A stretch of 64,000 nt of DNA from Streptomyces sp. B1I3 (GTDB lineage Bacteria > Actinomycetota > Actinomycetes > Streptomycetales > Streptomycetaceae), in NCBI RefSeq assembly GCF_030816615.1, contig NZ_JAUSYD010000001.1, positions 1,984,001 through 2,048,000 on the forward strand, read 5' to 3'. Under the pieces are notes generated by a model. That model searched no databases and had not been told where the DNA came from. It saw only the letters and a list, made by a program, of their open reading frames with translations. Each line of letters begins with the position of its first letter. Positions within the stretch are counted from its first letter, which is position 1. Shown piece after piece: positions 1 through 64,000 of the stretch. The translations under genes were made by a program, and so were the position numbers.

Positions 1-1785
<1,785 letters not shown>

Positions 1786-1892
1786 GGCGGCTCCGGCTGC
1801 TCTGGTTCGGCGTCACGGTTCCGTGACGTGGTGCGGTGTCCCCTGGCGACGGGCGGGGACGCGGAATCCGCGTCCTCGTCGGTTTCCGGGCC

Positions 1893-4277
1893 TCAGCCGG
1901 CCCAGGTCCAGTCGCTGACCTCGGGGAGATCGGTACCGTGTTCGCGGATCCAGGCGTGGTGGCGCAGGCGGACGTCCGCCATCTCCTGGCGGATCGTGGC
2001 CGCGCGGACGGCGAGGCCCGGGACACGGTCGATGACATCCATGACCAGCCGGTAGCGGTCCAGGTCGTTGCGCACCACCATGTCGAAGGGAGTGGTCGTG
2101 GTGCCCTCCTCCTTGTATCCACGCACGTGCAGGTTCGCGTGTCCGGTGCGCCGGTAGGTGAGGCGGTGGATGAGCCACGGGTAGCCGTGGTAGGCGAAGA
2201 TGACGGGCTTGTCGGGTGTGAACAGGGCGTCGAAGTCCGCGTCCGTCATGCCGTGCGGGTGCTCCTCCCCCGGCAGCAGACGGGCGAGGTCGACCACATT
2301 GACGACCCGGACGGCGAGGTCGGGCAGGTCACGCCGCAGGAGCTGGACGGCGGCCATCACTTCCAGGGTGGGTACGTCCCCCGCGCACCCGAGTACGACG
2401 TCGGGCTCTCCGGTGTGGTTTCCGCTGCCGGCCCAGTCCCAGATTCCCGCACCGCGGGCGCAGTGGCCCCGGGCCTCCTCGAGTGTCAGCCAGTCGAAAC
2501 AGGGCTGCTTACCGGCCACGACGACGTTGACGTAGTCACGGGAGCGCAGCACATGGTCCGCCACGGCCAGCAGCGTGTTGGCGTCCGGCGGCAGATACAC
2601 CCGTACGACCTCAGGGGACTTGTTGAGGACGTGATCGATGAAACCGGGGTCCTGGTGGGAGAAGCCGTTGCTGTCCTGCCGCCACACATGTGAGGTGAGC
2701 AGGTAGTTCAGCGAGGCGATGGGACGCCTCCAGGGCAGGCGGCGGGAGGTACGCAACCACTTGATGTGCTGGTTGACCATGGAGTCGACGATGTGGACGA
2801 ACGCCTCGTAGCAGGAGAAGAGACCGTGCCGGCCGGTGAGGAGATAGCCCTCCAGCCACCCCTGGCAGGTGTGTTCCGAGAGGATCTCCATCACCCGGCC
2901 GTGCGGGTCCAGGTACTCGTCGGTCTCCAGGGTCTGTGCCTGCCATGCCTTGCCGGTCGCCCCGTACACGGCCTGGAGCCGGTTGGAAGCGGTCTCGTCC
3001 GGTCCCACCAGCCGGAAATCACGCCGCTGCGCAGTGTGCTCCATCACCCCTTCGAGCAGATCACCCAGGATGCGGGTGGGCTCGTGCAGGGTGGTGCCGG
3101 GTTTGTCGACGACGACTGCGTACCGTTCCAGCGGCGGGATCGGCAGGTCGCGGACGAGCAGTCCTCCGTTGGTGTGCGGGCTCGCGCCCAGCCGCCGTGC
3201 ACCGGCGGGCACGCACTCCAGCACGGCCTCCACCGGCCGCCCGGCCGAGTCGAAGAGCTCCTCGGGCCGGTACGAGCGCAGCCACTGCTCCAACTGGCGC
3301 AGGTGGTCGGGGTTCTCACGCACGCCGGTCAGCGGGACCTGGTGGGCGCGCCACGTTCCCTCGACCGGCAGACCGTCGACCTCGGCCGGTCCGGTCCACC
3401 CCTTGGGTGTCCGCAGGACGATCATCGGCCAGCGGATGCGTCCGGTCACGCCTTCCTCGCGGGCCTTGTGCTGGGCGGTTTCGATCCGGTCGAGCGCGAT
3501 GTCCATCGCGTGCGCCATGGCGCTGTGCACCTGCAGCGGGTCGTCGCCCTCGACGTGGAGGGGGTCATGCCCCACGCCGCGCAGGAAGGCGTCGAGTTCC
3601 TCCCGGGGCAGACGTGCTAGCACGGTCGGGTTGGCGATCTTGTAGCCGTTGAGGTGCAGGATCGGCAGGACGGCTCCGTCGTGGAGGGGGTCGAGGAACT
3701 TGTTGGAGTGCCACGAGGCCGCCAGTGGCCCGGTCTCCGCCTCACCGTCACCGATCACACACGCGACGAGGAGATCCGGATTGTCCAGGGCCGCACCGTA
3801 GGCATGGGCCAGGGAGTACCCGAGCTCGCCCCCCTCGTGGATGGAGCCCGGCGTCTCCGGCGCCACGTGGCTGGGCACGCCGCCGGGGAAGGAGAACTGG
3901 CCGAAGAGCCGGGCCATGCCGTCGGCGTCCCGGCCGACATCGGGATAGGTCTCGGAGTACGTGCCCTCGATCCAGGAATTCGCCAGGACGGCCGGACCGC
4001 CGTGGCCGGGCCCCCAGATGCAGACAGAGTCCTGGTCGCGTTCTCGCGCTGCGCGGTTGAGGTGGGTGTACACCAGGTTCAGGCCGGGTGAGGTTCCCCA
4101 GTGTCCCAGCAGGCGCGGCTTGATGTGCTCGGGCCGCAGCGGCTGATCGAGCAGCGGGTTGGACATCAGGTAGATCTGGCCGACGGCCAGATAGTTCGCA
4201 GCCCTCCAGTGCGCGTCCAAGGACGCGAGTGCGGCGTCGTCGAGGTAGTGGTCGTCCGACCGGACAAGGGTGGGCAT
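1893..4277 (-). CDS. xfp: Xylulose-5-phosphate/fructose-6-phosphate phosphoketolase
   Basis: Thiamine-diphosphate enzyme that splits xylulose-5-P (and often fructose-6-P) with phosphate into acetyl-phosphate plus glyceraldehyde-3-P or erythrose-4-P. At 794 aa it has the full family length. Visible signatures are the N-terminal [12 protein letters not shown] (residues 57-68), GPGHGGPA (89-96) and the ThDP/Mg2+ motif GDGEAETG (177-184), followed by the pyrimidine and transketolase C-terminal domains up to VSDWTWAG. The start begins [14 protein letters not shown]; upstream (plus-strand 4278-4290) the reverse complement reads caaggagcc, a good ribosome site. It sits among universal stress, DoxX and DevSR-type genes, which suggests a role in a bypass of glycolysis under stress or oxygen limitation. 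That role is inference. Confidence 0.96.
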
Positions 4278-4617
4278 ATCTGGCTCCTTGACTGAGACCG
4301 AGCCGAGCCGGCCCTACGTTCCGCACGCCGGTGTCTCAACAGCCGCCGCACGGCGACAAGCGTCGCCCCGCCGAAACTTCCAGCCGTGGTGACCGTCGGC
4401 GGCGGCCTCGGGCTGTTCGCCATCGTTGTCGCATCGGCGAGCGGGAGGAGAGGGGCCGGTCGGCCCTGTGCGGGAGCCGGGCGACCCCTCTTTCGTCGCG
4501 GCTGCCGCTGCGAGGCTTGAACTCGTTGAGCCACGACCTCGATCTGTTCAGATGAGCGTCCACACGCCCTGTATCGCACCTTTCTGTTGAGGAACACCCC
4601 GGAGAAGGGTTCGCTCC
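4278..4617. other. Intergenic region upstream of phosphoketolase
   Basis: No complete gene is visible. The stretch should carry the promoter of the minus-strand phosphoketolase gene. On the plus strand a short hydrophobic segment (AVVTVGGGLGLFAIVVASA, about 4380-4440) is readable, without a plausible start and with a stop soon after. It may be another gene fragment, but I cannot assign it. Confidence 0.4.
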
Positions 4618-5117
4618 GAGCGTGCTCCTCGATGCGTCGGTCCTCGATGCGTCGGCCGACGGGGCACTCCTGGTCCTCGGACCGAGGAGTCGCGGCGGGT
4701 CCGCCGGCTACCTCGCGGGATCGATCGCGCTGTACCTCACCACCCGGTCCACCATCCCGGTCGTCCTCGTAGGAGCAGGAGAACTGGGCGAAGACGCGCA
4801 CCAGTTGGACGCGGAGAGCCGCAGCTCGACGGAGACCCCGTACCGGAACATCGTGCTCGGGGGGATCGACCTGGCACACCCTGCGACGAGGCCGTCGCCT
4901 TCGAGTCGGCCCGGCCACGAAACGCCCCCTGCCTGTCCTCCATGGCTACTGCTCCTCGCCGATCGCGGCGGCGGTATCCGGGGCCGTGGTCGACTCCGAG
5001 GTGGCCGCGGAGCACGAGGCGGGCGCGACCGGCTCCGGTCACGACCGCGCACCGGGCCTGTGACCCAGGCTGCCGTGCATCACGCCCGGTGCCCGGCAGC
5101 CGTGGTGCCACATGCCC
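4618..5117 (+). pseudogene. Universal stress protein remnant, truncated and frameshifted
   Basis: The first readable part (LLDASADGALLVLGPRSRGG... then LTTRSTIPVVLV) is the end of a UspA domain, including a degenerate ATP-binding loop. It continues to IVLGGIDLAHP, the start of a second UspA domain. There the frame breaks: the expected continuation PCDEAVAFESARPRNAPCL reads in another frame. The very end (AVHHARCPAAVVPHA) again matches a Usp C-terminus. The N-terminal half of domain 1 and the start codon are missing, and much of domain 2 is scrambled. Compare the intact two-domain Usp at 6517-7386, whose corresponding pieces are QPCDAVLEFAF and VAVVPHA. This is a decayed paralogue. Confidence 0.75.
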
Positions 5118-5244
5118 GAACCGGCCGTCGGCGTCTTACCGACCTACGGAGTACCGCGCTCCGCGGGCTCCCGCCCGGCGCGGACCGCACACGATCCGCT
5201 CCACCGAAAGGGACCGGGTCCGGACCACACCGACCGGAGAGGGG

Positions 5245-5293
5245 GGCGAGCCGGTTGGGGGCCACCCTTCGGCCGTCTCCCAACCGGCTCGCC
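5245..5293. terminator. Stem-loop, 15-bp perfect stem
   Basis: The arm ggcgagccggttggg (5245-5259) pairs perfectly with cccaaccggctcgcc (5279-5293) across a 19-nt loop. It lies between the universal-stress remnant and the DoxX gene. No T-tract follows, as is usual in Streptomyces, so it may be a terminator for the decayed gene or a structured leader of the DoxX transcript. Confidence 0.55.
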
Positions 5294-5410
5294 AAGCAGG
5301 GACCTTCGGCACCGTTCGAGGACCGACAGGACCGGTGCCAGCGCCTGCCCCGGCGGACAGCCTGGACGGGCACACGCATTCACGCGTGGCATGAGCGAGG
5401 GCGAGAAACC

Positions 5411-6043
5411 ATGGCGCTGCAACAGAACCCCCGCCCCGTCACAGGGACCCACTCCTCTGCCTCACACAGAGGCACGGCGGAGCGAGCGGCCGCCGGCGGA
5501 ACGGCCCCCCGCGACGAAACGACCGGCATCACTCTCCTGCGTACCGCCGCTGTGCTCCGCATCCTCACTGCGTTCACCTTCCTGTGGGCGTTCTTCGACA
5601 AGGCTTTCGGCTGGGGCTACGCGACCGGATCCGGTAAGGGGTGGGTGGACGGCGGCTCACCGACCATGGGCTTCCTGAGCGGCGTCTCGGCCGGACCGAT
5701 GGAGAGCACCTTCCATGCCTGGGCCGGCGACACCTGGGCGGACTGGGCCTTCATGCTGGGACTGCTGGGCATCGGCGGGGCGCTGCTGGGCGGGATCGCG
5801 CTACGGCCTGCCGCACTCGCCGGCACGGCCATGATGGCGCTGATGTGGGCGGCGGAATGGCCTCCGGCCCGGCACCTGTCCGACGGTTCGCCCAGCATGT
5901 CGACGAATCCGATCATCGACTACCACGTGCTCTACGCCGCCGTCCTCGTCCTGCTCGCCGTGGCACTCGCCGGGCGCGCCTGGGGCCTGGGCCAGGCATG
6001 GGCTCGCCTCCCCCTCGTACGCGAGAACCGCTGGCTCCTCTGA
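5411..6043 (+). CDS. DoxX-family integral membrane protein
   Basis: A 210-aa membrane protein. After a roughly 45-residue hydrophilic, Thr/Ala-rich N-terminus come four hydrophobic segments: LLRTAAVLRILTAFTFLWAF with the following FDKAFGWGYA; FMLGLLGIGGALLGGIALR; LAGTAMMALMWAAEW; and HVLYAAVLVLLAVALAG. The pattern and the FDK motif after helix 1 match the DoxX/thiosulfate:quinone oxidoreductase large-subunit-like family. Members are linked to quinone redox balance and oxidative stress, but for this one the substrate is unknown. The ATG at 5411 follows gagggcgagaaacc. A hairpin at 5245-5293 lies in its upstream region. Confidence 0.85.
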   Translation: MALQQNPRPVTGTHSSASHRGTAERAAAGGTAPRDETTGITLLRTAAVLRILTAFTFLWAFFDKAFGWGYATGSGKGWVDGGSPTMGFLSGVSAGPMESTFHAWAGDTWADWAFMLGLLGIGGALLGGIALRPAALAGTAMMALMWAAEWPPARHLSDGSPSMSTNPIIDYHVLYAAVLVLLAVALAGRAWGLGQAWARLPLVRENRWLL

Positions 6044-6129
6044 GCCGATGCCGACGCCTGCCGTCAGCGCCCCCGGGGTCCTCGCGTCACCACCTCGTTC
6101 GCGTGTCCGCTCGGGGCCGTCCGCGTCCG

Positions 6130-6412
6130 CCCACCCTGCAGGACGCGACAGCCGTCGTATGCGACACCGACGGCGTCATCACCGACTCCGCCGGAATCCA
6201 CGCGGGAAGCGGCGCGCAGGCTCACGACCCCCGTCGAGCGCATCGCCGTGATCGAGGATGCCCTGGGGATCGAGGCAGGGCATCGCGGCGGTTTCGGCCT
6301 CGTAGTCGGTGTGGACCGCACCGCGGGCCCGGGCACCGACGGCGCGCTACTGCACCACGGCGCCGACCTCGTGGTCAGGGGCCTGGCCGAGTTGACCGGC
6401 AGTGACAGCCGG
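6130..6412 (+). pseudogene. HAD hydrolase (beta-phosphoglucomutase-like) remnant with internal deletion
   Basis: Two short blocks of one HAD-superfamily protein remain. The first, AVVCDTDGVITDSAGIHA (around 6150-6205), is HAD motif I, equivalent to the usual FDTDGVxTDS, with the nucleophile Asp. The second, in another frame (around 6235-6410), reads IAVIEDALGIEAGHRGGFGL then VVGVDRT and HGADLVVRGLAELTG; this is HAD motif IV (ED) plus the C-terminal strand. About 150 residues that normally separate them (cap domain, motifs II and III) are gone. Such enzymes often sit beside trehalose or maltose phosphorylases; none is here. Confidence 0.75.
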
Positions 6413-6516
6413 GGCCGTTCGGGGGCGTCCATGGGACCAACGGCCCCTGCTGAGCGGCCTCATGGCCGAGGGAGAGTGGGGGCATCCCGTAAACGACCCC
6501 TCAACAGGAGGCTTGC

Positions 6517-7386
6517 ATGCCCTGTACCGTGACCGCAGGCGCCGACAATTCGCGCGAGAGTCTGGCGGCAGTGGAATGGGCCGCCGGTGAGGCATCGCTG
6601 CGAGGGCTGCCGCTTCGGCTGCTCCACGTCCGGGAAGCCTCACCGGCGATGAGCGCCTCGCTCGCCGGATCCGCGAGGGCCGATTGGCCCTACGGCAGTC
6701 CGCAGTTGGCGGTCGAGGCCCTCCGAGCTCGCCATCCGCGCCTCGAAGTGGCAACCGACGACGTTCTCGGCAAGCCGGCCGATGTCCTCTGCACGGCGGC
6801 GAAGGACCAGGAACTCCTCGTACTCGGCTCGCGAGGGCTTGGCCGGCTTACGGGCTTCCTCCTCGGCTCCGTCTCGCTGGCGGTCATCGCCCGCAGCACC
6901 ACACCGGTCGTCCTCGTGCGTGCGGAGGACACTTCGTCCGCACGGGAGTGGCAGACGTCCGGCGACGTCGTCGTCGGTGTGGACACCTCCCAGCCGTGCG
7001 ACGCCGTGCTGGAGTTCGCTTTCGCCCACGCGGAGCGGCACGGTATCGCGTTGCGGGCGCTGCACAGCTGGCGGCTGCCGCCCTTGTACACCGGCGATCC
7101 GACAGGAGCGATGCTGACAGTCCGGACCGAACTGGACACGTTGACGAACGAGTCCCTGACGGACGCTCTCGCGCCCTGGCGGGAGAAGTTCCCCACCGTC
7201 CGCGTCACCGAGCGATGCCGGCCGGGCCAACCCGCACACGACCTCGTGGAAGCATCGCACGATGCCGGTCTTCTCGTCGTGGGCCGCAGGGAGCGCGGGT
7301 CGGCCCCCGGCATCCACATCGGTTCCGTCGCGCACGCGGTGCTGCACCACTCCAAGACGGCGGTCGCCGTAGTACCTCACGCCTGA
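6517..7386 (+). CDS. Universal stress protein, two UspA domains
   Basis: A 289-aa tandem UspA protein, a cytoplasmic nucleotide-binding stress protein. Domain 1 (about residues 1-140) starts MPCTVTAGADNSRESLAAVEWA and carries a complete G-x2-G-x9-G-S ATP loop (GSRGLGRLTGFLLGS). Domain 2 (about 147-289) starts VVVGVDTSQPC and ends VAVVPHA; its loop GRRERGSAPGIHIGS has Glu at the second Gly position, so nucleotide binding there may be weaker. The ribosome site aacaggaggctTGC is strong, 6 nt before the ATG. In Streptomyces and mycobacteria, Usp genes of this type are commonly controlled by DevR/OsdR-type regulators; such a regulator lies 3 kb downstream. Confidence 0.92.
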   Translation: MPCTVTAGADNSRESLAAVEWAAGEASLRGLPLRLLHVREASPAMSASLAGSARADWPYGSPQLAVEALRARHPRLEVATDDVLGKPADVLCTAAKDQELLVLGSRGLGRLTGFLLGSVSLAVIARSTTPVVLVRAEDTSSAREWQTSGDVVVGVDTSQPCDAVLEFAFAHAERHGIALRALHSWRLPPLYTGDPTGAMLTVRTELDTLTNESLTDALAPWREKFPTVRVTERCRPGQPAHDLVEASHDAGLLVVGRRERGSAPGIHIGSVAHAVLHHSKTAVAVVPHA

Positions 7387-7505
7387 CCAGGCGCCATCTC
7401 GCGCGAACCCGAACGGCCGACGCCAACTCGAATGCCGCACGGGGAAGATACATCGCTCCACCTCACCGAAGCAGCGCCTCATGCCAACGAAAGGCAGGCT
7501 GCCCC

Positions 7506-8234
7506 ATGCCGCACACATCAGCACTCGGTCCCCCCTCCACCGCGTCCCACCTCCGGCAAGGAGACCTGGGCCGACGCCTCACCATGCGTCGAGAGCAACT
7601 CGGACTCTCTCACCAGGAAGTCGCAGCGCGATGCCGCTCGGCGGCCGGGTACATCAGCTACTTGGAAGAACAACCGGTCACCTCACCGAGCGCCGGGTTC
7701 ATGATCTGCCTCGCCAACGCACTGGAGACAACGGTGGCCGAACTGACGGGAGGCAGCGCCGCCCTCCCGCCGGGAAGGGGGAGGGCGGCCCACCATCCGC
7801 AGTTCACCGAGCTGGGTGCCGGAGAGTGCCGTCGGCTGCTGGGCACGCACGGCGTCGGGCGGGTGGGCATCTCCACACCCGAAGGGCCCCTCATCCTGCC
7901 GGTCAACTACACCTTCCTGGAAAGCGCGATCGCCTTCCGCACAGCCCCGAACGCCCCACCCGCGGCAGCCGCGGGAAACCGGATCGCCTTCGAGGTGGAC
8001 CGCATGGACGACGCCCTCAGCCAGGGCTGGAGCGTCCTACTGGTGGGCGTGGCACGAGCGGTCACCGACATCGTCCAGGTCAGTCTGCTCGACGAGAAGG
8101 CGCTCTCCCTGCCGTGGGCAGGCGGCGACCGCAGCCTGTGGATCACGGTCGTGCCCACCCGGATCACCGGCCGCCGGATCGCTGCGCGCGACACCCATTT
8201 CTCGTCCACCGTCACGGCGCCCGAACTGCAGTGA
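7506..8234 (+). CDS. XRE-type HTH / pyridoxamine 5'-phosphate oxidase-like fusion protein
   Basis: A 242-aa protein. Residues about 17-75 form a helix-turn-helix XRE domain (LGRRLTMRREQLGLSHQEVAAR, then GYISYLEE). Residues about 100-235 form a split-barrel flavin-binding PPOX-like domain (CRRLLGTHGVGRVGISTPEGP, then LPVNYTF and IAFEVDRMDDALSQGWSVLLVG). Proteins of this architecture are common in actinobacteria. They are thought to be flavin-linked oxidoreductases or redox-responsive regulators; the substrate is unknown. The ATG at 7506 (MPHTSALGPPST) follows gaaaggcaggctgcccc, and is preferred over long in-frame extensions that overlap the Usp gene. It is convergent with the sensor kinase at 8354-10075. 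Confidence 0.85.
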   Translation: MPHTSALGPPSTASHLRQGDLGRRLTMRREQLGLSHQEVAARCRSAAGYISYLEEQPVTSPSAGFMICLANALETTVAELTGGSAALPPGRGRAAHHPQFTELGAGECRRLLGTHGVGRVGISTPEGPLILPVNYTFLESAIAFRTAPNAPPAAAAGNRIAFEVDRMDDALSQGWSVLLVGVARAVTDIVQVSLLDEKALSLPWAGGDRSLWITVVPTRITGRRIAARDTHFSSTVTAPELQ

Positions 8235-8353
8235 CCGGCTCACATATCGGGCCGTGGTGGAGCGCAGGACGTGCCCGGACATCTGGCACACGCTGGTCAC
8301 CCGCCTGCCGCCGGTCCGCTCCTCCTCGAGGGGGCGGGACGGGACTCCGGTCC

Positions 8354-10075
8354 CTAACATCCCAGCGCGGGAACACGCCACACCAGGAGTGTTCCGCCCC
8401 CCTCCGGTGAGGACAGCTCCATTGTGCCGCCGCATTCTTCGGCACGGTCCGTCAGGTTCCGCAGGCCGCTGCGGCGGCTGCCCGCGCCGATTCCGACGCC
8501 GTTGTCGGCGACGGTCAGGGTCACCTGACGGCCGTCGGTCTGAAGGATGACGTCCACCCGCGTCGCATGTGCGTGGCGGGCGACGTTCGTCAGGCTCTCA
8601 CCGAGGACGGCCAGGACATGGTCGGCGACGGGCCGGGAGACCTGCGTGTCGAGCAGGCCCTCCTTGCGCAGAGACGGCGAGAAGCCGAGGGCCGCGGCCG
8701 CGCCGGCGACGGCCCGCACGGTACGGGCCCGCAGACTCTCGCCATCTCCGCTCACGTCCGATCGGAGACCGAAGATCGTGGATCGGATGATCTTGATGGT
8801 TTCGTCCAGGTCGTCGACCGCGCGCTCCACCCGTTCCGACGCCTCGGGATGGTCGATGAAGCGCCCGGCACTCTGCAACGTCATCCCCGTCGCGAACAGC
8901 CGTTGAATCGCCAGGTCGTGCAGGTCCCGGGCGATACGGTCACGTTCCTCCAGGAGCACCATCTGCTCGGCGTCCCTACGACGTTCGGCCAGCTCCATGG
9001 CCACAGCGGCCGTACCGGCGAAACCGAGGACGGGGCTGGTCTCCTCGGCGGTGAAGGGCTCACTCCCCTCGGTGCGGACAAGCAGCAGAACACCGCGTAC
9101 TCCGGTGCCGGTGCCGATGGGGACCGCCACGGCCGGCCCGAGATCGACCGGCCAGGCCGGGTCTGCCGCGACCCACAGGGCGTCCGCGTCCTCACTGGTG
9201 ACTGCTACGGCCCGGGCGAACGCCTTACCGATCAATCCGCCGGTCATCACGGGGCGCGGGCCTTGGAAGGTTTCGGCCTCCAGCCCGCTGGCCAGTTCCA
9301 CGACGAAGTAATCCCGCTCGGCCGTGGGCAACGCCACCACGACCAGGTCCGCACCGGCGATCTCACGCGCCCGGTCGGCGATGAGAGCGAGCACCGCGGC
9401 GCGCGGGCTCCCGGAGAGCAGACTGTGCGTGACCTCGGCCGTCGCCTGAACCCACAATTCCCTCTGCTGTGACCTCTCGTACAGACGAGCATTGTCGATG
9501 GCCACCCCGGCCGCCACGGCGAGCGTGGTCAGGATCGACTCGTCCTCGGCATCGAACTGGGCGCCGCCCAGCTTCTCTGTGAGGTACAGGTTGCCGAATA
9601 CCTGGCCGCGTATCCGGATCGGCACTCCCAGAAAGCTGTCCATCGGGGGATGACCCGCGGGAAATCCGTACGAGGATTCGTGCTCCGAGAGCTTCCCCAG
9701 ACGGAGGGGTTCAGGGTGCGCGATCAGCTCGCCAAGAATGCCGTGGCCCGACGGCGACGACCCGATCGAGGCGACATCCTCGTCGTCCATACCGACGGTC
9801 AGGAACTGGACGAGTTTCTCGTGATCGGGTCCGATGACACCGAGCGCGCCGTACCGCGCCCGGACCAACGTCGTAGCCGCCTTCACCACGTGCCGCAGTA
9901 CCTGTTCCAGATCCAGGTCGCGGCCGACGGACATCACCACTTCCATCAGGTCCTGGACCCGGTCACGGGTGCTGTGCGCCGCGTCCAGCCGATGCTGTAG
10001 GAGGGCGAGTCGCTCCGCGCAGTCCTTCAGGTCATCCTGCGTGCAGCCGTCCTGGGTGTGCGACACCGAAAACAC
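8354..10075 (-). CDS. DevS/DosS-like sensor histidine kinase with two GAF domains
   Basis: A 573-aa kinase. It has two GAF domains (about residues 45-195 and 210-360), then a HisKA_3 dimerisation/phosphoacceptor helix with the motif RIARDLHDLAIQRLF (phospho-His in RDLHD), and a HATPase_c domain at the C-terminus (GESLTNVARHAHA, then VADNGVGIG and SGLRNLTDRAEE). This architecture matches DevS/DosS of mycobacteria and OsdK of Streptomyces, which sense oxygen, NO or redox state through GAF-bound haem. I cannot confirm a haem ligand by reading alone. The partner regulator lies 122 bp upstream on the same strand at 10198-10917, so the two probably form an operon with the regulator first. Confidence 0.92.
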   Translation of the reverse strand: MFSVSHTQDGCTQDDLKDCAERLALLQHRLDAAHSTRDRVQDLMEVVMSVGRDLDLEQVLRHVVKAATTLVRARYGALGVIGPDHEKLVQFLTVGMDDEDVASIGSSPSGHGILGELIAHPEPLRLGKLSEHESSYGFPAGHPPMDSFLGVPIRIRGQVFGNLYLTEKLGGAQFDAEDESILTTLAVAAGVAIDNARLYERSQQRELWVQATAEVTHSLLSGSPRAAVLALIADRAREIAGADLVVVALPTAERDYFVVELASGLEAETFQGPRPVMTGGLIGKAFARAVAVTSEDADALWVAADPAWPVDLGPAVAVPIGTGTGVRGVLLLVRTEGSEPFTAEETSPVLGFAGTAAVAMELAERRRDAEQMVLLEERDRIARDLHDLAIQRLFATGMTLQSAGRFIDHPEASERVERAVDDLDETIKIIRSTIFGLRSDVSGDGESLRARTVRAVAGAAAALGFSPSLRKEGLLDTQVSRPVADHVLAVLGESLTNVARHAHATRVDVILQTDGRQVTLTVADNGVGIGAGSRRSGLRNLTDRAEECGGTMELSSPEGGGTLLVWRVPALGC

Positions 10076-10197
10076 TCCTCGGGCTGCGGTAGAAAACTCA
10101 TCATCGGGACTGCGGGGCCCCGAAAGCGCTCAAAGGCTGCTCGGCTACGGGACGAGAGAACCGACAGGTCAGCGGTACCGCTCGGCCCCCGCCATGG

Positions 10198-10917
10198 CTA
10201 AGCCTCTCTGGGTCGGCTCTCGCCGTGGCGTACCTCGCCATCCGCCCCCCTGGGTACCTGGGCAGCTATGACAGCTGCCTGCACCCGTCGTTCCACCCCG
10301 AGCTTCGCCAAGAGGCGAGAAATGTGATTCTTGACCGTCTTCTCGGCGAGATAGAGCCGCAAACCGATCTCACGGTTGGTCAGGCCCTCGCCGATCAGCG
10401 CGAGGACGTCACGTTCCCGGTCGGTGAGACCGTACAGCGCATCCCCTTCGGACTTCACGCGGTCGTCACCCCGTAGCCGCGACATCAACCGGGCGGCGGC
10501 GCTGGGGTCCAGCATGGACCGGCCGGATCCCACCGTACGCACCGCAGCCACAAGGTCACCACCCTGGATCAGCTTGAGCACATACCCGGACGCCCCGGCC
10601 ATGACGGCGTCCAACAGGGCTTCCTCGTCGTCGAAGGACGTCAGCATCAGGCAAGCAAGGTCAGGCATGCGCGAGCGCAGTTCGCGACAGACATCCACGC
10701 CGTTGCCGTCGGGAAGCCGTACGTCGAGCACCGCCACGTCCGGGCGCAGAGCGGGGACTCGCATCAGCGCCTGTTCCGCAGTCCCCGCTTCCCCTACGAC
10801 GCTGATGTCGGGTTCGTCACCGAGAAGATCACGTACACCCCGTCGGACCACTTCGTGATCGTCGAGAAGGAAAACCCGGATCGGATTCTCAGCACTGCGT
10901 GAACCGCTGTCCGGCAT
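10198..10917 (-). CDS. NarL/LuxR-type response regulator, DevR/OsdR-like
   Basis: A 239-aa response regulator. The receiver domain starts [20 protein letters not shown], with the phospho-acceptor Asp in [13 protein letters not shown], Thr in MLTSFDD and Lys in [10 protein letters not shown] LuxR-type DNA-binding HTH closes the protein ([21 protein letters not shown], then [15 protein letters not shown]). The ATG at 10917 ([15 protein letters not shown]) is chosen because the receiver fold begins right after it; longer in-frame extensions have no family similarity. It pairs with the GAF kinase at 8354-10075. The surrounding genes (Usp, phosphoketolase, hemerythrin, cation pump) fit an oxygen- or stress-responsive regulon of the kind described for OsdR. 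Target control is inference. Confidence 0.92.
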
Positions 10918-11279
10918 GGACCGCTCCCAGCGAATGTCGGTCGCGCAGTCTGCGGGGCCAAATGCCTCCGCAGAGTCAATAGTGCAGTATTCATGACTCC
11001 ACGGCCAGGGCCTCTCGTCCCTGACTGCGAGCTTCCGGAAGCCCAGGGGCCGGGTAGCACCACGATCGAGCGTCAAGCATGCCCGCCCCGACCGGAAACG
11101 GTCACTGTCGCCGGCCCTGCCGACGGGTGAAGGCCAGGTCGGGCCGCTCCCGCAGCTATGCCGCCCGCTCGACCTGTTGCTTACGTGGAGACAGGGCTTG
11201 CACATCGTCAAGCTCCGAAGATCCGGTCAGGCGCCCTTTGTTGCAGGTTCCGGCATCGCCACGCACCCGACGTGGGAAG
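10918..11279. other. Intergenic region upstream of DevR-like regulator
   Basis: No credible gene in either strand. The stretch should carry the promoter of the response regulator. I see no clear palindromic Dos-box-like operator by eye. Confidence 0.35.
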
Positions 11280-11790
11280 TCATCGGCAACACGTGAAGCC
11301 CCGCAGTCGGTCTCGCCGCTCCGGTCCGTGAGGGCTCCATCCCCTGAGGTATGGCTTGAGTTCCTCCGGCGTGGGTCCGTGTGTGCGGCATCTCTGCGAG
11401 CCTCCTCAAGGGGTCGATCGACCTCACGTACCCCCTTGCCCATTGCAGCCGGCGTCGGGCCGAGTCCAGAGCCGCCTCGTCCACAGCACCTTCCAACTCG
11501 CCGATACGGCGTTCCAATGCCGTGCGGTACGCACTGAGCACAGCGGCCTCTGGCCAGCTCCCGGCCTGTTCACGAAGTACCTGGGAAAGTTGTTCGCGAA
11601 CAGCCTGTGCCCCAGCTACGTCCATGACCACCTGCCAGCGGACTTCACGTTCGGCCCTGGCCTGCTGTTCATCCTGCCTGCGCCGAGCGCCCTCCCCCGC
11701 TCGTGCCTCGATCTCTTCAAGGATCACGCCCAGGGCTTCTTCAAGGTCCGGGTCTTTCGATCCCGCCGGCGACCGGGCCGATCAGACAGG
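11280..11790 (-). pseudogene. Frameshifted C-terminal fragment of a helical Streptomyces regulator-like protein
   Basis: The readable part runs in one frame from SKDPDLEEALGVILEEIEAR through a helical, Glu/Arg-rich stretch to RRRLQWARGYVRSIDPLRRL (about 11790 to 11380). This is the typical C-terminal half of a family of long uncharacterised Streptomyces proteins. The normal C-terminus follows in a different frame: EELKPYLRGWSPHGPERRD at about 11345-11290, then a stop at 11280-11282. So one frameshift separates the last 30 residues. Upstream of 11790 the frame meets a stop and the N-terminal portion expected for the family is missing. A GTG at 11727 could start a short 166-aa product, but the frameshift and missing N-terminus argue for decay. 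Confidence 0.6.
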
Positions 11791-12106
11791 CGATGGGCGG
11801 TCTCTACGACGAGCCGAGCGGAGCGTCATCAGGGCCCTTCGATCCCGCAAGGCATCGGCTGAGCGCCAGTACTGCCATATAGATGCGAAAGACGCCCGTC
11901 AGCAGTGGGAGTCCCCCCTGGAACTTTTCTGGGACTTCCATGCTCATCAACCGGCACGAGCGTGAGAGAGCCGAAAGGTCATTCGCGCCGGCCAGCGTCC
12001 ATCACACGCCCATCACAGCAGGTCACCGCCTACGGCGCCCCCATCGGTGGCCACGCTGCGAATGCTCAAGGAAACGTACCCCCCGGAACAACCGAGGCGC
12101 TTTGCG
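11791..12106. other. Intergenic region, no feature seen
   Basis: About 315 bp with irregular, stop-rich frames and lower GC3 than the neighbours. It may hold the lost 5' part of the fragment at 11280-11790, but nothing is recognisable. Confidence 0.3.
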
Positions 12107-12676
12107 TCATGACCAGACGAGTCGCCCTTCGTCGACCTCGCAGACCGGATGGTTTCCCTCGGCGATCCTCGTCAGCATCTCCGCCACGGAGTCGAAATAG
12201 TGAGCCAGTGATTCGTACTCGCCCGTTTTCGTGATCTCACCCACGAACCAACTGCCGATACGCCCGTCCCGCGCGTCGATGAACATTCCCGTCCAGCCGT
12301 CCAGGTCCGACAGGAACGGGATCCACTCATTACGCCAGAACGGATTATCCGGCTGGTCCGGAGGGTCGAATCCACCGGGCCTGGAGCGGTTCGCATAGAG
12401 GTTCTCCATCGCCCGGATGCCCAGAAAGAAGCTGCCCTCATCGGGGAACCCGGCGAAGCCGCAACATGCCACGTCGTCGTCCACATCTTCCTCAGGGCGA
12501 TCCAGATTGTTCTGCAGCAGCCACGCCCGCAGATCCTGAGGGAGGGGGATACCCATCCTTTTCTCGGCGGCCGCGAGCATCTGTTCCGTAGCGGGCCCAG
12601 GCAGATCCGCGTGTTCGGCCGGGGCGTGCTGCTCAAGGAGACTCATCACGCGGGACCAGCTTTTCCCCACAGTCAT
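12107..12676 (-). CDS. SMI1/KNR4 (SUKH) family protein, orphan immunity-type
   Basis: A 189-aa cytoplasmic protein. The SUKH-fold signature is visible: an N-terminal helical segment with ATEQMLAAAEKRMGIPLPQDL then RAWLLQNN, and acidic/aromatic strands (FLSDLDGWTGMFIDARDGRIG, with the preceding WIPF). SUKH proteins act as immunity proteins that bind toxin domains in polymorphic toxin and contact-dependent systems, or as general adaptor proteins. No toxin gene, Rhs repeat or WXG100 gene is near, so the partner is unknown. The ATG at 12676 (MTVGKSWSRV) is preceded closely by ggagagggga; a longer form with about 10 more residues is possible. Confidence 0.8.
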   Translation of the reverse strand: MTVGKSWSRVMSLLEQHAPAEHADLPGPATEQMLAAAEKRMGIPLPQDLRAWLLQNNLDRPEEDVDDDVACCGFAGFPDEGSFFLGIRAMENLYANRSRPGGFDPPDQPDNPFWRNEWIPFLSDLDGWTGMFIDARDGRIGSWFVGEITKTGEYESLAHYFDSVAEMLTRIAEGNHPVCEVDEGRLVWS

Positions 12677-13036
12677 TCCCCTCTCCCCTCTGCGCGGATG
12701 CCTCATACGACTGCGCCACTGCGGGGACTACCGTTCGAAGGGTCGATGCCGGGCGCCGTAGTCCCGAAGCGTGTGCACAAAAGCCATGTTGGTGGGCGCC
12801 GACCGGAAAACCTCGCACGGATGGTACTCCGAGCAAGCCTCCCGCCCCACCCCACGCCCACGCCCACGCCCACGCCCACAACCATTTGGCACCTTCCGGC
12901 CCGAAGTGCAGGACCGGCCGCTCGGCGAGGCGACCGCCCGCCAACTCCTCCCGGACACGGCCGCTGTTCCTCGGCGGACCCGGCCGAGAAACCTGCGCGC
13001 ATGCGGGCACCGCCGTCCCGTGAGCATGGTGGGCAG
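12677..13036. other. Intergenic region with short tandem repeat
   Basis: Divergent intergenic space between the SMI1 gene and the SRPBCC gene. It holds the hexamer repeat described separately and presumably both promoters. No gene-like frame stands out. Confidence 0.4.
12851..12880. repeat. Tandem hexamer repeat (CCCACG) about 5 copies
   Basis: Five nearly perfect copies of cccacg run head to tail in the divergent intergenic region between the SMI1-family gene and the SRPBCC gene. Short tandem repeats of this kind are prone to slippage and could alter promoter spacing. Confidence 0.85.
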
Positions 13037-13420
13037 GTGAGAAGAACGGTGCGCGCCGTGGGCGCGGCAAGCGCGGAGACGGTCTGGCAGCGGTACGTAC
13101 GGACGGCGGCCTGGCCCCTGTGGGCTCCGCAGATCCGGGCCGTGGAGGCGGAGGCCGAGCTGCGAGCGGGCATGCGCGGCCGGGTGGTGCCCGTGGTGGG
13201 GCCACGCGTCGCCTTCGTCGTCGAGGCCGTCGACCATCAGGCCCGCACCTGGCGGTGGCGGGTCCGGGCGGGCCCGGTTCGGATGCGCCTGTGGCACGCC
13301 GTCCGGACCCGCACCCCGGCTGCCACGGAGACCGAGCTGTGCATCGACGGCCCCACCCTGGTCGTGGTGGCGTACGCGCCGCTGGCCCGGCGCGCGCTAC
13401 GCCGTCTGGTCCACGACTGA
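13037..13420 (+). CDS. SRPBCC-family protein, small
   Basis: A protein of about 127 aa with the START/Bet v1-like (SRPBCC) pattern: an N-terminal segment SAETVWQRYVRTAAWPLWAP in which W and P mark helix 1, followed by alternating beta strands (GRVVPVVGPRVAFVVEAVD, RTWRWRVRAGPVRMRLWHAV, TELCIDGPTLVVVAYAPLA). Such proteins bind hydrophobic ligands in a deep pocket; the ligand is unknown. I chose GTG 13037 (VRRTVRAVGAASAE); an in-frame GTG at 13049 is also possible. A perfect GC palindrome at 13487-13514 follows and may be its terminator. Confidence 0.7.
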   Translation: MRRTVRAVGAASAETVWQRYVRTAAWPLWAPQIRAVEAEAELRAGMRGRVVPVVGPRVAFVVEAVDHQARTWRWRVRAGPVRMRLWHAVRTRTPAATETELCIDGPTLVVVAYAPLARRALRRLVHD

Positions 13421-13486
13421 GACGACGGCATCACCCTTGGGAGGGATCTCCCTGGGATCTCGTAGGGGCTTCTCCCGGGCCTCTTC

Positions 13487-13514
13487 CCCCGGGCCTCCGG
13501 CCGGAGGCCCGGGG
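13487..13514. terminator. Perfect 28-bp GC palindrome
   Basis: ccccgggcctccgg is followed immediately by its exact reverse complement, giving 14+14 bp with no spacer. Located 66 bp after the SRPBCC stop and 166 bp before the hemerythrin gene. As RNA it would fold into a very stable hairpin, so it is probably a transcription terminator; it could also be a protein-binding palindrome. Confidence 0.6.
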
Positions 13515-13680
13515 CGGGCAGGAAGGCGCCGAAGGTCCTTCCTGCCGATCGGATCCACGTCCCTCCTGACGACCGCACGACGTGGCGGGATCCCGAGCTC
13601 CGTCGGCCCCGGCCTGACCGTCCTCGCTTGTTTGCGCCTCCCTGGGGTAGCAGCGGTACACCGTACGAGGAGAGGAGCTT

Positions 13681-14178
13681 GTGGTGTCCGAAGCGCGTGA
13701 CGTGGTGGCCGTGATTCTCGAGGACCATCGCACCATGGAGGAGCAGCTGCGGAGGATGCGGAGTGTCGAGGAGGACCGGGAGGCAGCTCTCCGGGACTTC
13801 GCCGCGCTTCTGATCGCCCACGGGGAGGCGGAGGAGGCCGAGGTGTACCCCGCGCTCAAGCGGTTCCGGAACGTGGACAACGAGGAAGTCGAGCACGGGG
13901 AGGAGGAGCACCATGAGGGCAACGAGGCGCTCCTCGCCCTCATGGAAGTGGACGAGGTCGGCTCCGACGAGTGGGACGAGAAGCTGGAGGAGCTCGCGAC
14001 GGCCGTCACGCACCACATCGACGAGGAGGAACGCACGATCCTCAACGGCGCCCGGGAGAACGTGCCGGACGCGCGCCGCGCCGAACTCGGTGCGGTCTTC
14101 CTCCGCGACCGGGAGAAGCACCTGCGGGCCGACTGCGGGAGCATCGACAGTGTCCGCGCGGTCGTCCGGGCGCACTGA
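13681..14178 (+). CDS. Hemerythrin (HHE) domain protein
   Basis: A 165-aa four-helix protein with the histidine/acid pattern of a di-iron hemerythrin site: EDHRTMEEQLRRM near residue 15, a LIAHGEAEEAEVYPAL block with His and Glu spaced as ligands, EHGEEEHHEGNEALLAL, and THHIDEEERTIL. Actinobacterial members bind O2 or NO, or store iron, and some protect against oxidative or nitrosative stress. The GTG at 13681 (V/MVSEARDVV) follows gaggagaggagctt, an excellent ribosome site. A GTG at 13684 is equally close. The gene fits the stress theme around it and ends before a clear terminator hairpin at 14235-14269. Confidence 0.92.
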   Translation: MVSEARDVVAVILEDHRTMEEQLRRMRSVEEDREAALRDFAALLIAHGEAEEAEVYPALKRFRNVDNEEVEHGEEEHHEGNEALLALMEVDEVGSDEWDEKLEELATAVTHHIDEEERTILNGARENVPDARRAELGAVFLRDREKHLRADCGSIDSVRAVVRAH

Positions 14179-14194
14179 ATCCACAGTCACGTAC

Positions 14195-14227
14195 GTCACA
14201 GCAGGTCACAGCTGTATAGGTCACAGC
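14195..14227. repeat. Three direct copies of GTCACAGC
   Basis: GTCACAGC occurs at 14195-14202, 14205-14212 and 14220-14227, just after the hemerythrin stop and before its terminator hairpin. Spacings of 10 and 15 bp place the first two about one helical turn apart. Role unknown. Confidence 0.6.
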
Positions 14228-14234
14228 AGCGACG

Positions 14235-14269
14235 CGGGCACCCATCCGGACATGCCGGACGGGTGCCCG
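14235..14269 (+). terminator. Terminator hairpin after the hemerythrin gene
   Basis: cgggcaccc (14235-14243) pairs with gggtgcccg (14261-14269), and inside this tccgg pairs with ccgga around the loop acatg, with a single A/C mismatch between the two stem parts. A 14-bp GC-rich stem is typical of Streptomyces intrinsic terminators without a U-tract. Confidence 0.7.
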
Positions 14270-14408
14270 TCGGCTGACCCCCGGCCTTCCGTCGGTGCCC
14301 GCCGGGGGAGCCCCGGCCGAGGAGGAACAGCACGCAGCCGGCCGGCCGGACCGAGGTCCCCGGGACCGCTCGGCTCCTGCTCACGCTCCCCGTGCCGTCA
14401 GCCTGCAT

Positions 14409-14448
14409 TGACGCGTGTTGACTTCCGCGCCTAGTGCAGATTCACTAG
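14409..14448 (+). promoter_or_regulatory. Possible promoter with operator-like palindrome before the STAS operon
   Basis: Two TTGAC elements (14409-14413 and 14418-14422) lie upstream of an inverted repeat CTAGTG-N6-CACTAG (14431-14448). A third CTAGTG occurs near 14478. TTGACG with a 17-nt gap to TAGTGC is a plausible housekeeping-type promoter, and the palindrome overlapping the -10 region would suit a repressor or activator site. Start of transcription is inferred only. Confidence 0.35.
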
Positions 14449-14571
14449 ACCGACACTGATGTCCTCGCACTACGAGGCTAGTGATGCGGAAGCTGGCAAC
14501 GAGGGGCCCCTCCACGGAAAGGGGCCGCGGAACCGTACTGCCCGGACACGGCAGTACGTGAGCACGGAGAG

Positions 14572-15012
14572 GTGCGGGACGCTGTGACCGTCTACCCGTT
14601 CACATCGCATGCCGTGGTTCATTCGGGCGTCGCGCGAGTGACTCTCGCCGGCGAACTCGACCTGGACACCGCTTCCTACGTCCGGGAGGCGGTCACGGCT
14701 TCCCTCGAAGAGCGGCCGACGGGTCTCTGCCTCGATCTGACCGGTGTCTCCTTCTGCGACTGCGCCGGCCTGAGCGCGTTGCTCAGGGCACGCTCGTCCG
14801 TTCTCCGGGCAGGCGTGGAGTTCGTCGTGGAAGGGGTCGGACCGCAGCTGGAGCGGCTGCTCTCCCTGATCGGGGCGGCCGGCCTCTTCACCGGGACGAA
14901 CACGCCGGCGAACGCGGAGCCTGCTCGCCGCGCCCCGGGCACGGTCACCATCCTCCTCGGCACAGAGGCGGCGGCCACCGCGGACTCACCGCTCCCGGAC
15001 CTTCTGGCATGA
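14572..15012 (+). CDS. STAS-domain anti-sigma factor antagonist
   Basis: A 146-aa protein with one STAS domain (SpoIIAA/RsbV family): SGVARVTLAGELDLDTASYVR, then LCLDLTGVSFCDCAGLSALL and VVEGVGPQLERLL. These proteins bind and sequester anti-sigma kinases of the RsbW type when unphosphorylated. The site that is phosphorylated in SpoIIAA (Asp-Ser-Ser-Gly) reads Asp-Cys-Ala-Gly here, so control by Ser phosphorylation looks impossible unless a neighbouring residue is used. A tail of about 45 residues follows the domain. GTG 14572 follows cacggagag; GTG 14584 is an alternative. It stands first in a regulatory operon with a response regulator 32 bp downstream. Confidence 0.85.
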   Translation: MRDAVTVYPFTSHAVVHSGVARVTLAGELDLDTASYVREAVTASLEERPTGLCLDLTGVSFCDCAGLSALLRARSSVLRAGVEFVVEGVGPQLERLLSLIGAAGLFTGTNTPANAEPARRAPGTVTILLGTEAAATADSPLPDLLA

Positions 15013-15044
15013 TCGTGCGGTCCGCCACCTGCAAGGATGCACCG

Positions 15045-15701
15045 ATGCCTTCCTCTTCCCCGCCCAGTCGACCGGTCAGGATCCTGTTGGTCGAGGACCA
15101 CGACATGGTGGCCGAGGCGATCTGCCTTGCCCTGGAGCGCTCACCCGATCTGCAGATCGTGGGGCGCGCGGCGTCGGTGGCATCGGCGCTGGCCGACACG
15201 GAGCGACATACGCCGGATGTCGTACTGATGGACCGGCGCCTGCCGGACGGTGACGGGGTGAACGCCATCGGCGATCTGCTGGCGCTCGTGCCGGGCGTGC
15301 GCGTACTCATCCTGGCGGGCGAGGGCAGCGGGTCGGTAGCCGCACGCGTCGCGGAGAGCGGCGGAGCCGGCCTGATCCTGAAGGCCAGCGGTCTGCGCGA
15401 ACTGGAGGACGCCGTGCGCAGGGTGGCAGCGGGTGATGTGGTGTTCGGCCAGGACTTCCTGGGCGACGTGCTGGGGCGGCTGACCGGCAGGACGCCGGGG
15501 CTCGGCACGAACCTGACGCCGCGGGAACGGGAGGCGCTTCACCTGCTGGGGGAAGGCCGCACCACCGCGGAGATCAGTGATCAGCTGGGGGTCGCCCTCA
15601 ACACGGGGCGCAACCACGTCCAGCGGGTGCTGGAAAAACTGGGAGCGCGTTCCCAGCTGGAAGCCGTGACGATCGCGCGACGGGAAGGGCTCCTCACGTG
15701 A
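15045..15701 (+). CDS. NarL/FixJ-type response regulator
   Basis: A 218-aa regulator. The receiver domain has VRILLVEDHDMVAEAI, the phospho-acceptor Asp in VVLMDRRLPDGDG and Lys in GLILKASG. The C-terminal LuxR-type HTH reads LTPREREALHLLGEGRTTAEI then GRNHVQRVLEKLGA. The ATG at 15045 (MPSSSPPSRPVRI) has aagga 8 nt upstream, which favours it over an earlier ATG at 15009 that overlaps the STAS stop. Its stop overlaps the GTG of the following PAS kinase by 4 nt, so the two are surely coupled as a two-component pair. Confidence 0.92.
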   Translation: MPSSSPPSRPVRILLVEDHDMVAEAICLALERSPDLQIVGRAASVASALADTERHTPDVVLMDRRLPDGDGVNAIGDLLALVPGVRVLILAGEGSGSVAARVAESGGAGLILKASGLRELEDAVRRVAAGDVVFGQDFLGDVLGRLTGRTPGLGTNLTPREREALHLLGEGRTTAEISDQLGVALNTGRNHVQRVLEKLGARSQLEAVTIARREGLLT

Positions 15702-16807
15702 CACCGGAGCCAGGACAGCCGCCGAGGCTGCGCAAGCAGGCTGCTCCGTTGTCCGAAGCGGCCTTCACCCTGCTGGTCCAGGGAGTGCTGGACTACGGCA
15801 TCTTCATGCTCGATCCGCAGGGCTACATCATCAGCTGGAACGCGGGCGCGCAACGGATCAAGGGATACAGCGCCACGGACATCGTCGGACAGCACTTCTC
15901 GGTCTTCTACCCGCCCGAGGACCAGTCCTCGGGCAAACCGCAGTGGGAGCTGGAGACCGCCGTGGCCGAAGGCAGACTCGAGGACGAGGGTTGGCGCGTC
16001 CGCAAGGACGGCTCCCGGTTCTGGGCGAACGTGGTCATCACCGCCTTGTGGGACGACAAGGGCGTACTGCAGGGGTTCGGCAAGGTCACCCGCGACATGT
16101 CCGAGCGGCGGGCAGCACAACATGCCCTCAGCGAGCGACGACGGTTGTTCGATCATCTGGTCCAGGCGCAGGAGACGGAACGGCGCCGCATCGCATGGGA
16201 CGTACACGACGACTCCATCCAGGCCATGGTCGCTGTCGGGATGCGGCTCGAACTGCTGGCGGAGCGGGTACCGGAGCCGTACTCCGCGGAACTGCAGCGT
16301 CTGGACGCATCGGTGCGCGAAGCCATCGGCCGCCTGCGCAGCCTGACCTTCCGGCTGCATCCGCCCGGGATCGACAGGCACGGCCTGGTCGAAGCGCTCT
16401 CCAGCCACTTGGAGGACGTCGTGGGCACCTCCTGGGGGATGGCCTACTCGTTCGGACACCAGCTGGACCGCGAGCCCACGCCCGAGACGGCCATCACGGT
16501 CTTCCGCATCGTCCAGGAGGCGTTGCTGAACGTGTACAAGCACGCACGCGGGAGCAGGGTCGACGTCCGGATCGAGTCGGCGGACGGGGGCCTCCTGACG
16601 CGCGTCGCGGACGACGGAACGGGTGCACCGATGTCCAAGGACGGAACCCACGAGCACTTCGGCGTCATCGAGATGCGGGAGAGAGCCGAGACGGCAGGAG
16701 GATGGTGGTCCATGCACAGCCGGCCCGGGACGGGGACGACGGTGGAGTTCTGGGTGCCGAACCCTCTTCCGCTTGCGGCGACGGCGCAGACGGACGACGC
16801 ACCGTGA
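15698..16807 (+). CDS. PAS-domain sensor histidine kinase (HisKA_3)
   Basis: A 369-aa soluble kinase. The PAS domain covers about residues 20-135 (DYGIFMLDPQGYIISWNAGA, HFSVFYPPED, FWANVVITALWDD) and is followed by a PAC motif (VTRDMSERR). The HisKA_3 helix carries ETERRRIAWDVHDDSIQ with the phospho-His, and the HATPase_c domain has IVQEALLNVYKHARGSRVDV, VADDGTG and HFGVIEMRERAETAGG. There is no membrane segment, so it senses an internal signal; the bound cofactor or ligand of the PAS domain is unknown. GTG 15698 overlaps the upstream regulator by GTGA, and its own stop overlaps the next gene by GTGA. Confidence 0.92.
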   Translation: MTPEPGQPPRLRKQAAPLSEAAFTLLVQGVLDYGIFMLDPQGYIISWNAGAQRIKGYSATDIVGQHFSVFYPPEDQSSGKPQWELETAVAEGRLEDEGWRVRKDGSRFWANVVITALWDDKGVLQGFGKVTRDMSERRAAQHALSERRRLFDHLVQAQETERRRIAWDVHDDSIQAMVAVGMRLELLAERVPEPYSAELQRLDASVREAIGRLRSLTFRLHPPGIDRHGLVEALSSHLEDVVGTSWGMAYSFGHQLDREPTPETAITVFRIVQEALLNVYKHARGSRVDVRIESADGGLLTRVADDGTGAPMSKDGTHEHFGVIEMRERAETAGGWWSMHSRPGTGTTVEFWVPNPLPLAATAQTDDAP

Positions 16808-17205
16808 CCGCGGCGGTCCCGGAGGGTCCCCGCGGCGCACCTCTGAGCGTGCTCCTGTGCGACGACAACGTGTTGCTGCTGGAAAGCATGAGCGAGCTCG
16901 TGCGGGCGCAGCCCGACCTGGAGCTCGTGGGCACCGCGTGCGACGGCGAGCAGGCGCTCCGGCTCGCATCCCGGCACCGGCCGGACCTCGTGGTCCTGGA
17001 CGTCCGCTTCCCCGGCGGCGGCCACACGGTCGCCAGGGACCTGGGGCGGTGTTCACCGGGCACCCGGATCGTGGCGTTCTCCGCGTACGACGACAAGGGT
17101 TCCGTCGAGCAGATGATGGCCGCCGGCGTCTCCGACTACGTACTCAAAGGTGCGAGCAACCGGGAACTGCTCGCGGCTCTGCGCCGGGCGGCGGAACCTC
17201 GGTGA
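16804..17205 (+). CDS. Stand-alone receiver-domain response regulator
   Basis: A 133-aa protein made of one receiver domain. The acid pair (LLCDDNV), phospho-acceptor Asp (LVVLDVRFPGGG), Ser in the switch position (AFSAYDD) and Lys (DYVLKGAS) are all present, so it should be phosphorylatable. No output domain follows. Single-domain receivers act by protein contact or as phosphate sinks. It is translated from GTG 16804, overlapping the PAS kinase stop by GTGA, so it is made in step with that kinase and probably competes with or relays from the full regulator at 15045-15701. Confidence 0.88.
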   Translation: MTAAVPEGPRGAPLSVLLCDDNVLLLESMSELVRAQPDLELVGTACDGEQALRLASRHRPDLVVLDVRFPGGGHTVARDLGRCSPGTRIVAFSAYDDKGSVEQMMAAGVSDYVLKGASNRELLAALRRAAEPR

Positions 17206-17250
17206 ACGTCTGCCGTGGAGGGTTCGGTACCTTGCGGGGACTCCCCCGGC

Positions 17251-18210
17251 TCACTCCCTCCCCATGTGGAGTCGCAGGACGAGACCGCGCGCTGCCGCTC
17301 GGATCTCCACCAGATCGCACAGCTGATGCATGATCCACACGCCTCGGCCGCCGGTCGCGGCCCGAGGATCGGGCCGACGGCGGCCCGTGAGGGGATCGGC
17401 CAGCAGCCCTTGGTCGCTGATCTCCGCGACGAGCTCCCCGTCGGCACACCACATGCGCAGAGTCCCGCGGCCACCGCCGTGGCGCACCGAGTTGCTGGTC
17501 GCCTCACCGATGGCCAGGAGCCAGTCCGTGCGGCGGGCATGTGACAGACCGGCGGCGGCGGCCCAGCGATCGGCCTCGTCGCGCACGGACGCCAGGCCCT
17601 GCTCGCCGAAGGGGACGACGACGGCGTCCGGCGGCTCGGGCAGCGGGGTGTCGCAGTCGCGACAGACGTCGTGGGGATCGGTGTAGTGGGAGCTGACGCT
17701 GTAGGCCATGGGATCACCGACGACCGGGTGGGTGCGGTAGGCCTGTGCCAGCACCTCCGCGGGCAACGCCGTGTCGTAGGGACAGAGAATGCTGACCCGG
17801 CGCCCGGTGAAGGCGAGGTTGATCAGCGCTTCGTGGCGAGTCGCTTCCCACGCCTCCGCCGGCGTACGCCCGATCCAGATCGGCTCTCCCACGATCGACA
17901 CGTGGGTGTGCGCGTCCTCCGTACGGTCGGCGAACTCCTGGAGCATCGACAGGATGCGTCCCGGATTGCGCCCCGCCCGGTACATGTCCACCCATGTGAC
18001 GTGCTCGCGGTTGTCGTCGACGAGGTCCTGCAGAAGCTGAAGGCGCGGGCCGGGCACAGCCACCAGTACGGGACGCTCGCGGTTCACGGCGTCCTGGACG
18101 AACGTCCCGACTCCGTCGAGGTACTCGTCCTGGGTGCCGTAGAACAGCGCCGGGTGGTGGAAGGCGGCCTGCCGGCCGACACCGGCCGAGGCCGGCTCGT
18201 AGGTCGTCAT
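17251..18210 (-). CDS. MEDS-domain / RsbW-like ATPase anti-sigma regulatory protein
   Basis: A 319-aa protein. Residues about 18-175 form a MEDS (DcmR-type sensory) domain (HPALFYGTQDEYLDGVGTFV, YRAGRNPGRI, GEPIWIGRTPAEAWEATRHE). A short Cys-rich linker follows (DVCRDCDTPLPEPP). Residues about 215-319 form an RsbW/SpoIIAB-type HATPase domain (DWLLAIGEATSNSVRHGG, ISDQGLL, GGRGVWIMHQLCD). Such proteins are predicted switch kinases that bind sigma factors and STAS antagonists. ATG 18210 overlaps the upstream MEDS-STAS stop (ATGA). Together the pair looks like a ligand-gated partner-switching module. Confidence 0.88.
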   Translation of the reverse strand: MTTYEPASAGVGRQAAFHHPALFYGTQDEYLDGVGTFVQDAVNRERPVLVAVPGPRLQLLQDLVDDNREHVTWVDMYRAGRNPGRILSMLQEFADRTEDAHTHVSIVGEPIWIGRTPAEAWEATRHEALINLAFTGRRVSILCPYDTALPAEVLAQAYRTHPVVGDPMAYSVSSHYTDPHDVCRDCDTPLPEPPDAVVVPFGEQGLASVRDEADRWAAAAGLSHARRTDWLLAIGEATSNSVRHGGGRGTLRMWCADGELVAEISDQGLLADPLTGRRRPDPRAATGGRGVWIMHQLCDLVEIRAAARGLVLRLHMGRE

Positions 18211-19076
18211 CGGTCCACGACCTCCACCATTGATTCGAGCTCCGGAAACAGTTGCAGCAGTCGCCGCAGGGGCGAAGGGGGCTGCCGGACCAGCAGCGGC
18301 ATGCCACCCGGCCGCCCGGCTGCGGCTTCGGTCAGCACGGCCAGCGATGCCGCGTCCAGGTGGCGCAGGGCCGCGAGGTCCAGGTCCGTCCGCGACGCCG
18401 TCCCGCTCGAGATGACGGCAGCCGCGGCGGCGACTGCGTCGCGTGTGTCGTATCCGGCCGACCCGGACATCAGCAGGCCGGGCCGGTCCGCCAGCGGAGC
18501 GACCCGCAGGCGGGGGGCTACGTGCGGCTCCCCCCTGTGCGTCAGGTGGGCACTCGCCATGACGCCCACGTACTCGTCCGCCATCAGGCGACGGTCGTAG
18601 AAGCACCACGCCGTCAGCGGCAGCCGTTCGAGAACCTCGTGGTGTATGCGGAGTTCGTACTCCAGCAGCCGGTCGGCGCCGGTGACGTCCCTCGCACCCC
18701 AGGACATCTCACCGATCGTCCGTACTCCTCGGTATCCCGAGGCCCAGGCCCCTTCCACCGCGTCGTGCCACAGCCCGATCATCGTGTCCGGATCGAACCC
18801 GGAACCGGCCAGGTACGTCTGCGCGGCCACCGAAACGGACAGCTGTCCGCTCGTCACGGCGCCCGCGGCGTCGATGCCGGCATCGGTGAGCGCGCGCAGC
18901 ACGCGTTCGGGAGGGGTGGTGTCGGCGAAATACTGCACCTGTTGGCCCTTCGCCAGTCCGCTGCGCACGAAGGCGCCGAGATGCCCGGCCCACTGCCGGT
19001 CGTCGGAGAAAACCACGCTGGTGTGGCATCCCGCCACCGACTCCTGCTCAGGGGGTGCCGTCGCCCTTCGCACCAT
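18207..19076 (-). CDS. MEDS-domain / STAS-like protein
   Basis: A protein of about 289 aa. The MEDS domain (about residues 15-180) includes CHTSVVFSDDRQWAGHLGAF, YLAGSGFDPDTMIGLWHDAV and GEMSWGARDVTGADRLLEYE. The C-terminal 90 residues look like a STAS antagonist domain (RTDLDLAALRHLDAASLAVL). I chose ATG 19076 (MVRRATAPPEQES); an in-frame start as far up as 19133 is possible. It is the first gene of a two-gene operon with the MEDS-ATPase. A sensor domain shared by a likely antagonist and a likely anti-sigma kinase suggests both read the same metabolite. Confidence 0.82.
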   Translation of the reverse strand: MVRRATAPPEQESVAGCHTSVVFSDDRQWAGHLGAFVRSGLAKGQQVQYFADTTPPERVLRALTDAGIDAAGAVTSGQLSVSVAAQTYLAGSGFDPDTMIGLWHDAVEGAWASGYRGVRTIGEMSWGARDVTGADRLLEYELRIHHEVLERLPLTAWCFYDRRLMADEYVGVMASAHLTHRGEPHVAPRLRVAPLADRPGLLMSGSAGYDTRDAVAAAAAVISSGTASRTDLDLAALRHLDAASLAVLTEAAAGRPGGMPLLVRQPPSPLRRLLQLFPELESMVEVVDR

Positions 19077-19285
19077 CGCCACGCTGCGCACCCCTCGACC
19101 CGTCCGATGCAGCTTCCTTGAATATGGAAACACACGGCTGGGACACTTCTGCTTCCGACGGTGTCCCGCCTACGGGCGCACGGGGCGCCCTCGCCGGGCG
19201 TCCGCTCCTGCGAACGTCTCCGTGTGGCGGCCTTCCGCCGGGGCGATGACACTGGGCTGGGCAGTGTCCCGAGGCGAGGTGGATC

Positions 19286-19804
19286 ATGCGTACCGTCGAG
19301 GAGACGATCGAGGTGTCGGTCCCGGTGGGCACCGCGTACAACCAGTGGACCCAGTTCAAGATCTTTCCGCGGTTCATGTCGATGGTGAAGCGGGTCGACC
19401 AGATCAGGCCCACCGTCACGGTGTGGACCATCGGCTTCGGACCGGTCCGCCGCGAGTACGCGGTCGAGACGACCGATCAGGTGCCGGACTCCCATCTGGT
19501 CTGGCGGAGTCTCGAGCGGCACCCCTGCCGTCAGGGTGACGTGACGTTCCGCCCCACCGCCGCCGGCAGTACCGCGGTCACCGTGCGGATGCGGTTCGCG
19601 CCACGCGGCCCCTTGGGGACGCTCACCACGAGCCCCTGGGCGACCGGCCGTGTCGTACGGTCCGAGCTCGGGCACTTCAAGAAGTTCGTCGAGGGCCTGG
19701 GGGAAGAGAGCGGGGCCTGGCGGGGGACCATCCGCAACGGACACGTACGGCCCACGGAACCGGAACCGCCCAGGAGCCGGGTGCCCTGCTGGCCCGTCGG
19801 CTGA
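19286..19804 (+). CDS. SRPBCC-family (polyketide cyclase/dehydrase-like) protein
   Basis: A 172-aa protein. The fold signature is clear: MRTVEETIEVSVPVGTAYNQ, W in NQWTQFKIFPRFM, then strands VTVWTIGFGPVRREYAVET, HLVWRSLER, and the long C-terminal helix SELGHFKKFVEGLGEE. This matches the cyclase/dehydrase or CoQ-binding COQ10-type SRPBCC subfamily that often occurs in Streptomyces stress islands. Ligand unknown. The ATG at 19286 follows gaggtggatc. The next gene on the same strand starts 38 bp after its stop, so an operon with the molybdopterin oxidoreductase is likely. Confidence 0.82.
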   Translation: MRTVEETIEVSVPVGTAYNQWTQFKIFPRFMSMVKRVDQIRPTVTVWTIGFGPVRREYAVETTDQVPDSHLVWRSLERHPCRQGDVTFRPTAAGSTAVTVRMRFAPRGPLGTLTTSPWATGRVVRSELGHFKKFVEGLGEESGAWRGTIRNGHVRPTEPEPPRSRVPCWPVG

Positions 19805-19841
19805 TCCGCGTGCGCCACCAGGGCCAGTGAGAGGCAACCCA

Positions 19842-22154
19842 GTGAAGAAGCCGCCCAGCGACGAGCCGAACGACGAGCTCACGGTGACCCCGCCCAAGAA
19901 ATGGGCAGCGGGAGTGCCCGCGGTCGCGCACGCTCTCGAGTACTCCCTGGAACAGACGTCGCCGCAGACGGCGGGGGTGACGCTGCTGCACATGAACCAG
20001 GTGGGCGGCATCGACTGTCCGGGCTGCGCCTGGCCGGATCCGTCCCCCGGCCGGAGGCACCGCAACGAGTACTGCGAGAACGGCGCCAAGCACATCAACG
20101 ACGAGGCGACGACGAGGCGGGTGACCGCCGGCTTCTTCCGCCGCCACCCGGTCTCCGACCTGGGCCGGCGCTCCGACATGTGGCTGAACCAGCAGGGGCG
20201 GCTCACCGAGCCGATGGTGAAGCGGCCCGGCTCCGACCACTACGAGCCGATCAGCTGGAAGGACGCCTTCGGGCTGATGGCGGCGGAGCTGACCTCCCTC
20301 GGCTCCCCCGACGAGGCGGTCTTCTACACCTCGGGCCGGGCCGGCAACGAGGCCGCGTTCCTCCTGCAGCTCTTCGCCAGGGCCTTCGGCACCAACAACC
20401 TGCCCGACTGCAGCAACATGTGCCACGAGTCCAGCGGCCTCGCCCTGCACGAGACGCTCGGCACGGGCAAGGGGACGGTCGGCCTGCACGATCTGCACCA
20501 CACCGATCTGATCTTCCTGGTGGGCCAGAATCCCGGTAGCAACCACCCACGCCAGCTATCGGCGCTGGAGGAGGCCAAGCGGAACGGCGCCCGCGTCATC
20601 GCGGTGAACCCGCTGCCCGAAGCCGGACTGCTGCGGTTCAGGAATCCGCAGCAGGTGGGCGGGGTCATCGGCTCCGGCACCCGGATCGCCGACCGGTTCC
20701 TGCACATCCGGCCCGGCGGTGACCTGGCCCTCTTCCAGGGGCTGAACCAGTTGCTGCTCGAGGCCGAGGACGCGCGGCCGGGCGAGGTGCTGGACCACGA
20801 CTTCATCCACTCCAGCACGAGTGGCTTCGAGGCTTTCGCCCGGCACAACCGCACCATCGGCCGGCAGGACATCCTCACGGCCACCGGCCTCACCCACGAG
20901 GAGATCGAGAAGGTCCGCGACGACGTCCTCGCCAGCCGGCGTGTCATCGTCTGCTGGGCGATGGGCATCACGCAGCACAAGCACGCCGTCCCCACCATCC
21001 GGGAGATGGTGAACTTCCTGATGCTGCGCGGGAACCTCGGCAAGGCAGGCGCCGGCGTCTGTCCGGTGCGTGGGCACAGCAATGTGCAGGGCGACCGGAC
21101 GATGGGGATCTGGGAGCAGATGCCGGACTCCTTCCTGGATGCGCTGCAGCAGGAGTTCGCCTTCGACCCGCCTCGCGCTCATGGACTTGACTCGGTGAAC
21201 TCGATCAGGGCGATGCGCGAGGGCCGCGTCGCCTTCTTCCTCGCCCTGGCCGGCAACTTCGTGCGGGCCGCTCCGGACAGCACGGTCACGGAGAACGCCA
21301 TGCGCACGTGCCGCATGACCGTCCACATCTCGACCAAGCTGAACAGGTCCCACACCGTCTGCGGCCGGACGGCGCTCATCCTGCCCACCCTGGGCCGCAC
21401 CGAACGGGACCAGCAGGCCTGCGGGGAGCAGTTCGTCACCGTGGAGAACTCGATGAGCGAGGTGCACACCTCCCGCGGACGCCTGAAGCCCGCTTCCCCG
21501 CTCCTGCTCAGCGAGGTCGCCATCCTGTGCCGGCTCGCCCGGCACACCCTCGACGGTGCGGCGGACATCCCTTGGAAGCTGTTCGAAGCGGACTACGGGA
21601 CGATCCGTGACCGGATCTCCCGCATCGTGCCAGGGCTGCACGACTTCAACCGGCGAGTGACGCGGCCCGGCGGCATCCAGCTGCCGAACCCGGTCAACGA
21701 GGGGGTGTTCGCCACTCCCTCGGGCAAGGCGCTCTTCACCTGTAACGCCGGGGAGCCACCGCACACCCCCGCGGGGCACCTGCTGCTGCAGACTCTGCGC
21801 TCCCACGACCAGTGGAACACCGTCCCCTACACGTCCGACGACCGCTATCGCGGCATCCACGGGAACCGCCGGGTGGTCCTCGTCAACCCCTCGGACGTGC
21901 GCGAACTCGGTCTCGCGGAGGGCGCGCACGTCGACCTGGTCAGCGTGTGGGCCGACGACACCGAGCGTCGCGCCGAGGACTTCGAGGTGGTCCCGTACCC
22001 GACCGTGCGCGGTTCCGCCGCCGCCTACTACCCCGAGACCAACGTCCTCGTGCCACTGGACAGTGTGGCCGAGGGCAGTAACCAGCCGACGTCCAAGGCC
22101 GTCGTCGTCCGGCTGGAACCCGCGGCGGTTCGGCCGGCCGCGTCACCGAGCTGA
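19842..22154 (+). CDS. FdhF/YdeP-family molybdopterin oxidoreductase
   Basis: A 770-aa member of the Mo-bisMGD (DMSO reductase) superfamily, of the formate-dehydrogenase-like YdeP branch. An N-terminal Cys set C59-x2-C62-x15-C78 (DCPGCAWPDP, then EYCENG) could hold an Fe-S cluster. Cys194 followed by His in SNMCHESSGLAL falls where FdhF has its Mo-ligating Sec/Cys-His pair. MGD-binding blocks include FLVGQNPGSNHPRQLSALEE, GNLGKAGAGVCPVRGHSNVQ and the C-terminal strand domain (LVNPSDVRELGLAEGAHVDL). No Tat signal is seen, so it is cytoplasmic. Electron partner and substrate are unknown; E. coli YdeP is linked to acid resistance. The GTG at 19842 follows gagaggcaaccca; GTG 19827 is an alternative. 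Confidence 0.9.
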   Translation: MKKPPSDEPNDELTVTPPKKWAAGVPAVAHALEYSLEQTSPQTAGVTLLHMNQVGGIDCPGCAWPDPSPGRRHRNEYCENGAKHINDEATTRRVTAGFFRRHPVSDLGRRSDMWLNQQGRLTEPMVKRPGSDHYEPISWKDAFGLMAAELTSLGSPDEAVFYTSGRAGNEAAFLLQLFARAFGTNNLPDCSNMCHESSGLALHETLGTGKGTVGLHDLHHTDLIFLVGQNPGSNHPRQLSALEEAKRNGARVIAVNPLPEAGLLRFRNPQQVGGVIGSGTRIADRFLHIRPGGDLALFQGLNQLLLEAEDARPGEVLDHDFIHSSTSGFEAFARHNRTIGRQDILTATGLTHEEIEKVRDDVLASRRVIVCWAMGITQHKHAVPTIREMVNFLMLRGNLGKAGAGVCPVRGHSNVQGDRTMGIWEQMPDSFLDALQQEFAFDPPRAHGLDSVNSIRAMREGRVAFFLALAGNFVRAAPDSTVTENAMRTCRMTVHISTKLNRSHTVCGRTALILPTLGRTERDQQACGEQFVTVENSMSEVHTSRGRLKPASPLLLSEVAILCRLARHTLDGAADIPWKLFEADYGTIRDRISRIVPGLHDFNRRVTRPGGIQLPNPVNEGVFATPSGKALFTCNAGEPPHTPAGHLLLQTLRSHDQWNTVPYTSDDRYRGIHGNRRVVLVNPSDVRELGLAEGAHVDLVSVWADDTERRAEDFEVVPYPTVRGSAAAYYPETNVLVPLDSVAEGSNQPTSKAVVVRLEPAAVRPAASPS

Positions 22155-22220
22155 CCGAGGGGGCGGCGGGCGGGCGGCCTCCGGCCACCGCTCACCGCCG
22201 GCCGGACGAGCCCGCCCGGC

Positions 22221-23342
22221 TCACCGAACCACCACCGGCGCGGGCGGGGAGTAGATGGCGAGCATCCCCTGGTCGTCCGCGTGCCTGCCGCCCGCGTGCC
22301 GTTCGGCGTCGGCGGCGAGCGCGCTCAGGAGGAGGCCGGGGTCCTCCGCGAGGTGGGCGCCGTGCCGCGTCAGCAGACGGGGCAGGCGTGCGACCGCATC
22401 GTAGAACTGGCCCCGGGCGTTGCGCGCTTCGGTCAGTCCGTCCGTGCAGCAGATCAGGGTGGAGCCCGGGGGCAGGGGGAAGGTGTCCGTGGAGGCGTCG
22501 AAACGCCCCAGCGCGAGGAGCCCGAGTGGTGGTGCCTCCTGTGAGGGTGTGAGCTCACGCACCGTACCGTCGGGCGCGAGGACCAGGGGCGCTGGCAAAC
22601 CCCGGTTGAGTACGCGCACGCGGTGGCGACCGGCGTCCAGCTCGACGAGGACGGCCGCGGTGAAGCCCTCGGACTGTTCGAGGCCGCCCCGGCGCTCCCC
22701 CTCGCGCTGAAGCTGCCGGTCGAGCCGTTCGGCCACTTCCGCCAGGTCGGAGGCGTCGTCGGCGAGGGCGTTGAAGGCCCCGACGATCACGTTGGCCGCC
22801 TGGACGGCCGCCAGTCCCTTGCCCCTCACGTCCCCGACGAGCGCACGGACGGAGCCGGCCGAGGCCCGAACCGCGTAGAAGTCGCCACCCACGAGGATCT
22901 CCTCGTCCGCGGGGGCGTAGTGCGTCGCGATCCTCAGACCGGCGATGTCCTCGGGGGGATCCGGCAGGAGCGCCCGCTGGGCGATCTCCGCCACCCGCTG
23001 GGCCCGGCCGGCCGCCGCCTCGTGGCGCTCGATCGTACGACGCAGCAGCACCGCCAGGACGATCACGCAGACAAGTGTCAACTGCCGTGCGATGCCGAGG
23101 CGCCATCCGAAGGTGCCGTCCAGCGCCACCAGCCCGGCGTGGACGACCATGGCGGCCAGGCCGACGACGACGATGGAGCGCGCCCTCATGAAAGGGGCGG
23201 CGGCGACGGGCGCCACGGCGAGCAAGGGGGCGCTGCTCACCTCACGGGGCGTGGCCAGGTCGACGACGACCGCGAACACGATGACCCCCCACGGGATCAT
23301 CCACCTGGTGCGACTCCATCGGCGACCCCTCGCAGCAGACAC
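22221..23342 (-). CDS. Membrane-anchored PP2C/SpoIIE-type serine phosphatase
   Basis: A 373-aa protein. Residues about 15-105 hold three to four membrane helices (MIPWGVIVFAVVVDLA, PLLAVAPVAAAPF, VVVGLAAMVVHAGLVAL, LTLVCVIVLAVLL). Residues about 130-370 form the SpoIIE PP2C domain with the metal-binding Asp pairs in EEILVGGDFYAV and VRALVGDVRGKGLAAVQ, then TAAVLVELD, LICCTDGLTEAR and HADDQGMLAIY. Family members dephosphorylate STAS anti-anti-sigma factors and so release stress sigma factors. The STAS and MEDS-STAS/ATPase genes within 9 kb are plausible partners. It is convergent with the molybdopterin oxidoreductase. Confidence 0.9.
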   Translation of the reverse strand: MSAARGRRWSRTRWMIPWGVIVFAVVVDLATPREVSSAPLLAVAPVAAAPFMRARSIVVVGLAAMVVHAGLVALDGTFGWRLGIARQLTLVCVIVLAVLLRRTIERHEAAAGRAQRVAEIAQRALLPDPPEDIAGLRIATHYAPADEEILVGGDFYAVRASAGSVRALVGDVRGKGLAAVQAANVIVGAFNALADDASDLAEVAERLDRQLQREGERRGGLEQSEGFTAAVLVELDAGRHRVRVLNRGLPAPLVLAPDGTVRELTPSQEAPPLGLLALGRFDASTDTFPLPPGSTLICCTDGLTEARNARGQFYDAVARLPRLLTRHGAHLAEDPGLLLSALAADAERHAGGRHADDQGMLAIYSPPAPVVVR

Positions 23343-23673
23343 CCTCCATCCCTACCGCATGGCCGGTGGCCTCACCTGCTGCGACCCGCGGGGGCCGTCG
23401 TCGGGGGCCGCGCCCCGGGCGAGGACGAGGTGCACCTCGGAGCCGGGGGAAGGGCTCCTGTGTCCAGTTGGTCAGGCCGGAACCCGGAAGGCGGTCGCTG
23501 ACAGCCCGTCATCAGCGTTGGTGGGGGGCGGTGTCCACACCCGCCGTCCGGCAGAGGCGAACGCCTGCCGTCGACGTGGTACAGGCGTCGCGGTCACGGT
23601 GTACAACCATCCGGGCCGCTCGAGGGTCACTACAAGTGGGAGCAAACCACTCCCCAAGGCATATGGGGGAAAT
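23343..23673. other. Divergent intergenic region before the sapA-like gene
   Basis: No supported gene in 331 bp. It must hold promoters for the minus-strand phosphatase and the plus-strand secreted protein. The ribosome site atggggga for the secreted protein lies at 23662-23670. Confidence 0.4.
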
Positions 23674-24123
23674 ATGCGAACAGCACGTAACATCGCGGCC
23701 GCCGGGGCACTCACCGCTCTGGTGGTGGGCGCCACGGCCGGGTTCAGCGCGACCGCCTCCGCCGCACCCAACGTCACACCACAGGGTGTCTGCGGCAGCG
23801 CCTACAAGACCGTGAACTCGGCGGCGATCGGCTCGCTGGGCACGGTCTACCTGACGTACAACTCGTCCAACGGGAAGAACTGCGTCGCAACCATCCGCGC
23901 CAACCCGGGCACGGCCAAGGACATGTCCACCTACATCTACGTCGCCGACACCGACGCGTGGGCCGGTGACTCCGGGTCCTACACGTCGTACGCCGGGCCG
24001 GGCTACGTCTACGGCAAGGGTCACTGCGTGAGCTGGGGCGGCCACATCGCCAACGTGTACGTGTCGGTGGAGAACTCCAACTGCGCCGCACTGAGGGAGC
24101 ACCGGGTCACCGACATCCGCTGA
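23674..24123 (+). CDS. Secreted SapA-like (spore-associated protein A family) protein
   Basis: A 149-aa secreted protein. The Sec signal peptide (residues 1 to about 31) has Arg near the start, a hydrophobic core AAGALTALVVGATAG and an Ala-x-Ala end (ATASAAPN). The mature part holds four Cys (GVCGSAYK, GKNCVATIR, GHCVSWGG, NSNCAALR), likely two disulfides, and the characteristic YLTYNSSNGKNC block. This matches the spore-associated protein A family of Streptomyces, found on aerial hyphae and spores; molecular function is unknown. The ATG at 23674 is 3 nt after atggggga. A strong terminator at 24201-24246 follows. Confidence 0.88.
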   Translation: MRTARNIAAAGALTALVVGATAGFSATASAAPNVTPQGVCGSAYKTVNSAAIGSLGTVYLTYNSSNGKNCVATIRANPGTAKDMSTYIYVADTDAWAGDSGSYTSYAGPGYVYGKGHCVSWGGHIANVYVSVENSNCAALREHRVTDIR

Positions 24124-24200
24124 CCGGGTCCGTACGGGGGCGTTCCCGTCCCGGCCCTCCCGGGCCGGACCGCGACTGCGGGACTTCTCACCCGGGCCGA

Positions 24201-24246
24201 CGGGTGCGGGGCGGAGGAGGTGGACCACTCCTCCGCCCCGCACCCG
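24201..24246 (+). terminator. Terminator hairpin, 19-bp perfect stem
   Basis: The arm at 24201-24219 (cgggtgcggggcggaggag) is exactly complementary to 24228-24246 around the 8-nt loop gtggacca. It lies 78 bp after the sapA-like stop and is one of the strongest hairpins in the window. Confidence 0.85.
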
Positions 24247-28990
<4,744 letters not shown>

Positions 28991-29016
28991 TCCCCCGCCG
29001 TACCGGCCGGCGCGGG

Positions 29017-29043
29017 CGTCCTCCATCCGGTGGACGGAGGACG
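29017..29043. terminator. Bidirectional terminator hairpin between convergent genes
   Basis: cgtcctccatcc (29017-29028) pairs with ggacggaggacg (29032-29043) around a 3-nt loop, with a single A/C mismatch. It lies between the stop of the beta-galactosidase and the stop of the minus-strand DUF5682-type gene, so it can serve both. Confidence 0.75.
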
Positions 29044-29103
29044 GCCGTGCGGTCCGCCCACGGTCCGGCTCCTCGCGGGGGGGGGTGCCGGACGCCCGTT
29101 TCG

Positions 29104-31941
29104 TCAGGCGACCGCCAGCAGCGCCCCCAAGGCCCCGGCCGTCCCGGGGTGGCGTGCGACGAGCACCGCGCCGCCCGGCGGCGGAGCGGCGGCCTCCTCC
29201 CACGTGCCGTCGCAGCCCAGCAGCTGCGCGACGCTGTCGCACGTCGCCGGGTGGGCGGCGAGCAGCACGGCACGGCGGCCCGGGCCGCCACCGGCCACCG
29301 GCGGGGCGGCCGGAGTTTCCGGGGCGGCCTGCCACGGGGGAACCCAGGTGTCCAGCGCCGCGAGCCGGCCGGGGAAGATGCGCCCCGCCTCCCGGATCAG
29401 CAGTGGTGCCAGGTCCGCGCCGTCGGAGCGCAGGGTGCCGATGAGGGTCGGCAGCCACGGCAGCAGTACCGGGTCGGGCAGCCGCGCGAAGGCGTTCGAC
29501 ACGGCCTCCACGACGAAGTCGGCCAGTTGCGGCACCGGCTCGAGCGCGTGCAGGAAGCCGCTGAGGTAACGCGGATAGGCCGGCACCGCCAGGGGATCGG
29601 CCAGCAGCGCGTCACACCGGTCCCGGAGGCCGGCCCGGGAGAGCTGCCCGAGCTGCACCTGAGCCGCCCACAGCAGCGCCCTCCGCGACGGATCCCGCGG
29701 ATGCGACTGTGCGAAGGCCAGCTCCAGCTGCGTACGGTCGCAGCCGAGCGACAGCGCCAGGTTCTCCATGCTGAACAGGAACCCGAGCATGGCCGCCACC
29801 TGCCGGACGGTGGCGTCCTCGTCGGTGAACGCCGTCGGCAGCAGGGTGCAGTAGTGCGCGTACCCCGTCTTGGCGAAGGACTCGATCCACGCGGGCAGCG
29901 CCGGCCGGCTGATCCGGTAGTGGGCCAGCAGCCGGCGCACCCGCCTCAGCACCTCCGGCGCACCGTCGACGCTGCGCTCGGTGGCCAGCACCTCCAGGGC
30001 ACGGGTGCCGAGTTCGTCGGCGAGGCGGTCGCTGCGCAGGTGGAGGACCGCGTCCTCGACGGCTTCCAGGACGGTGGCGGCTGTGGCGTTCGCGGCGTAC
30101 GCCGTGCGGCGCAGGCGCTGCTCCAGGACCTGCTCGATGCTGACGCCCTCGTAGCCGAGTTCGATCAGCGCCCGCTGGTGGGTGCCCAGGGCGAGGTCCC
30201 AGGACTCCTGGATCGACCGTTTGCCGAGCCCCCGCTCGCCCATGATCGGCCGGGCCGCACCGTGCGGCATCAGGTGGCGCAGCATCCACAGGACGTCGGA
30301 CACCTGCTCGAGCTCCGGCCGGGAGGCCATGTCCAGCAACGCGCGCCGCACGCCGCGCTGCTGGAGCTTGAGGTTCAGCGGGGCCAGCCGGTCGTGCACG
30401 TCGCGGGCCAGGGGCGGCAGGGCGTCGTACCCGACCTGGCCGACCCGGTCGCCGCCCATGAGGATCTCCACGAGGCGGCGCACGTCGCGCCGGCCGGGCA
30501 CGGTCTCCTTCTCGATGCAGGTGACCGCGGCGTCCTGGAAGTCGTACGGGGTGGGCTTGGCCCGGTCCCGCATCCCGGCGAGCAGGATCGACGTCTCGAA
30601 GACGGCGATGGCGTCGGCGGTGGAGGCGAGGTAGTTGTTCCGGCGTGCGGAGCGCACGATCTCCACCGACCAGCCGAGCAGTTCCGCCTCGTCCAGGCGG
30701 TCGAGGGCGGGCGGGCTCTGCAGGAATCCGGAGAGCTTGTCCGGGAGCGTGTCCCCCACGGCGGTGGGTGCCGCGGCCGATGCGGTCCTGCGGGGCCCGG
30801 CCGCCTTCTTGGCGCCGGCCTGGCCCGCGAGCCGGAACGGCTGCACCCGGGTGCGCCTGAGGTTCTTCGACCACTGGGTGGCAGCGATCGACACGGAGCC
30901 CGCGGCGAGGCCGAACTGTGCCTCGATCGCCGTGTGGCTGGACGGGATCAGGCCGTGCTGCCAGGTGCTCCCGCTCGGCGGGGTGATCTCGAAGGTGTCG
31001 CTGCCGTGGACACCGAACTCCGGGACACGGCTGGACGCGTGGAACGCGCCGCAGACGTAGAGGCAGTCCTCCGGATCGGTGCCGGACGCGGCGAGGTGTG
31101 CCCGCATCCGGGTCCACATGTGGCGCTCGCGGTCCTCGTCCGCCCTGACCCGGTCCCGGTCGCCGGGTGCCAGCCGGCGGAACAGGCTGCCGATCAGCAG
31201 CATGACCTGCCGGTAGGTGTCGTGGTCGCTGTCGCCGAGCGGCAGCTCGACGTACTGGTGCCACCACTCGGACCAGTGCCGCACCTTGCCGTGGTTCAGC
31301 AGGTGTTCCTCCAGCTCGGCGAAGCGGGGCCGCAGGTCGCCGATCTCCACGCCGACCGCGTCGCCGTGCAGGGCCGCCTCCTCGTCGGCCGGCGGTGCGT
31401 CCGGGCCGGCGGGCCCGGCGGCCGGTGTGCCGCCCGCCCGCCACTGGAACACATGGTCCGAGGAGCGGTCGACGAGGACGAGCTCGACGTCCGGTGTGTC
31501 CAGTGCGTAGGCGATGGCCTGGTACTCGGCGGACGCCTCGGTGATCGGTGCGACGACCGACAGCGGCGCCCATTCGGCGGGAAAGCCCTTGACCTCGCTC
31601 GCGAACGCCTGCACGGCCACCGGGAGCCTGCAGTTGCGCAGCTCGGACAGGAGCGGCGCCATGTCCTCGCACAGTTCGAGGTAGACGACCTTCGGCTGCT
31701 TCTCGCGCAGCCGCCGTGCCATCGCGACGGCCGAGGCCGGCGAGTGGTGGCAGACGGGGAAGATCTCGAGCGGTTCGCGCACTGCCCGGTCGACGTCGTC
31801 GACGATGCCGAGGAGGATGCCCTCCAGCGCGTCTGGCCCGTCGGCGAACTCGGTGGCAGCCTGCTGCAACTGGCCGCGCAGCGCCTCGAAGCTCGTCGCC
31901 GCGCCCACGGACTTCCCGGGGTCCACGGAGTGCGGGCTCAC
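29104..31941 (-). CDS. DUF5682-type protein with TraB/TIKI-like N-terminal domain (MoxR operon)
   Basis: A 945-aa protein, last gene of the five-gene MoxR/VWA operon. Residues 60-320 show a motif series that I read as TraB/TIKI-like: HHSPAS (65-70), a following helix and strand ending in YLELCED (87-93), LVDRSSDH (156-163), ADEDRERHM (267-275) and CGAFHASS (297-304). In TraB/PrgY and TIKI proteins equivalent GxxH, VELC, DRD, ERDxxM and GAGH motifs line a putative metal site. The remaining 600 residues are helical repeats without a recognised motif. Family membership as DUF5682 is from memory of actinobacterial gene clusters; the enzymatic reading is inference. It corresponds in position to yehM in E. 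coli. Starts at GTG 31941, overlapping the MoxR stop (GTGA). Confidence 0.8.
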   Translation of the reverse strand: MSPHSVDPGKSVGAATSFEALRGQLQQAATEFADGPDALEGILLGIVDDVDRAVREPLEIFPVCHHSPASAVAMARRLREKQPKVVYLELCEDMAPLLSELRNCRLPVAVQAFASEVKGFPAEWAPLSVVAPITEASAEYQAIAYALDTPDVELVLVDRSSDHVFQWRAGGTPAAGPAGPDAPPADEEAALHGDAVGVEIGDLRPRFAELEEHLLNHGKVRHWSEWWHQYVELPLGDSDHDTYRQVMLLIGSLFRRLAPGDRDRVRADEDRERHMWTRMRAHLAASGTDPEDCLYVCGAFHASSRVPEFGVHGSDTFEITPPSGSTWQHGLIPSSHTAIEAQFGLAAGSVSIAATQWSKNLRRTRVQPFRLAGQAGAKKAAGPRRTASAAAPTAVGDTLPDKLSGFLQSPPALDRLDEAELLGWSVEIVRSARRNNYLASTADAIAVFETSILLAGMRDRAKPTPYDFQDAAVTCIEKETVPGRRDVRRLVEILMGGDRVGQVGYDALPPLARDVHDRLAPLNLKLQQRGVRRALLDMASRPELEQVSDVLWMLRHLMPHGAARPIMGERGLGKRSIQESWDLALGTHQRALIELGYEGVSIEQVLEQRLRRTAYAANATAATVLEAVEDAVLHLRSDRLADELGTRALEVLATERSVDGAPEVLRRVRRLLAHYRISRPALPAWIESFAKTGYAHYCTLLPTAFTDEDATVRQVAAMLGFLFSMENLALSLGCDRTQLELAFAQSHPRDPSRRALLWAAQVQLGQLSRAGLRDRCDALLADPLAVPAYPRYLSGFLHALEPVPQLADFVVEAVSNAFARLPDPVLLPWLPTLIGTLRSDGADLAPLLIREAGRIFPGRLAALDTWVPPWQAAPETPAAPPVAGGGPGRRAVLLAAHPATCDSVAQLLGCDGTWEEAAAPPPGGAVLVARHPGTAGALGALLAVA

Positions 31942-33050
31942 GACAGGGTGGCGATCGCGTCGCGGCCGCCCTCCAGGAACTCCGGCCAGGAGCCGCCCTC
32001 TTCCCTGCTGCGCGGTTCGACGACGCCGTGCAGGTACTTGTTGAGGATGGCGAGGTCCTCGGGTTCGCGGCGCGCCAGCGAACCGACGAGCGAGGAGGCG
32101 AGCGTGCGGGCCGTCAGCTCCCGTTCTCCGAAGAAGTTGCTGTGCAGGATGGCGTCCTCGAGCACGCCGATCTGCTCGGCGCTGGACAGCGCGGACTCCA
32201 GCTTCTCGTCGTCGCTGCCTGCCGCGGCCGAGGAGGCGCGCAGGTCGGCGAAGCTCTGCAGCAGCACGTCCAGCAGGGTCGGCGGCACGTCCAGCTCGAT
32301 GCGGTGGCGGCGCAGCAGCTCCTCGGTGCGGAAGCGGACGATCTCCGCCTCGCTCTTCTTGTTCGTCACGACGGGGATGCGGACGAAGTTGAAGCGGCGC
32401 TTGAGCGCGGACGAGAGGTCGTTGACTCCCCGGTCGCGGCTGTTGGCCGTGGCGATGACGGAGAACCCGGGCTTGGCGAAGACGATGTTGTCGCTGTCCA
32501 TCTCCGGGACCGAGATGTACTTCTCCGACAGGATCGAGATCAGTGCGTCCTGGACGTCGCTGGTGGAGCGGGTGAGCTCCTCGAAGCGGCCGATCGCGCC
32601 GGTCTCCATGGCGGTCATGATCGGCGAGGGGATCATCGACTCACGCGACTGGCCCTTGGAGATCACCATGGACACGTTCCACGAGTACTTGATGTGGTCC
32701 TCGGTGGTGCCGGCCGTGCCCTGCACCACCAGGGTGGAGTTGCGGGAGATCGCGGCGGACAGCAGTTCCGCCAGCCAGCTCTTGCCCGTCCCCGGGTCAC
32801 CGATCAGCAGCAGGCCGCGGTCGGAGGCCAGGGTGACGATGGAACGCTCGACGAAGCTGCGGTCCCCGTACCACTTCTGGGGGATCTCCCGGTCGAGGCC
32901 GTCGGAGCGCTCGGACCCCAGGACGAACAGCCGGACCATCTTCGGCGACAGGCGCCAGGAGAACGGCTTGGGGCCGTCGTCGACCGACTCGAGCCAGTCC
33001 AGCTCTTCGGCGTACTTGATCTCGGCGGGGGCGCGCAACAGGCCGGACAT
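31938..33050 (-). CDS. MoxR-type AAA+ ATPase, YehL-like
   Basis: A 370-aa AAA+ ATPase. Walker A is GDPGTGKS (residues 84-91). The Walker B region reads GAIGRFEEL, with Glu-Glu in place of the usual Asp-Glu. Sensor 1 is VIATANSRDRGVND and an Arg-finger region ALKRRFNFVRIP follows. MoxR ATPases work with VWA proteins as chaperones that insert cofactors or remodel complexes; CobS/CobT and RavA/ViaA are examples. The ATG at 33050 (MSGLLRAPAEIK) is preferred because gagagaggcaccgat stands just before it; an in-frame ATG at 33071 lacks a ribosome site. It lies 50 bp downstream of the VWA gene and overlaps the DUF5682-type gene. Confidence 0.92.
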   Translation of the reverse strand: MSGLLRAPAEIKYAEELDWLESVDDGPKPFSWRLSPKMVRLFVLGSERSDGLDREIPQKWYGDRSFVERSIVTLASDRGLLLIGDPGTGKSWLAELLSAAISRNSTLVVQGTAGTTEDHIKYSWNVSMVISKGQSRESMIPSPIMTAMETGAIGRFEELTRSTSDVQDALISILSEKYISVPEMDSDNIVFAKPGFSVIATANSRDRGVNDLSSALKRRFNFVRIPVVTNKKSEAEIVRFRTEELLRRHRIELDVPPTLLDVLLQSFADLRASSAAAGSDDEKLESALSSAEQIGVLEDAILHSNFFGERELTARTLASSLVGSLARREPEDLAILNKYLHGVVEPRSREEGGSWPEFLEGGRDAIATLS

Positions 33051-33100
33051 ATCGGTGCCTCTCTCAGTCATGGATGCGGTGCGGGTTCCGGAGGAAGACG

Positions 33101-34522
33101 TCAGGTGAGAAATGTCTTGAGCTCGTGGACGAGCTTGCGAATGTGGCCGGAGAGCACCGGGGTCCCCTGGTCCTTGAAGCGCTCCCGGAACCACGGGTTG
33201 ACGCTTGCGCGGCCGGAGCTGGTCACCGAGCCGACCGGGATGAACTTGGCCCCTGAGCGGTGGATGGCGGCCATGCTCTCGAAGAGCGGCTCGCTCTGCC
33301 ATTCGTAGAAGTCCGAGATCCACACCACGGCGGTGTTGCGGGGTTCGGCGATCTTCGGCTGGGCCAGGGCCATGGCGACCGTGCCGTCGGTGCCGCCTCC
33401 GAGGTTGGTGCGCAGCAGGGTCTCGAAGGGGTCGTGCACCCACGGCGTGAGGTCGAGGGCCTGGGTGTCGTACGCGATCAGGTGGACGTCGACCTTGGGC
33501 AGGCCCGCGAAGATGGAGGCCAGGATGGTGCAGTTGACCATGGAGTCGACCATGGAGCCGGACTGGTCGACGACCACGACCAGCCGCTGGGGCGTCGTCT
33601 TCCTGGCGGTGTGGCGGTAGAAGAGGCGGTCGACGTAGAGCCGTTCCTCCTCGGGGCTCCAGTTGGTGAGGTTCTTCCAGATCGTGCGGTCGAGGTCCAG
33701 ATTCCTGAACACCCGCTTCGGCGGGACCGACCGGTCCAGGGCTCCGACGCCCGACTTCTCCACCTGGGTCCGCAGTACCTCGGCGACCTCGTCGACGAAG
33801 CGGCGGATGAGGGCCTTGGCGTTGGCGAGGGCGACGCCGGACAGATTGTCCTTGTCACGCAGCAACTGTTCGATCAGCGACATGCTCGGGGTCAGCTGCC
33901 CGGCGAGCTTCGGGTCGGCCAGCACCTCGCGCAGACGCATCCGCCCGACGAGGTCGGCCTCGATGGAACCGAGCGCGGGACCGATCTCCGGGATCAGCCG
34001 GCCGAGGCCGGGTGTCCGGCCGCCACCGCCCGTGCCCGCCGGGCTGACGCCGGGGCGTGCCGCGCGGCCGCCGCGCAGCTCCCCCGGCGTGCAGCCGAGC
34101 GCGCGCTCCAGCCAGCCCGCGTCGGACTGCCAGCGCGACAGCTGTCCGGCGGTGACGGCACCCCGGCCCTGGTGGAAGACGTTGAGGAGGACCTTCGACA
34201 CGAGAGCGGCACGCCGTACTTCGGCGGCCCGGTCGCGGCTGTCGCCGCCGGCGTCGTGCGCGGTGTCCTCGTCCGGCACCATCAAGCCGTCGAACGCGGC
34301 GGCCAGTGCGGGGTGGCGTTGCACGACCGAGTCGACCGAGGCCTGCGGGTCCAGCAGCGCGGGCGGCAGCCCGATGTCCTCGACGACGGCGAGGCTCGCC
34401 GATTCGAGTGTGGCCTGCTCCTCGGGGTCGAAGAGCCGGGCGAGCAGGCGCCAGTACAGGACCTGCCGGCGGTTGTCGTGGGAGGTCGCGTGGGTCGCCT
34501 CGTGACCCTGCTGTCCGGTCAT
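33101..34522 (-). CDS. VWA-domain protein with intact MIDAS, YehP-like
   Basis: A 473-aa protein. The N-terminal 300 residues are mostly helical, with a Gly/Pro-rich linker near 150-172. The C-terminal von Willebrand A domain has a complete metal-ion-dependent adhesion site: DQSGSM (Asp319, Ser321, Ser323), Thr378 in LGGGTDG and Asp404 in WISDF. It should bind a divalent metal and a client or the adjacent MoxR ring. ATG 34522 (MTGQQGHEATHA) overlaps the stop of the upstream frameshifted gene (ATGA). Because of the extra base in that upstream gene, its original reading frame runs into this one without a stop, so a fused product is formally possible. Confidence 0.9.
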   Translation of the reverse strand: MTGQQGHEATHATSHDNRRQVLYWRLLARLFDPEEQATLESASLAVVEDIGLPPALLDPQASVDSVVQRHPALAAAFDGLMVPDEDTAHDAGGDSRDRAAEVRRAALVSKVLLNVFHQGRGAVTAGQLSRWQSDAGWLERALGCTPGELRGGRAARPGVSPAGTGGGGRTPGLGRLIPEIGPALGSIEADLVGRMRLREVLADPKLAGQLTPSMSLIEQLLRDKDNLSGVALANAKALIRRFVDEVAEVLRTQVEKSGVGALDRSVPPKRVFRNLDLDRTIWKNLTNWSPEEERLYVDRLFYRHTARKTTPQRLVVVVDQSGSMVDSMVNCTILASIFAGLPKVDVHLIAYDTQALDLTPWVHDPFETLLRTNLGGGTDGTVAMALAQPKIAEPRNTAVVWISDFYEWQSEPLFESMAAIHRSGAKFIPVGSVTSSGRASVNPWFRERFKDQGTPVLSGHIRKLVHELKTFLT

Positions 34523-35911
34523 TTCCGCAGCAGCTTTCCGGCGCGCTCGGCGAGCACCCGCACGGTGTCGGTGGCGGCCTTCTCCCCCTTGGCCCCGGCC
34601 TTGTCCGCCGTGCCTCCGGCCCACGCACCCGCGTGGACCGCGGCCACCTTCCTGCGCACCGTGGTCTCCACGGCGAGCGGCTGGACGGCGAACGTCCCGG
34701 CGTCCCAGCGGAGCAGGCCTATGCAGGCGTTCGACGTCGCGACCGCCCCCGGGGTCAGCGGACCCGCGACGGGAATGCGGTCGGTGTCGACGGCCAGCGC
34801 CGTGCCGGCGACGGTGAACGTCACCTCGTCGTCGTCCGTCCCGACGGAGTAGCCCTCCAGGAGGACCGGGACGGCGATGTGCGCCGGATGCCGGTCCAGC
34901 GGCGCGGTCGTGGGGCAGGCCGCGGTGGGCAGGGCCACGCGTGCGGTGACGAAGGCGTCGGCCGGCTCGCCCGGGCGTGCGTGCCCGTCGCTCCACACGA
35001 GATCGCCCCCCGGCGGTGACGGGCATGTCGGTGAGCTCCATCGAGCGGCCCTCACCGGCGGCCGTCAGAAGTGACATGTGCGGCCGGAGCAGCTGCCAGA
35101 CGCCGGCTCCGACGACCGTGTCGGGCTTGGGCGCCGACACACTTGCGCGTACGAGCCGGGGCGTGGAGCCGTCGGCGGGCTCGAACACGGCGTGCACCTG
35201 CGCCTGTGCGGCGGTCGCGTGCTCCTGTACGTCGACGCCGAGGGGCAGCAGGCGGCCGGTGGCCGTCCCGGTGGGGGGCCGGCCCGCCGCGCCGGGCACG
35301 GTCAGCAGCACCGCACGCGACCAGAGGTCGCCCCAGCGGCGCACCGGAACGCGTTCCAACGTGGCGCCGGGGCAGGACGCGGCCAGTTCGGCGGCGAAGC
35401 CGTCGAGGAGCGTCGCCAGGCGGCGCAGGGCGGGGTCGGGAAGCATCGCGGAGACGACCTCCGCCGCCCCGGAGACCACCTCGTGGTCGATGCCCTGCCA
35501 GCCGCAGCGTGCCAGGTCGGACAGCCAGGCGCGGGCGGCCGCGAGCAGATTCGCCGCCTGCGGTGGGGCTGCCGCTTCCGGTGCCCCGTCGTCGTGGGGC
35601 CGGCCGGTCGCCTCGTGGACGCGGGACAGCAGCGCGTCGTGGACGGAGCCGAGCAGTGCGGTACGGGCGGCGGCCAGGGCGACGAAGTGGTCCTCGCCCG
35701 CCGCCCCTGCCGCGGCCTTCTCGGCCGCTTCGGTGACCAGGGCGGCCAGCGGGGTCCCCGCGACAGCCTCGGCGAGTGCGGCCGGACCTGCGGCACCGCC
35801 GGCGCGGGGTCGCAGCAGCCCGGTGACGAGGGCGTCGTCGAAGGCGTCGACGACGGCGAGGGCGTCGTCGAGCCCGTCGACGGTCCCGGTCAGCAGGTCG
35901 GTGCGCATCAC
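34519..35911 (-). CDS. Uncharacterised protein of the MoxR/VWA operon, frameshifted at a G6 tract
   Basis: Length is 1393 nt, one more than a multiple of three; removing one base from the six-G run (six C on the plus strand, 35006-35011) gives a 463-aa protein. Before the run the frame reads ELTDMPVTAGG; after it the sensible frame reads DLVWSDGHARPGEPADAFV. The unshifted frame beyond the run is Arg/Pro/Gly-rich and noncoding in character until it enters the VWA gene. The protein is helical at the N-terminus, with RVPVRRWGDLWSRAVLL near residue 205 and beta-rich C-terminal segments (HIAVPVLLEGYSVGTDDDEV). I recognise no named domain; with the SWIM-like gene upstream it may match a split YehQ-type or DUF5691-type protein. 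It starts at GTG 35911 (ATG 35908 also possible). Confidence 0.7.
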
Positions 35912-36411
35912 GCCACCGCCCGGGTCGGCGGGAAGAAGTGCATCTCGGGCAACGGCGTCGTGGCGGGGGCGAGTTCCAGGTAGGCGAGGTGCCGCAGGAA
36001 CCGGCTGAAGACGGCTGCGGCGGCCTTGGCCGCGTCCGGCGAGGGCCGCGTGGCGGTCATGGCCCGGCGCAGCCGCTCCGCGTCACGCTCCTCTTGCGGG
36101 ACGTCGACCTTCAGGTAGCGGGCGACGCGCTCGGGGCCGTACTGCAGGACCGCCTGGTCGACCAGGGCCCCGATGTGGTTGCAGAACGATCCGCGCGCAC
36201 CGCCGCAGGGCCGGTTGTTGTTGGTGCTGCACGCGAACGCGTAGCTCCCGGCCGCGACGGACGACACGTACACCCGCCCGATGTCGGACCCGCTGGACAC
36301 CACTCCCTGCAGACGCCCGTCGGCCAGCTCGACGAACGGCACCTTGGCGAGCTTGCGCGGCCGTGCGGGTGGTACCACCCGCGCCGTGCTCGACCTCTCC
36401 CAGACCGACAA
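35908..36411 (-). CDS. SWIM-like zinc-finger protein, first gene of the MoxR/VWA operon
   Basis: A 167-aa protein. The core YAFACSTNNNRPCGGARGSFCNHIGAL-type segment has Cys, Cys and a terminal Cys-x-His pair, as in SWIM zinc fingers (CxCxnCxH) though the first pair is spaced differently. SWIM fingers bind DNA or protein. The C-terminal 60 residues are helical. Start is uncertain: TTG 36411 has ggagga 9 nt upstream, while a GTG about 12 codons later is also possible. Its stop overlaps the start of the next gene. SWIM proteins form part of the yehLMPQ-like gene set. At 167 aa it is much shorter than YehQ, which suggests that the usual protein is split here between this and the next gene. Confidence 0.75.
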   Translation of the reverse strand: MSVWERSSTARVVPPARPRKLAKVPFVELADGRLQGVVSSGSDIGRVYVSSVAAGSYAFACSTNNNRPCGGARGSFCNHIGALVDQAVLQYGPERVARYLKVDVPQEERDAERLRRAMTATRPSPDAAKAAAAVFSRFLRHLAYLELAPATTPLPEMHFFPPTRAVA

Positions 36412-36565
36412 CGCGTCATCTCCTCCGCAGCAGGGGGTCGTTCACGCCACCTCGGCGGGAACACGACTGAACCTACGTGCGAGCACTGACAACGCCGGCC
36501 GAGCGGGACGGGCCGGCCGGTCTCCCCGCGGCCCGGGCGGGGTCCGGCCCTGGAAGCCGTCTGTG

Positions 36566-36778
36566 TCAGTCGGGCAGCGGCACCCGGATGACGGGATCGA
36601 ACGGGCGCTTGTTGAACCCGGTGCGCAGGTTGCGGCACTCCGGCGCCTTGCACATGAAGAACTCCTCGACGGCCTTACGGCCCGTGCGGTCCTTGAGCCA
36701 CGCCTTCTCACCGGGGGTGAGCGACCGGTGTTCCTCGTCGGAATCGCAGGTGGAGCAGTACATAGGACGTGATGCCAT
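36566..36778 (-). CDS. Small zinc-ribbon-like protein
   Basis: A 70-aa protein with two Cys pairs (YCSTCDSDEEHRSL near residue 7 and MCKAPECRNLRTG near residue 46) that can form one zinc ribbon. The ATG at 36778 (MASRPMYCSTC) follows tcgggagatttc. I do not recognise the family. It sits 154 bp upstream of the MoxR/VWA operon on the same strand, so it may be co-transcribed or may be an independent gene. Confidence 0.65.
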   Translation of the reverse strand: MASRPMYCSTCDSDEEHRSLTPGEKAWLKDRTGRKAVEEFFMCKAPECRNLRTGFNKRPFDPVIRVPLPD

Positions 36779-37181
36779 GAAATCTCCCGAATCAGACGGA
36801 CAGGCAGACAGGAGCATACGGAGATCGGCACGCCCCTGTCAGGGGCGCGCGCTGCCGGTCCGTGCGCCCGGCGCGAGCCGGGTGACTCGGCCCGCCCGTA
36901 CACGGTCGTGTGGCGGCGACGGGGTGGACGGCCTCCCGCACCCAGGCGCTGAAGCTCGTACGCCTACCGAAAGCCACCAGATCCGAACAGCCGTCCACAG
37001 TTCCGGAGATCGTTCCGGAACGCCCCAGGACCGGACCCGTCCACAGCGCCTGAACTTCACGGGAACTCCAGCGAAATGGCACGTGTGTGGATATCGTGCA
37101 CCGAGCGAGGGCGCATCCGTCAGTCCATGGGATCGGCGGATGCGTCCCGTTTGTGGGGATGCGACTGTGGCTGGGGGGTTC
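36779..37181. other. Divergent intergenic region before the exopolysaccharide locus
   Basis: About 400 bp with no supported gene. It should contain the promoters of the minus-strand zinc-ribbon gene and of the plus-strand sugar transferase. The last 70 bp before the sugar transferase are G-rich (ggggatgcgactgtggctggggggttc). Confidence 0.4.
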
Positions 37182-38732
37182 ATGGGGCATGTCGAATTAC
37201 CTGAATGGGACATATCAGGGCCTGTGGGTGTCGCGGGAGCTCCGCGACCGCGACACCCACAGGCCCTGAACCGCACGGCGGCGCTCGAGCAGTCATGGAG
37301 AGCCCCGGCCGTTCGGCGCGACCACGCCGAACGGCCGCACACCAGGAAGAGACCGCCGAGGCGCCTGCCGCTCCTCGTCCTGACCGACCTTCTGGGACTG
37401 GGGGTTCCCGCCTGGGTCGTTCTGCACACCGGAGACCAGCCGAGACCGCTGCTCGCCGGGACGTCGGCCGCACTCGTGTGGGCCGGGGTGCGTGCGGTGC
37501 GCGGCCGGTACACGGACCGCCTTCCGGGCGCGTCAGGCACCGGGGCCTCGCACCACTTCGCGGGTGACTGGCTGGTGCTCCTCGGGATACTCGCCGTGCT
37601 GGCGGCCCTCACGGGCATGTCTCCCGATCCGGCGACAGCCGTCGCGGCACTGGTGCCCGGCCCGATCGTGGCCGCCCTCGCCCTGGCGGCGGACCGGTGG
37701 CGGGCCACCAGGCAAGGACGTGCGGTGCGCCGGGTGCTGGTCGTCGGCGAGGCGGCAGGCCTGGACCGCGCCGTAGGGCTGCTCAACTCCCGTTCGGGGC
37801 GGGGATACACGGCTGTCGCCGCCATACCGGTGGGGCCGGCGGTACCCGGCTGCGAGGCGCCGGTGCCCGGCCGGCTCGCTCCGGATCCGGCCGACGACGA
37901 CGTGTCCACGGTGCTCGGCGGCGCCTTCGCCCATGACGCCGATCTGGTCCTCATCGCACCGGGCCCGCAGCTCGACGAGGACCGGCTGCGCCGGCTGTCG
38001 TGGGGCCTGCACGACAGTGGACTGGCGCTCTGCGTGCTGTCGGAACTCTCAGGGGTCGCCGCCGGCCGGGTGCGCCCGGCCTCCACCGCCGGCCTCACAC
38101 TGCTGCACGTCGCGCCGCCGCTGCGGCACGGCCCGCAAGTGGCACTCAAGTCCCTCGTGGACCGGTCCGGCGCCGCACTGGGGCTGCTGGTCCTCGCCCC
38201 GCTGTTCCTGGCGGTCGCGCTGGCGGTGCGGCTCTCGTCGCCGGGGCCGGTGTTCCACCGCCAGACCCGGCACGGGCGGCACAACAGACCTTTCACCATG
38301 TGGAAGTTCCGCACGATGGTCGCGGACGCGGAAGCTCTCAGGGAGCAGCTCTCACCGGTGAACGAGAGCGAGGGCCCGATGTTCAAGATGCGCCGCGATC
38401 CGCGGGTGACCCGCATCGGCCAGGCCCTGCGCCGTACGTCCGTGGACGAACTCCCCCAGCTGCTGAACGTGTTGCGGGGTGACATGTCCCTGGTAGGTCC
38501 GCGGCCTCCATTGCCGGAGGAGGTGTCCCGCTACGACGAGCGGGAGCTGCGGCGGCTGGCGGTGAGGCCGGGACTGACCGGCCTGTGGCAGGTCAGCGGC
38601 CGTTCGGACCTGTCCTGGCAGGAGACGGTGTCGCTGGATCTCTGGTACGTCGACAACTGGTCGGTGGCCACGGACGTGGGACTCCTCGCCCGTACGGTGC
38701 GTGCCGTCACCGACGGCCGCGGGGCCTACTGA
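37182..38732 (+). CDS. Exopolysaccharide polyprenyl glycosylphosphotransferase (initiating sugar transferase)
   Basis: A 516-aa WcaJ/WbaP-type membrane enzyme that transfers a sugar-1-phosphate from a UDP-sugar to undecaprenyl phosphate, the first step of polysaccharide repeat synthesis. The N-terminal half has hydrophobic segments (LPLLVLTDLLGLGVPAWVVL, LVLLGILAVLAALTGM, ALVPGPIVAALALA) and a Rossmann-like CoA-binding region (VRRVLVVGEAAG). The C-terminal bacterial sugar transferase domain has a re-entrant helix (GAALGLLVLAPLFLAVALAV), then SSPGPVFHRQTRHG, MWKFRTM, TSVDELPQLLNVLRGDMS, VGPRPPLP and PGLTGLWQVSGRS. The ATG at 37182 follows gctggggggttc. A large inverted repeat (37216-37268) lies within codons 12-29. 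Confidence 0.93.
   Translation: MGHVELPEWDISGPVGVAGAPRPRHPQALNRTAALEQSWRAPAVRRDHAERPHTRKRPPRRLPLLVLTDLLGLGVPAWVVLHTGDQPRPLLAGTSAALVWAGVRAVRGRYTDRLPGASGTGASHHFAGDWLVLLGILAVLAALTGMSPDPATAVAALVPGPIVAALALAADRWRATRQGRAVRRVLVVGEAAGLDRAVGLLNSRSGRGYTAVAAIPVGPAVPGCEAPVPGRLAPDPADDDVSTVLGGAFAHDADLVLIAPGPQLDEDRLRRLSWGLHDSGLALCVLSELSGVAAGRVRPASTAGLTLLHVAPPLRHGPQVALKSLVDRSGAALGLLVLAPLFLAVALAVRLSSPGPVFHRQTRHGRHNRPFTMWKFRTMVADAEALREQLSPVNESEGPMFKMRRDPRVTRIGQALRRTSVDELPQLLNVLRGDMSLVGPRPPLPEEVSRYDERELRRLAVRPGLTGLWQVSGRSDLSWQETVSLDLWYVDNWSVATDVGLLARTVRAVTDGRGAY
37216..37268 (+). repeat. Perfect 21-bp inverted repeat inside the 5' coding region of the sugar transferase
   Basis: The arm 37216-37236 is an exact reverse complement of 37248-37268, with an 11-nt spacer (gagctccgcga). 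The mRNA would form a very stable hairpin 35 nt after the start codon. It looks like a terminator or attenuator. It may mean that the real coding start lies downstream and this is a leader hairpin, although I see no ATG or GTG in frame shortly after it. Confidence 0.85.
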
Positions 38733-38813
38733 GTGGAAGGGCGACGGATGCGAAGAGCCCCGGCGGGGCACACCGGGAAGTCACGGTGCGCCCCGGCCCG
38801 GCCGGCCGGGAGG

Positions 38814-39797
38814 TCAGCCTCTCGGCGCCGACCGGCCGAGCCACCAGGCGTAGGTACGGGCGATGCCGTCCCGCAGGGGGATGCGCGGGGTGAAGCCGAG
38901 GGAGGACAGCCGGGACACGTCGAGGAGCTTGCGCGGGGTGCCGTCCGGCTTCGAGGTGTCCCAGGCGATCCGCCCTCGGTACTCGGTCACCTCGCGGACC
39001 GTCTCGGCGAGTTCGCGGATCGTGAGGTCCTCGCCGCAGCCGACGTTGACCGGCTCGTCCCCGTCGTACGCCTCCAGCAGCCGTACACAGGCGGCGGCCA
39101 GATCGTCGACGTGGAGGAACTCGCGGCGCGGGCTGCCGGACCCCCACAGCGTGATTTCCGGCGCCCGGTCGCGCTTCGCCTCGTGGAACCGGCGGATCAG
39201 GGCCGGCAGCACGTGCGAGGTCTCCAGGTCGAAGTTGTCGCCGGGGCCGTAGAGATTGGTGGGCATGGCGCTGATGTACGAGGCGCCGTACTGCCGGCGG
39301 TACGCCTGGGTCTGCGCGATTCCGGCGATCTTCGCCAGCGCGTACGCCTCGTTGGTCGGCTCCAGCGGGCCGGTGAGCAGCGAGTCCTCCCGGATCGGCT
39401 GCGGGGCGTGCTTGGGGTAGATGCAGGACGAGCCGAGGAAGAGCAGCCGCCGGACCCCGGCGGCGTGCGCGCCCGCGATGACGCTGAGCTGGATGCGCAG
39501 GTTGTCCTCCAGGAACTGCACCGGGTAGGTGCTGTTGGCCATGATCCCGCCCACCTTGGCGGCGGCCAGGACGACGACGTCCGGCCGTACGTCGCGCAGG
39601 AACGCCTCGGTCGGTGCCGCGTCGCGCAGGTCGAGGTCGTCGCGGCCGCGGGTGAGCACCTCGTGGCCGTCGGCAGTGAGGCGGCGCACCAGCGCGGAGC
39701 CCACGAGGCCGCGGTGGCCCGCGACGAATATGCGCGAGCCGGGACCGAGCAGGGGGCGTGCCGGTTCCTGGGGAGGGCCGGGGAGGTCAGTCGTCAT
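38814..39797 (-). CDS. fcl: GDP-L-fucose synthase
   Basis: A 327-aa NAD(P)-dependent epimerase/reductase that turns GDP-4-keto-6-deoxy-mannose into GDP-L-fucose. The Rossmann motif is FVAGHRGLVGSAL (about residues 24-36); family marks are VVLAAAKVGGIMANS, LGSSCIYPK, the catalytic YALAK (Tyr-x3-Lys), TNLYGPGDNFD, WGSGSPRREFLHVDDLA and NVGCGEDLTI. It has a Pro-rich N-terminal extension of about 20 residues. It is divergent from gmd, which makes its substrate, across a 114-bp intergenic region with a probable promoter. Confidence 0.96.
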   Translation of the reverse strand: MTTDLPGPPQEPARPLLGPGSRIFVAGHRGLVGSALVRRLTADGHEVLTRGRDDLDLRDAAPTEAFLRDVRPDVVVLAAAKVGGIMANSTYPVQFLEDNLRIQLSVIAGAHAAGVRRLLFLGSSCIYPKHAPQPIREDSLLTGPLEPTNEAYALAKIAGIAQTQAYRRQYGASYISAMPTNLYGPGDNFDLETSHVLPALIRRFHEAKRDRAPEITLWGSGSPRREFLHVDDLAAACVRLLEAYDGDEPVNVGCGEDLTIRELAETVREVTEYRGRIAWDTSKPDGTPRKLLDVSRLSSLGFTPRIPLRDGIARTYAWWLGRSAPRG

Positions 39798-39837
39798 GGC
39801 TCGGATTGTGCCAGCAGCACCCCGCCTTGGTGATGTT

Positions 39838-39865
39838 TTGCTGCAATACGCTCAGATCATGATAT
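39838..39865 (+). promoter_or_regulatory. Possible gmd promoter
   Basis: In the fcl-gmd divergent region the sequence turns AT-rich. TTGCTG (39838-39843) is followed after 16 nt by TGATAT (39860-39865), a reasonable sigma-70-type pair pointing to gmd. The ribosome site ggggggag is at about 39902-39909. Not supported by transcript data. Confidence 0.4.
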
Positions 39866-39911
39866 TTCGGTGCACCAACCGCCCGTAGGGCGACCACAGA
39901 AGGGGGGAGTC

Positions 39912-40925
39912 ATGGCGAAGTCCGCGCTCATCACCGGCGTGACCGGCCAGGACGGTTCGTACCTGGCGGAGCTGCTGCTCGAGAAGGGCTACACCGTCCA
40001 CGGCCTGATACGCCGTTCGTCCAGCTTCAACACGGAGCGGATCGACCACATCTATCAGGGCCCCGAGGAAGCGGACCGCTCCTTCGTCCTGCATCACGCC
40101 GATCTCTCAGACGGCGTCGCCCTGGTGAACCTCCTCCGTGAGATCCAGCCCGACGAGGTGTACAACCTGGGGGCGCAGTCCCACGTCCGGGTGTCCTTCG
40201 ACGCGCCGCTGTACACGGGTGACGTCACGGGCCTGGGAACCATCAGGCTGCTGGAGGCGGTGCGCGCCAGCGGCATCGAGACACGGATCTACCAGGCGTC
40301 CTCGTCCGAGATGTTCGGCGCGACCCCGCCCCCGCAGAACGAGGGCACCGCCTTCCACCCGCGCAGCCCGTACAGCGTCGCCAAGGTGTACGCGTACTGG
40401 GCGACGGTCAACTACCGCGAGGCTTACGGCATGTTCGCGGTCAACGGCATCCTCTTCAACCACGAGTCGCCCCGGCGCGGCGAGACCTTCGTGACCCGCA
40501 AGATCACCCGCGGGGTGGCCCGGATCAAGGCGGGCCTGCAGGACCGGCTGCATCTGGGCAACCTCGATGCCGTACGGGACTGGGGGTACGCCCCCGAGTA
40601 CGTGGACGCGATGTGGCGGATGCTGCAGTGCGACACCCCGGACGACTACGTGGTGGCCACCGGGGAGGGCGTCAGCGTCCGGCAGTTCGTGGAGTACGCC
40701 TTCGAGCACGCGGGCCTCGACTGGGCGGAGCACGTCCGCTACGACCCCAAGTACGAGCGTCCCAGTGAGGTCGACGCCCTGATCGGGGACGCCTCCAAGG
40801 CCGAGGAACTGCTCGGCTGGAAGCCCGGGGTGAAGTCGCAGGAGCTGGCCAGGATCATGGTGGACGCGGACATCCGGCTGCTGGCCGACCAGCTCACGGG
40901 AGCGGCCGTGCGGGTGGATCGATGA
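39912..40925 (+). CDS. gmd: GDP-mannose 4,6-dehydratase
   Basis: A 337-aa NADP-dependent short-chain dehydratase that converts GDP-mannose into GDP-4-keto-6-deoxy-mannose. The sequence shows [20 protein letters not shown] (Rossmann motif at residues 6-16), [35 protein letters not shown], the active-site PYSVAK (Tyr-x3-Lys), [16 protein letters not shown] and [19 protein letters not shown]. All catalytic residues look intact. The ATG at 39912 has ggggggag just upstream. With fcl it supplies GDP-L-fucose for the polysaccharide made by this locus. Confidence 0.97.
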
Positions 40926-40932
40926 GACGCCG

Positions 40933-41730
40933 TCACCTCGGCGGGCAGGTATGACGACGGCGCCTGGCACCATGCCGTCGCCGGGTCCGTCCGGCATGGT
41001 GCTGTACGTCGACGGGGCCGCCGTCCGCACGTACCCGGCCACCGCCGGCCGCTCGTACAACGGCTACCGGCGGGTGGGCGGTGACGCCATGAGCACCGCG
41101 TGGCCGAAGCCGCCCTCGAGCACCTACGTCGCCGGGCAGGCCGACGAGACCGCGGTCCACCCGTCGGCACCGACCGCCGCGCAGGTGGTGGCGCACCACG
41201 ACCCGGCGGACACCCCGCCCGGCCCCGGCGACAGCACCGTCACAGTCGCTCCTGACGACGACGCGTACGTCGACGGCGTCGCGCGGAACACGAACTACGA
41301 CGACGGCCGGCCCGCCTCGCGCGGCTCCACCGCGTACACGGGCCATCTGCGCTTCACCCTGCCCGAGGCTCCGGCCGGCCAGGTGCTCACGGGTGCCCGG
41401 CTCGCCTTCCGCACGTCGTCGGAACCGTCGGCGGGGTCGGCCGAGAGCCACAGCATCGTGCCGGTGACCGGCACGTGGACCGAATCGGCGGTCACCTACA
41501 ACACCCGGCCGGCGCTCGCCGCGCCCGCGCCGGGGACCATCACCGACGCGACCTCCGTCTCCACCGGCTACTCGGTGGACCGGAACGCGTCCGCACCGGC
41601 CGGGGCCCTCGGCTCCGTCCACTCACTCGCCCTGACCGGCAGCGGGACGGACAGTCCGCGCATCTGGCCGAGCGAGACAACCGCGGCCTACCGGCCGCAG
41701 CTCGTTCTCACCTTCGGAGCTGAACAATGA
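40933..41730 (+). pseudogene. Truncated LamG / DNRLRE-domain secreted protein
   Basis: The 3' part of a surface protein gene. Right after the gmd stop the sequence reads YDDGAWHHAVAG in one frame, a LamG strand motif, and then switches frame to continue as GMVLYVDGAAVRTYP, YRRVGGD and FAGQ-type YVAGQADETAV. It then reads about 170 residues of a DNRLRE-like module (TVTVAPDDDAYVDGVARNTN, LRFTLPEAPAGQVLTGARLAF, TGTWTESAVTYNTRPA, PQLVLTFGAEQ). The N-terminus, signal peptide and start of the LamG domain are absent. The paralogous LamG domain at the end of the next gene has matching pieces (YNDGAWHHVVA, LYVDGQLRTF, YWRVGGD). It overlaps the next gene by GTGA-like 4 nt. An ATG at 40951 could start a short product, but without export signal. 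Confidence 0.75.
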
Positions 41731-43976
41731 ACGCACGTACGGGGCGGAGACTCGGGGGACACGGCCGTGTGCGGGCCGCCTCCGCCGCGCTCTGCCTGTT
41801 CGCCGGCGCCCTGACCGCGACCGCGGCCGGGACGTCACCGGCGGCGGCGCTGACACCTCCGGTGTCACTCACCGCGGACGACCTCACCACCTGGCAGACC
41901 AACGGCATCGTCTGGTCCATGGCCGCGACGGACGGCGTCGTGTACGCCGGCGGCACCTTCTCGTCCCTTCGGCCCCCGGACGCCCCCGCCGGCACCGGGG
42001 AACAGCCCGCGGCCAACTTCGCGGCCTTCGACGCCGCGACGGGGGCGCCCACGGGCTGCAACCTGTCCTTCACCCAGTCCTCCGGCACGGCCACCGTCCG
42101 CGCGCTGGCGCTCTCACCCGACGGACAGACCCTGTACGCGGGCGGCCAGTTCGGAGCGGTGAACGGGGAGGGGGTCAGCAACATCGCGGCCGTCGACACC
42201 GCGACCTGCACCCCGCGCCAGGACTTCAAGATCTCCGTGTCGGCGACGGTACGGGCCCTGGACGTCACCGCGGACACCGTCTACCTGGGCGGCGACTTCA
42301 ACAGCGTGGGCGGCCAGACCAGGAACAAGTTCGCCGCCGTCACCACCGGCGCCGACCTGCTGCCCTGGACCGCCGACGCCGACGAGGTGGCACGTGCCGT
42401 CCAGGTGACGCCGGACGGGCAGCACGTGGCGCTCGGCGGGGACTTCTTCACCGTCAACGGGACCACATCGCACGCCCTGGCCGTGGTGGACGCCACCACG
42501 GGCGCGCTCACCACGAGCTACCCGGGCTTCATCCCCAGCACCTCCACGGTGCAGGACCTCACCACGGACGCGACCGGCCTGTACACCGCGAACGAGGGCA
42601 CCGGAGGCGGTGTCTTCGACGGCCGGATCGCCATCGACCTGGACGACTACCAGCAGCGCTGGCGAGACACGTGCCTGGGCGCCACCCAGGCCGTCCTGGT
42701 CCATTCGGGCGTGCTCTACAGCGGCAGCCACGCCCATGACTGCGCCAGCATGGGCGAGTTCCCCGACCAGCCGCGCAAGCACCTGCTGGCCCAGTCCGTG
42801 GACGATCCGGCGCTGCTGCCCTGGTTCCCGGACACCAACGACGGCATCGGCGAGCCGGTCGGGCCCCGGGTGATGGCCCAGACCGACCGGAGCGGCCACC
42901 ACTACCTCTGGGTCGGCGGGGAGTTCACCACCGTCAACGGCTCCGCCCAGCAGGGGCTCACCCGGTTCGCCGACGGGCCGGACACCGGGGCGCCCTGGGT
43001 GCCCAACGTCAGCCTCTCCACGGTCACCCCCGGAAAGATCGACGTCAACTGGCAGACCAGTTACGACGCGGACGACGGGGAGTTGACCTACCGGATCTAC
43101 AAGGACGGGGCGAGCACACCCGTGCACACCACGACCGGATCCTCTCTGTTCTGGGACAGGCCGCAGCTGAGGTGGACGGACACCGACGTGGCTCCGGGCG
43201 AGACGCACTCGTACCGCGTCACCGCCGGTGACGGCACCAACACCAGCGTGAAGTCTCCCACCCAGTCCGCCACCGTCGCGGCCACCGCGGAGAGATACCC
43301 GGCCCGGGTACTCTCCGACGGAGCCTCGCTGTACTGGCGGTACGACGAGGGGGCCTCCACCTTCGCTGCCGACACCGGGAACGGCCTGAACAACGGCTTC
43401 CTGCGCAACGCACCCGCCTACCGGCAGACGCCGGCCGCCGTCGCGGGGGATTCGACCGCCATCGGCTTCGACGGGGCGAGCGAGTACGCGTACAGCAACA
43501 CGCTCTTCCCGCAGCCCACCCGGTTCTCCGTGGAGACGTGGATCAAAACGACCACGACCCGGGGCGGAAAGATCATCGGGTTCGGCAATCTGACCATGCA
43601 GAACAGCACCCGTTACGACAAGCACGTCTACATGCGCAACGACGGGCGCCTCGTCTTCGGTGTCAACAGCGGCACCACGCGGACCGTCACCACATCCGCC
43701 GCCTACAACGACGGCGCCTGGCACCACGTCGTCGCCACCCAGGGCACCGGAGGTATGGCGCTGTACGTCGACGGGCAGCTGCGCACGTTCAACTTCCTGT
43801 ACACCGGCAACGAGAGCTATCCCGGTTACTGGCGGGTCGGCGGGGACAACCTGGGCAACTGGCCCAACCGTCCGACGAGCAATTTCTTCGCCGGGCAGAT
43901 CGACGAGACCGCCGTCTACCCGACCGCGCTGAGCGCTTCCCAGGTCAGCGCGCACTACGCCCTGAGGACGGGCTGA
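41727..43976 (+). CDS. Secreted beta-propeller / FN3 / LamG protein
   Basis: A 749-aa exported protein. The signal peptide covers residues 1 to about 42 (core RAASAALCLFAGALTATAAG, end PAAALTPP). Residues about 45-430 form propeller-like repeats of the VYAGGTF, LYAGGQFGAVNGEG, VYLGGDFNSVGGQT, VALGGDFFTVNGTT, LWVGGEFTTVNGSA type (delta-60/DUF5122-like). A fibronectin-III-like domain follows (VDVNWQTSYDADDGELTYRI-like segment, about 440-530). Then a LamG/concanavalin domain ends the protein (RFSVETWIKTTT, WHHVVATQGTGGMALYVDG, IDETAVYPTALSASQV). Likely a cell-surface or extracellular polysaccharide-binding protein. Its stop overlaps the lipoprotein start by 1 nt, so both and the next glycosyltransferase are in one operon. 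Confidence 0.88.
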   Translation: MNARTGRRLGGHGRVRAASAALCLFAGALTATAAGTSPAAALTPPVSLTADDLTTWQTNGIVWSMAATDGVVYAGGTFSSLRPPDAPAGTGEQPAANFAAFDAATGAPTGCNLSFTQSSGTATVRALALSPDGQTLYAGGQFGAVNGEGVSNIAAVDTATCTPRQDFKISVSATVRALDVTADTVYLGGDFNSVGGQTRNKFAAVTTGADLLPWTADADEVARAVQVTPDGQHVALGGDFFTVNGTTSHALAVVDATTGALTTSYPGFIPSTSTVQDLTTDATGLYTANEGTGGGVFDGRIAIDLDDYQQRWRDTCLGATQAVLVHSGVLYSGSHAHDCASMGEFPDQPRKHLLAQSVDDPALLPWFPDTNDGIGEPVGPRVMAQTDRSGHHYLWVGGEFTTVNGSAQQGLTRFADGPDTGAPWVPNVSLSTVTPGKIDVNWQTSYDADDGELTYRIYKDGASTPVHTTTGSSLFWDRPQLRWTDTDVAPGETHSYRVTAGDGTNTSVKSPTQSATVAATAERYPARVLSDGASLYWRYDEGASTFAADTGNGLNNGFLRNAPAYRQTPAAVAGDSTAIGFDGASEYAYSNTLFPQPTRFSVETWIKTTTTRGGKIIGFGNLTMQNSTRYDKHVYMRNDGRLVFGVNSGTTRTVTTSAAYNDGAWHHVVATQGTGGMALYVDGQLRTFNFLYTGNESYPGYWRVGGDNLGNWPNRPTSNFFAGQIDETAVYPTALSASQVSAHYALRTG

Positions 43977-44692
43977 TGAGGTATCCGTTCCTGGCCGGCG
44001 CCGCCGTCGTCATCGCGACGGCGGCGCTGGCCGCCTGCGGCTCGTCCGCCGACGGCGGCAAGGAGGCCGCGGCGGGCAGCAAGCCGTCCACGGCCACCAC
44101 CACCCACTCCTCCGCCGCCGCCGCCGGACCCTCTGTCGCCGGACCCCCTGCCGGCCCGTCCGGCGACGCACAGGCCGAGAAGTCCGGCCGCCCGCCGAAG
44201 GTGCCCGCCGGGGAGATCACCCCGGCCACGGGCACCTTCTCCGAGAAACAGAAGGAGTACCTGACCGACCGCGTCCCCCAGGGCATGGACCCCGCCGCGG
44301 TCCTGCAGACCGGCCAGGAGACCTGCGACCGGCTCCGCTACCTCGTCAAGGCCGACCGGGGCATCGCCGTCGCCGCGATCGTCACCGGCGAGGTGGCTGA
44401 CGCCGAGCCGGCCGTGGCCCACCTGTGTCCCCAGCACCAGGACCTGGTGGACGAGGCCGCGCTCGGCTACGCCGACGGAACGCACACGGGCGCGAAGCTC
44501 CGGCCCGGCCGCTACCGCGCCCCCTCCCCCACCGCGCACTGCAGCTGGCAGGTGGAGGGCGCGAACGGCAAGGCCCTGACGTCGGGCTCCTCCGACACCG
44601 GCGAGCCGGTGTCGGTCACCGTCGCGGGGCCGGCCCGCACCTTCACCTCCACAGGCTGCTACGCCTGGCTGCCCGAAGGAGACAAGAGTTGA
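43976..44692 (+). CDS. Secreted lipoprotein of the exopolysaccharide locus
   Basis: A 238-aa lipoprotein. The lipobox is LAAC (TAALAACGSSADGG, Cys at residue 21). A long Ala/Pro/Ser/Thr-rich spacer (about 25-80) suits passage through the wall. The folded part (about 85-238) holds four Cys (GQETCDRLRY, AHLCPQHQ, AHCSWQVEG, STGCYAWLP). The C-terminal block GRYRAPSPTAHCSWQVEGAN has the look of small secreted Streptomyces binding domains. Function unknown. Coupled on both sides: ATG overlaps the propeller gene stop and its TGA overlaps the TTG of the glycosyltransferase. Confidence 0.82.
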   Translation: MRYPFLAGAAVVIATAALAACGSSADGGKEAAAGSKPSTATTTHSSAAAAGPSVAGPPAGPSGDAQAEKSGRPPKVPAGEITPATGTFSEKQKEYLTDRVPQGMDPAAVLQTGQETCDRLRYLVKADRGIAVAAIVTGEVADAEPAVAHLCPQHQDLVDEAALGYADGTHTGAKLRPGRYRAPSPTAHCSWQVEGANGKALTSGSSDTGEPVSVTVAGPARTFTSTGCYAWLPEGDKS

Positions 44693-45516
44693 GCAAGCTG
44701 CCCATCGCCGTGGCGATCCCCACGAAGAACGAGGGCCTGAACATCGCCGAGGCCGTGAAGTCGGTGCTCGGGCACTTCGAGGCGGTCGTCGTGGTCGACT
44801 CCCACAGCACGGACGACACCGCGAAGATCGCCGAGGAGTGCGGGGCCGAGGTCGTCACGTACACCTGGGACGGGGGGCATCCGCGCAAGAAGCAGTGGTG
44901 CCTGGAGAACGTCCGCACCGACCTGGACTGGATCCTGCTGCTGGACGGCGACGAGCGGCTCAGCCCCGGGCTGCTGGCGGAGCTGCGGCGCACGTTCGCC
45001 GATCCGGACTCGCCCAAGCCCGCCGCGTACGACATCCCGCTGGGCTACTGGTTCTCGGGGAAGCGGCTGCGGCACGGCTACACGATCCGCAAGCGGTCCC
45101 TGACCGACCGCACCCGCTGCCACTACCCGGAGGTCGGGGACCTGGCGGCGCCCGGGATCGGCGAGGTCGAGGGGCACTACCAGCCGGTCGCGCCGACCGT
45201 GGGCGCGCTGCACAACCCCATCGAGCACCAGGACCTGGACCCGGTCACCGCCTGGTTCGAGCGGCACAACCGCTACTCGGACTGGGAGGCCTGGCTCGAA
45301 CACCACCCGGACGTCAAGGAGCAGGTGCGGAAGGTGAAGTCCCGGCAGGGACAGCTCTTCCACAAGGCGCCGTTCAAGCCGCTGGTCTCCTTCGCGTACA
45401 TGTACGTCTACCGGCGCGGCTTCCTCGACGGGCGTGCCGGGCTGGACTTCGCGCTGGCGATGAGCTTCTACCGATGGCAGATCGCCCTCAAGTCCCGCGA
45501 GAAGCCCGCACGTTGA
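44689..45516 (+). CDS. Glycosyltransferase family 2 (WaaE/KdtX-like)
   Basis: A 275-aa cytoplasmic GT-A fold glycosyltransferase. Visible are LPIAVAIPTKNEGLNIAEAV at the N-terminus, the VVVVDSHSTDDTAKIA donor-binding block, WILLLDGDERLSPGLLAEL with the DxD-like Asp-Gly-Asp, and the acceptor region RHGYTIRKRSL, HNPIEHQDLDPV, FERHNRYSDWEAW. This pattern matches the WaaE/KdtX lipopolysaccharide core beta-1,4-glucosyltransferase-like group. Start is TTG 44689, overlapping the lipoprotein stop, with gaaggag at the right distance. It probably adds a sugar to the growing lipid-linked repeat. Confidence 0.9.
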   Translation: MSKLPIAVAIPTKNEGLNIAEAVKSVLGHFEAVVVVDSHSTDDTAKIAEECGAEVVTYTWDGGHPRKKQWCLENVRTDLDWILLLDGDERLSPGLLAELRRTFADPDSPKPAAYDIPLGYWFSGKRLRHGYTIRKRSLTDRTRCHYPEVGDLAAPGIGEVEGHYQPVAPTVGALHNPIEHQDLDPVTAWFERHNRYSDWEAWLEHHPDVKEQVRKVKSRQGQLFHKAPFKPLVSFAYMYVYRRGFLDGRAGLDFALAMSFYRWQIALKSREKPAR

Positions 45517-45528
45517 CGGGCCGAGCCC

Positions 45529-46692
45529 TCATCCTCGCCTCCGGCGGACCACGTCCTCGTAGGTCCGCCGGAGGGTGGCGGTGACGGCCTCGATGGTGAA
45601 CTGGTCGTTGACCAGCTGCCAGGCGGCCTTGCCCGCCTGCTCGGCGGTCTCCGGCTCCAGCAGCTCCAGGATCGCGTCGGCGACCTTACGGGCGTTGGCC
45701 GCGTCCTCGCCGACCCGGCTGTCGATGACCCGGCCCGCACCGGCCCCCGACACGTCGGGGCCCTGCCCGCAGGTGCGGGTGATGACGACCGGAGTGCCGA
45801 CCGACATCGCCTCCAGGACCGAGACCGGGAACGGCTCCTCGATCGCCGGCAGCACGTACACATCGGCCTCTCGCCCGGCGGCGAGGACCTCGTCGTGCTC
45901 CAGCGGGCCCACGTGATCGAGGGAGTCCGTGACGCCCAGCTTCCGGGCGAGGGCGAGGGTGCCCGCCAGCGCGCCGGTGTCCGGGCCGGCCAGCACGAAG
46001 CGGGCGTCCGGGTGGTGGGCGAGGACGTGCGGCATCGCGGCGATGAAGTCCTCGGGCCGCTTGCGCTCCTGGATGCGGGCGAGGTACAGCACGGTCGGCG
46101 GGCGGCCGGGGTCGCGGGCCGGCTTGCGCTCCTGTGGGCGGACACCGTTGACCAGCCGTACGGTACGGGTGAGCGGTACGGGAGCTGCGACGGCGTTCAC
46201 ATCGACCCGCTCCATCTCGGTGAGGTGCAGGACGGCGTCGGCCTCGCGCAGCACCTTGCGGACCCCGAGGACGTCGGTGAGCTGAGCGACCTTCTTCTCG
46301 GTGGGGTCGATCATGCCGTGGGTCTGGACGACCAGGGGTGTGCGGGTCGCGAGCGCGAGCAGCGCCGCCGGCAGGGTCACCAGGTCCCGCATCAGATGGA
46401 CGTGTACGAGGTCGGCGCCGCGCATCATGCGGCGTGCGGTGCGCAGCAGCGCGGCGGAGGTGATGCCACTGACCTCGAACATCGGGAGCAGGTGCCGTGC
46501 CTGGAAGAGGTGGACGGGAACTCCTTCCACGTGGCTGGGCAGTTCGTCGCCGGGGAAGCCGTCGCCGAGGGCCATGACGCGTGCGTCGTCGCCGTTCGCC
46601 CGCTGGACCTTGGAGAGGTTGAACGCCACCCGGGTCGGTCCGCCGAAGGCATGGTCCGGGGTATGGAGCGTGACAACGTGCAGGACTTTCAC
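45529..46692 (-). CDS. Glycosyltransferase family 4
   Basis: A 387-aa GT-B glycosyltransferase. N-terminal acceptor domain: VLHVVTLHTPDHAFGGPTRV (Gly-rich start), LVHVHLMRDLVTLPAALLAL, VVQTHGMID. C-terminal nucleotide-sugar domain: VLYLARIQERKRPEDFI, FVLAGPDTGAL and the E-x7-E motif in EEPFPVSVLEAMSVGTPVV. The GTG at 46692 (VKVLHVV) has gaggggaactctg before it and is preferred over upstream in-frame starts. Divergent from the polymerase gene with 109 bp between them, so the two may share a control region. Convergent with the GT2 gene, 12 bp apart. Confidence 0.92.
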   Translation of the reverse strand: MKVLHVVTLHTPDHAFGGPTRVAFNLSKVQRANGDDARVMALGDGFPGDELPSHVEGVPVHLFQARHLLPMFEVSGITSAALLRTARRMMRGADLVHVHLMRDLVTLPAALLALATRTPLVVQTHGMIDPTEKKVAQLTDVLGVRKVLREADAVLHLTEMERVDVNAVAAPVPLTRTVRLVNGVRPQERKPARDPGRPPTVLYLARIQERKRPEDFIAAMPHVLAHHPDARFVLAGPDTGALAGTLALARKLGVTDSLDHVGPLEHDEVLAAGREADVYVLPAIEEPFPVSVLEAMSVGTPVVITRTCGQGPDVSGAGAGRVIDSRVGEDAANARKVADAILELLEPETAEQAGKAAWQLVNDQFTIEAVTATLRRTYEDVVRRRRG

Positions 46693-46801
46693 CAGAGTTC
46701 CCCTCGACTGCGGCCAATAATTCACAGGGTAGTCATCGCGTCCGCACAAGTAGGGCCGATTCGTTAGAGTGTTCAGCGGTCCATCGATCCCGGGGGGGCG
46801 C

Positions 46802-48343
46802 ATGACGTCGGTGCACACATCGGCGCAGGAGCAGGCCGCCCGCGCGGTCGCGCGTCCGGAGTGGGCACGGGCCCGGGGCGGCGTCCCGGAGCCGCCCGAG
46901 CAGCCGATCGTCTGGTCGATGCTGTCGCGGGCCCTGTCCATGCCGCTCATCCTCGGCCTGGTGTGCTTCCTGCCCGCGGTGATCGCGGCCCAGCCCGGCA
47001 GCGGGGTCCGGGACACCGCGTACTGGCTCCAGTTGGTGCTGACCTGCTATGCGGGGGCCCGGCTGGCGACGATGATCCTCTCCACTCGGCGGCGGCTGCT
47101 CCAGGGCGTCTTCTGGATGTTCGTGTACATCGCCATGGGCGTGGCGCCGTTCGCCCAGGTGGTGATCGGGCAGACGCCGACGCCGATGGTGGGGCCGCGC
47201 CAGGACCTGGTCACGGCCATCGCGATGGTCCTGGTGGGGTGTGCCGCCTTCGACCTGGGGGCGCTGCTGGCCTCGCGGCGCCCGCTGCGGCGCCGTACGC
47301 CCTCCACGCGGAGCCCGGGCGCGGGACCGGCCGTGGCGCATCCGCTGCGGCTGCGACTGCTGGTGCTGCTGGCGTTCGCGGCGAGCGCGTTCTACGTGCT
47401 GAAGCTGGGCGGGCCCTCGGTCTTCTTCTCCAGCCGGCAGGAGATCAACGAGACCGTCGCGGCGAGCGGGGTGGTCTCGGAAGGGTCCAATGTCGGCTCG
47501 GCGTTCATCAAGGGCTTCGGCCAGGTCCCGGCGCTGCTGGCGCTGCTCTTCTACACCCGTCGTCTGGCAACCGACTACCGGGCCCGGCGCACCCCGTCGA
47601 CGGCACTGGTGTGGGTGGCGCTGGTGGCGCTGAACCTTGTGGTGAACAACCCGGTCTCCAACGCCCGTTACTGGTTCCTGACGGTGCTGCTGGCCTTCGT
47701 GTTCACCGCGTTCCCGAGCAGTGCGGCGATCTACCGCATGGTGCTGGCGACGGGGGTGGTGGGGGCACTGGTGGTGTTCCCGTACGCCGACAAGTTCCGG
47801 TACGACGACGAAGGACAGCGGCCCGCGCAGTCGGCCTCGGTCTTCGAGCCGCTGGTGATCAAGGACTACGACCAGATGGTGATGTTCGCCAACACCATCT
47901 CGTGGGTCGACACCCGGGGCCACACCTACGGACGCCAACTGACGGGCTCTGCGCTGTTCTTCGTGCCGCGCGCGGTGTGGAGCGGGAAGCCGGAGGACAC
48001 CGGGGTCCGGGTCGGGCAGTGGATGGGGCTGCGGATGACCAACCTCTCGGCCCCGCTGTGGACCGAGTTCTGGGTCGACTTCGGCGCCTCCGGGGTGATC
48101 GGCGGGCTCGCACTGATCGGTTACGCGGTGGCACGCACCGACCGCCGGTACGCGCTGGCCGTCACCCGGGCGGGGCCCGGCCCCGGGAGTGTGCTGGCCA
48201 TCGCCGCGCCGCTGATCGCCGGATACACCTTCATCCTGCTGCGCGGCCCGCTCCTGCAGGCGGCGGGGAAGCTGGCCATCGCCGCGCTGTGTCTGCTGCT
48301 GATCAGCACGTTCAAGGAGCAGAGGGCAGCGCGTCGGCGGTGA
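46802..48343 (+). CDS. Wzy-like O-antigen/exopolysaccharide polymerase
   Basis: A 513-aa integral membrane protein with about 11-12 hydrophobic segments (PLILGLVCFLPAVIAA, GVFWMFVYIAMGVAPF, LVTAIAMVLVGCAAFDLGAL, LLVLLAFAASAFYVLKL, ALVWVALVALNLVVNNPV, GALVVFPYADKF). A large loop follows with DYDQMVMFANTISWV and FFVPRAVWSGKPEDTGV. That loop pattern (W-x-GKP-x-DTG) is typical of actinobacterial oligosaccharide repeat-unit polymerases. It would join lipid-linked repeats on the outer face. The ATG at 46802 follows a G7 run. Its 3' end overlaps the flippase gene tail-to-tail by 32 bp. Confidence 0.85.
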   Translation: MTSVHTSAQEQAARAVARPEWARARGGVPEPPEQPIVWSMLSRALSMPLILGLVCFLPAVIAAQPGSGVRDTAYWLQLVLTCYAGARLATMILSTRRRLLQGVFWMFVYIAMGVAPFAQVVIGQTPTPMVGPRQDLVTAIAMVLVGCAAFDLGALLASRRPLRRRTPSTRSPGAGPAVAHPLRLRLLVLLAFAASAFYVLKLGGPSVFFSSRQEINETVAASGVVSEGSNVGSAFIKGFGQVPALLALLFYTRRLATDYRARRTPSTALVWVALVALNLVVNNPVSNARYWFLTVLLAFVFTAFPSSAAIYRMVLATGVVGALVVFPYADKFRYDDEGQRPAQSASVFEPLVIKDYDQMVMFANTISWVDTRGHTYGRQLTGSALFFVPRAVWSGKPEDTGVRVGQWMGLRMTNLSAPLWTEFWVDFGASGVIGGLALIGYAVARTDRRYALAVTRAGPGPGSVLAIAAPLIAGYTFILLRGPLLQAAGKLAIAALCLLLISTFKEQRAARRR

Positions 48344-49556
48344 CGGCCTCGTCGGGCGCCGGCTTCCGCCGCCGGATCCGGGCCACCCTGGTCCAGGTGG
48401 CGGCGGCCTTGCAGAGCGATCCGAGGCACAGGCCCCAGGCGGCTCCGGGGACGCCTCCGAGGGCGTAGCCCCCCGCCATGAGCGCCACGGCGGCGAGCGA
48501 GAACACCACCTGGATGCTCAGGGTGGTGCGCGGGTCGAGCATCCGCAGGGCGAGCAGTCCGCAGGTGCCGACGGCCATCGCCGCGTACTGGCTGCCGGTC
48601 GCGGGCAGCAGGGCGGCGGCTGTCGGCCAGGTGTCGCCGAGGAGTTCACGCCCCACCCGGCCGGGCAGCACGGCGAGCACGGTGGCCCAGAGGGCGGCGG
48701 TGGCCGCGAGGACGGCGGCGAGCCCCGCCGTCACCCGTACCCGGCGCCGCTCGTCGCCGATGCGGCCGAGGAGCGGGGGGCCGAAGGAGGTGGCGGAGGT
48801 GAAGAGCACGTTGAGCGGACCGAACAGCGTGGTCGCCCCGCGGAGCGCGCCGACGAGCAGCGGGTTGCCGACGGCCCCGAGGCCGAGGACGGAGAGCTGG
48901 CTGCTCGCGTTGCCGACGCCGAATTCGACGACGAAGCGCCGGCCGAGGTGACCGCGCCGCAGCATCGGCCGCAGCTGCGGCGGGGCCTTCGCGGTGGAGC
49001 GGTGCAGCAGTGCGGCCGACAGCAGGAGCGCGGGGAGCGCGGAGAGGCCCCAGGCCACGATCAGCCGGGCCGGGGAGGCACCGTACTCCAGGGCGGACAG
49101 GGCGCCCAGCACGCACCCCAGCCGCACCAGGTCGGATCCGAGGGCGAGGTGGGGCTGCTGGAGGGTGGAGAAGGCGTAGCGCAGGGCGTCCTGCCCCAGC
49201 ACCACCGGCAGGACGAGGCCGAGCATCACCAGGGCGCGGGCGGTGTCCCCGGGGACGAGCAGGCAGACGGCGGCGAGCAGCGCACCGAACGCCGCCGAGG
49301 CGAGAAGGGTGAGCAGGACGGCCGAGCGGCAGGCGCCCCGGACGGTCTCGCCCTCACCGCGCCTGAGGACCAGGGGCTGTCCGGTGTGTGCGCCGGAGAT
49401 GCCCAGCAGCACGGTGAAGACGAGGTAGACGGCGGAGAAGCGGGCGAAGTCGGAGACGGTGGAGAGCCGGGCGGCGGCCACGAGCACCAGGATGTTGGTG
49501 AGGGCCGCCACGCCCTGGTCCGCGACCGAGCAGAGGATCGCGGTGCGGGCTCTCAC
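48312..49556 (-). CDS. Wzx-like polysaccharide flippase
   Basis: A 414-aa membrane protein with about 12 predicted helices (GVAALTNILVLVAAARLSTV, AVYLVFTVLLGISGA, SAVLLTLLASAAFGALLAAV, LVMLGLVLPVVLGQDALRYA, GLSALPALLLSAALL, GLAAVLAATAALWATVLAVL, LSIQVVFSLAAVALMAGGYA). The arrangement and length fit MATE/MOP-type lipid-linked oligosaccharide flippases. A basic C-terminal tail (RIRRRKPAP) ends the protein. GTG 49556 overlaps the stop of the Wzz-like gene by GTGA. It would move the lipid-linked repeat to the outer face for polymerisation. Confidence 0.85.
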   Translation of the reverse strand: MRARTAILCSVADQGVAALTNILVLVAAARLSTVSDFARFSAVYLVFTVLLGISGAHTGQPLVLRRGEGETVRGACRSAVLLTLLASAAFGALLAAVCLLVPGDTARALVMLGLVLPVVLGQDALRYAFSTLQQPHLALGSDLVRLGCVLGALSALEYGASPARLIVAWGLSALPALLLSAALLHRSTAKAPPQLRPMLRRGHLGRRFVVEFGVGNASSQLSVLGLGAVGNPLLVGALRGATTLFGPLNVLFTSATSFGPPLLGRIGDERRRVRVTAGLAAVLAATAALWATVLAVLPGRVGRELLGDTWPTAAALLPATGSQYAAMAVGTCGLLALRMLDPRTTLSIQVVFSLAAVALMAGGYALGGVPGAAWGLCLGSLCKAAATWTRVARIRRRKPAPDEAVTADALPSAP

Positions 49557-51271
49557 CGCCGGGCGCCGGGGAGGGTGACGGAGCGCAGCCCGAGTGTTTC
49601 GGTGGGGTCTCCCGTGATCTCCGGTGCGTCCGGTTCGCCGACCGCACCGCCCGGCCCGCCCGGCCCGCCCGGTCCGCCCGGCCCGCCCGGTCCGCCTCCG
49701 GTGCGGCGCCGGGAGGACTTGGGGCGTCGCTCCGCGCGGCGCAGCCCGCGACGGCCGGGATGCAGCAGGGCGCCGAGCACCGTACCGCCCGAGGCGCCGA
49801 TGATCTCGCGGATGCGTTCCAGGTCGCTCCGGTGGACCTCACGGGGGTCGCAGACGATCATGACGCCCTCGACGCGGTCCACCAGGGCGACCGCGTCGGC
49901 GTACGACAGGACGGGCGGGGCCAGCACGACGACGACGGCACCGGGCCGGTCGGCCTCCGCGAGAATCCGTCCGACGGGCGGGGAGGTCAGGGCGCGCGGC
50001 ACGTTGTCCGCAGTCGCCCCGGCCACCAGGGCGAAGGCTCCGGAGCCGGGCACGTCCACGTTGGAGCGGGCGCCGGTGGGCCAGGTGCCGTCGCCTGCCT
50101 CGGCGGCCCAGCGCGGCGGCCGGACCTCGTGGGCCGACGGGCCCAGGTCCCGGGCCAGTGACGGCGTGCGCAGATCGGCCTCGACGAGCAGTACGTCGCG
50201 GCCCATCTCGGCGAACGCGGCGGCCAGGTTGACCGCGGCGGCGGCCGCCGCCGCGTTGTCGCCCCGCGGCGCGGTGACCAGGAGGCGGCGCCGCTCGGCG
50301 AACGACGGGTCGTAGGCGAGCCGGAAGGCGACCGCCCGGTACTCCTCGGCGAGCCGGGAGCCGCTGCGCCCGATGGCGAGCAGGGTGCCGGCGGCCGCGC
50401 GCTCCCGGGGCAGTGTGCCGAGCAGTGGGGCGCCGAGTGAGCGTACGAGCTCGCGGGGGGAGCGTACGGCGGGGTCGAAGACGAGCCGTACCCAGGACAG
50501 GAGCAGCCCGAGGGCGAGACCGACCACGGCGCCGAGCCCGAGCAGCATCGGCAGGCCGGCACCGGTGGGGGCGGTGGGCGCGACGGGCTTCTTGTTGAGG
50601 TAACCGGGAGTGGTGTCGAGGGCCTTGAGCTCGGAGATCTTCCGGCTCAGCTCGGAGATGGAGACGATGATGTTGGCACGGGCGCTGCTGACGTCGTCCG
50701 TCGCACCGGCCTGGTCCTCCAGCAGGTCGCGCTTGTCCTCCAGCGGTCCGAGCTGGGCACGGTAGCCGTTGGCCATGTTCTCGATGCTGTCCTCGGTACG
50801 CGCCTTGCGGTGGGCCAGGTAGGCGCCCGCGAGGGCCTCTGCGCGGGCGCGGGCCTGCTCGGGCGTGGCTCCGGTGTAGGAGAAGCGGAGCGTCAGGGTG
50901 TTGGGCGGGTTGGTGACCTGGAGCCCCGCGAGAAGCTTGCGGGCGGTGACGTCGTCACCCGCCTTGAGCAGGGTGCCGGCGGCCAGGGTGCCCACGGTGT
51001 CGCTGACGGCGGTCTGCCGTTCGGAACCGATGTTGATGCCCTTGTCGGCCGAGGCGCCGGTGGCGAACGGGTCGGCGGTGGCGGAACGCACCTGCACCTC
51101 ACCGGTCGCGGTGTAGGTGTCCTCGCCGCTGAGCGCGAGGTACCCACCGCCGAGGAGCCCCACGACGACGCCGATGGCCAGGAGCGCCCGGTAGCGCAGG
51201 AGCTGGCGGAACTGGTCCCTGAGCAGGGCCGGTTCGTCGTGGTCGTCGAGGGGACGGATCGGATGCGTCAT
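49553..51271 (-). CDS. Wzz-like chain-length protein with degenerate BY-kinase domain
   Basis: A 572-aa protein. A Wzz domain (about residues 15-235) has two membrane helices (YRALLAIGVVVGLLGGGYLA and LPMLLGLGAVVGLALGLLLS) around a periplasmic helical region. A CpsD-like cytoplasmic ATPase domain follows (VTAPRGDNAAAAAAAVNLAA, DVLLVEADLRTPSLARDLG). In the Walker A position the usual G-x-GK-S/T is replaced by PRGDNA with no Lys, so the kinase is probably inactive. The C-terminus carries a GGPGGPGGPGG repeat (near residue 530), without a tyrosine cluster. It likely sets chain length as a structural partner. It starts at ATG 51271 and overlaps the following flippase gene and the preceding glycosyltransferase by 4 nt each. 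Confidence 0.85.
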   Translation of the reverse strand: MTHPIRPLDDHDEPALLRDQFRQLLRYRALLAIGVVVGLLGGGYLALSGEDTYTATGEVQVRSATADPFATGASADKGINIGSERQTAVSDTVGTLAAGTLLKAGDDVTARKLLAGLQVTNPPNTLTLRFSYTGATPEQARARAEALAGAYLAHRKARTEDSIENMANGYRAQLGPLEDKRDLLEDQAGATDDVSSARANIIVSISELSRKISELKALDTTPGYLNKKPVAPTAPTGAGLPMLLGLGAVVGLALGLLLSWVRLVFDPAVRSPRELVRSLGAPLLGTLPRERAAAGTLLAIGRSGSRLAEEYRAVAFRLAYDPSFAERRRLLVTAPRGDNAAAAAAAVNLAAAFAEMGRDVLLVEADLRTPSLARDLGPSAHEVRPPRWAAEAGDGTWPTGARSNVDVPGSGAFALVAGATADNVPRALTSPPVGRILAEADRPGAVVVVLAPPVLSYADAVALVDRVEGVMIVCDPREVHRSDLERIREIIGASGGTVLGALLHPGRRGLRRAERRPKSSRRRTGGGPGGPGGPGGPGGPGGAVGEPDAPEITGDPTETLGLRSVTLPGARR

Positions 51272-52566
51272 CGGCGTGGTCTCCCTTGTGCGTCCCTCGA
51301 TGCGTCACTCCGTGCGTCCGGCCGCGCTTCGCCGAGGGCCTCCGCGAGCAGGGCGTCGAAGCGTGCCAGGCCCGCTTCCCGGCTCAGGTGGCGGGCGACG
51401 TACCGAGGCCCGTGCGCGCCCAGCGCGTCCGCCGCGGCGGGGTCCCCGGCCAGCTCGCGGACCGCGGCGAGGAGCGCGGCGGGGTCCTCCGGGGCGACGA
51501 GTGTTCCCGCACCCGAGCGGCGCACCTCCTCGGCCGTGCCCCCTTCGCCGGCCACGGAGGCGACGACCGGGCGGCCGGAGACGAAGTACGAGGTGAGCTT
51601 GGACGGCACGCTCATGTCGAGGACCGAGGCGCGCTGGGTCACCGCCAGGACGTCGGCGGCGGCCAGCACGTCGGTGAAGTCCGCGGCGTCGGCGGGCGGG
51701 GAGAAGTCGATGTTGGTCAGGGCGCCGGCCAGCTCGCGCAGGGTGCCCCGCTGGTTGCCGTCGCCCATGAGCACGACGCGGATGTCCGGGGCCATCCGGG
51801 CGAGTTCCACCAGCACGTCGAGGCCCTGCTTGAGGCCCATGTTCCCCGAGTGCAGCAGCACCGGGGTGTCCTCGCGCCAGCCGAGCCGGGCCCGGGTGGC
51901 GGCCCGGTCGGCCGTGGGGCGCTCGACGTGGGTCCAGTTGGGGACCAGCCGGATACGGCCGGGGTCCACGCCGAGTGCCGTGACGCCCGGTACGAAACTC
52001 TCGTGGATGACGCCGACGAGGGTCGCTCCGCGCAGTGCGTACCGCTCGGCCGCCGCGGCGACGGCCGCCGCCCTGCCCCCGCCCCGGATACCGCTCTGCG
52101 CGGCCGCGGCGCCCATCAGGTCCTGGACGACGGGTATGTGGGGGACGCGGTGGCGGCGTGCGACGCGGGCGGCTATGACGCCGCCGGCCAGGCTCGGCAT
52201 CTGTGAGATCACCGCGTCGGGGCGCCCCGGCGGCGGGGCGAGGAGACCGTGGGTGAGGACCGACGCCTCGAACAAGGCTCGCCTGACGGCACTCTGACGG
52301 GGCGGCACGTAGTGACGCCGGCGGTGCACGCTCACTCCTTCCCGGGTCTCCCGCATGCGCCAGACGCCTCGGTAGCGCTCGTCGACGCGCCAGGCGGGAT
52401 AGTGCGGCATCCCGGTCAGAACCTGTGTCCTGGCGCCCGCCCCGGCCCAGTGCTCGGCCAGCTGGGTGGCGTAGGGGCCGATGCCCGTCACTTCCGGCGC
52501 GTAGTTGGTGGAGACCACGAGAAGTCTGCGGTCGTCGAACGGTCTGTGGTGCTCAGCAGCGGACAT
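51268..52566 (-). CDS. Glycosyltransferase family 4 (WcaI-like)
   Basis: A 432-aa GT-B glycosyltransferase. It starts RLLVVSTNYAPEVTGIGPYA and TGMPHYPAW, typical of WcaI colanic-acid fucosyltransferases, then VISQMPSLAGGVIAARVARR, HIPVVQDLMG, LLHSGNMGLKQGLDVLVEL, VVLMGDGNQRGTL and the donor-site SVPSKLTSYFVSGRPVVASV. In a locus that makes GDP-fucose, a fucose-transferring role is attractive but unproven. The ATG at 52566 (MSAAEHHRPFDDRR) follows ggggaagg. First gene of a minus-strand operon with the Wzz and flippase genes, all overlapping by 4 nt. Confidence 0.9.
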   Translation of the reverse strand: MSAAEHHRPFDDRRLLVVSTNYAPEVTGIGPYATQLAEHWAGAGARTQVLTGMPHYPAWRVDERYRGVWRMRETREGVSVHRRRHYVPPRQSAVRRALFEASVLTHGLLAPPPGRPDAVISQMPSLAGGVIAARVARRHRVPHIPVVQDLMGAAAAQSGIRGGGRAAAVAAAAERYALRGATLVGVIHESFVPGVTALGVDPGRIRLVPNWTHVERPTADRAATRARLGWREDTPVLLHSGNMGLKQGLDVLVELARMAPDIRVVLMGDGNQRGTLRELAGALTNIDFSPPADAADFTDVLAAADVLAVTQRASVLDMSVPSKLTSYFVSGRPVVASVAGEGGTAEEVRRSGAGTLVAPEDPAALLAAVRELAGDPAAADALGAHGPRYVARHLSREAGLARFDALLAEALGEARPDARSDASRDAQGRPRR

Positions 52567-52684
52567 CGGACGATCGCCTTCCCCCCGGAACAGCCTCTTC
52601 ACCGAGCTTATCCGTTCACGCGATGCACAAGTGTTCTTCACAGTAAGGTCGTTGGACCAGTTCCACCGTGGGGGGAGAGAACGG

Positions 52685-53134
52685 ATGGTGCAGCACAGAG
52701 TCGGTTACGCGCCGGGGGTGTACGACCTGTTCCACGTCGGCCACCTGAACATCCTGCGGCACGCCCGCAGCCAGTGCGACTACCTGGTGGCCGGGGTCGT
52801 CTCCGACGAGATGGCCGCACTCGCGAAGGGCCACAAGCCGGTGATCCCGCTGCCCGAGAGGCTGGAGATCGTCCGCAGCGTGCGGTACGTGGACGCGGCC
52901 TTCGTGGAGACCGTTCCTGACAAGGTCGAGACATGGCAGCAGGTCCGTTTCGACGTGATCTTCAAGGGCGACGACTGGAGGGGCACGGAGAAGGGCGAGC
53001 GCCTGGAGCGCGCCTTCGCGGAGGTCGGGGTGGAGGTCGTCTACTTCCCGTACACCGTGCACACCTCCAGCACCCAGCTGCGCCGGGCACTGGACGTGCT
53101 CGTCAGCCGGCCCGGAGCGCTTTCAGCTCCCTGA
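52685..53134 (+). CDS. Cytidylyltransferase (glycerol-3-phosphate cytidylyltransferase-like)
   Basis: A 149-aa nucleotidyltransferase that activates a phosphorylated alcohol with CTP. The nucleotide motif HVGH is at residues 17-20 (GVYDLFHVGHLNIL), and YTVHTSSTQLRRAL carries the SST-x-LR motif of TagD-like enzymes. VIFKGDDWRGTEKG lies between them. The substrate could be glycerol-3-P or another polyol phosphate. The ATG at 52685 follows ggggggagagaacgg, a strong ribosome site. Its stop is convergent with the CDP-alcohol phosphatidyltransferase, and the two coding regions overlap by 32 bp. Confidence 0.92.
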   Translation: MVQHRVGYAPGVYDLFHVGHLNILRHARSQCDYLVAGVVSDEMAALAKGHKPVIPLPERLEIVRSVRYVDAAFVETVPDKVETWQQVRFDVIFKGDDWRGTEKGERLERAFAEVGVEVVYFPYTVHTSSTQLRRALDVLVSRPGALSAP

Positions 53135-53834
53135 ACCACTTGGCCAGGAACGCCACCAGGAAGAGGGCGTGCACGGCCGCGAGCACGGCGTACCCGGCCC
53201 GGAAGACCGCGGGGGCTCCTAGCAGCAGGAAGACCAGGCAGAACACCCCGTAGTCCGCCGGCAGCAGTGCCACGGCCCGCACCCGGGACACCGGAGCCGT
53301 GGCGCCGGCGGGCGCCGGCGCCTCGCGGGCCGCCGCCTTGCCGAGCTGCTCCCGCAGCAGCCCCGCGCAGAAGGTGAGCACCGCGACGAAGAGGAACCCG
53401 AGCGGCAGCAGGAGCCACGCGTCGCCGGACAGCCCGCCGAAGCGGTGGAACGAGATGAGTACGGCGGTGTGGACGAGGATCATCTTCGCGCAGTCCACGA
53501 CATGGTCGAGCCACTCGCCGTCCGGCCCGCCCCGCCCGGTCAGCCGGGCGAGTTGCCCGTCGGCGGAGTCGAAGGCGAACCCGACGGCCAGACCGGCGTA
53601 CACGGCGGCCGCGAGCCACCAGGACGGCTCCGCCAGCGCCACCCCGGCGACGGCCGTGAACGTGAAAGCCGCACTGACGAGCGTGACCTGATTGGGCGTC
53701 AGTCCCACCCGGTACGCGCCCGCAGCGATCAGGCGGCCGGCCGGCCGGTTCAGGTACCGCGAGTAGAGCGAGACACCCTTGGACGACTTCTGTGCGCCGC
53801 GCAGTTCGCGCAGCACCGTACCCGTGCTTCCCAT
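53103..53834 (-). CDS. CDP-alcohol phosphatidyltransferase family protein
   Basis: A 243-aa membrane enzyme that transfers an alcohol phosphate from a CDP-alcohol. The full motif D-x2-DG-x2-AR-x8-G-x3-D-x3-D is present: Asp89, Asp92, Gly93, Ala96, Arg97, Gly106, Asp110, Asp114. Hydrophobic segments follow before and after (LVSAAFTFTAVAGVAL, WWLAAAVYAGLAVGFAF, WLLLPLGFLFVAVLTFCAGL, YGVFCLVFLLLGAPAVF). Next to a cytidylyltransferase this suggests a two-step transfer of a polyol phosphate to a lipid or sugar, perhaps as a substituent of the surface polymer. Starts at ATG 53834. Confidence 0.92.
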   Translation of the reverse strand: MGSTGTVLRELRGAQKSSKGVSLYSRYLNRPAGRLIAAGAYRVGLTPNQVTLVSAAFTFTAVAGVALAEPSWWLAAAVYAGLAVGFAFDSADGQLARLTGRGGPDGEWLDHVVDCAKMILVHTAVLISFHRFGGLSGDAWLLLPLGFLFVAVLTFCAGLLREQLGKAAAREAPAPAGATAPVSRVRAVALLPADYGVFCLVFLLLGAPAVFRAGYAVLAAVHALFLVAFLAKWFRELKALRAG

Positions 53835-53907
53835 ACGCCCCCCAGCGCCCGGCCCGATATCGCTGCATCATGACAGAGACGCGGAGCCGGAGGTGGCGTA
53901 CGGCAGC

Positions 53908-53924
53908 ATTACCCGGCAGGTAAT
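53908..53924. promoter_or_regulatory. Operator-like palindrome ATTACC-N5-GGTAAT
   Basis: A perfect 6+6 bp inverted repeat with a 5-bp spacer lies in the divergent region between the CDP-alcohol transferase and the NTF2-like gene, 88 bp before the latter. The AT-richness of the arms is unusual for this genome and fits a binding site for a dimeric regulator. Confidence 0.45.
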
Positions 53925-54011
53925 CGACGCCCCGGCCGCCCCGGGACAAGCTGGTCCCACCGCAGCGGAACACCGCGGCGGTCACCCGCAGCACCGGGAA
54001 GGGACACCACC

Positions 54012-54380
54012 ATGACCGTTCACCAGGACGCCGTCCGGCGCTACTTCGCCGCCTGGAACGCGAACACCGGCGAGGAGCTCGAGAAGGCGGTGGCCGCCGC
54101 CTTCACCGAGGACGCCACCTACACCGACCCGCTGGCCGCCGTGAGCGGCCACGACGGGCTGACCGCGGCGATCAGCGGTGCGCGGCAGCAGTTCCCCGGC
54201 TTCGACTTCGTCGCCACCGGCACCCCCGACGCCCATCACGACCTCGTACGTTTCACCTGGGACCTGGTCTCGCGGGCCGACGGCTCGGCGCCGGCAGCGG
54301 GGTTCGACGTGATCACGTTGGCCGAGGACGGCCGGATCAGCTCGGTCAGCGGTTTCCTGGACCGGCTGCCGGGGGCGTGA
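54012..54380 (+). CDS. NTF2/SnoaL-like protein
   Basis: A 122-aa protein with the SnoaL-like fold pattern: helical start VRRYFAAWNANTGEELEKAV, then AFTEDATYTDPLAAVSGHDG, LTAAISGARQQFPGFDF, HDLVRFTWDLVS and FDVITLAEDGRISSVSGFLD. Family members include polyketide cyclases and small ligand-binding proteins; no substrate can be inferred. The ATG at 54012 follows gggaagggacacc. It is convergent with the mnh operon (7 bp to the mnhG stop). Confidence 0.88.
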   Translation: MTVHQDAVRRYFAAWNANTGEELEKAVAAAFTEDATYTDPLAAVSGHDGLTAAISGARQQFPGFDFVATGTPDAHHDLVRFTWDLVSRADGSAPAAGFDVITLAEDGRISSVSGFLDRLPGA

Positions 54381-54387
54381 GAGCGGT

Positions 54388-54822
54388 TCAGCCCCGCCCG
54401 GGGCCGGGGGCCGGGCCCGGACCGCTGTCCCGGCCGCCCGGTTCCTGCTCCCGCCCCGGCTCCTGGGCCTCGTCCGGCTCGGTGAGCTGGGCGTCCAGGT
54501 CGTCGAAGAGCAGCTCGCCCCGCTCGATCTGGCCCGTCCGGTAGGCGGACCGCGCGACCAGGTGGGCGGCCACCGGGCCGGTCATCAGCTGGAAGAAGCC
54601 GATGAGGCCGAGTGTCGCCAGGTCCATGCCGCCGCGCAGCCTCAGCGCGACCCCGGCCAGCACCAGCAGCAGCCCGAGCGTCTGCGGCTTGGTCGCGGCG
54701 TGGCTGCGCGAGAGGACGTCGGGCAGCTTCAGCATGCCGACCACCCCGAGAAGACAGATCGCGGCGCCGAGGAACACCAGGACCGCTCCCGCCGTGTCCG
54801 CGACCTGCAGCCAGACGTTCAC
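54388..54822 (-). CDS. mnhG: Monovalent cation/H+ antiporter subunit G
   Basis: A 144-aa membrane subunit of the Mrp-type antiporter, last gene of the operon. It has three helices (TAGAVLVFLGAAICLLGVVGM, LGLLLVLAGVALRL, ATLGLIGFFQLMTGPVAAHL) and the family mark LKLPDVLSRSHAATKPQTLG. A charged, Glu/Gly-rich C-terminal tail of about 45 residues is added compared with short MnhG proteins. It starts at GTG 54822 with a 4-nt overlap to mnhF. Confidence 0.93.
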   Translation of the reverse strand: MNVWLQVADTAGAVLVFLGAAICLLGVVGMLKLPDVLSRSHAATKPQTLGLLLVLAGVALRLRGGMDLATLGLIGFFQLMTGPVAAHLVARSAYRTGQIERGELLFDDLDAQLTEPDEAQEPGREQEPGGRDSGPGPAPGPGRG

Positions 54823-55145
54823 TTCTCCCCCTCCTTGCCGGCGGGCCTGCGCTGCGAGGACAGCGGCCGGTCGCGCACCGCGATGAAGCGGGCGATGCCC
54901 ACCGACCCGGTGAAGCCGAGGAACGCGAGCACCAGCATGATCGGGAAGTAGAAGGAATCCCGGGCGAACGCGGACTTGGCGCCGAGCCCCGCGATGATCA
55001 GGGCCGCGCAGACGTCGAGCGCGATGGCCCGGTCCAGCATGGAGGGACCTCGGCTGATCCGGACGAGCAGCAGCGCTCCCGCGACGACGATGACCACGAC
55101 GGCGGCGGTCATCAGTACCCGGTCGACGGTCTCCGGCCCGCTCAT
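54819..55145 (-). CDS. mnhF: Monovalent cation/H+ antiporter subunit F
   Basis: A 108-aa subunit of the Mrp-type antiporter with three helices (LMTAAVVVIVVAGALLLVRI, ALDVCAALIIAGLGAKSAF, YFPIMLVLAFLGFTGSVGIA). The GPSMLDRAIALD block matches MnhF/MrpF. ATG 55145 overlaps the stop of mnhE by 4 nt, and its stop overlaps the start of mnhG by 4 nt. Confidence 0.94.
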   Translation of the reverse strand: MSGPETVDRVLMTAAVVVIVVAGALLLVRISRGPSMLDRAIALDVCAALIIAGLGAKSAFARDSFYFPIMLVLAFLGFTGSVGIARFIAVRDRPLSSQRRPAGKEGEK

Positions 55146-55774
55146 GCCCCCTCCCCCCGGCCGCCGGGCTCCTCGGTCGAGGGGGGAGGCTCGGCCACCC
55201 GGCCGATCTCGTCCGGGGTGCCGAACGCGCGTACGGTCAGCTCCTCCAGCCTCCAGACGGAGCGCCGGGCCGCGTCGAGCTCCTCGCTCCGGTCCGCGTC
55301 CAGGACGTGCAGGAAGAGGGTGGCGGTGGCCCGGCGCACCTCGACGACCGAACCGCCCGGCACGTTGGACACGGTGACGGCGGTCGCCGCGAGCATCAGG
55401 TCGCTGCGGCAGCGCAGGGGTACGGCGATGACGGCCGCCCGGTGCGGGCGGTCGGCGAAGATCTGCCGGGTGACCTTCACTCCCGAGGTGTACATGTCGT
55501 AGAGCAGGTAGCCGGCGAGCAGCAGGATGCCCCAGGGGTGCAGCCGCAGCCCGTAGTCGACCCTCGGCAGCGGGAACGCCAGGCAGACGACCACCGCGAC
55601 GACCACCCCGGTGACGACGTTGGCCCAGGTCAGGGTGGACCACAGCAGGACCCAGATCAGGGTGAGCCAGGCGATCAGTGGCAGGTCGAGTACCCGGCGC
55701 CGGCGCCCGGCGAACTCGCAGCTGTACGGGGGCAGGTCGGGATTGCGGTACGACAGGGTGATCAGGCGCCTCAC
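55142..55774 (-). CDS. mnhE: Monovalent cation/H+ antiporter subunit E
   Basis: A 210-aa subunit of the Mrp-type antiporter. Two to three helices (LIAWLTLIWVLLWSTLTWAN, VVTGVVVAVVVCLAFPLP, GILLLAGYLLYDMYTSGVKV) precede the typical soluble domain: LRCRSDLMLAATAVTVSNVP, GSVVEVRRATATLFLHVLD, LEELTVRAFGTPDE. GTG 55774 overlaps the mnhD stop by GTGA; in-frame extensions further up lie inside mnhD and are rejected. Confidence 0.93.
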   Translation of the reverse strand: MRRLITLSYRNPDLPPYSCEFAGRRRRVLDLPLIAWLTLIWVLLWSTLTWANVVTGVVVAVVVCLAFPLPRVDYGLRLHPWGILLLAGYLLYDMYTSGVKVTRQIFADRPHRAAVIAVPLRCRSDLMLAATAVTVSNVPGGSVVEVRRATATLFLHVLDADRSEELDAARRSVWRLEELTVRAFGTPDEIGRVAEPPPSTEEPGGRGEGA

Positions 55775-57426
55775 CGGCCGAGCACCTCCTCCACATAGGG
55801 GCGGCGAGCGATGAGTTCGGCTGCCGAACGGTCGGTGAAGGCCGTCAGCGGCCCGGCCAGCACGGTGAAGGCGAGGCCGAGCGCGACGGCGCACGCCGTG
55901 GCCGCGGTCATGGGCCGGGGCGGGTGGATGGTGGTGATGACGGCCCGCCCGTGCAGGGTGGCGGCCACGGTCGCCCCGGCCGGGGCGTGTGCCGAAGTGA
56001 TCCCCTCGTCCCCGGTGCCGGGGATGCGGTCCGGCCCGCTGTCGGCGTCGTCGTCCTCGCTGTCGTCCGGGGACTCCAGGACGGTCCCGTAGGCGGCCTG
56101 GCCGGGCGGCTCCGCGCGCCAGAAGGCCAGGTTCCAGACCTTCGCCATCACGTAGAGGGTGAGCAGACTGGTCACGGTGGCGCCCGCGACGAGGATCCAG
56201 GCCCAGAGGCTGCCGTCCGCGACGCCGGCCCGCATGAGGCCGAACTTCCCGATGAAGCCGGACAGCGGGGGGATCCCGGCGAAGTTCATCGCCGGCACGA
56301 AGAAGAGGACGGCGAGCAGGGGCGCCGATCTGGCCAGTCCGCCGAGCCGGGTGAGCTCGTTGGTGCCGCCCCGGCGTTCGATGAGTCCCGCGACGAGGAA
56401 GAGGGAGGTCTGGACGGTGATGTGGTGGGCGACGTAGAAGATCGCACCGCCGTACGCCTCGCGGGTGGCGAGGCCGATCCCGAAGACCATGTACCCGATG
56501 TGGCTGATGAGGGTGAAGGAGAAGAGCCGCTTCAGGTCGGTCTGGGCGACCGCCCCGAGGATGCCCACGATCATCGAGGCGAGGGCGAGGGCCATGAGCA
56601 GGTCGCCGAGACGGTTGCCGGGGAAGAGCAGGGTCTCGGTCCGCAGCATGCAGTAGATGCCGACCTTCGTCAGCAGGCCGGCGAAGACGGCTGTGACGGG
56701 CGCGGGCGCGGTCGGGTAGGAGTCGGGGAGCCAGGCCGCGAGGGGGAAGACGGCGGCCTTGATGGCGAAGACGGTGAGCAGCATCGCCTGGATCAGCGTC
56801 TGGACGCCGAGCCCGAGGTCGGGCAGGCGGAGGGCCAGCTGGGCGAAGTTGGCCGTCCCGGTGGCGGCGTACGTCATGGCGATGGCGGTCAGGAAGAGCA
56901 TCGAGGAGAACAGCGAGATGATCACGTACGTGGAGCCGGCCCTGATGCGGGGGCCCGTCCCGCCCAGGGTGAGCAGGACGAAGCTGGAGACCAGCATGAT
57001 CTCGAAGCCGACGTAGAGGTTGACGAGGTCGCCCGCGAGGAAGGTGAGTGACACCCCGGCGACCAGGATGAGGTAGGCGGGGTGGAAGACGGCTACGGGT
57101 GTCTCCTTGTCCCGGTCGGCCATGCCCTGGCCGAGCGAGTAGACCAGGACGGAGAGCGTGACCGCCGAGGAGACGGTCAGCATCAGCCCGGACAGCCGGT
57201 CGGCGACCAGGGTGATGCCGAGCGGCGGGGCGAAGTCGCCGAGGTGGACCGAGAGGGGCCCCTGCCGGTCGGCGGCGATCATCAGAGAGACCGAGAGGCC
57301 GAGTACGGCGGTCAGGACGGCGACGCTGATGAAGCGCTGGAAGCGCGCGAGCCGGGTCCCGAAGGCGAGGCTCAGCCCGGTGGCGCAGAGGGGCAGCAGC
57401 ACCGGCAGCGGCACGAGTGCGTTCAT
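55771..57426 (-). CDS. mnhD: Monovalent cation/H+ antiporter subunit D
   Basis: A 551-aa proton-translocating membrane subunit related to complex I NuoN/NuoM, with about 14 helices. Key family features: VGFEIMLVSSFVLLTL (Glu in a membrane helix), KAAVFPLAAWLPDSYPTAPA with Lys and the following Pro, GLLTKVGIYCMLR (Lys) and QTDLKRLFSFTLISHIGYM. A hydrophilic acidic insertion (ESPDDSEDDDADSGPD, about residues 450-500) before the last helix is unusual. Start ATG 57426 overlaps mnhC by ATGA. Confidence 0.95.
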   Translation of the reverse strand: MNALVPLPVLLPLCATGLSLAFGTRLARFQRFISVAVLTAVLGLSVSLMIAADRQGPLSVHLGDFAPPLGITLVADRLSGLMLTVSSAVTLSVLVYSLGQGMADRDKETPVAVFHPAYLILVAGVSLTFLAGDLVNLYVGFEIMLVSSFVLLTLGGTGPRIRAGSTYVIISLFSSMLFLTAIAMTYAATGTANFAQLALRLPDLGLGVQTLIQAMLLTVFAIKAAVFPLAAWLPDSYPTAPAPVTAVFAGLLTKVGIYCMLRTETLLFPGNRLGDLLMALALASMIVGILGAVAQTDLKRLFSFTLISHIGYMVFGIGLATREAYGGAIFYVAHHITVQTSLFLVAGLIERRGGTNELTRLGGLARSAPLLAVLFFVPAMNFAGIPPLSGFIGKFGLMRAGVADGSLWAWILVAGATVTSLLTLYVMAKVWNLAFWRAEPPGQAAYGTVLESPDDSEDDDADSGPDRIPGTGDEGITSAHAPAGATVAATLHGRAVITTIHPPRPMTAATACAVALGLAFTVLAGPLTAFTDRSAAELIARRPYVEEVLGR

Positions 57427-58016
57427 CCGGCGGCTCCTCGGTCGTCGTCCTCGTGGTTCACGTAGTCCTCCGGGTCGGCGCCCAGCACGTCGTGCCACAG
57501 GTCGCCGCCGGCGTCGCGGCCCCGGGCCTGCAGGGCGCGGTCGGCGCGCAGCCGGGAGCGCAGCCGGTGGCGTTCCGCGCGGTAGCGGGCGCGGTCCGTG
57601 CGCGTACGGCCGGACTCCGACCGGTACTCCTCACGCAGTTCGTCCCTCTCGCCCAGCACCTCGGCGCGCAGGAAGATACGCCGGTCCTCCAGGTCGTCGT
57701 GGACCTCGTCCGTGCCGGTCAGCTGGTGGCTGCGGTAGGCCATGGCGAGCAGGAAGGCGGTGGTGGCGAGGGTGATGACGATGGCGGTGAGGGCGATCGC
57801 CTGGGGCAGGGGATCGGTGACCCCGCGCAGCGGCACCCCGTAGAGCAGGGGGGCGGCTCCCGCCGAGCCGGTGGCGGAGAGCACCAGCAGGTTGATGCCG
57901 TTGCCCGCGATGACCGCCCCGAGCAGGATGCGGGTGAGGGGACGGGTGAGCATGAGGATGCCGCCGACCGCGCAGAGCACCACGGCGGTGGCGAGGAGCG
58001 AGACGCTCATGGTCAT
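57423..58016 (-). CDS. mnhC: Monovalent cation/H+ antiporter subunit C
   Basis: A 197-aa subunit, NuoK-like, with three helices (LLATAVVLCAVGGILMLTRP, ILLGAVIAGNGINLLVLSA, ALTAIVITLATTAFLLAMAY) and the block DPLPQAIALTAIVI. The last 85 residues form a charged Arg/Glu-rich helical tail (LREEYRSESGRTRTDRARY) not found in short MnhC proteins of about 115 aa. Start at ATG 58016, overlapping the mnhA stop. Confidence 0.94.
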   Translation of the reverse strand: MTMSVSLLATAVVLCAVGGILMLTRPLTRILLGAVIAGNGINLLVLSATGSAGAAPLLYGVPLRGVTDPLPQAIALTAIVITLATTAFLLAMAYRSHQLTGTDEVHDDLEDRRIFLRAEVLGERDELREEYRSESGRTRTDRARYRAERHRLRSRLRADRALQARGRDAGGDLWHDVLGADPEDYVNHEDDDRGAAG

Positions 58017-60916
58017 CGGTCGGCGGCCCCCGCCCCGGTGTCCGCCGCCGGGGTCAGCGCGCCCGCCGCCCGTTCGATCTGCCGGTCGACCTTGGCGCCC
58101 AGCGCCCGCACGATGTCCAGGACCACACCCAGGACCAGCAGGTAGACCCCGAAGTCGAAGAGGACCGACGTGCTCAGGTGGTAGTCACCGAACACGGGCA
58201 GGTGCCCGTGGTGGGTCCAGGCATGCAGCACCGTCCCCTCCGCGAGACCGGCCAGGGCCACCCCGGTGGACACGAACAGTCCGAGGCCGGTGAAGAGTCC
58301 GGGCTGCAGCGGTGCGGCCTCCGCGAGTTCGAACCGGCCGCCCGCCAGGTAGCGCGTGATGAGCCCGAGCCCTGCGACGAGTCCGGCGACGAAGCCGCCG
58401 CCGGGCATGTTCTCCGCGCAGAACAGCAGGTACAGGGAGAGCACCAGGATCGGGTGGAACAGCAGCCGGGCCACCACCTCGAAGACGACGGACCGGTGTT
58501 CGGGGGCGAGCGTGGAGCCGGCGGCCAGCCAGCTGCGTTCGGGCGCGGTGTCGTCGCCGTGCGGCAGTCCGTTCAGCCGGCGGCCCGACAGGGCCCAGGC
58601 CGTCTCGCCCGTCAGCTCCTCCCTGTTCATGGACGTCTCGCTGCGGCGGTGCAGATACATGAGGCTGGTCACCCCGATCGCCGCCGCGGCGAGTACGGCG
58701 GACTCCCCCATCGTGTCCCAGGCCCGCAGGTCGACCAGGATGGTGGCCACCACGTCCTTGAGTCCGTGGTGGGAGACCTCCTCGACCATCGCCGCGCCGG
58801 CGGGATCGGCGATGCGCGCCGCTCCGGCCACCCAGACGGCCACACCGACGGTCGCCGCGGCGCCCAGCGCCACCGGGATCCGCAGCGCCCGCCGCCAGGT
58901 GCCGATCGACTCCTCGAAGCGCACCGGCATCCGGCGCAGGACCAGCACGAACACGATCATGGACACGGTCTCGACGCAGAACTGGGTGAGCGCCAGGTCG
59001 GGCGCGCCCTGGATGACGAAGAGCAGCGCGGTCCCGTACCCGGTCAGTCCCGCCAGGACCACGGCCTTCATGCGGCGGCTGACGGTCAGGCAGGAGAGCG
59101 CGGCCGCGCAGGTCAGCACGGCCACCGCCCCCTGCAGCGGCACGTCCCACACCCGGGGGGCGACCGCCCCCTCCCAGGGGCGGTCCGTGACCAGGACCGC
59201 CAGCTGCCCGGCCAGCGTCACCAGCAGGGTGATGGCCAGGTAGCCGGAGAGGGAGCCGCGCTGGACGAAGCCGGTGACCTGCAGGGCGACACGTTCCAGA
59301 CCGAGCAGGAGGTGGCCGAAGACACTGTCGGCGGTGGGCCAGGCGATGCGCCGGGAGATCCGGGTGACGGTGGCCCGTCCCGCGAAGAGCACGGCGCCGC
59401 CGGCCCAGGTGAGGGCGGACAGCAGCAGGACGGTCCCGAAGCCGTGCCACAGCGCCAGGTGGTAGGGGTGGGCGGGGGTGGGGAAGGCGTCGGCGTACGC
59501 GCTCAGCAGCCGGTTCGTCCAGCCGACGCCGGGGCCCAGCACCAGGCCTGCGACGGCGAGTACGGCCGGCGGCGCCAGGAAGGCGGCGCCCACGCGGTGC
59601 ACGGGGGTGTCCGTGACGCCGGCCTTACGGGCGAAGGCGCCCCACACGAAGCGGGCGGTGTACGCCACGGTCAGCAGCGAGCCCGCCACGGTGACGGCCA
59701 GCAGCCAGCGGTCGAGGGTGCCGCCGTACAGCAGGGCGTGGAAGGCGGCCTCCTTGGCGGAGAATCCGAGGAAGGGCGGCAGGGCGGCCATGGAGGCGGC
59801 TGCGAGGACGGCGACCGTGCACACGTACGGCAGCGCGGGCCCGACTCCGGAGAGCTTGCGCAGGTCGCGGGTGCCGGTCGCGTGGTCCACGATGCCGATG
59901 ACGAGGAACAGCGCGGCCTTGAAGAGGGCATGGGAAAGGATCATCACGGCGCCCGCCAGGGCCGCGTCCCGGTTGCCGGCTCCGACGAGCACGACGAGGA
60001 AGCCGAGCTGGCTGACGGTGCCGTAGGCGAGGACGAGTTTGAGGTCGTTGAGGCGCAGCGCGCGCCAGCCGCCGAGGAGCATGGTCGCGCCGCCCAGCAC
60101 CAGGACGGTCGGCCGCCAGAGGGGGACGTCGGCGAAGCCGGGGGCGAGCCGCGCCACGAGGTAGACACCGGCCTTGACCATGGCCGCGGCGTGCAGATAG
60201 GCGCTGACGGGGGTGGGCGCGGCCATGGCGTTCGGCAGCCAGAGGCTGAACGGCCAGATCGCGGACTTCGACAGGGCTCCGCACAGGACGAGGGCGACGG
60301 CCACGGACACGGCGGCCGTGGGCTCCGGCGGGTCGGCGACGATCGCGGAGATCCGGTAGGTGCCGGCCGCCTGACCGAGGATCAGGAAACCCACCAGCAT
60401 GGCGAGGCCGCCGAGCGTGGTGACGGTGAGGGCCTGGAGGGCCGAGCGGCGGTTCTGTTTACGCTCGCTGCCGTGGCCGATCAGGAGGTACGAGAAGACC
60501 GTGGTCAGTTCCCAGAACACGTAGAGGGAGATCAGGTCGTCCGCGAGGACCAGGGCCAGCATGGCACCGGCGAAGGCCAGCAGGTTCCCCGCGAAGGGGG
60601 CGAGTTGCGGGGAGTCGTCGGTGAAGTACGAGACGCAGTACAGCAGGACGAGCATGCCCACCCCGGCGGCGAGCAGCACCATCAGTTCGGCGAGCGCGTC
60701 CAGACGCAGGGCGAGCGATACGTCGTACGTACCGAGCCACTCCCACGACCAGGTGACCGCGCCCCCGGAGGCGGTCTCCGTCCACCGGGTGGCCGCCCAC
60801 ACGGTGGCGGCCGCCGGCGGCAGGGCGAGCACCACGAAGGCGTACCTGCCGAGCCGCCGCACCAGCGGGCCCGCGCAGGCTGCCAGGGCGAAGTGGCAGA
60901 CGATGAGCGCGATCAC
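58013..60916 (-). CDS. mnhA: Monovalent cation/H+ antiporter subunit A with fused B domain
   Basis: A 967-aa membrane protein, first gene of the mnhACDEFG operon. The N-terminal two thirds is NuoL-like: VFWELTTVFSYLLIGHGSER (Glu in helix), SAIWPFSLWLPNAMAAPTPV, HAAAMVKAGVYLVARL (Lys), GFSAKEAAF. The C-terminal part is the MnhB-like domain (ENMPGGGFVAGLVAGLG), which explains why no separate mnhB gene is present. Together with C-G it forms a Na+(K+)/H+ antiporter for pH and salt homeostasis. Start GTG 60916 (VIALIVCHFALAACAG). Confidence 0.95.
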   Translation of the reverse strand: MIALIVCHFALAACAGPLVRRLGRYAFVVLALPPAAATVWAATRWTETASGGAVTWSWEWLGTYDVSLALRLDALAELMVLLAAGVGMLVLLYCVSYFTDDSPQLAPFAGNLLAFAGAMLALVLADDLISLYVFWELTTVFSYLLIGHGSERKQNRRSALQALTVTTLGGLAMLVGFLILGQAAGTYRISAIVADPPEPTAAVSVAVALVLCGALSKSAIWPFSLWLPNAMAAPTPVSAYLHAAAMVKAGVYLVARLAPGFADVPLWRPTVLVLGGATMLLGGWRALRLNDLKLVLAYGTVSQLGFLVVLVGAGNRDAALAGAVMILSHALFKAALFLVIGIVDHATGTRDLRKLSGVGPALPYVCTVAVLAAASMAALPPFLGFSAKEAAFHALLYGGTLDRWLLAVTVAGSLLTVAYTARFVWGAFARKAGVTDTPVHRVGAAFLAPPAVLAVAGLVLGPGVGWTNRLLSAYADAFPTPAHPYHLALWHGFGTVLLLSALTWAGGAVLFAGRATVTRISRRIAWPTADSVFGHLLLGLERVALQVTGFVQRGSLSGYLAITLLVTLAGQLAVLVTDRPWEGAVAPRVWDVPLQGAVAVLTCAAALSCLTVSRRMKAVVLAGLTGYGTALLFVIQGAPDLALTQFCVETVSMIVFVLVLRRMPVRFEESIGTWRRALRIPVALGAAATVGVAVWVAGAARIADPAGAAMVEEVSHHGLKDVVATILVDLRAWDTMGESAVLAAAAIGVTSLMYLHRRSETSMNREELTGETAWALSGRRLNGLPHGDDTAPERSWLAAGSTLAPEHRSVVFEVVARLLFHPILVLSLYLLFCAENMPGGGFVAGLVAGLGLITRYLAGGRFELAEAAPLQPGLFTGLGLFVSTGVALAGLAEGTVLHAWTHHGHLPVFGDYHLSTSVLFDFGVYLLVLGVVLDIVRALGAKVDRQIERAAGALTPAADTGAGAADR

Positions 60917-61085
60917 GACGGGTGGTCCGGGACGAAGGGCACCGAATACAGATATATCCCTCGGCCCGGTTCACCCGTACGCCGCGCCGCGCGGCGCCCG
61001 GCCCACTGGTTCCGGTCCGCGTCGGCTGTGGTCGGCACTCGCCCCGCTGTGGTCACGAAACGGCGTCTTCCCTGGTTGTCCGTGG

Positions 61086-61316
61086 TCACACGGCGAAATG
61101 CACAGCCCTTTCGCGACCGGTCGCCTCGCGATCGTCCTGTGCGCGCAGGGCCCGGCCGGCGGTCAGGGGCAGATGGGCCGGCACGTCGGGCACCACGTCC
61201 GGCATTCCCCGGACCCCCTCCGTGGCGTGCGGGCAGCAGTGCGCGTCGTCACAGATCGTGATGCCGTCGCCGTCGTGCGACGTGGTCGCACCGTGCGCGG
61301 CCGGTTCGCCGGTCAC
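61086..61316 (-). CDS. Small Cys-containing hypothetical protein
   Basis: A 76-aa frame with strong GC3 bias typical of real genes here. GTG 61316 has gaagagga just upstream. The segment GDGITICDDAHCCPHATEG has three Cys and two His in a row that could bind metal, and the C-terminal half is helical and charged (LTAGRALRAQDDREATGRER). I do not recognise a family. A longer N-terminal extension to 61499 in the same frame is Cys/Arg-rich and looks noncoding. Confidence 0.45.
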   Translation of the reverse strand: MTGEPAAHGATTSHDGDGITICDDAHCCPHATEGVRGMPDVVPDVPAHLPLTAGRALRAQDDREATGRERAVHFAV

Positions 61317-61709
61317 CGCCGTCCTCTTCCCCGGCAGACTTCGGAAGGTATGCCTGCATCTCCAGACTCGCCCCGGGGCCCGCAGCACGCCACCGGGACG
61401 ACACGGGCAACTCCGGCAGTTCGACGGGCATCCGTGCACAGCGTGTGGGCGCGCTCCATTTCCGCACTGCGACTGATATCCATGGGTCCACGTGCTCAAC
61501 GGATGTCACCGGTCACCGGCTGGCACCATCGCCGAAGAGCCTCCCCTGCGCACGCGCGCGTCACGGCGGACCGACTCGAGACCCATGTCGTCGCGGGCAA
61601 CCCTCCTCGTACCGGCCGTCGTCCCCGGTGTCGCACTGGCGGCCCTCTGGGCCGCCACCAGTGGCCAGACACTTCTTCACTTCCAACGCCAGTCGGCGCA
61701 GGGACCGTT
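61317..61709. other. Intergenic region with no supported gene
   Basis: Mixed codon character, several short overlapping frames and no domain match by eye. It probably includes decayed coding DNA, as the next segment is a monooxygenase remnant. Confidence 0.35.
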
Positions 61710-61874
61710 GGCCGAGCAAGCGGGCCAACCGGCGCCCAGGGCGCGGCGACGGCGGTGGAGGCCGCGCTGGTTCTCCCCCGGTCGCCGGACGGTGTGGCCG
61801 CCGCGCTCGCCGCCTGGGAGGAACGGCGCCGCCCGCGCGCCATGTTCGTGCAGAACCCGTCGCGCGCCCTCTGA
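61710..61874 (+). pseudogene. C-terminal remnant of an FAD-dependent monooxygenase
   Basis: About 50 residues in one frame read GAQGAATAVEAALVLPRSPD, VAAALAAWEERRRPRAMFVQ and end NPSRAL. This matches the C-terminal end of salicylate-hydroxylase-like FAD monooxygenases (NLGQGA..A.EDA..LA, then AL..YE.RR.PR). The Rossmann FAD motif and everything else upstream are missing. Another short frame after it (61880-61969) ends in GMPGAAHVLVTPY and could be a second remnant. Confidence 0.55.
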
Positions 61875-62024
61875 AGCAGGAGACGCCCAGTGCGACGACC
61901 TCCGAGGAGGACGAGCTCCTGAAGACCGGCATGCCGGGCGCCGCCCACGTGCTCGTCACGCCGTACTGACCCCTCGCGCGCCGCCACGGGGGCGGGCGGC
62001 CCGTCCGTGCCGCTCCGGCCCAGG

Positions 62025-62426
62025 TCAGTCCAGCACCGCGATGCCGTCGAGCTCGACCAGGGCCTGTTCGTCCCAGAGCCTGACCGTCCCGACGACGGCC
62101 ATCGCGGGGTACTCACGCCCCGCCAGACTGCGCCAGATCCTGCCCAGCTCCCTGGCGTGGGCCCGGTAGTCGGCGACATCGGTGGCGTACACGGTCACCC
62201 GGGCGAGGGCGGAGGGGGCACCACCCGCCGCGCGCAGGGCGGTGAGCAGATTGCCGAGCGCCGTCTCGAACTGCTCGGGAAGGGTGGCGCCGACGACCTT
62301 CCCCTCGCCGTCCAGAGCGGTCTGGCCGGCGAGGAAGACCAGCCGGCCGCCGGTGGCCGTGACGGCGTGCGAGAAACCTCGGGGCGGGGCGAGTGCGGCG
62401 GGGTTGATCCGGGTGAGCGGGTTCAT
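62025..62426 (-). CDS. RidA-family protein
   Basis: A 133-aa YjgF/YER057c/UK114-family protein. Visible are the strand GRLVFLAGQTALDGEGKVVG, the helix EQFETALGNLLTALRAAGGA, the LARVTVYATDVADYRAHARE block and the C-terminal PAMAVVGTVRLWDEQALVEL. RidA proteins hydrolyse reactive enamines/imines; the Arg that binds the substrate carboxylate in E. coli RidA sits in an R-x-A-V motif near position 105, here replaced (YPAMAVVGT), so activity may differ. Overlaps the acyl-CoA dehydrogenase stop by ATGA, so it belongs to the same catabolic operon. Confidence 0.93.
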   Translation of the reverse strand: MNPLTRINPAALAPPRGFSHAVTATGGRLVFLAGQTALDGEGKVVGATLPEQFETALGNLLTALRAAGGAPSALARVTVYATDVADYRAHARELGRIWRSLAGREYPAMAVVGTVRLWDEQALVELDGIAVLD

Positions 62427-63556
62427 GCGGACCTCTCCTGTGTCGCGTACAGCTCCTTGGCGATGATGGTGCGCTGCACCTCGGTGGCGCCCTCGTAGAT
62501 CCTGGGTGCGCGGACCTCCCGGTAGAGGTGTTCGAGCAGGTGGCCGCGGCGCAGGGCGCGCGCCCCGTGCAGCTGGACCGCCGCGTCGACGACGTACTGC
62601 GCGGTCTCGGTGGCGTACAGCTTGGCCATGGCCGCGCGCCGGGGCACGCCGGGCTCCCCCGCGTCGTGGGCCGCGGCGGCCGCGTACACCAGGAGCCGGG
62701 CCGCCTCGGTGCGGGTGGCCATCTCGGCGACCTGGTGGGAGACCGCCTGCAGATCCTTCAGCGGAGCGCCGAACGCGGTGCGGTCCGCCGTGTGCTCCAG
62801 GGTGGCGTCGAGGGCCGCACGTGCCATGCCGACGGCGAACGCGCCGACGCTGGGCCGGAAGAGGTTCAGGGTGTCCATGGCCACGCGGAAACCCCGGTCC
62901 ACCTCCCCGACGACGTCCTCGGCGGTGACGGGTACGCCGTCGAAACGCAGAGCTCCGACGGGGTGGGGCGAGAGCATCTCCAGGGGCGTCCCGGTGAGCC
63001 CGGGGCGATCGGCGGGGACGAGGAAGGCGGTGACGCCGCGGGCTCCGGCCCCCTCGGTCGTCCGGGCGAAGACGGTGTAGAAGTCGGCCTCCGGGGCGTT
63101 CGAGATCCAGCACTTCTCGCCGGTCAGCCGCCAGCCGTCCTCGCCCGGTCCGCGCCGGGCGGCGAGCGAGAGGGCCGCCGCGTCGGATCCGGCGCCCGGC
63201 TCGCTGAGCGCGAAGGCGGCGACAGCACGGCCTGCGCGCACCTCGGGAAGCCAGCGCGCCCGCTGCGCGGGGGTGCCCGCCCGCAGCACGGGAGAGGTGC
63301 CGAGGCCCTGCAGGGCGAGCGCCGTCTCGGCCTCGGTGCAGCCGCGGGCCAGTGATTCGCGCAGCAGGCAGAGGTCCAGCGCTCCGGATCCCAGCATCCG
63401 GTCCAGGAGGCCGAGCTCGCCGAGCACGGAGACGAGCGGCCGGTTCACCTTGCCCGGGGTCCCCTTCTCCGCGAGTGGGCGCAGCCGGTCACGGGCGAGG
63501 GCGTGGAGCTCGTCGCACCAGGCGGTTCGACCGGGATCGAGGGAGAATGCCGTCAT
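62423..63556 (-). CDS. Acyl-CoA dehydrogenase family protein
   Basis: A 377-aa FAD enzyme. The fold signatures are FALSEPGAGSDAAALSLAA (FAD-binding), WRLTGEKCWISNAPEADFYT, the middle beta domain, and the C-terminal helix bundle (RTAFGAPLKDLQAVSHQVAE, AVQLHGARALRRGHLLEHLY). REVRAPRIYEGATEVQRTII carries the conserved IYEG with Glu in the catalytic base position of many family members. In actinobacterial 2-aminobenzoate loci such a dehydrogenase lies beside a RidA protein and an aryl-CoA ligase, as here. ATG 63556 follows agagaggcgccggt; divergent from the ligase. Confidence 0.93.
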   Translation of the reverse strand: MTAFSLDPGRTAWCDELHALARDRLRPLAEKGTPGKVNRPLVSVLGELGLLDRMLGSGALDLCLLRESLARGCTEAETALALQGLGTSPVLRAGTPAQRARWLPEVRAGRAVAAFALSEPGAGSDAAALSLAARRGPGEDGWRLTGEKCWISNAPEADFYTVFARTTEGAGARGVTAFLVPADRPGLTGTPLEMLSPHPVGALRFDGVPVTAEDVVGEVDRGFRVAMDTLNLFRPSVGAFAVGMARAALDATLEHTADRTAFGAPLKDLQAVSHQVAEMATRTEAARLLVYAAAAAHDAGEPGVPRRAAMAKLYATETAQYVVDAAVQLHGARALRRGHLLEHLYREVRAPRIYEGATEVQRTIIAKELYATQERSA

Positions 63557-63647
63557 ACCGGCGCCTCTCTTGTCACGACTTATCGCGGACCGTTGACTAC
63601 CGTCACCCAAACGATACGCTCCAAGGGCGACAAGGGGGCGATGCTTC

Positions 63648-64000
63648 ATGAAGCCGTCAGGTACCTGGAGTGCGCACACCGACACGTTCGCACGCGACCA
63701 TCTCCCACCCGCGGAGCAGTGGCCCGAGCTGCTCCTCGACCTCCCCGGACTGGCCTACCCCGACCGGCTGAACTGCGGGTACGAACTGCTCGACCGCACC
63801 CTGGAGCGCATGGGAGCCGACCGCCCCGCCTTCCGGAGCGGCACCGGCGCGGTCTGGAGCTACGGGGAGCTGCGGGACCGGGTGGACCGGATCGCCCACG
63901 TACTGACGAGCGACCTGGGCGTCGTACCCGGCAACCGCGTGCTGCTGCGAGGCCCCACCACGCCCTGGCTCGCGGCCTGCTGGCTCGCGGTGATGAAGGC
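63648..64000 (+). CDS. Aryl/acyl-CoA ligase, 5' part only (AMP-binding family)
   Basis: The first 117 codons of an adenylate-forming enzyme; the rest lies beyond the right edge. It starts MKPSGTWSAHTDTFARDHLP, with PELAYPDRLN-type GLAYPDRLNCGYELLDRTLE and WSYGELRDRVDRIAHVL. This N-terminus fits benzoate/2-aminobenzoate-CoA ligases more than fatty-acyl ligases. The ATP motif is outside the window. The ATG at 63648 has gacaaggggg 9 nt upstream. Divergent from the acyl-CoA dehydrogenase; together with RidA this suggests an aromatic-acid (possibly anthranilate) degradation locus. Confidence 0.8.
   Translation, partial: MKPSGTWSAHTDTFARDHLPPAEQWPELLLDLPGLAYPDRLNCGYELLDRTLERMGADRPAFRSGTGAVWSYGELRDRVDRIAHVLTSDLGVVPGNRVLLRGPTTPWLAACWLAVMK

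Follow-up and report, generated by a model that had tools for sequence, protein, structure and literature searches.

A conserved five-gene MoxR/VWA operon of Streptomyces sp. B1I3, possibly a divergent branch of the YehL-class systems, with a predicted TraB/PrgY-like domain in its DUF5682 protein

The minus strand of Streptomyces sp. B1I3 carries, at positions 29104-36411 of the window (the whole stretch of 64,000 nucleotides that was analysed), an operon of five genes which encode, in order, a cysteine-rich finger protein, a protein that we call X, a VWA protein, a MoxR AAA+ ATPase and a long protein that we call M. The operon is genuine and is kept as one unit. We give roughly an even chance to the explanation which best accounts for the whole set, namely that the operon belongs to the YehL-class MoxR/VWA systems as a divergent branch, in which the MoxR and VWA proteins would remodel a target for a TraB-like domain at the N-terminus of M.

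Three of the four junctions between the genes overlap, those of finger and X (TGATG, 35906-35910), X and VWA (ATGA, 34519-34522) and MoxR and M (GTGA, 31938-31941), and the VWA and MoxR genes, which form the sole non-overlapping junction, are separated by a gap of 50 nt. The preliminary description of five coupled minus-strand genes thus holds for the coupling and the overlaps, though not for the integrity of the genes, because a frameshift interrupts gene 2 in this strain. Order and strand are identical in 14 of 14 Streptomyces loci. A scan of the X alignment against 84,980 species genomes produced at least 354 matching loci, and among the best 80, which were examined, all five genes are present in one order and on one strand in each of the 77 loci that are complete, all from other species, the remaining 3 being cut by contig ends and left out of this count; co-occurrence in other genomes, whose absence had been named beforehand as evidence against a system, is accordingly the rule. 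The overlaps recur as well, at the finger/X junction in 75 of 80 loci, at X/VWA in 69 of 80 and at MoxR/M in 63 of 77, as does their absence at VWA/MoxR (0 of 78). All five genes are under purifying selection, with median dN/dS values of 0.08-0.35. No widely shared flanking gene was found among the 26 loci compared, and it is for this reason that the five genes are taken to be the unit. An upstream gene for a 70-aa zinc-ribbon protein (36566-36778) was considered as a sixth member and rejected, having no relatives in 98 related loci.

Within the genomes sampled here the operon is confined to Actinomycetota, and its occurrence is patchy: within the genus, 15 of the 61 genomes encode M, and strong matches to it were obtained in only 6 of 396 sampled genomes of the phylum. 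The nearest relatives of the operon come from Streptomyces-like genomes within that genus. Hosts among the best 80 loci include Micromonospora, Salinispora, Actinomadura, Nonomuraea, Streptosporangium, Dactylosporangium, Nocardia, Streptomyces and others, most of them mycelial genera. Copies are also present on records of a plasmid collection; in the one from a plasmid of S. fungicidicus, RefSeq names M a “DUF5682 family protein” and the products of genes 1 and 2 “hypothetical”. A search of viral contigs found no relatives.

Membership of the YehL class is indicated by genes 3 and 4, among others. Gene 4 (31938-33050, minus strand, as are all features described below) encodes a MoxR AAA+ ATPase (AAA_5, 127 bits) which is 40% identical to E. 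coli YehL (E 3e-82), and the 17 operon-type MoxR proteins come out of a maximum-likelihood tree as one clade with support of 100/100, nested among YehL relatives and adjoining the canonical actinobacterial YehL, so that the class proposed in the preliminary description is borne out. The Mg_chelatase profile (ChlI/BchI) gives this protein 14.1 bits, below the cut-off of 20.3. Its Walker A motif, GDPGTGKS (32778-32801), differs from the GxPGTAK[ST] of YehL and the canonical paralogues in having GTGK where YehL has GTAK. The Walker B motif, RFEE (32577-32588), had been singled out as deviant, but E. coli YehL likewise has KIVRFEE and the catalytic Glu is kept, so this is no anomaly. Gene 3 (33101-34522) encodes a CoxE-type VWA protein (VWA_CoxE, 100 bits against a cut-off of 26.4) which is homologous to E. 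coli YehP (31% identity, E 2e-40), and the intact MIDAS that had been read in it is confirmed as DQSGS...T...D, with the DQSGS at 33554-33568.

Seven MoxR subfamilies have been named, and YehL is among them (PMC3893208). The operon resembles E. coli yehLMPQ in its homologous MoxR, VWA and DUF5682 proteins, in its coupled arrangement and in its RFEE Walker B, and it differs in gene order (finger-X-VWA-MoxR-M, against L-M-P-Q), in the greater length and divergence of its DUF5682 protein (945 aa, against 759 in YehM) and in having no demonstrable YehQ. The correspondence in content with yehLMPQ that had been suggested thus extends to MoxR/YehL, VWA/YehP and M/YehM, but genes 1 and 2 showed no profile similarity to YehQ. 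The same genome, a single contig of 7.5 Mb to which the window belongs, has a second, canonical yehL-M-P locus at 3.21 Mb, accompanied by divergent SWIM and DUF5691-region genes. This locus has the three core families in common with the operon, but its MoxR is only 42% identical to the operon MoxR and belongs to a separate, fully supported clade, and its accessory proteins are different. YehL-class systems span E. coli to actinobacteria; in our literature search, which took in few subscription journals, we found neither a client nor a function assigned to them, nor a study of what yehLMPQ does, nor any mention of DUF5682.

Gene 5 (29104-31941) encodes M, a DUF5682/YehM homologue of 945 aa in which a TraB-like N-terminal domain is predicted to be followed by helical repeats. 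M alone gave no hmmscan match to DUF5682 or any other Pfam family, but 3 of 10 M orthologues score 99-106 bits with the DUF5682 profile (PF18934; cut-off 26), and M can be aligned to YehM over 437 columns with an E-value of 2.8e-5. Judged by these matches M is a divergent DUF5682 protein, in agreement with the RefSeq name and with what had been proposed for the last gene. The structure that AlphaFold predicts for M (mean pLDDT 77) has an N-terminal domain of alternating strands and helices, followed by a long helical-repeat C-terminus; the TraB/PrgY fold is characterised by a core of parallel beta-sheet. A Foldseek search with this model, in which the repeats dominate, gave helical-repeat proteins only, with no TraB or Tiki protein among the 50 matches listed, and a PDB sequence search with the M and X profiles gave no relevant match.

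The relationship of the N-terminal domain was approached by aligning operon-type M, canonical DUF5682 and YehM over their N-terminal regions, which share a set of motifs consisting of GxxHH, a Glu 24 residues past the first His, [SA]xE, [IV]D, RExxM and GxxH. Compared with four PrgY/TraB pheromone-shutdown proteins from enterococcal plasmids, the profile of this region scores 38.6 (E 2e-4) with 245 columns in register, against controls of at most 23.8 in 40 column-shuffles, 14.2 for the reversed profile and no more than 23.7 among 58 decoys, which were unrelated or reversed sequences. The whole-domain profile alignment brings together the motif series which the families have in common: GxxH, the Glu 24 residues on, VDR[SD], an R[ED] helix motif and a second GxxH. 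Taken by itself, the canonical DUF5682 set reaches 38.0, and its shuffles do not exceed 22.5. Because the operon-type M set alone scores 19.3-19.4 against PrgY, no better than shuffles (23.3), the assignment is made at the level of the family and passed to the M of this operon by homology. At that level, as far as profile and motif comparison can show, there is good support for a remote TraB/PrgY-type (Tiki-superfamily) domain at the N-terminus of DUF5682, in which His and Glu residues are conserved. Likeness of DUF5682 to YbaP or to erythromycin esterase was also considered, and neither gave a match above decoys.

In M the predicted domain, as placed with the motif alignment, the family profile and the model, covers about residues 55-340 (30922-31779). 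Its first His motif, H65-H66 (31744-31749), has lost the Gly of the GxxH found in other DUF5682 proteins and reads PVCH in operon-type M, and the second, G298-A-F-H301 (31039-31050), is intact as GAFH. The putative His/Glu pair is H65/E89 in M, H11/E35 in YehM and H21/E45 in PrgY. Residues H11, H12, E35, E83, D101, E176, G199 and H202 of YehM do not vary in 11 proteins that range from E. coli to actinobacteria, and their counterparts in M, H65, H66, E89, E139, D158, E272, G298 and H301, are invariant in 66 operon-type M proteins. Tiki-superfamily enzymes have a site of two His and two Glu (PMC6254334). Unlike TraB/PrgY, M carries the added long helical-repeat C-terminus. The idea that DUF5682 is related to TraB is new, and it makes the function of YehL-class systems testable by mutagenesis of yehM in E. 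coli K-12 at His11, Glu35 and His202; should the TraB/Tiki-like domain be borne out, it would tie MoxR-VWA chaperones to a hydrolase fold known from peptide signalling. We know of no link between TraB/PrgY proteins and AAA+ ATPases.

The two proteins at the head of the operon are those for which comparison with the E. coli yeh proteins showed no clear counterpart. Gene 1 (35908-36411) encodes a Cys-rich protein of 167 aa without a Pfam family, whose pattern of Cys and His is kept in 80 loci. The motif runs C61-x7-C69-x7-C77-x-H79, within an invariant pattern C-x-TNNNRPCG...C-[KN]-H. It had been called a SWIM finger, which on closer comparison amounts to a resemblance of motifs: a SWIM zinc finger has the form CxCx(n)CxH, the CxC pair is absent here, and neither gene 1 of the window nor three orthologues gave a Pfam SWIM match. 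An hhalign comparison with YehQ stays at chance level except over a stretch of 12 residues containing PCKH.

Gene 2 (34519-35911) encodes X, of about 464 aa, and is interrupted in this strain. Apart from one stray weak match, a comparison of 80 members of the family with Pfam gave nothing, and no relative of X was detectable among the E. coli yeh proteins; by its alignments, X is a well-conserved protein family that is absent from Pfam. The idea that X might be the absent C-terminal half of YehQ, which came from finger-X fusions and from the total length, was dropped, as profile comparison shows no similarity. The predicted structure of X (pLDDT 91.9, pTM 0.88) is helical in residues 1-206 and beta-rich in the remaining half. 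Comparison of this model with the PDB gave zero significant matches, the OB-fold proteins RPA, SSB, PriB and RMI recurring among the weak ones. In a viral structure library the five best matches are all LEF-3 single-stranded DNA-binding proteins (probability 0.84-0.99, E 8e-4 to 8e-3), with low TM-scores of about 0.2. That the C-terminal half of X is OB-like and possibly binds nucleic acid is a lead from the models, and not a result.

Fusions suggest which of the proteins act together. Genes 1 and 2 are fused in loci L032 and L036, which supports a joint function of the finger and X, and in L152 and L153, which belong to a paralogous locus, DUF5682 and VWA are joined in a single open frame and so probably work together as well; in L181 and L182 the DUF5682-VWA fusion has a MoxR gene and an open frame rich in Cys beside it. 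In the mechanism that we propose, MoxR would form an ATP-driven ring, and the VWA protein would serve as its MIDAS adaptor and dock the DUF5682 protein, the two being one polypeptide in the paralogous locus. The Cys finger and X, which occur fused, would together form the module that recognises a target, and in view of the OB-like fold this module might bind nucleic acid. ATP-driven remodelling would then either hand the recognised target to the TraB-like hydrolase or peptidase domain of M or switch that domain on. The fullest form of this scheme, a new ATP-dependent hydrolase or protease machine in which the MoxR ring and VWA deliver targets selected by the finger and OB-like domain to the TraB/Tiki domain, in a stress or phage response of mycelial actinobacteria of which YehLMPQ would be the simpler form in E. 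coli, is improbable as a complete account.

Two other interpretations of the five proteins have to be weighed against remodelling for the TraB-like domain. The operon could encode a maturation chaperone comparable to CoxDE or RavA-ViaA, which inserts a metal or remodels a complex, with DUF5682 as scaffold or client and its TraB-like domain as a structural relic. The CoxE type of the VWA protein fits this interpretation, as does the fact that characterised MoxR proteins mature dedicated complexes (PMC3893208), but no gene for an enzyme, cofactor or client is conserved beside the operon in 26 loci, and the putative His/Glu active-site residues are invariant from E. coli to actinobacteria, which would not be expected of a relic; we regard a chaperone of this kind as rather unlikely. 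Somewhat less likely still is a conflict system of mycelial bacteria, for phage defence or self-killing, in which the finger and OB-like domain sense nucleic acid, MoxR-VWA licenses the response and the TraB-like domain kills or degrades. The patchy occurrence in the genus, the copies on plasmid-collection replicons, the lack of fixed neighbours and the mostly mycelial hosts all speak for it. MoxR-vWA ternary conflict systems of multicellular prokaryotes, moreover, have the same MoxR and vWA core and a third large protein, and their VMAP proteins often bear N-terminal peptidase domains (PMC7159879). These systems are, however, defined by a third component that is VMAP, iSTAND, FtsH or a beta-propeller (PMC7159879), and a Pfam scan of all genes detected none of the four above cut-off; the bpMoxR profile gives the operon MoxR 12.1 bits, far below its cut-off of 27. 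PADLOC defence models gave weak cross-matches only, each locus has these five proteins with no exchange of effector domains, and the search of viral contigs gave no relative. Since this interpretation partly concerns the role of the operon, it can be compatible with the remodelling mechanism preferred here.

A separate question is whether the copy in this strain is intact. At a run of six G (G6, 35006-35011) where relatives have GAGGG, the window has one G more (relatives GCCGAGGGCGA, window GCCGGGGGGCGA), and gene 2 consequently reads as two frames, 34993-35911 followed by 34519-35004. All 14 of the Streptomyces relatives have the gene as a single frame, and none of the 80 further loci lacks any part of it. 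The operon may therefore be dead or impaired in this strain; alternatively, the extra base may stem from faulty sequencing. Real decay, to which the inserted base and the slightly higher dN/dS past the break (0.35, against 0.26 before it) would point, is plausible but has somewhat less than an even chance; an error in the homopolymer is equally possible. Both halves of gene 2 are under similar constraint and all the other genes still appear constrained, so that any break must be recent if it is not an error of sequencing.

Because a second locus in the same genome (L010, 3.209-3.228 Mb) carries a canonical yehL-M-P set, encoding MoxR, DUF5682 and VWA proteins, together with divergent SWIM and DUF5691-region genes, the strain possesses two YehL-class systems. 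One genome of the genus (G392; loci L060 and L063) combines the five-gene operon with an E. coli-like yehL-M-P-Q locus, the YehL of which is 63% identical. An alternative architecture also occurs in the genus, in which MoxR is followed by a single large DUF5682-VWA fusion and then by a Cys-rich CxC...CxH open frame (L181, ~4557-9450; L182, ~4760-9940; also L152 and L153).

In actinobacteria, too, relatives of YehI (DUF4132) adjoin yeh loci of the E. coli type (L009, 5280-8912; L062 and L063), an adjacency which suggests that the two are functionally linked. On a plasmid of S. fungicidicus (L174), the operon has a gene for an N-6 DNA methylase on one side and one for a T4SS DNA-binding domain on the other (1276-2934 and 12082-14493), an arrangement that was not observed as a general pattern. 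Immediately upstream of the operon in the window, on the same strand, lies a 70-aa zinc-ribbon-like gene (36566-36778, minus strand), relatives of which were not found near the operon at the 98 related loci.

Within the window, gene 2, which encodes X, is broken by a one-base insertion in a G run (35006-35011) that is found in this strain only, and that may reflect slippage, recent decay or a sequencing error. At two other loci the Cys-rich, SWIM-like finger protein and X are naturally fused in a single open frame, of 642 aa in L032 (8851-10776, minus strand) and 648 aa in L036 (4459-6402, plus strand). In L086, an insertion of ~1.3 kb between 13854 and 15178 separates MoxR from M, the DUF5682 gene; a gap of such size occurs at this locus only.
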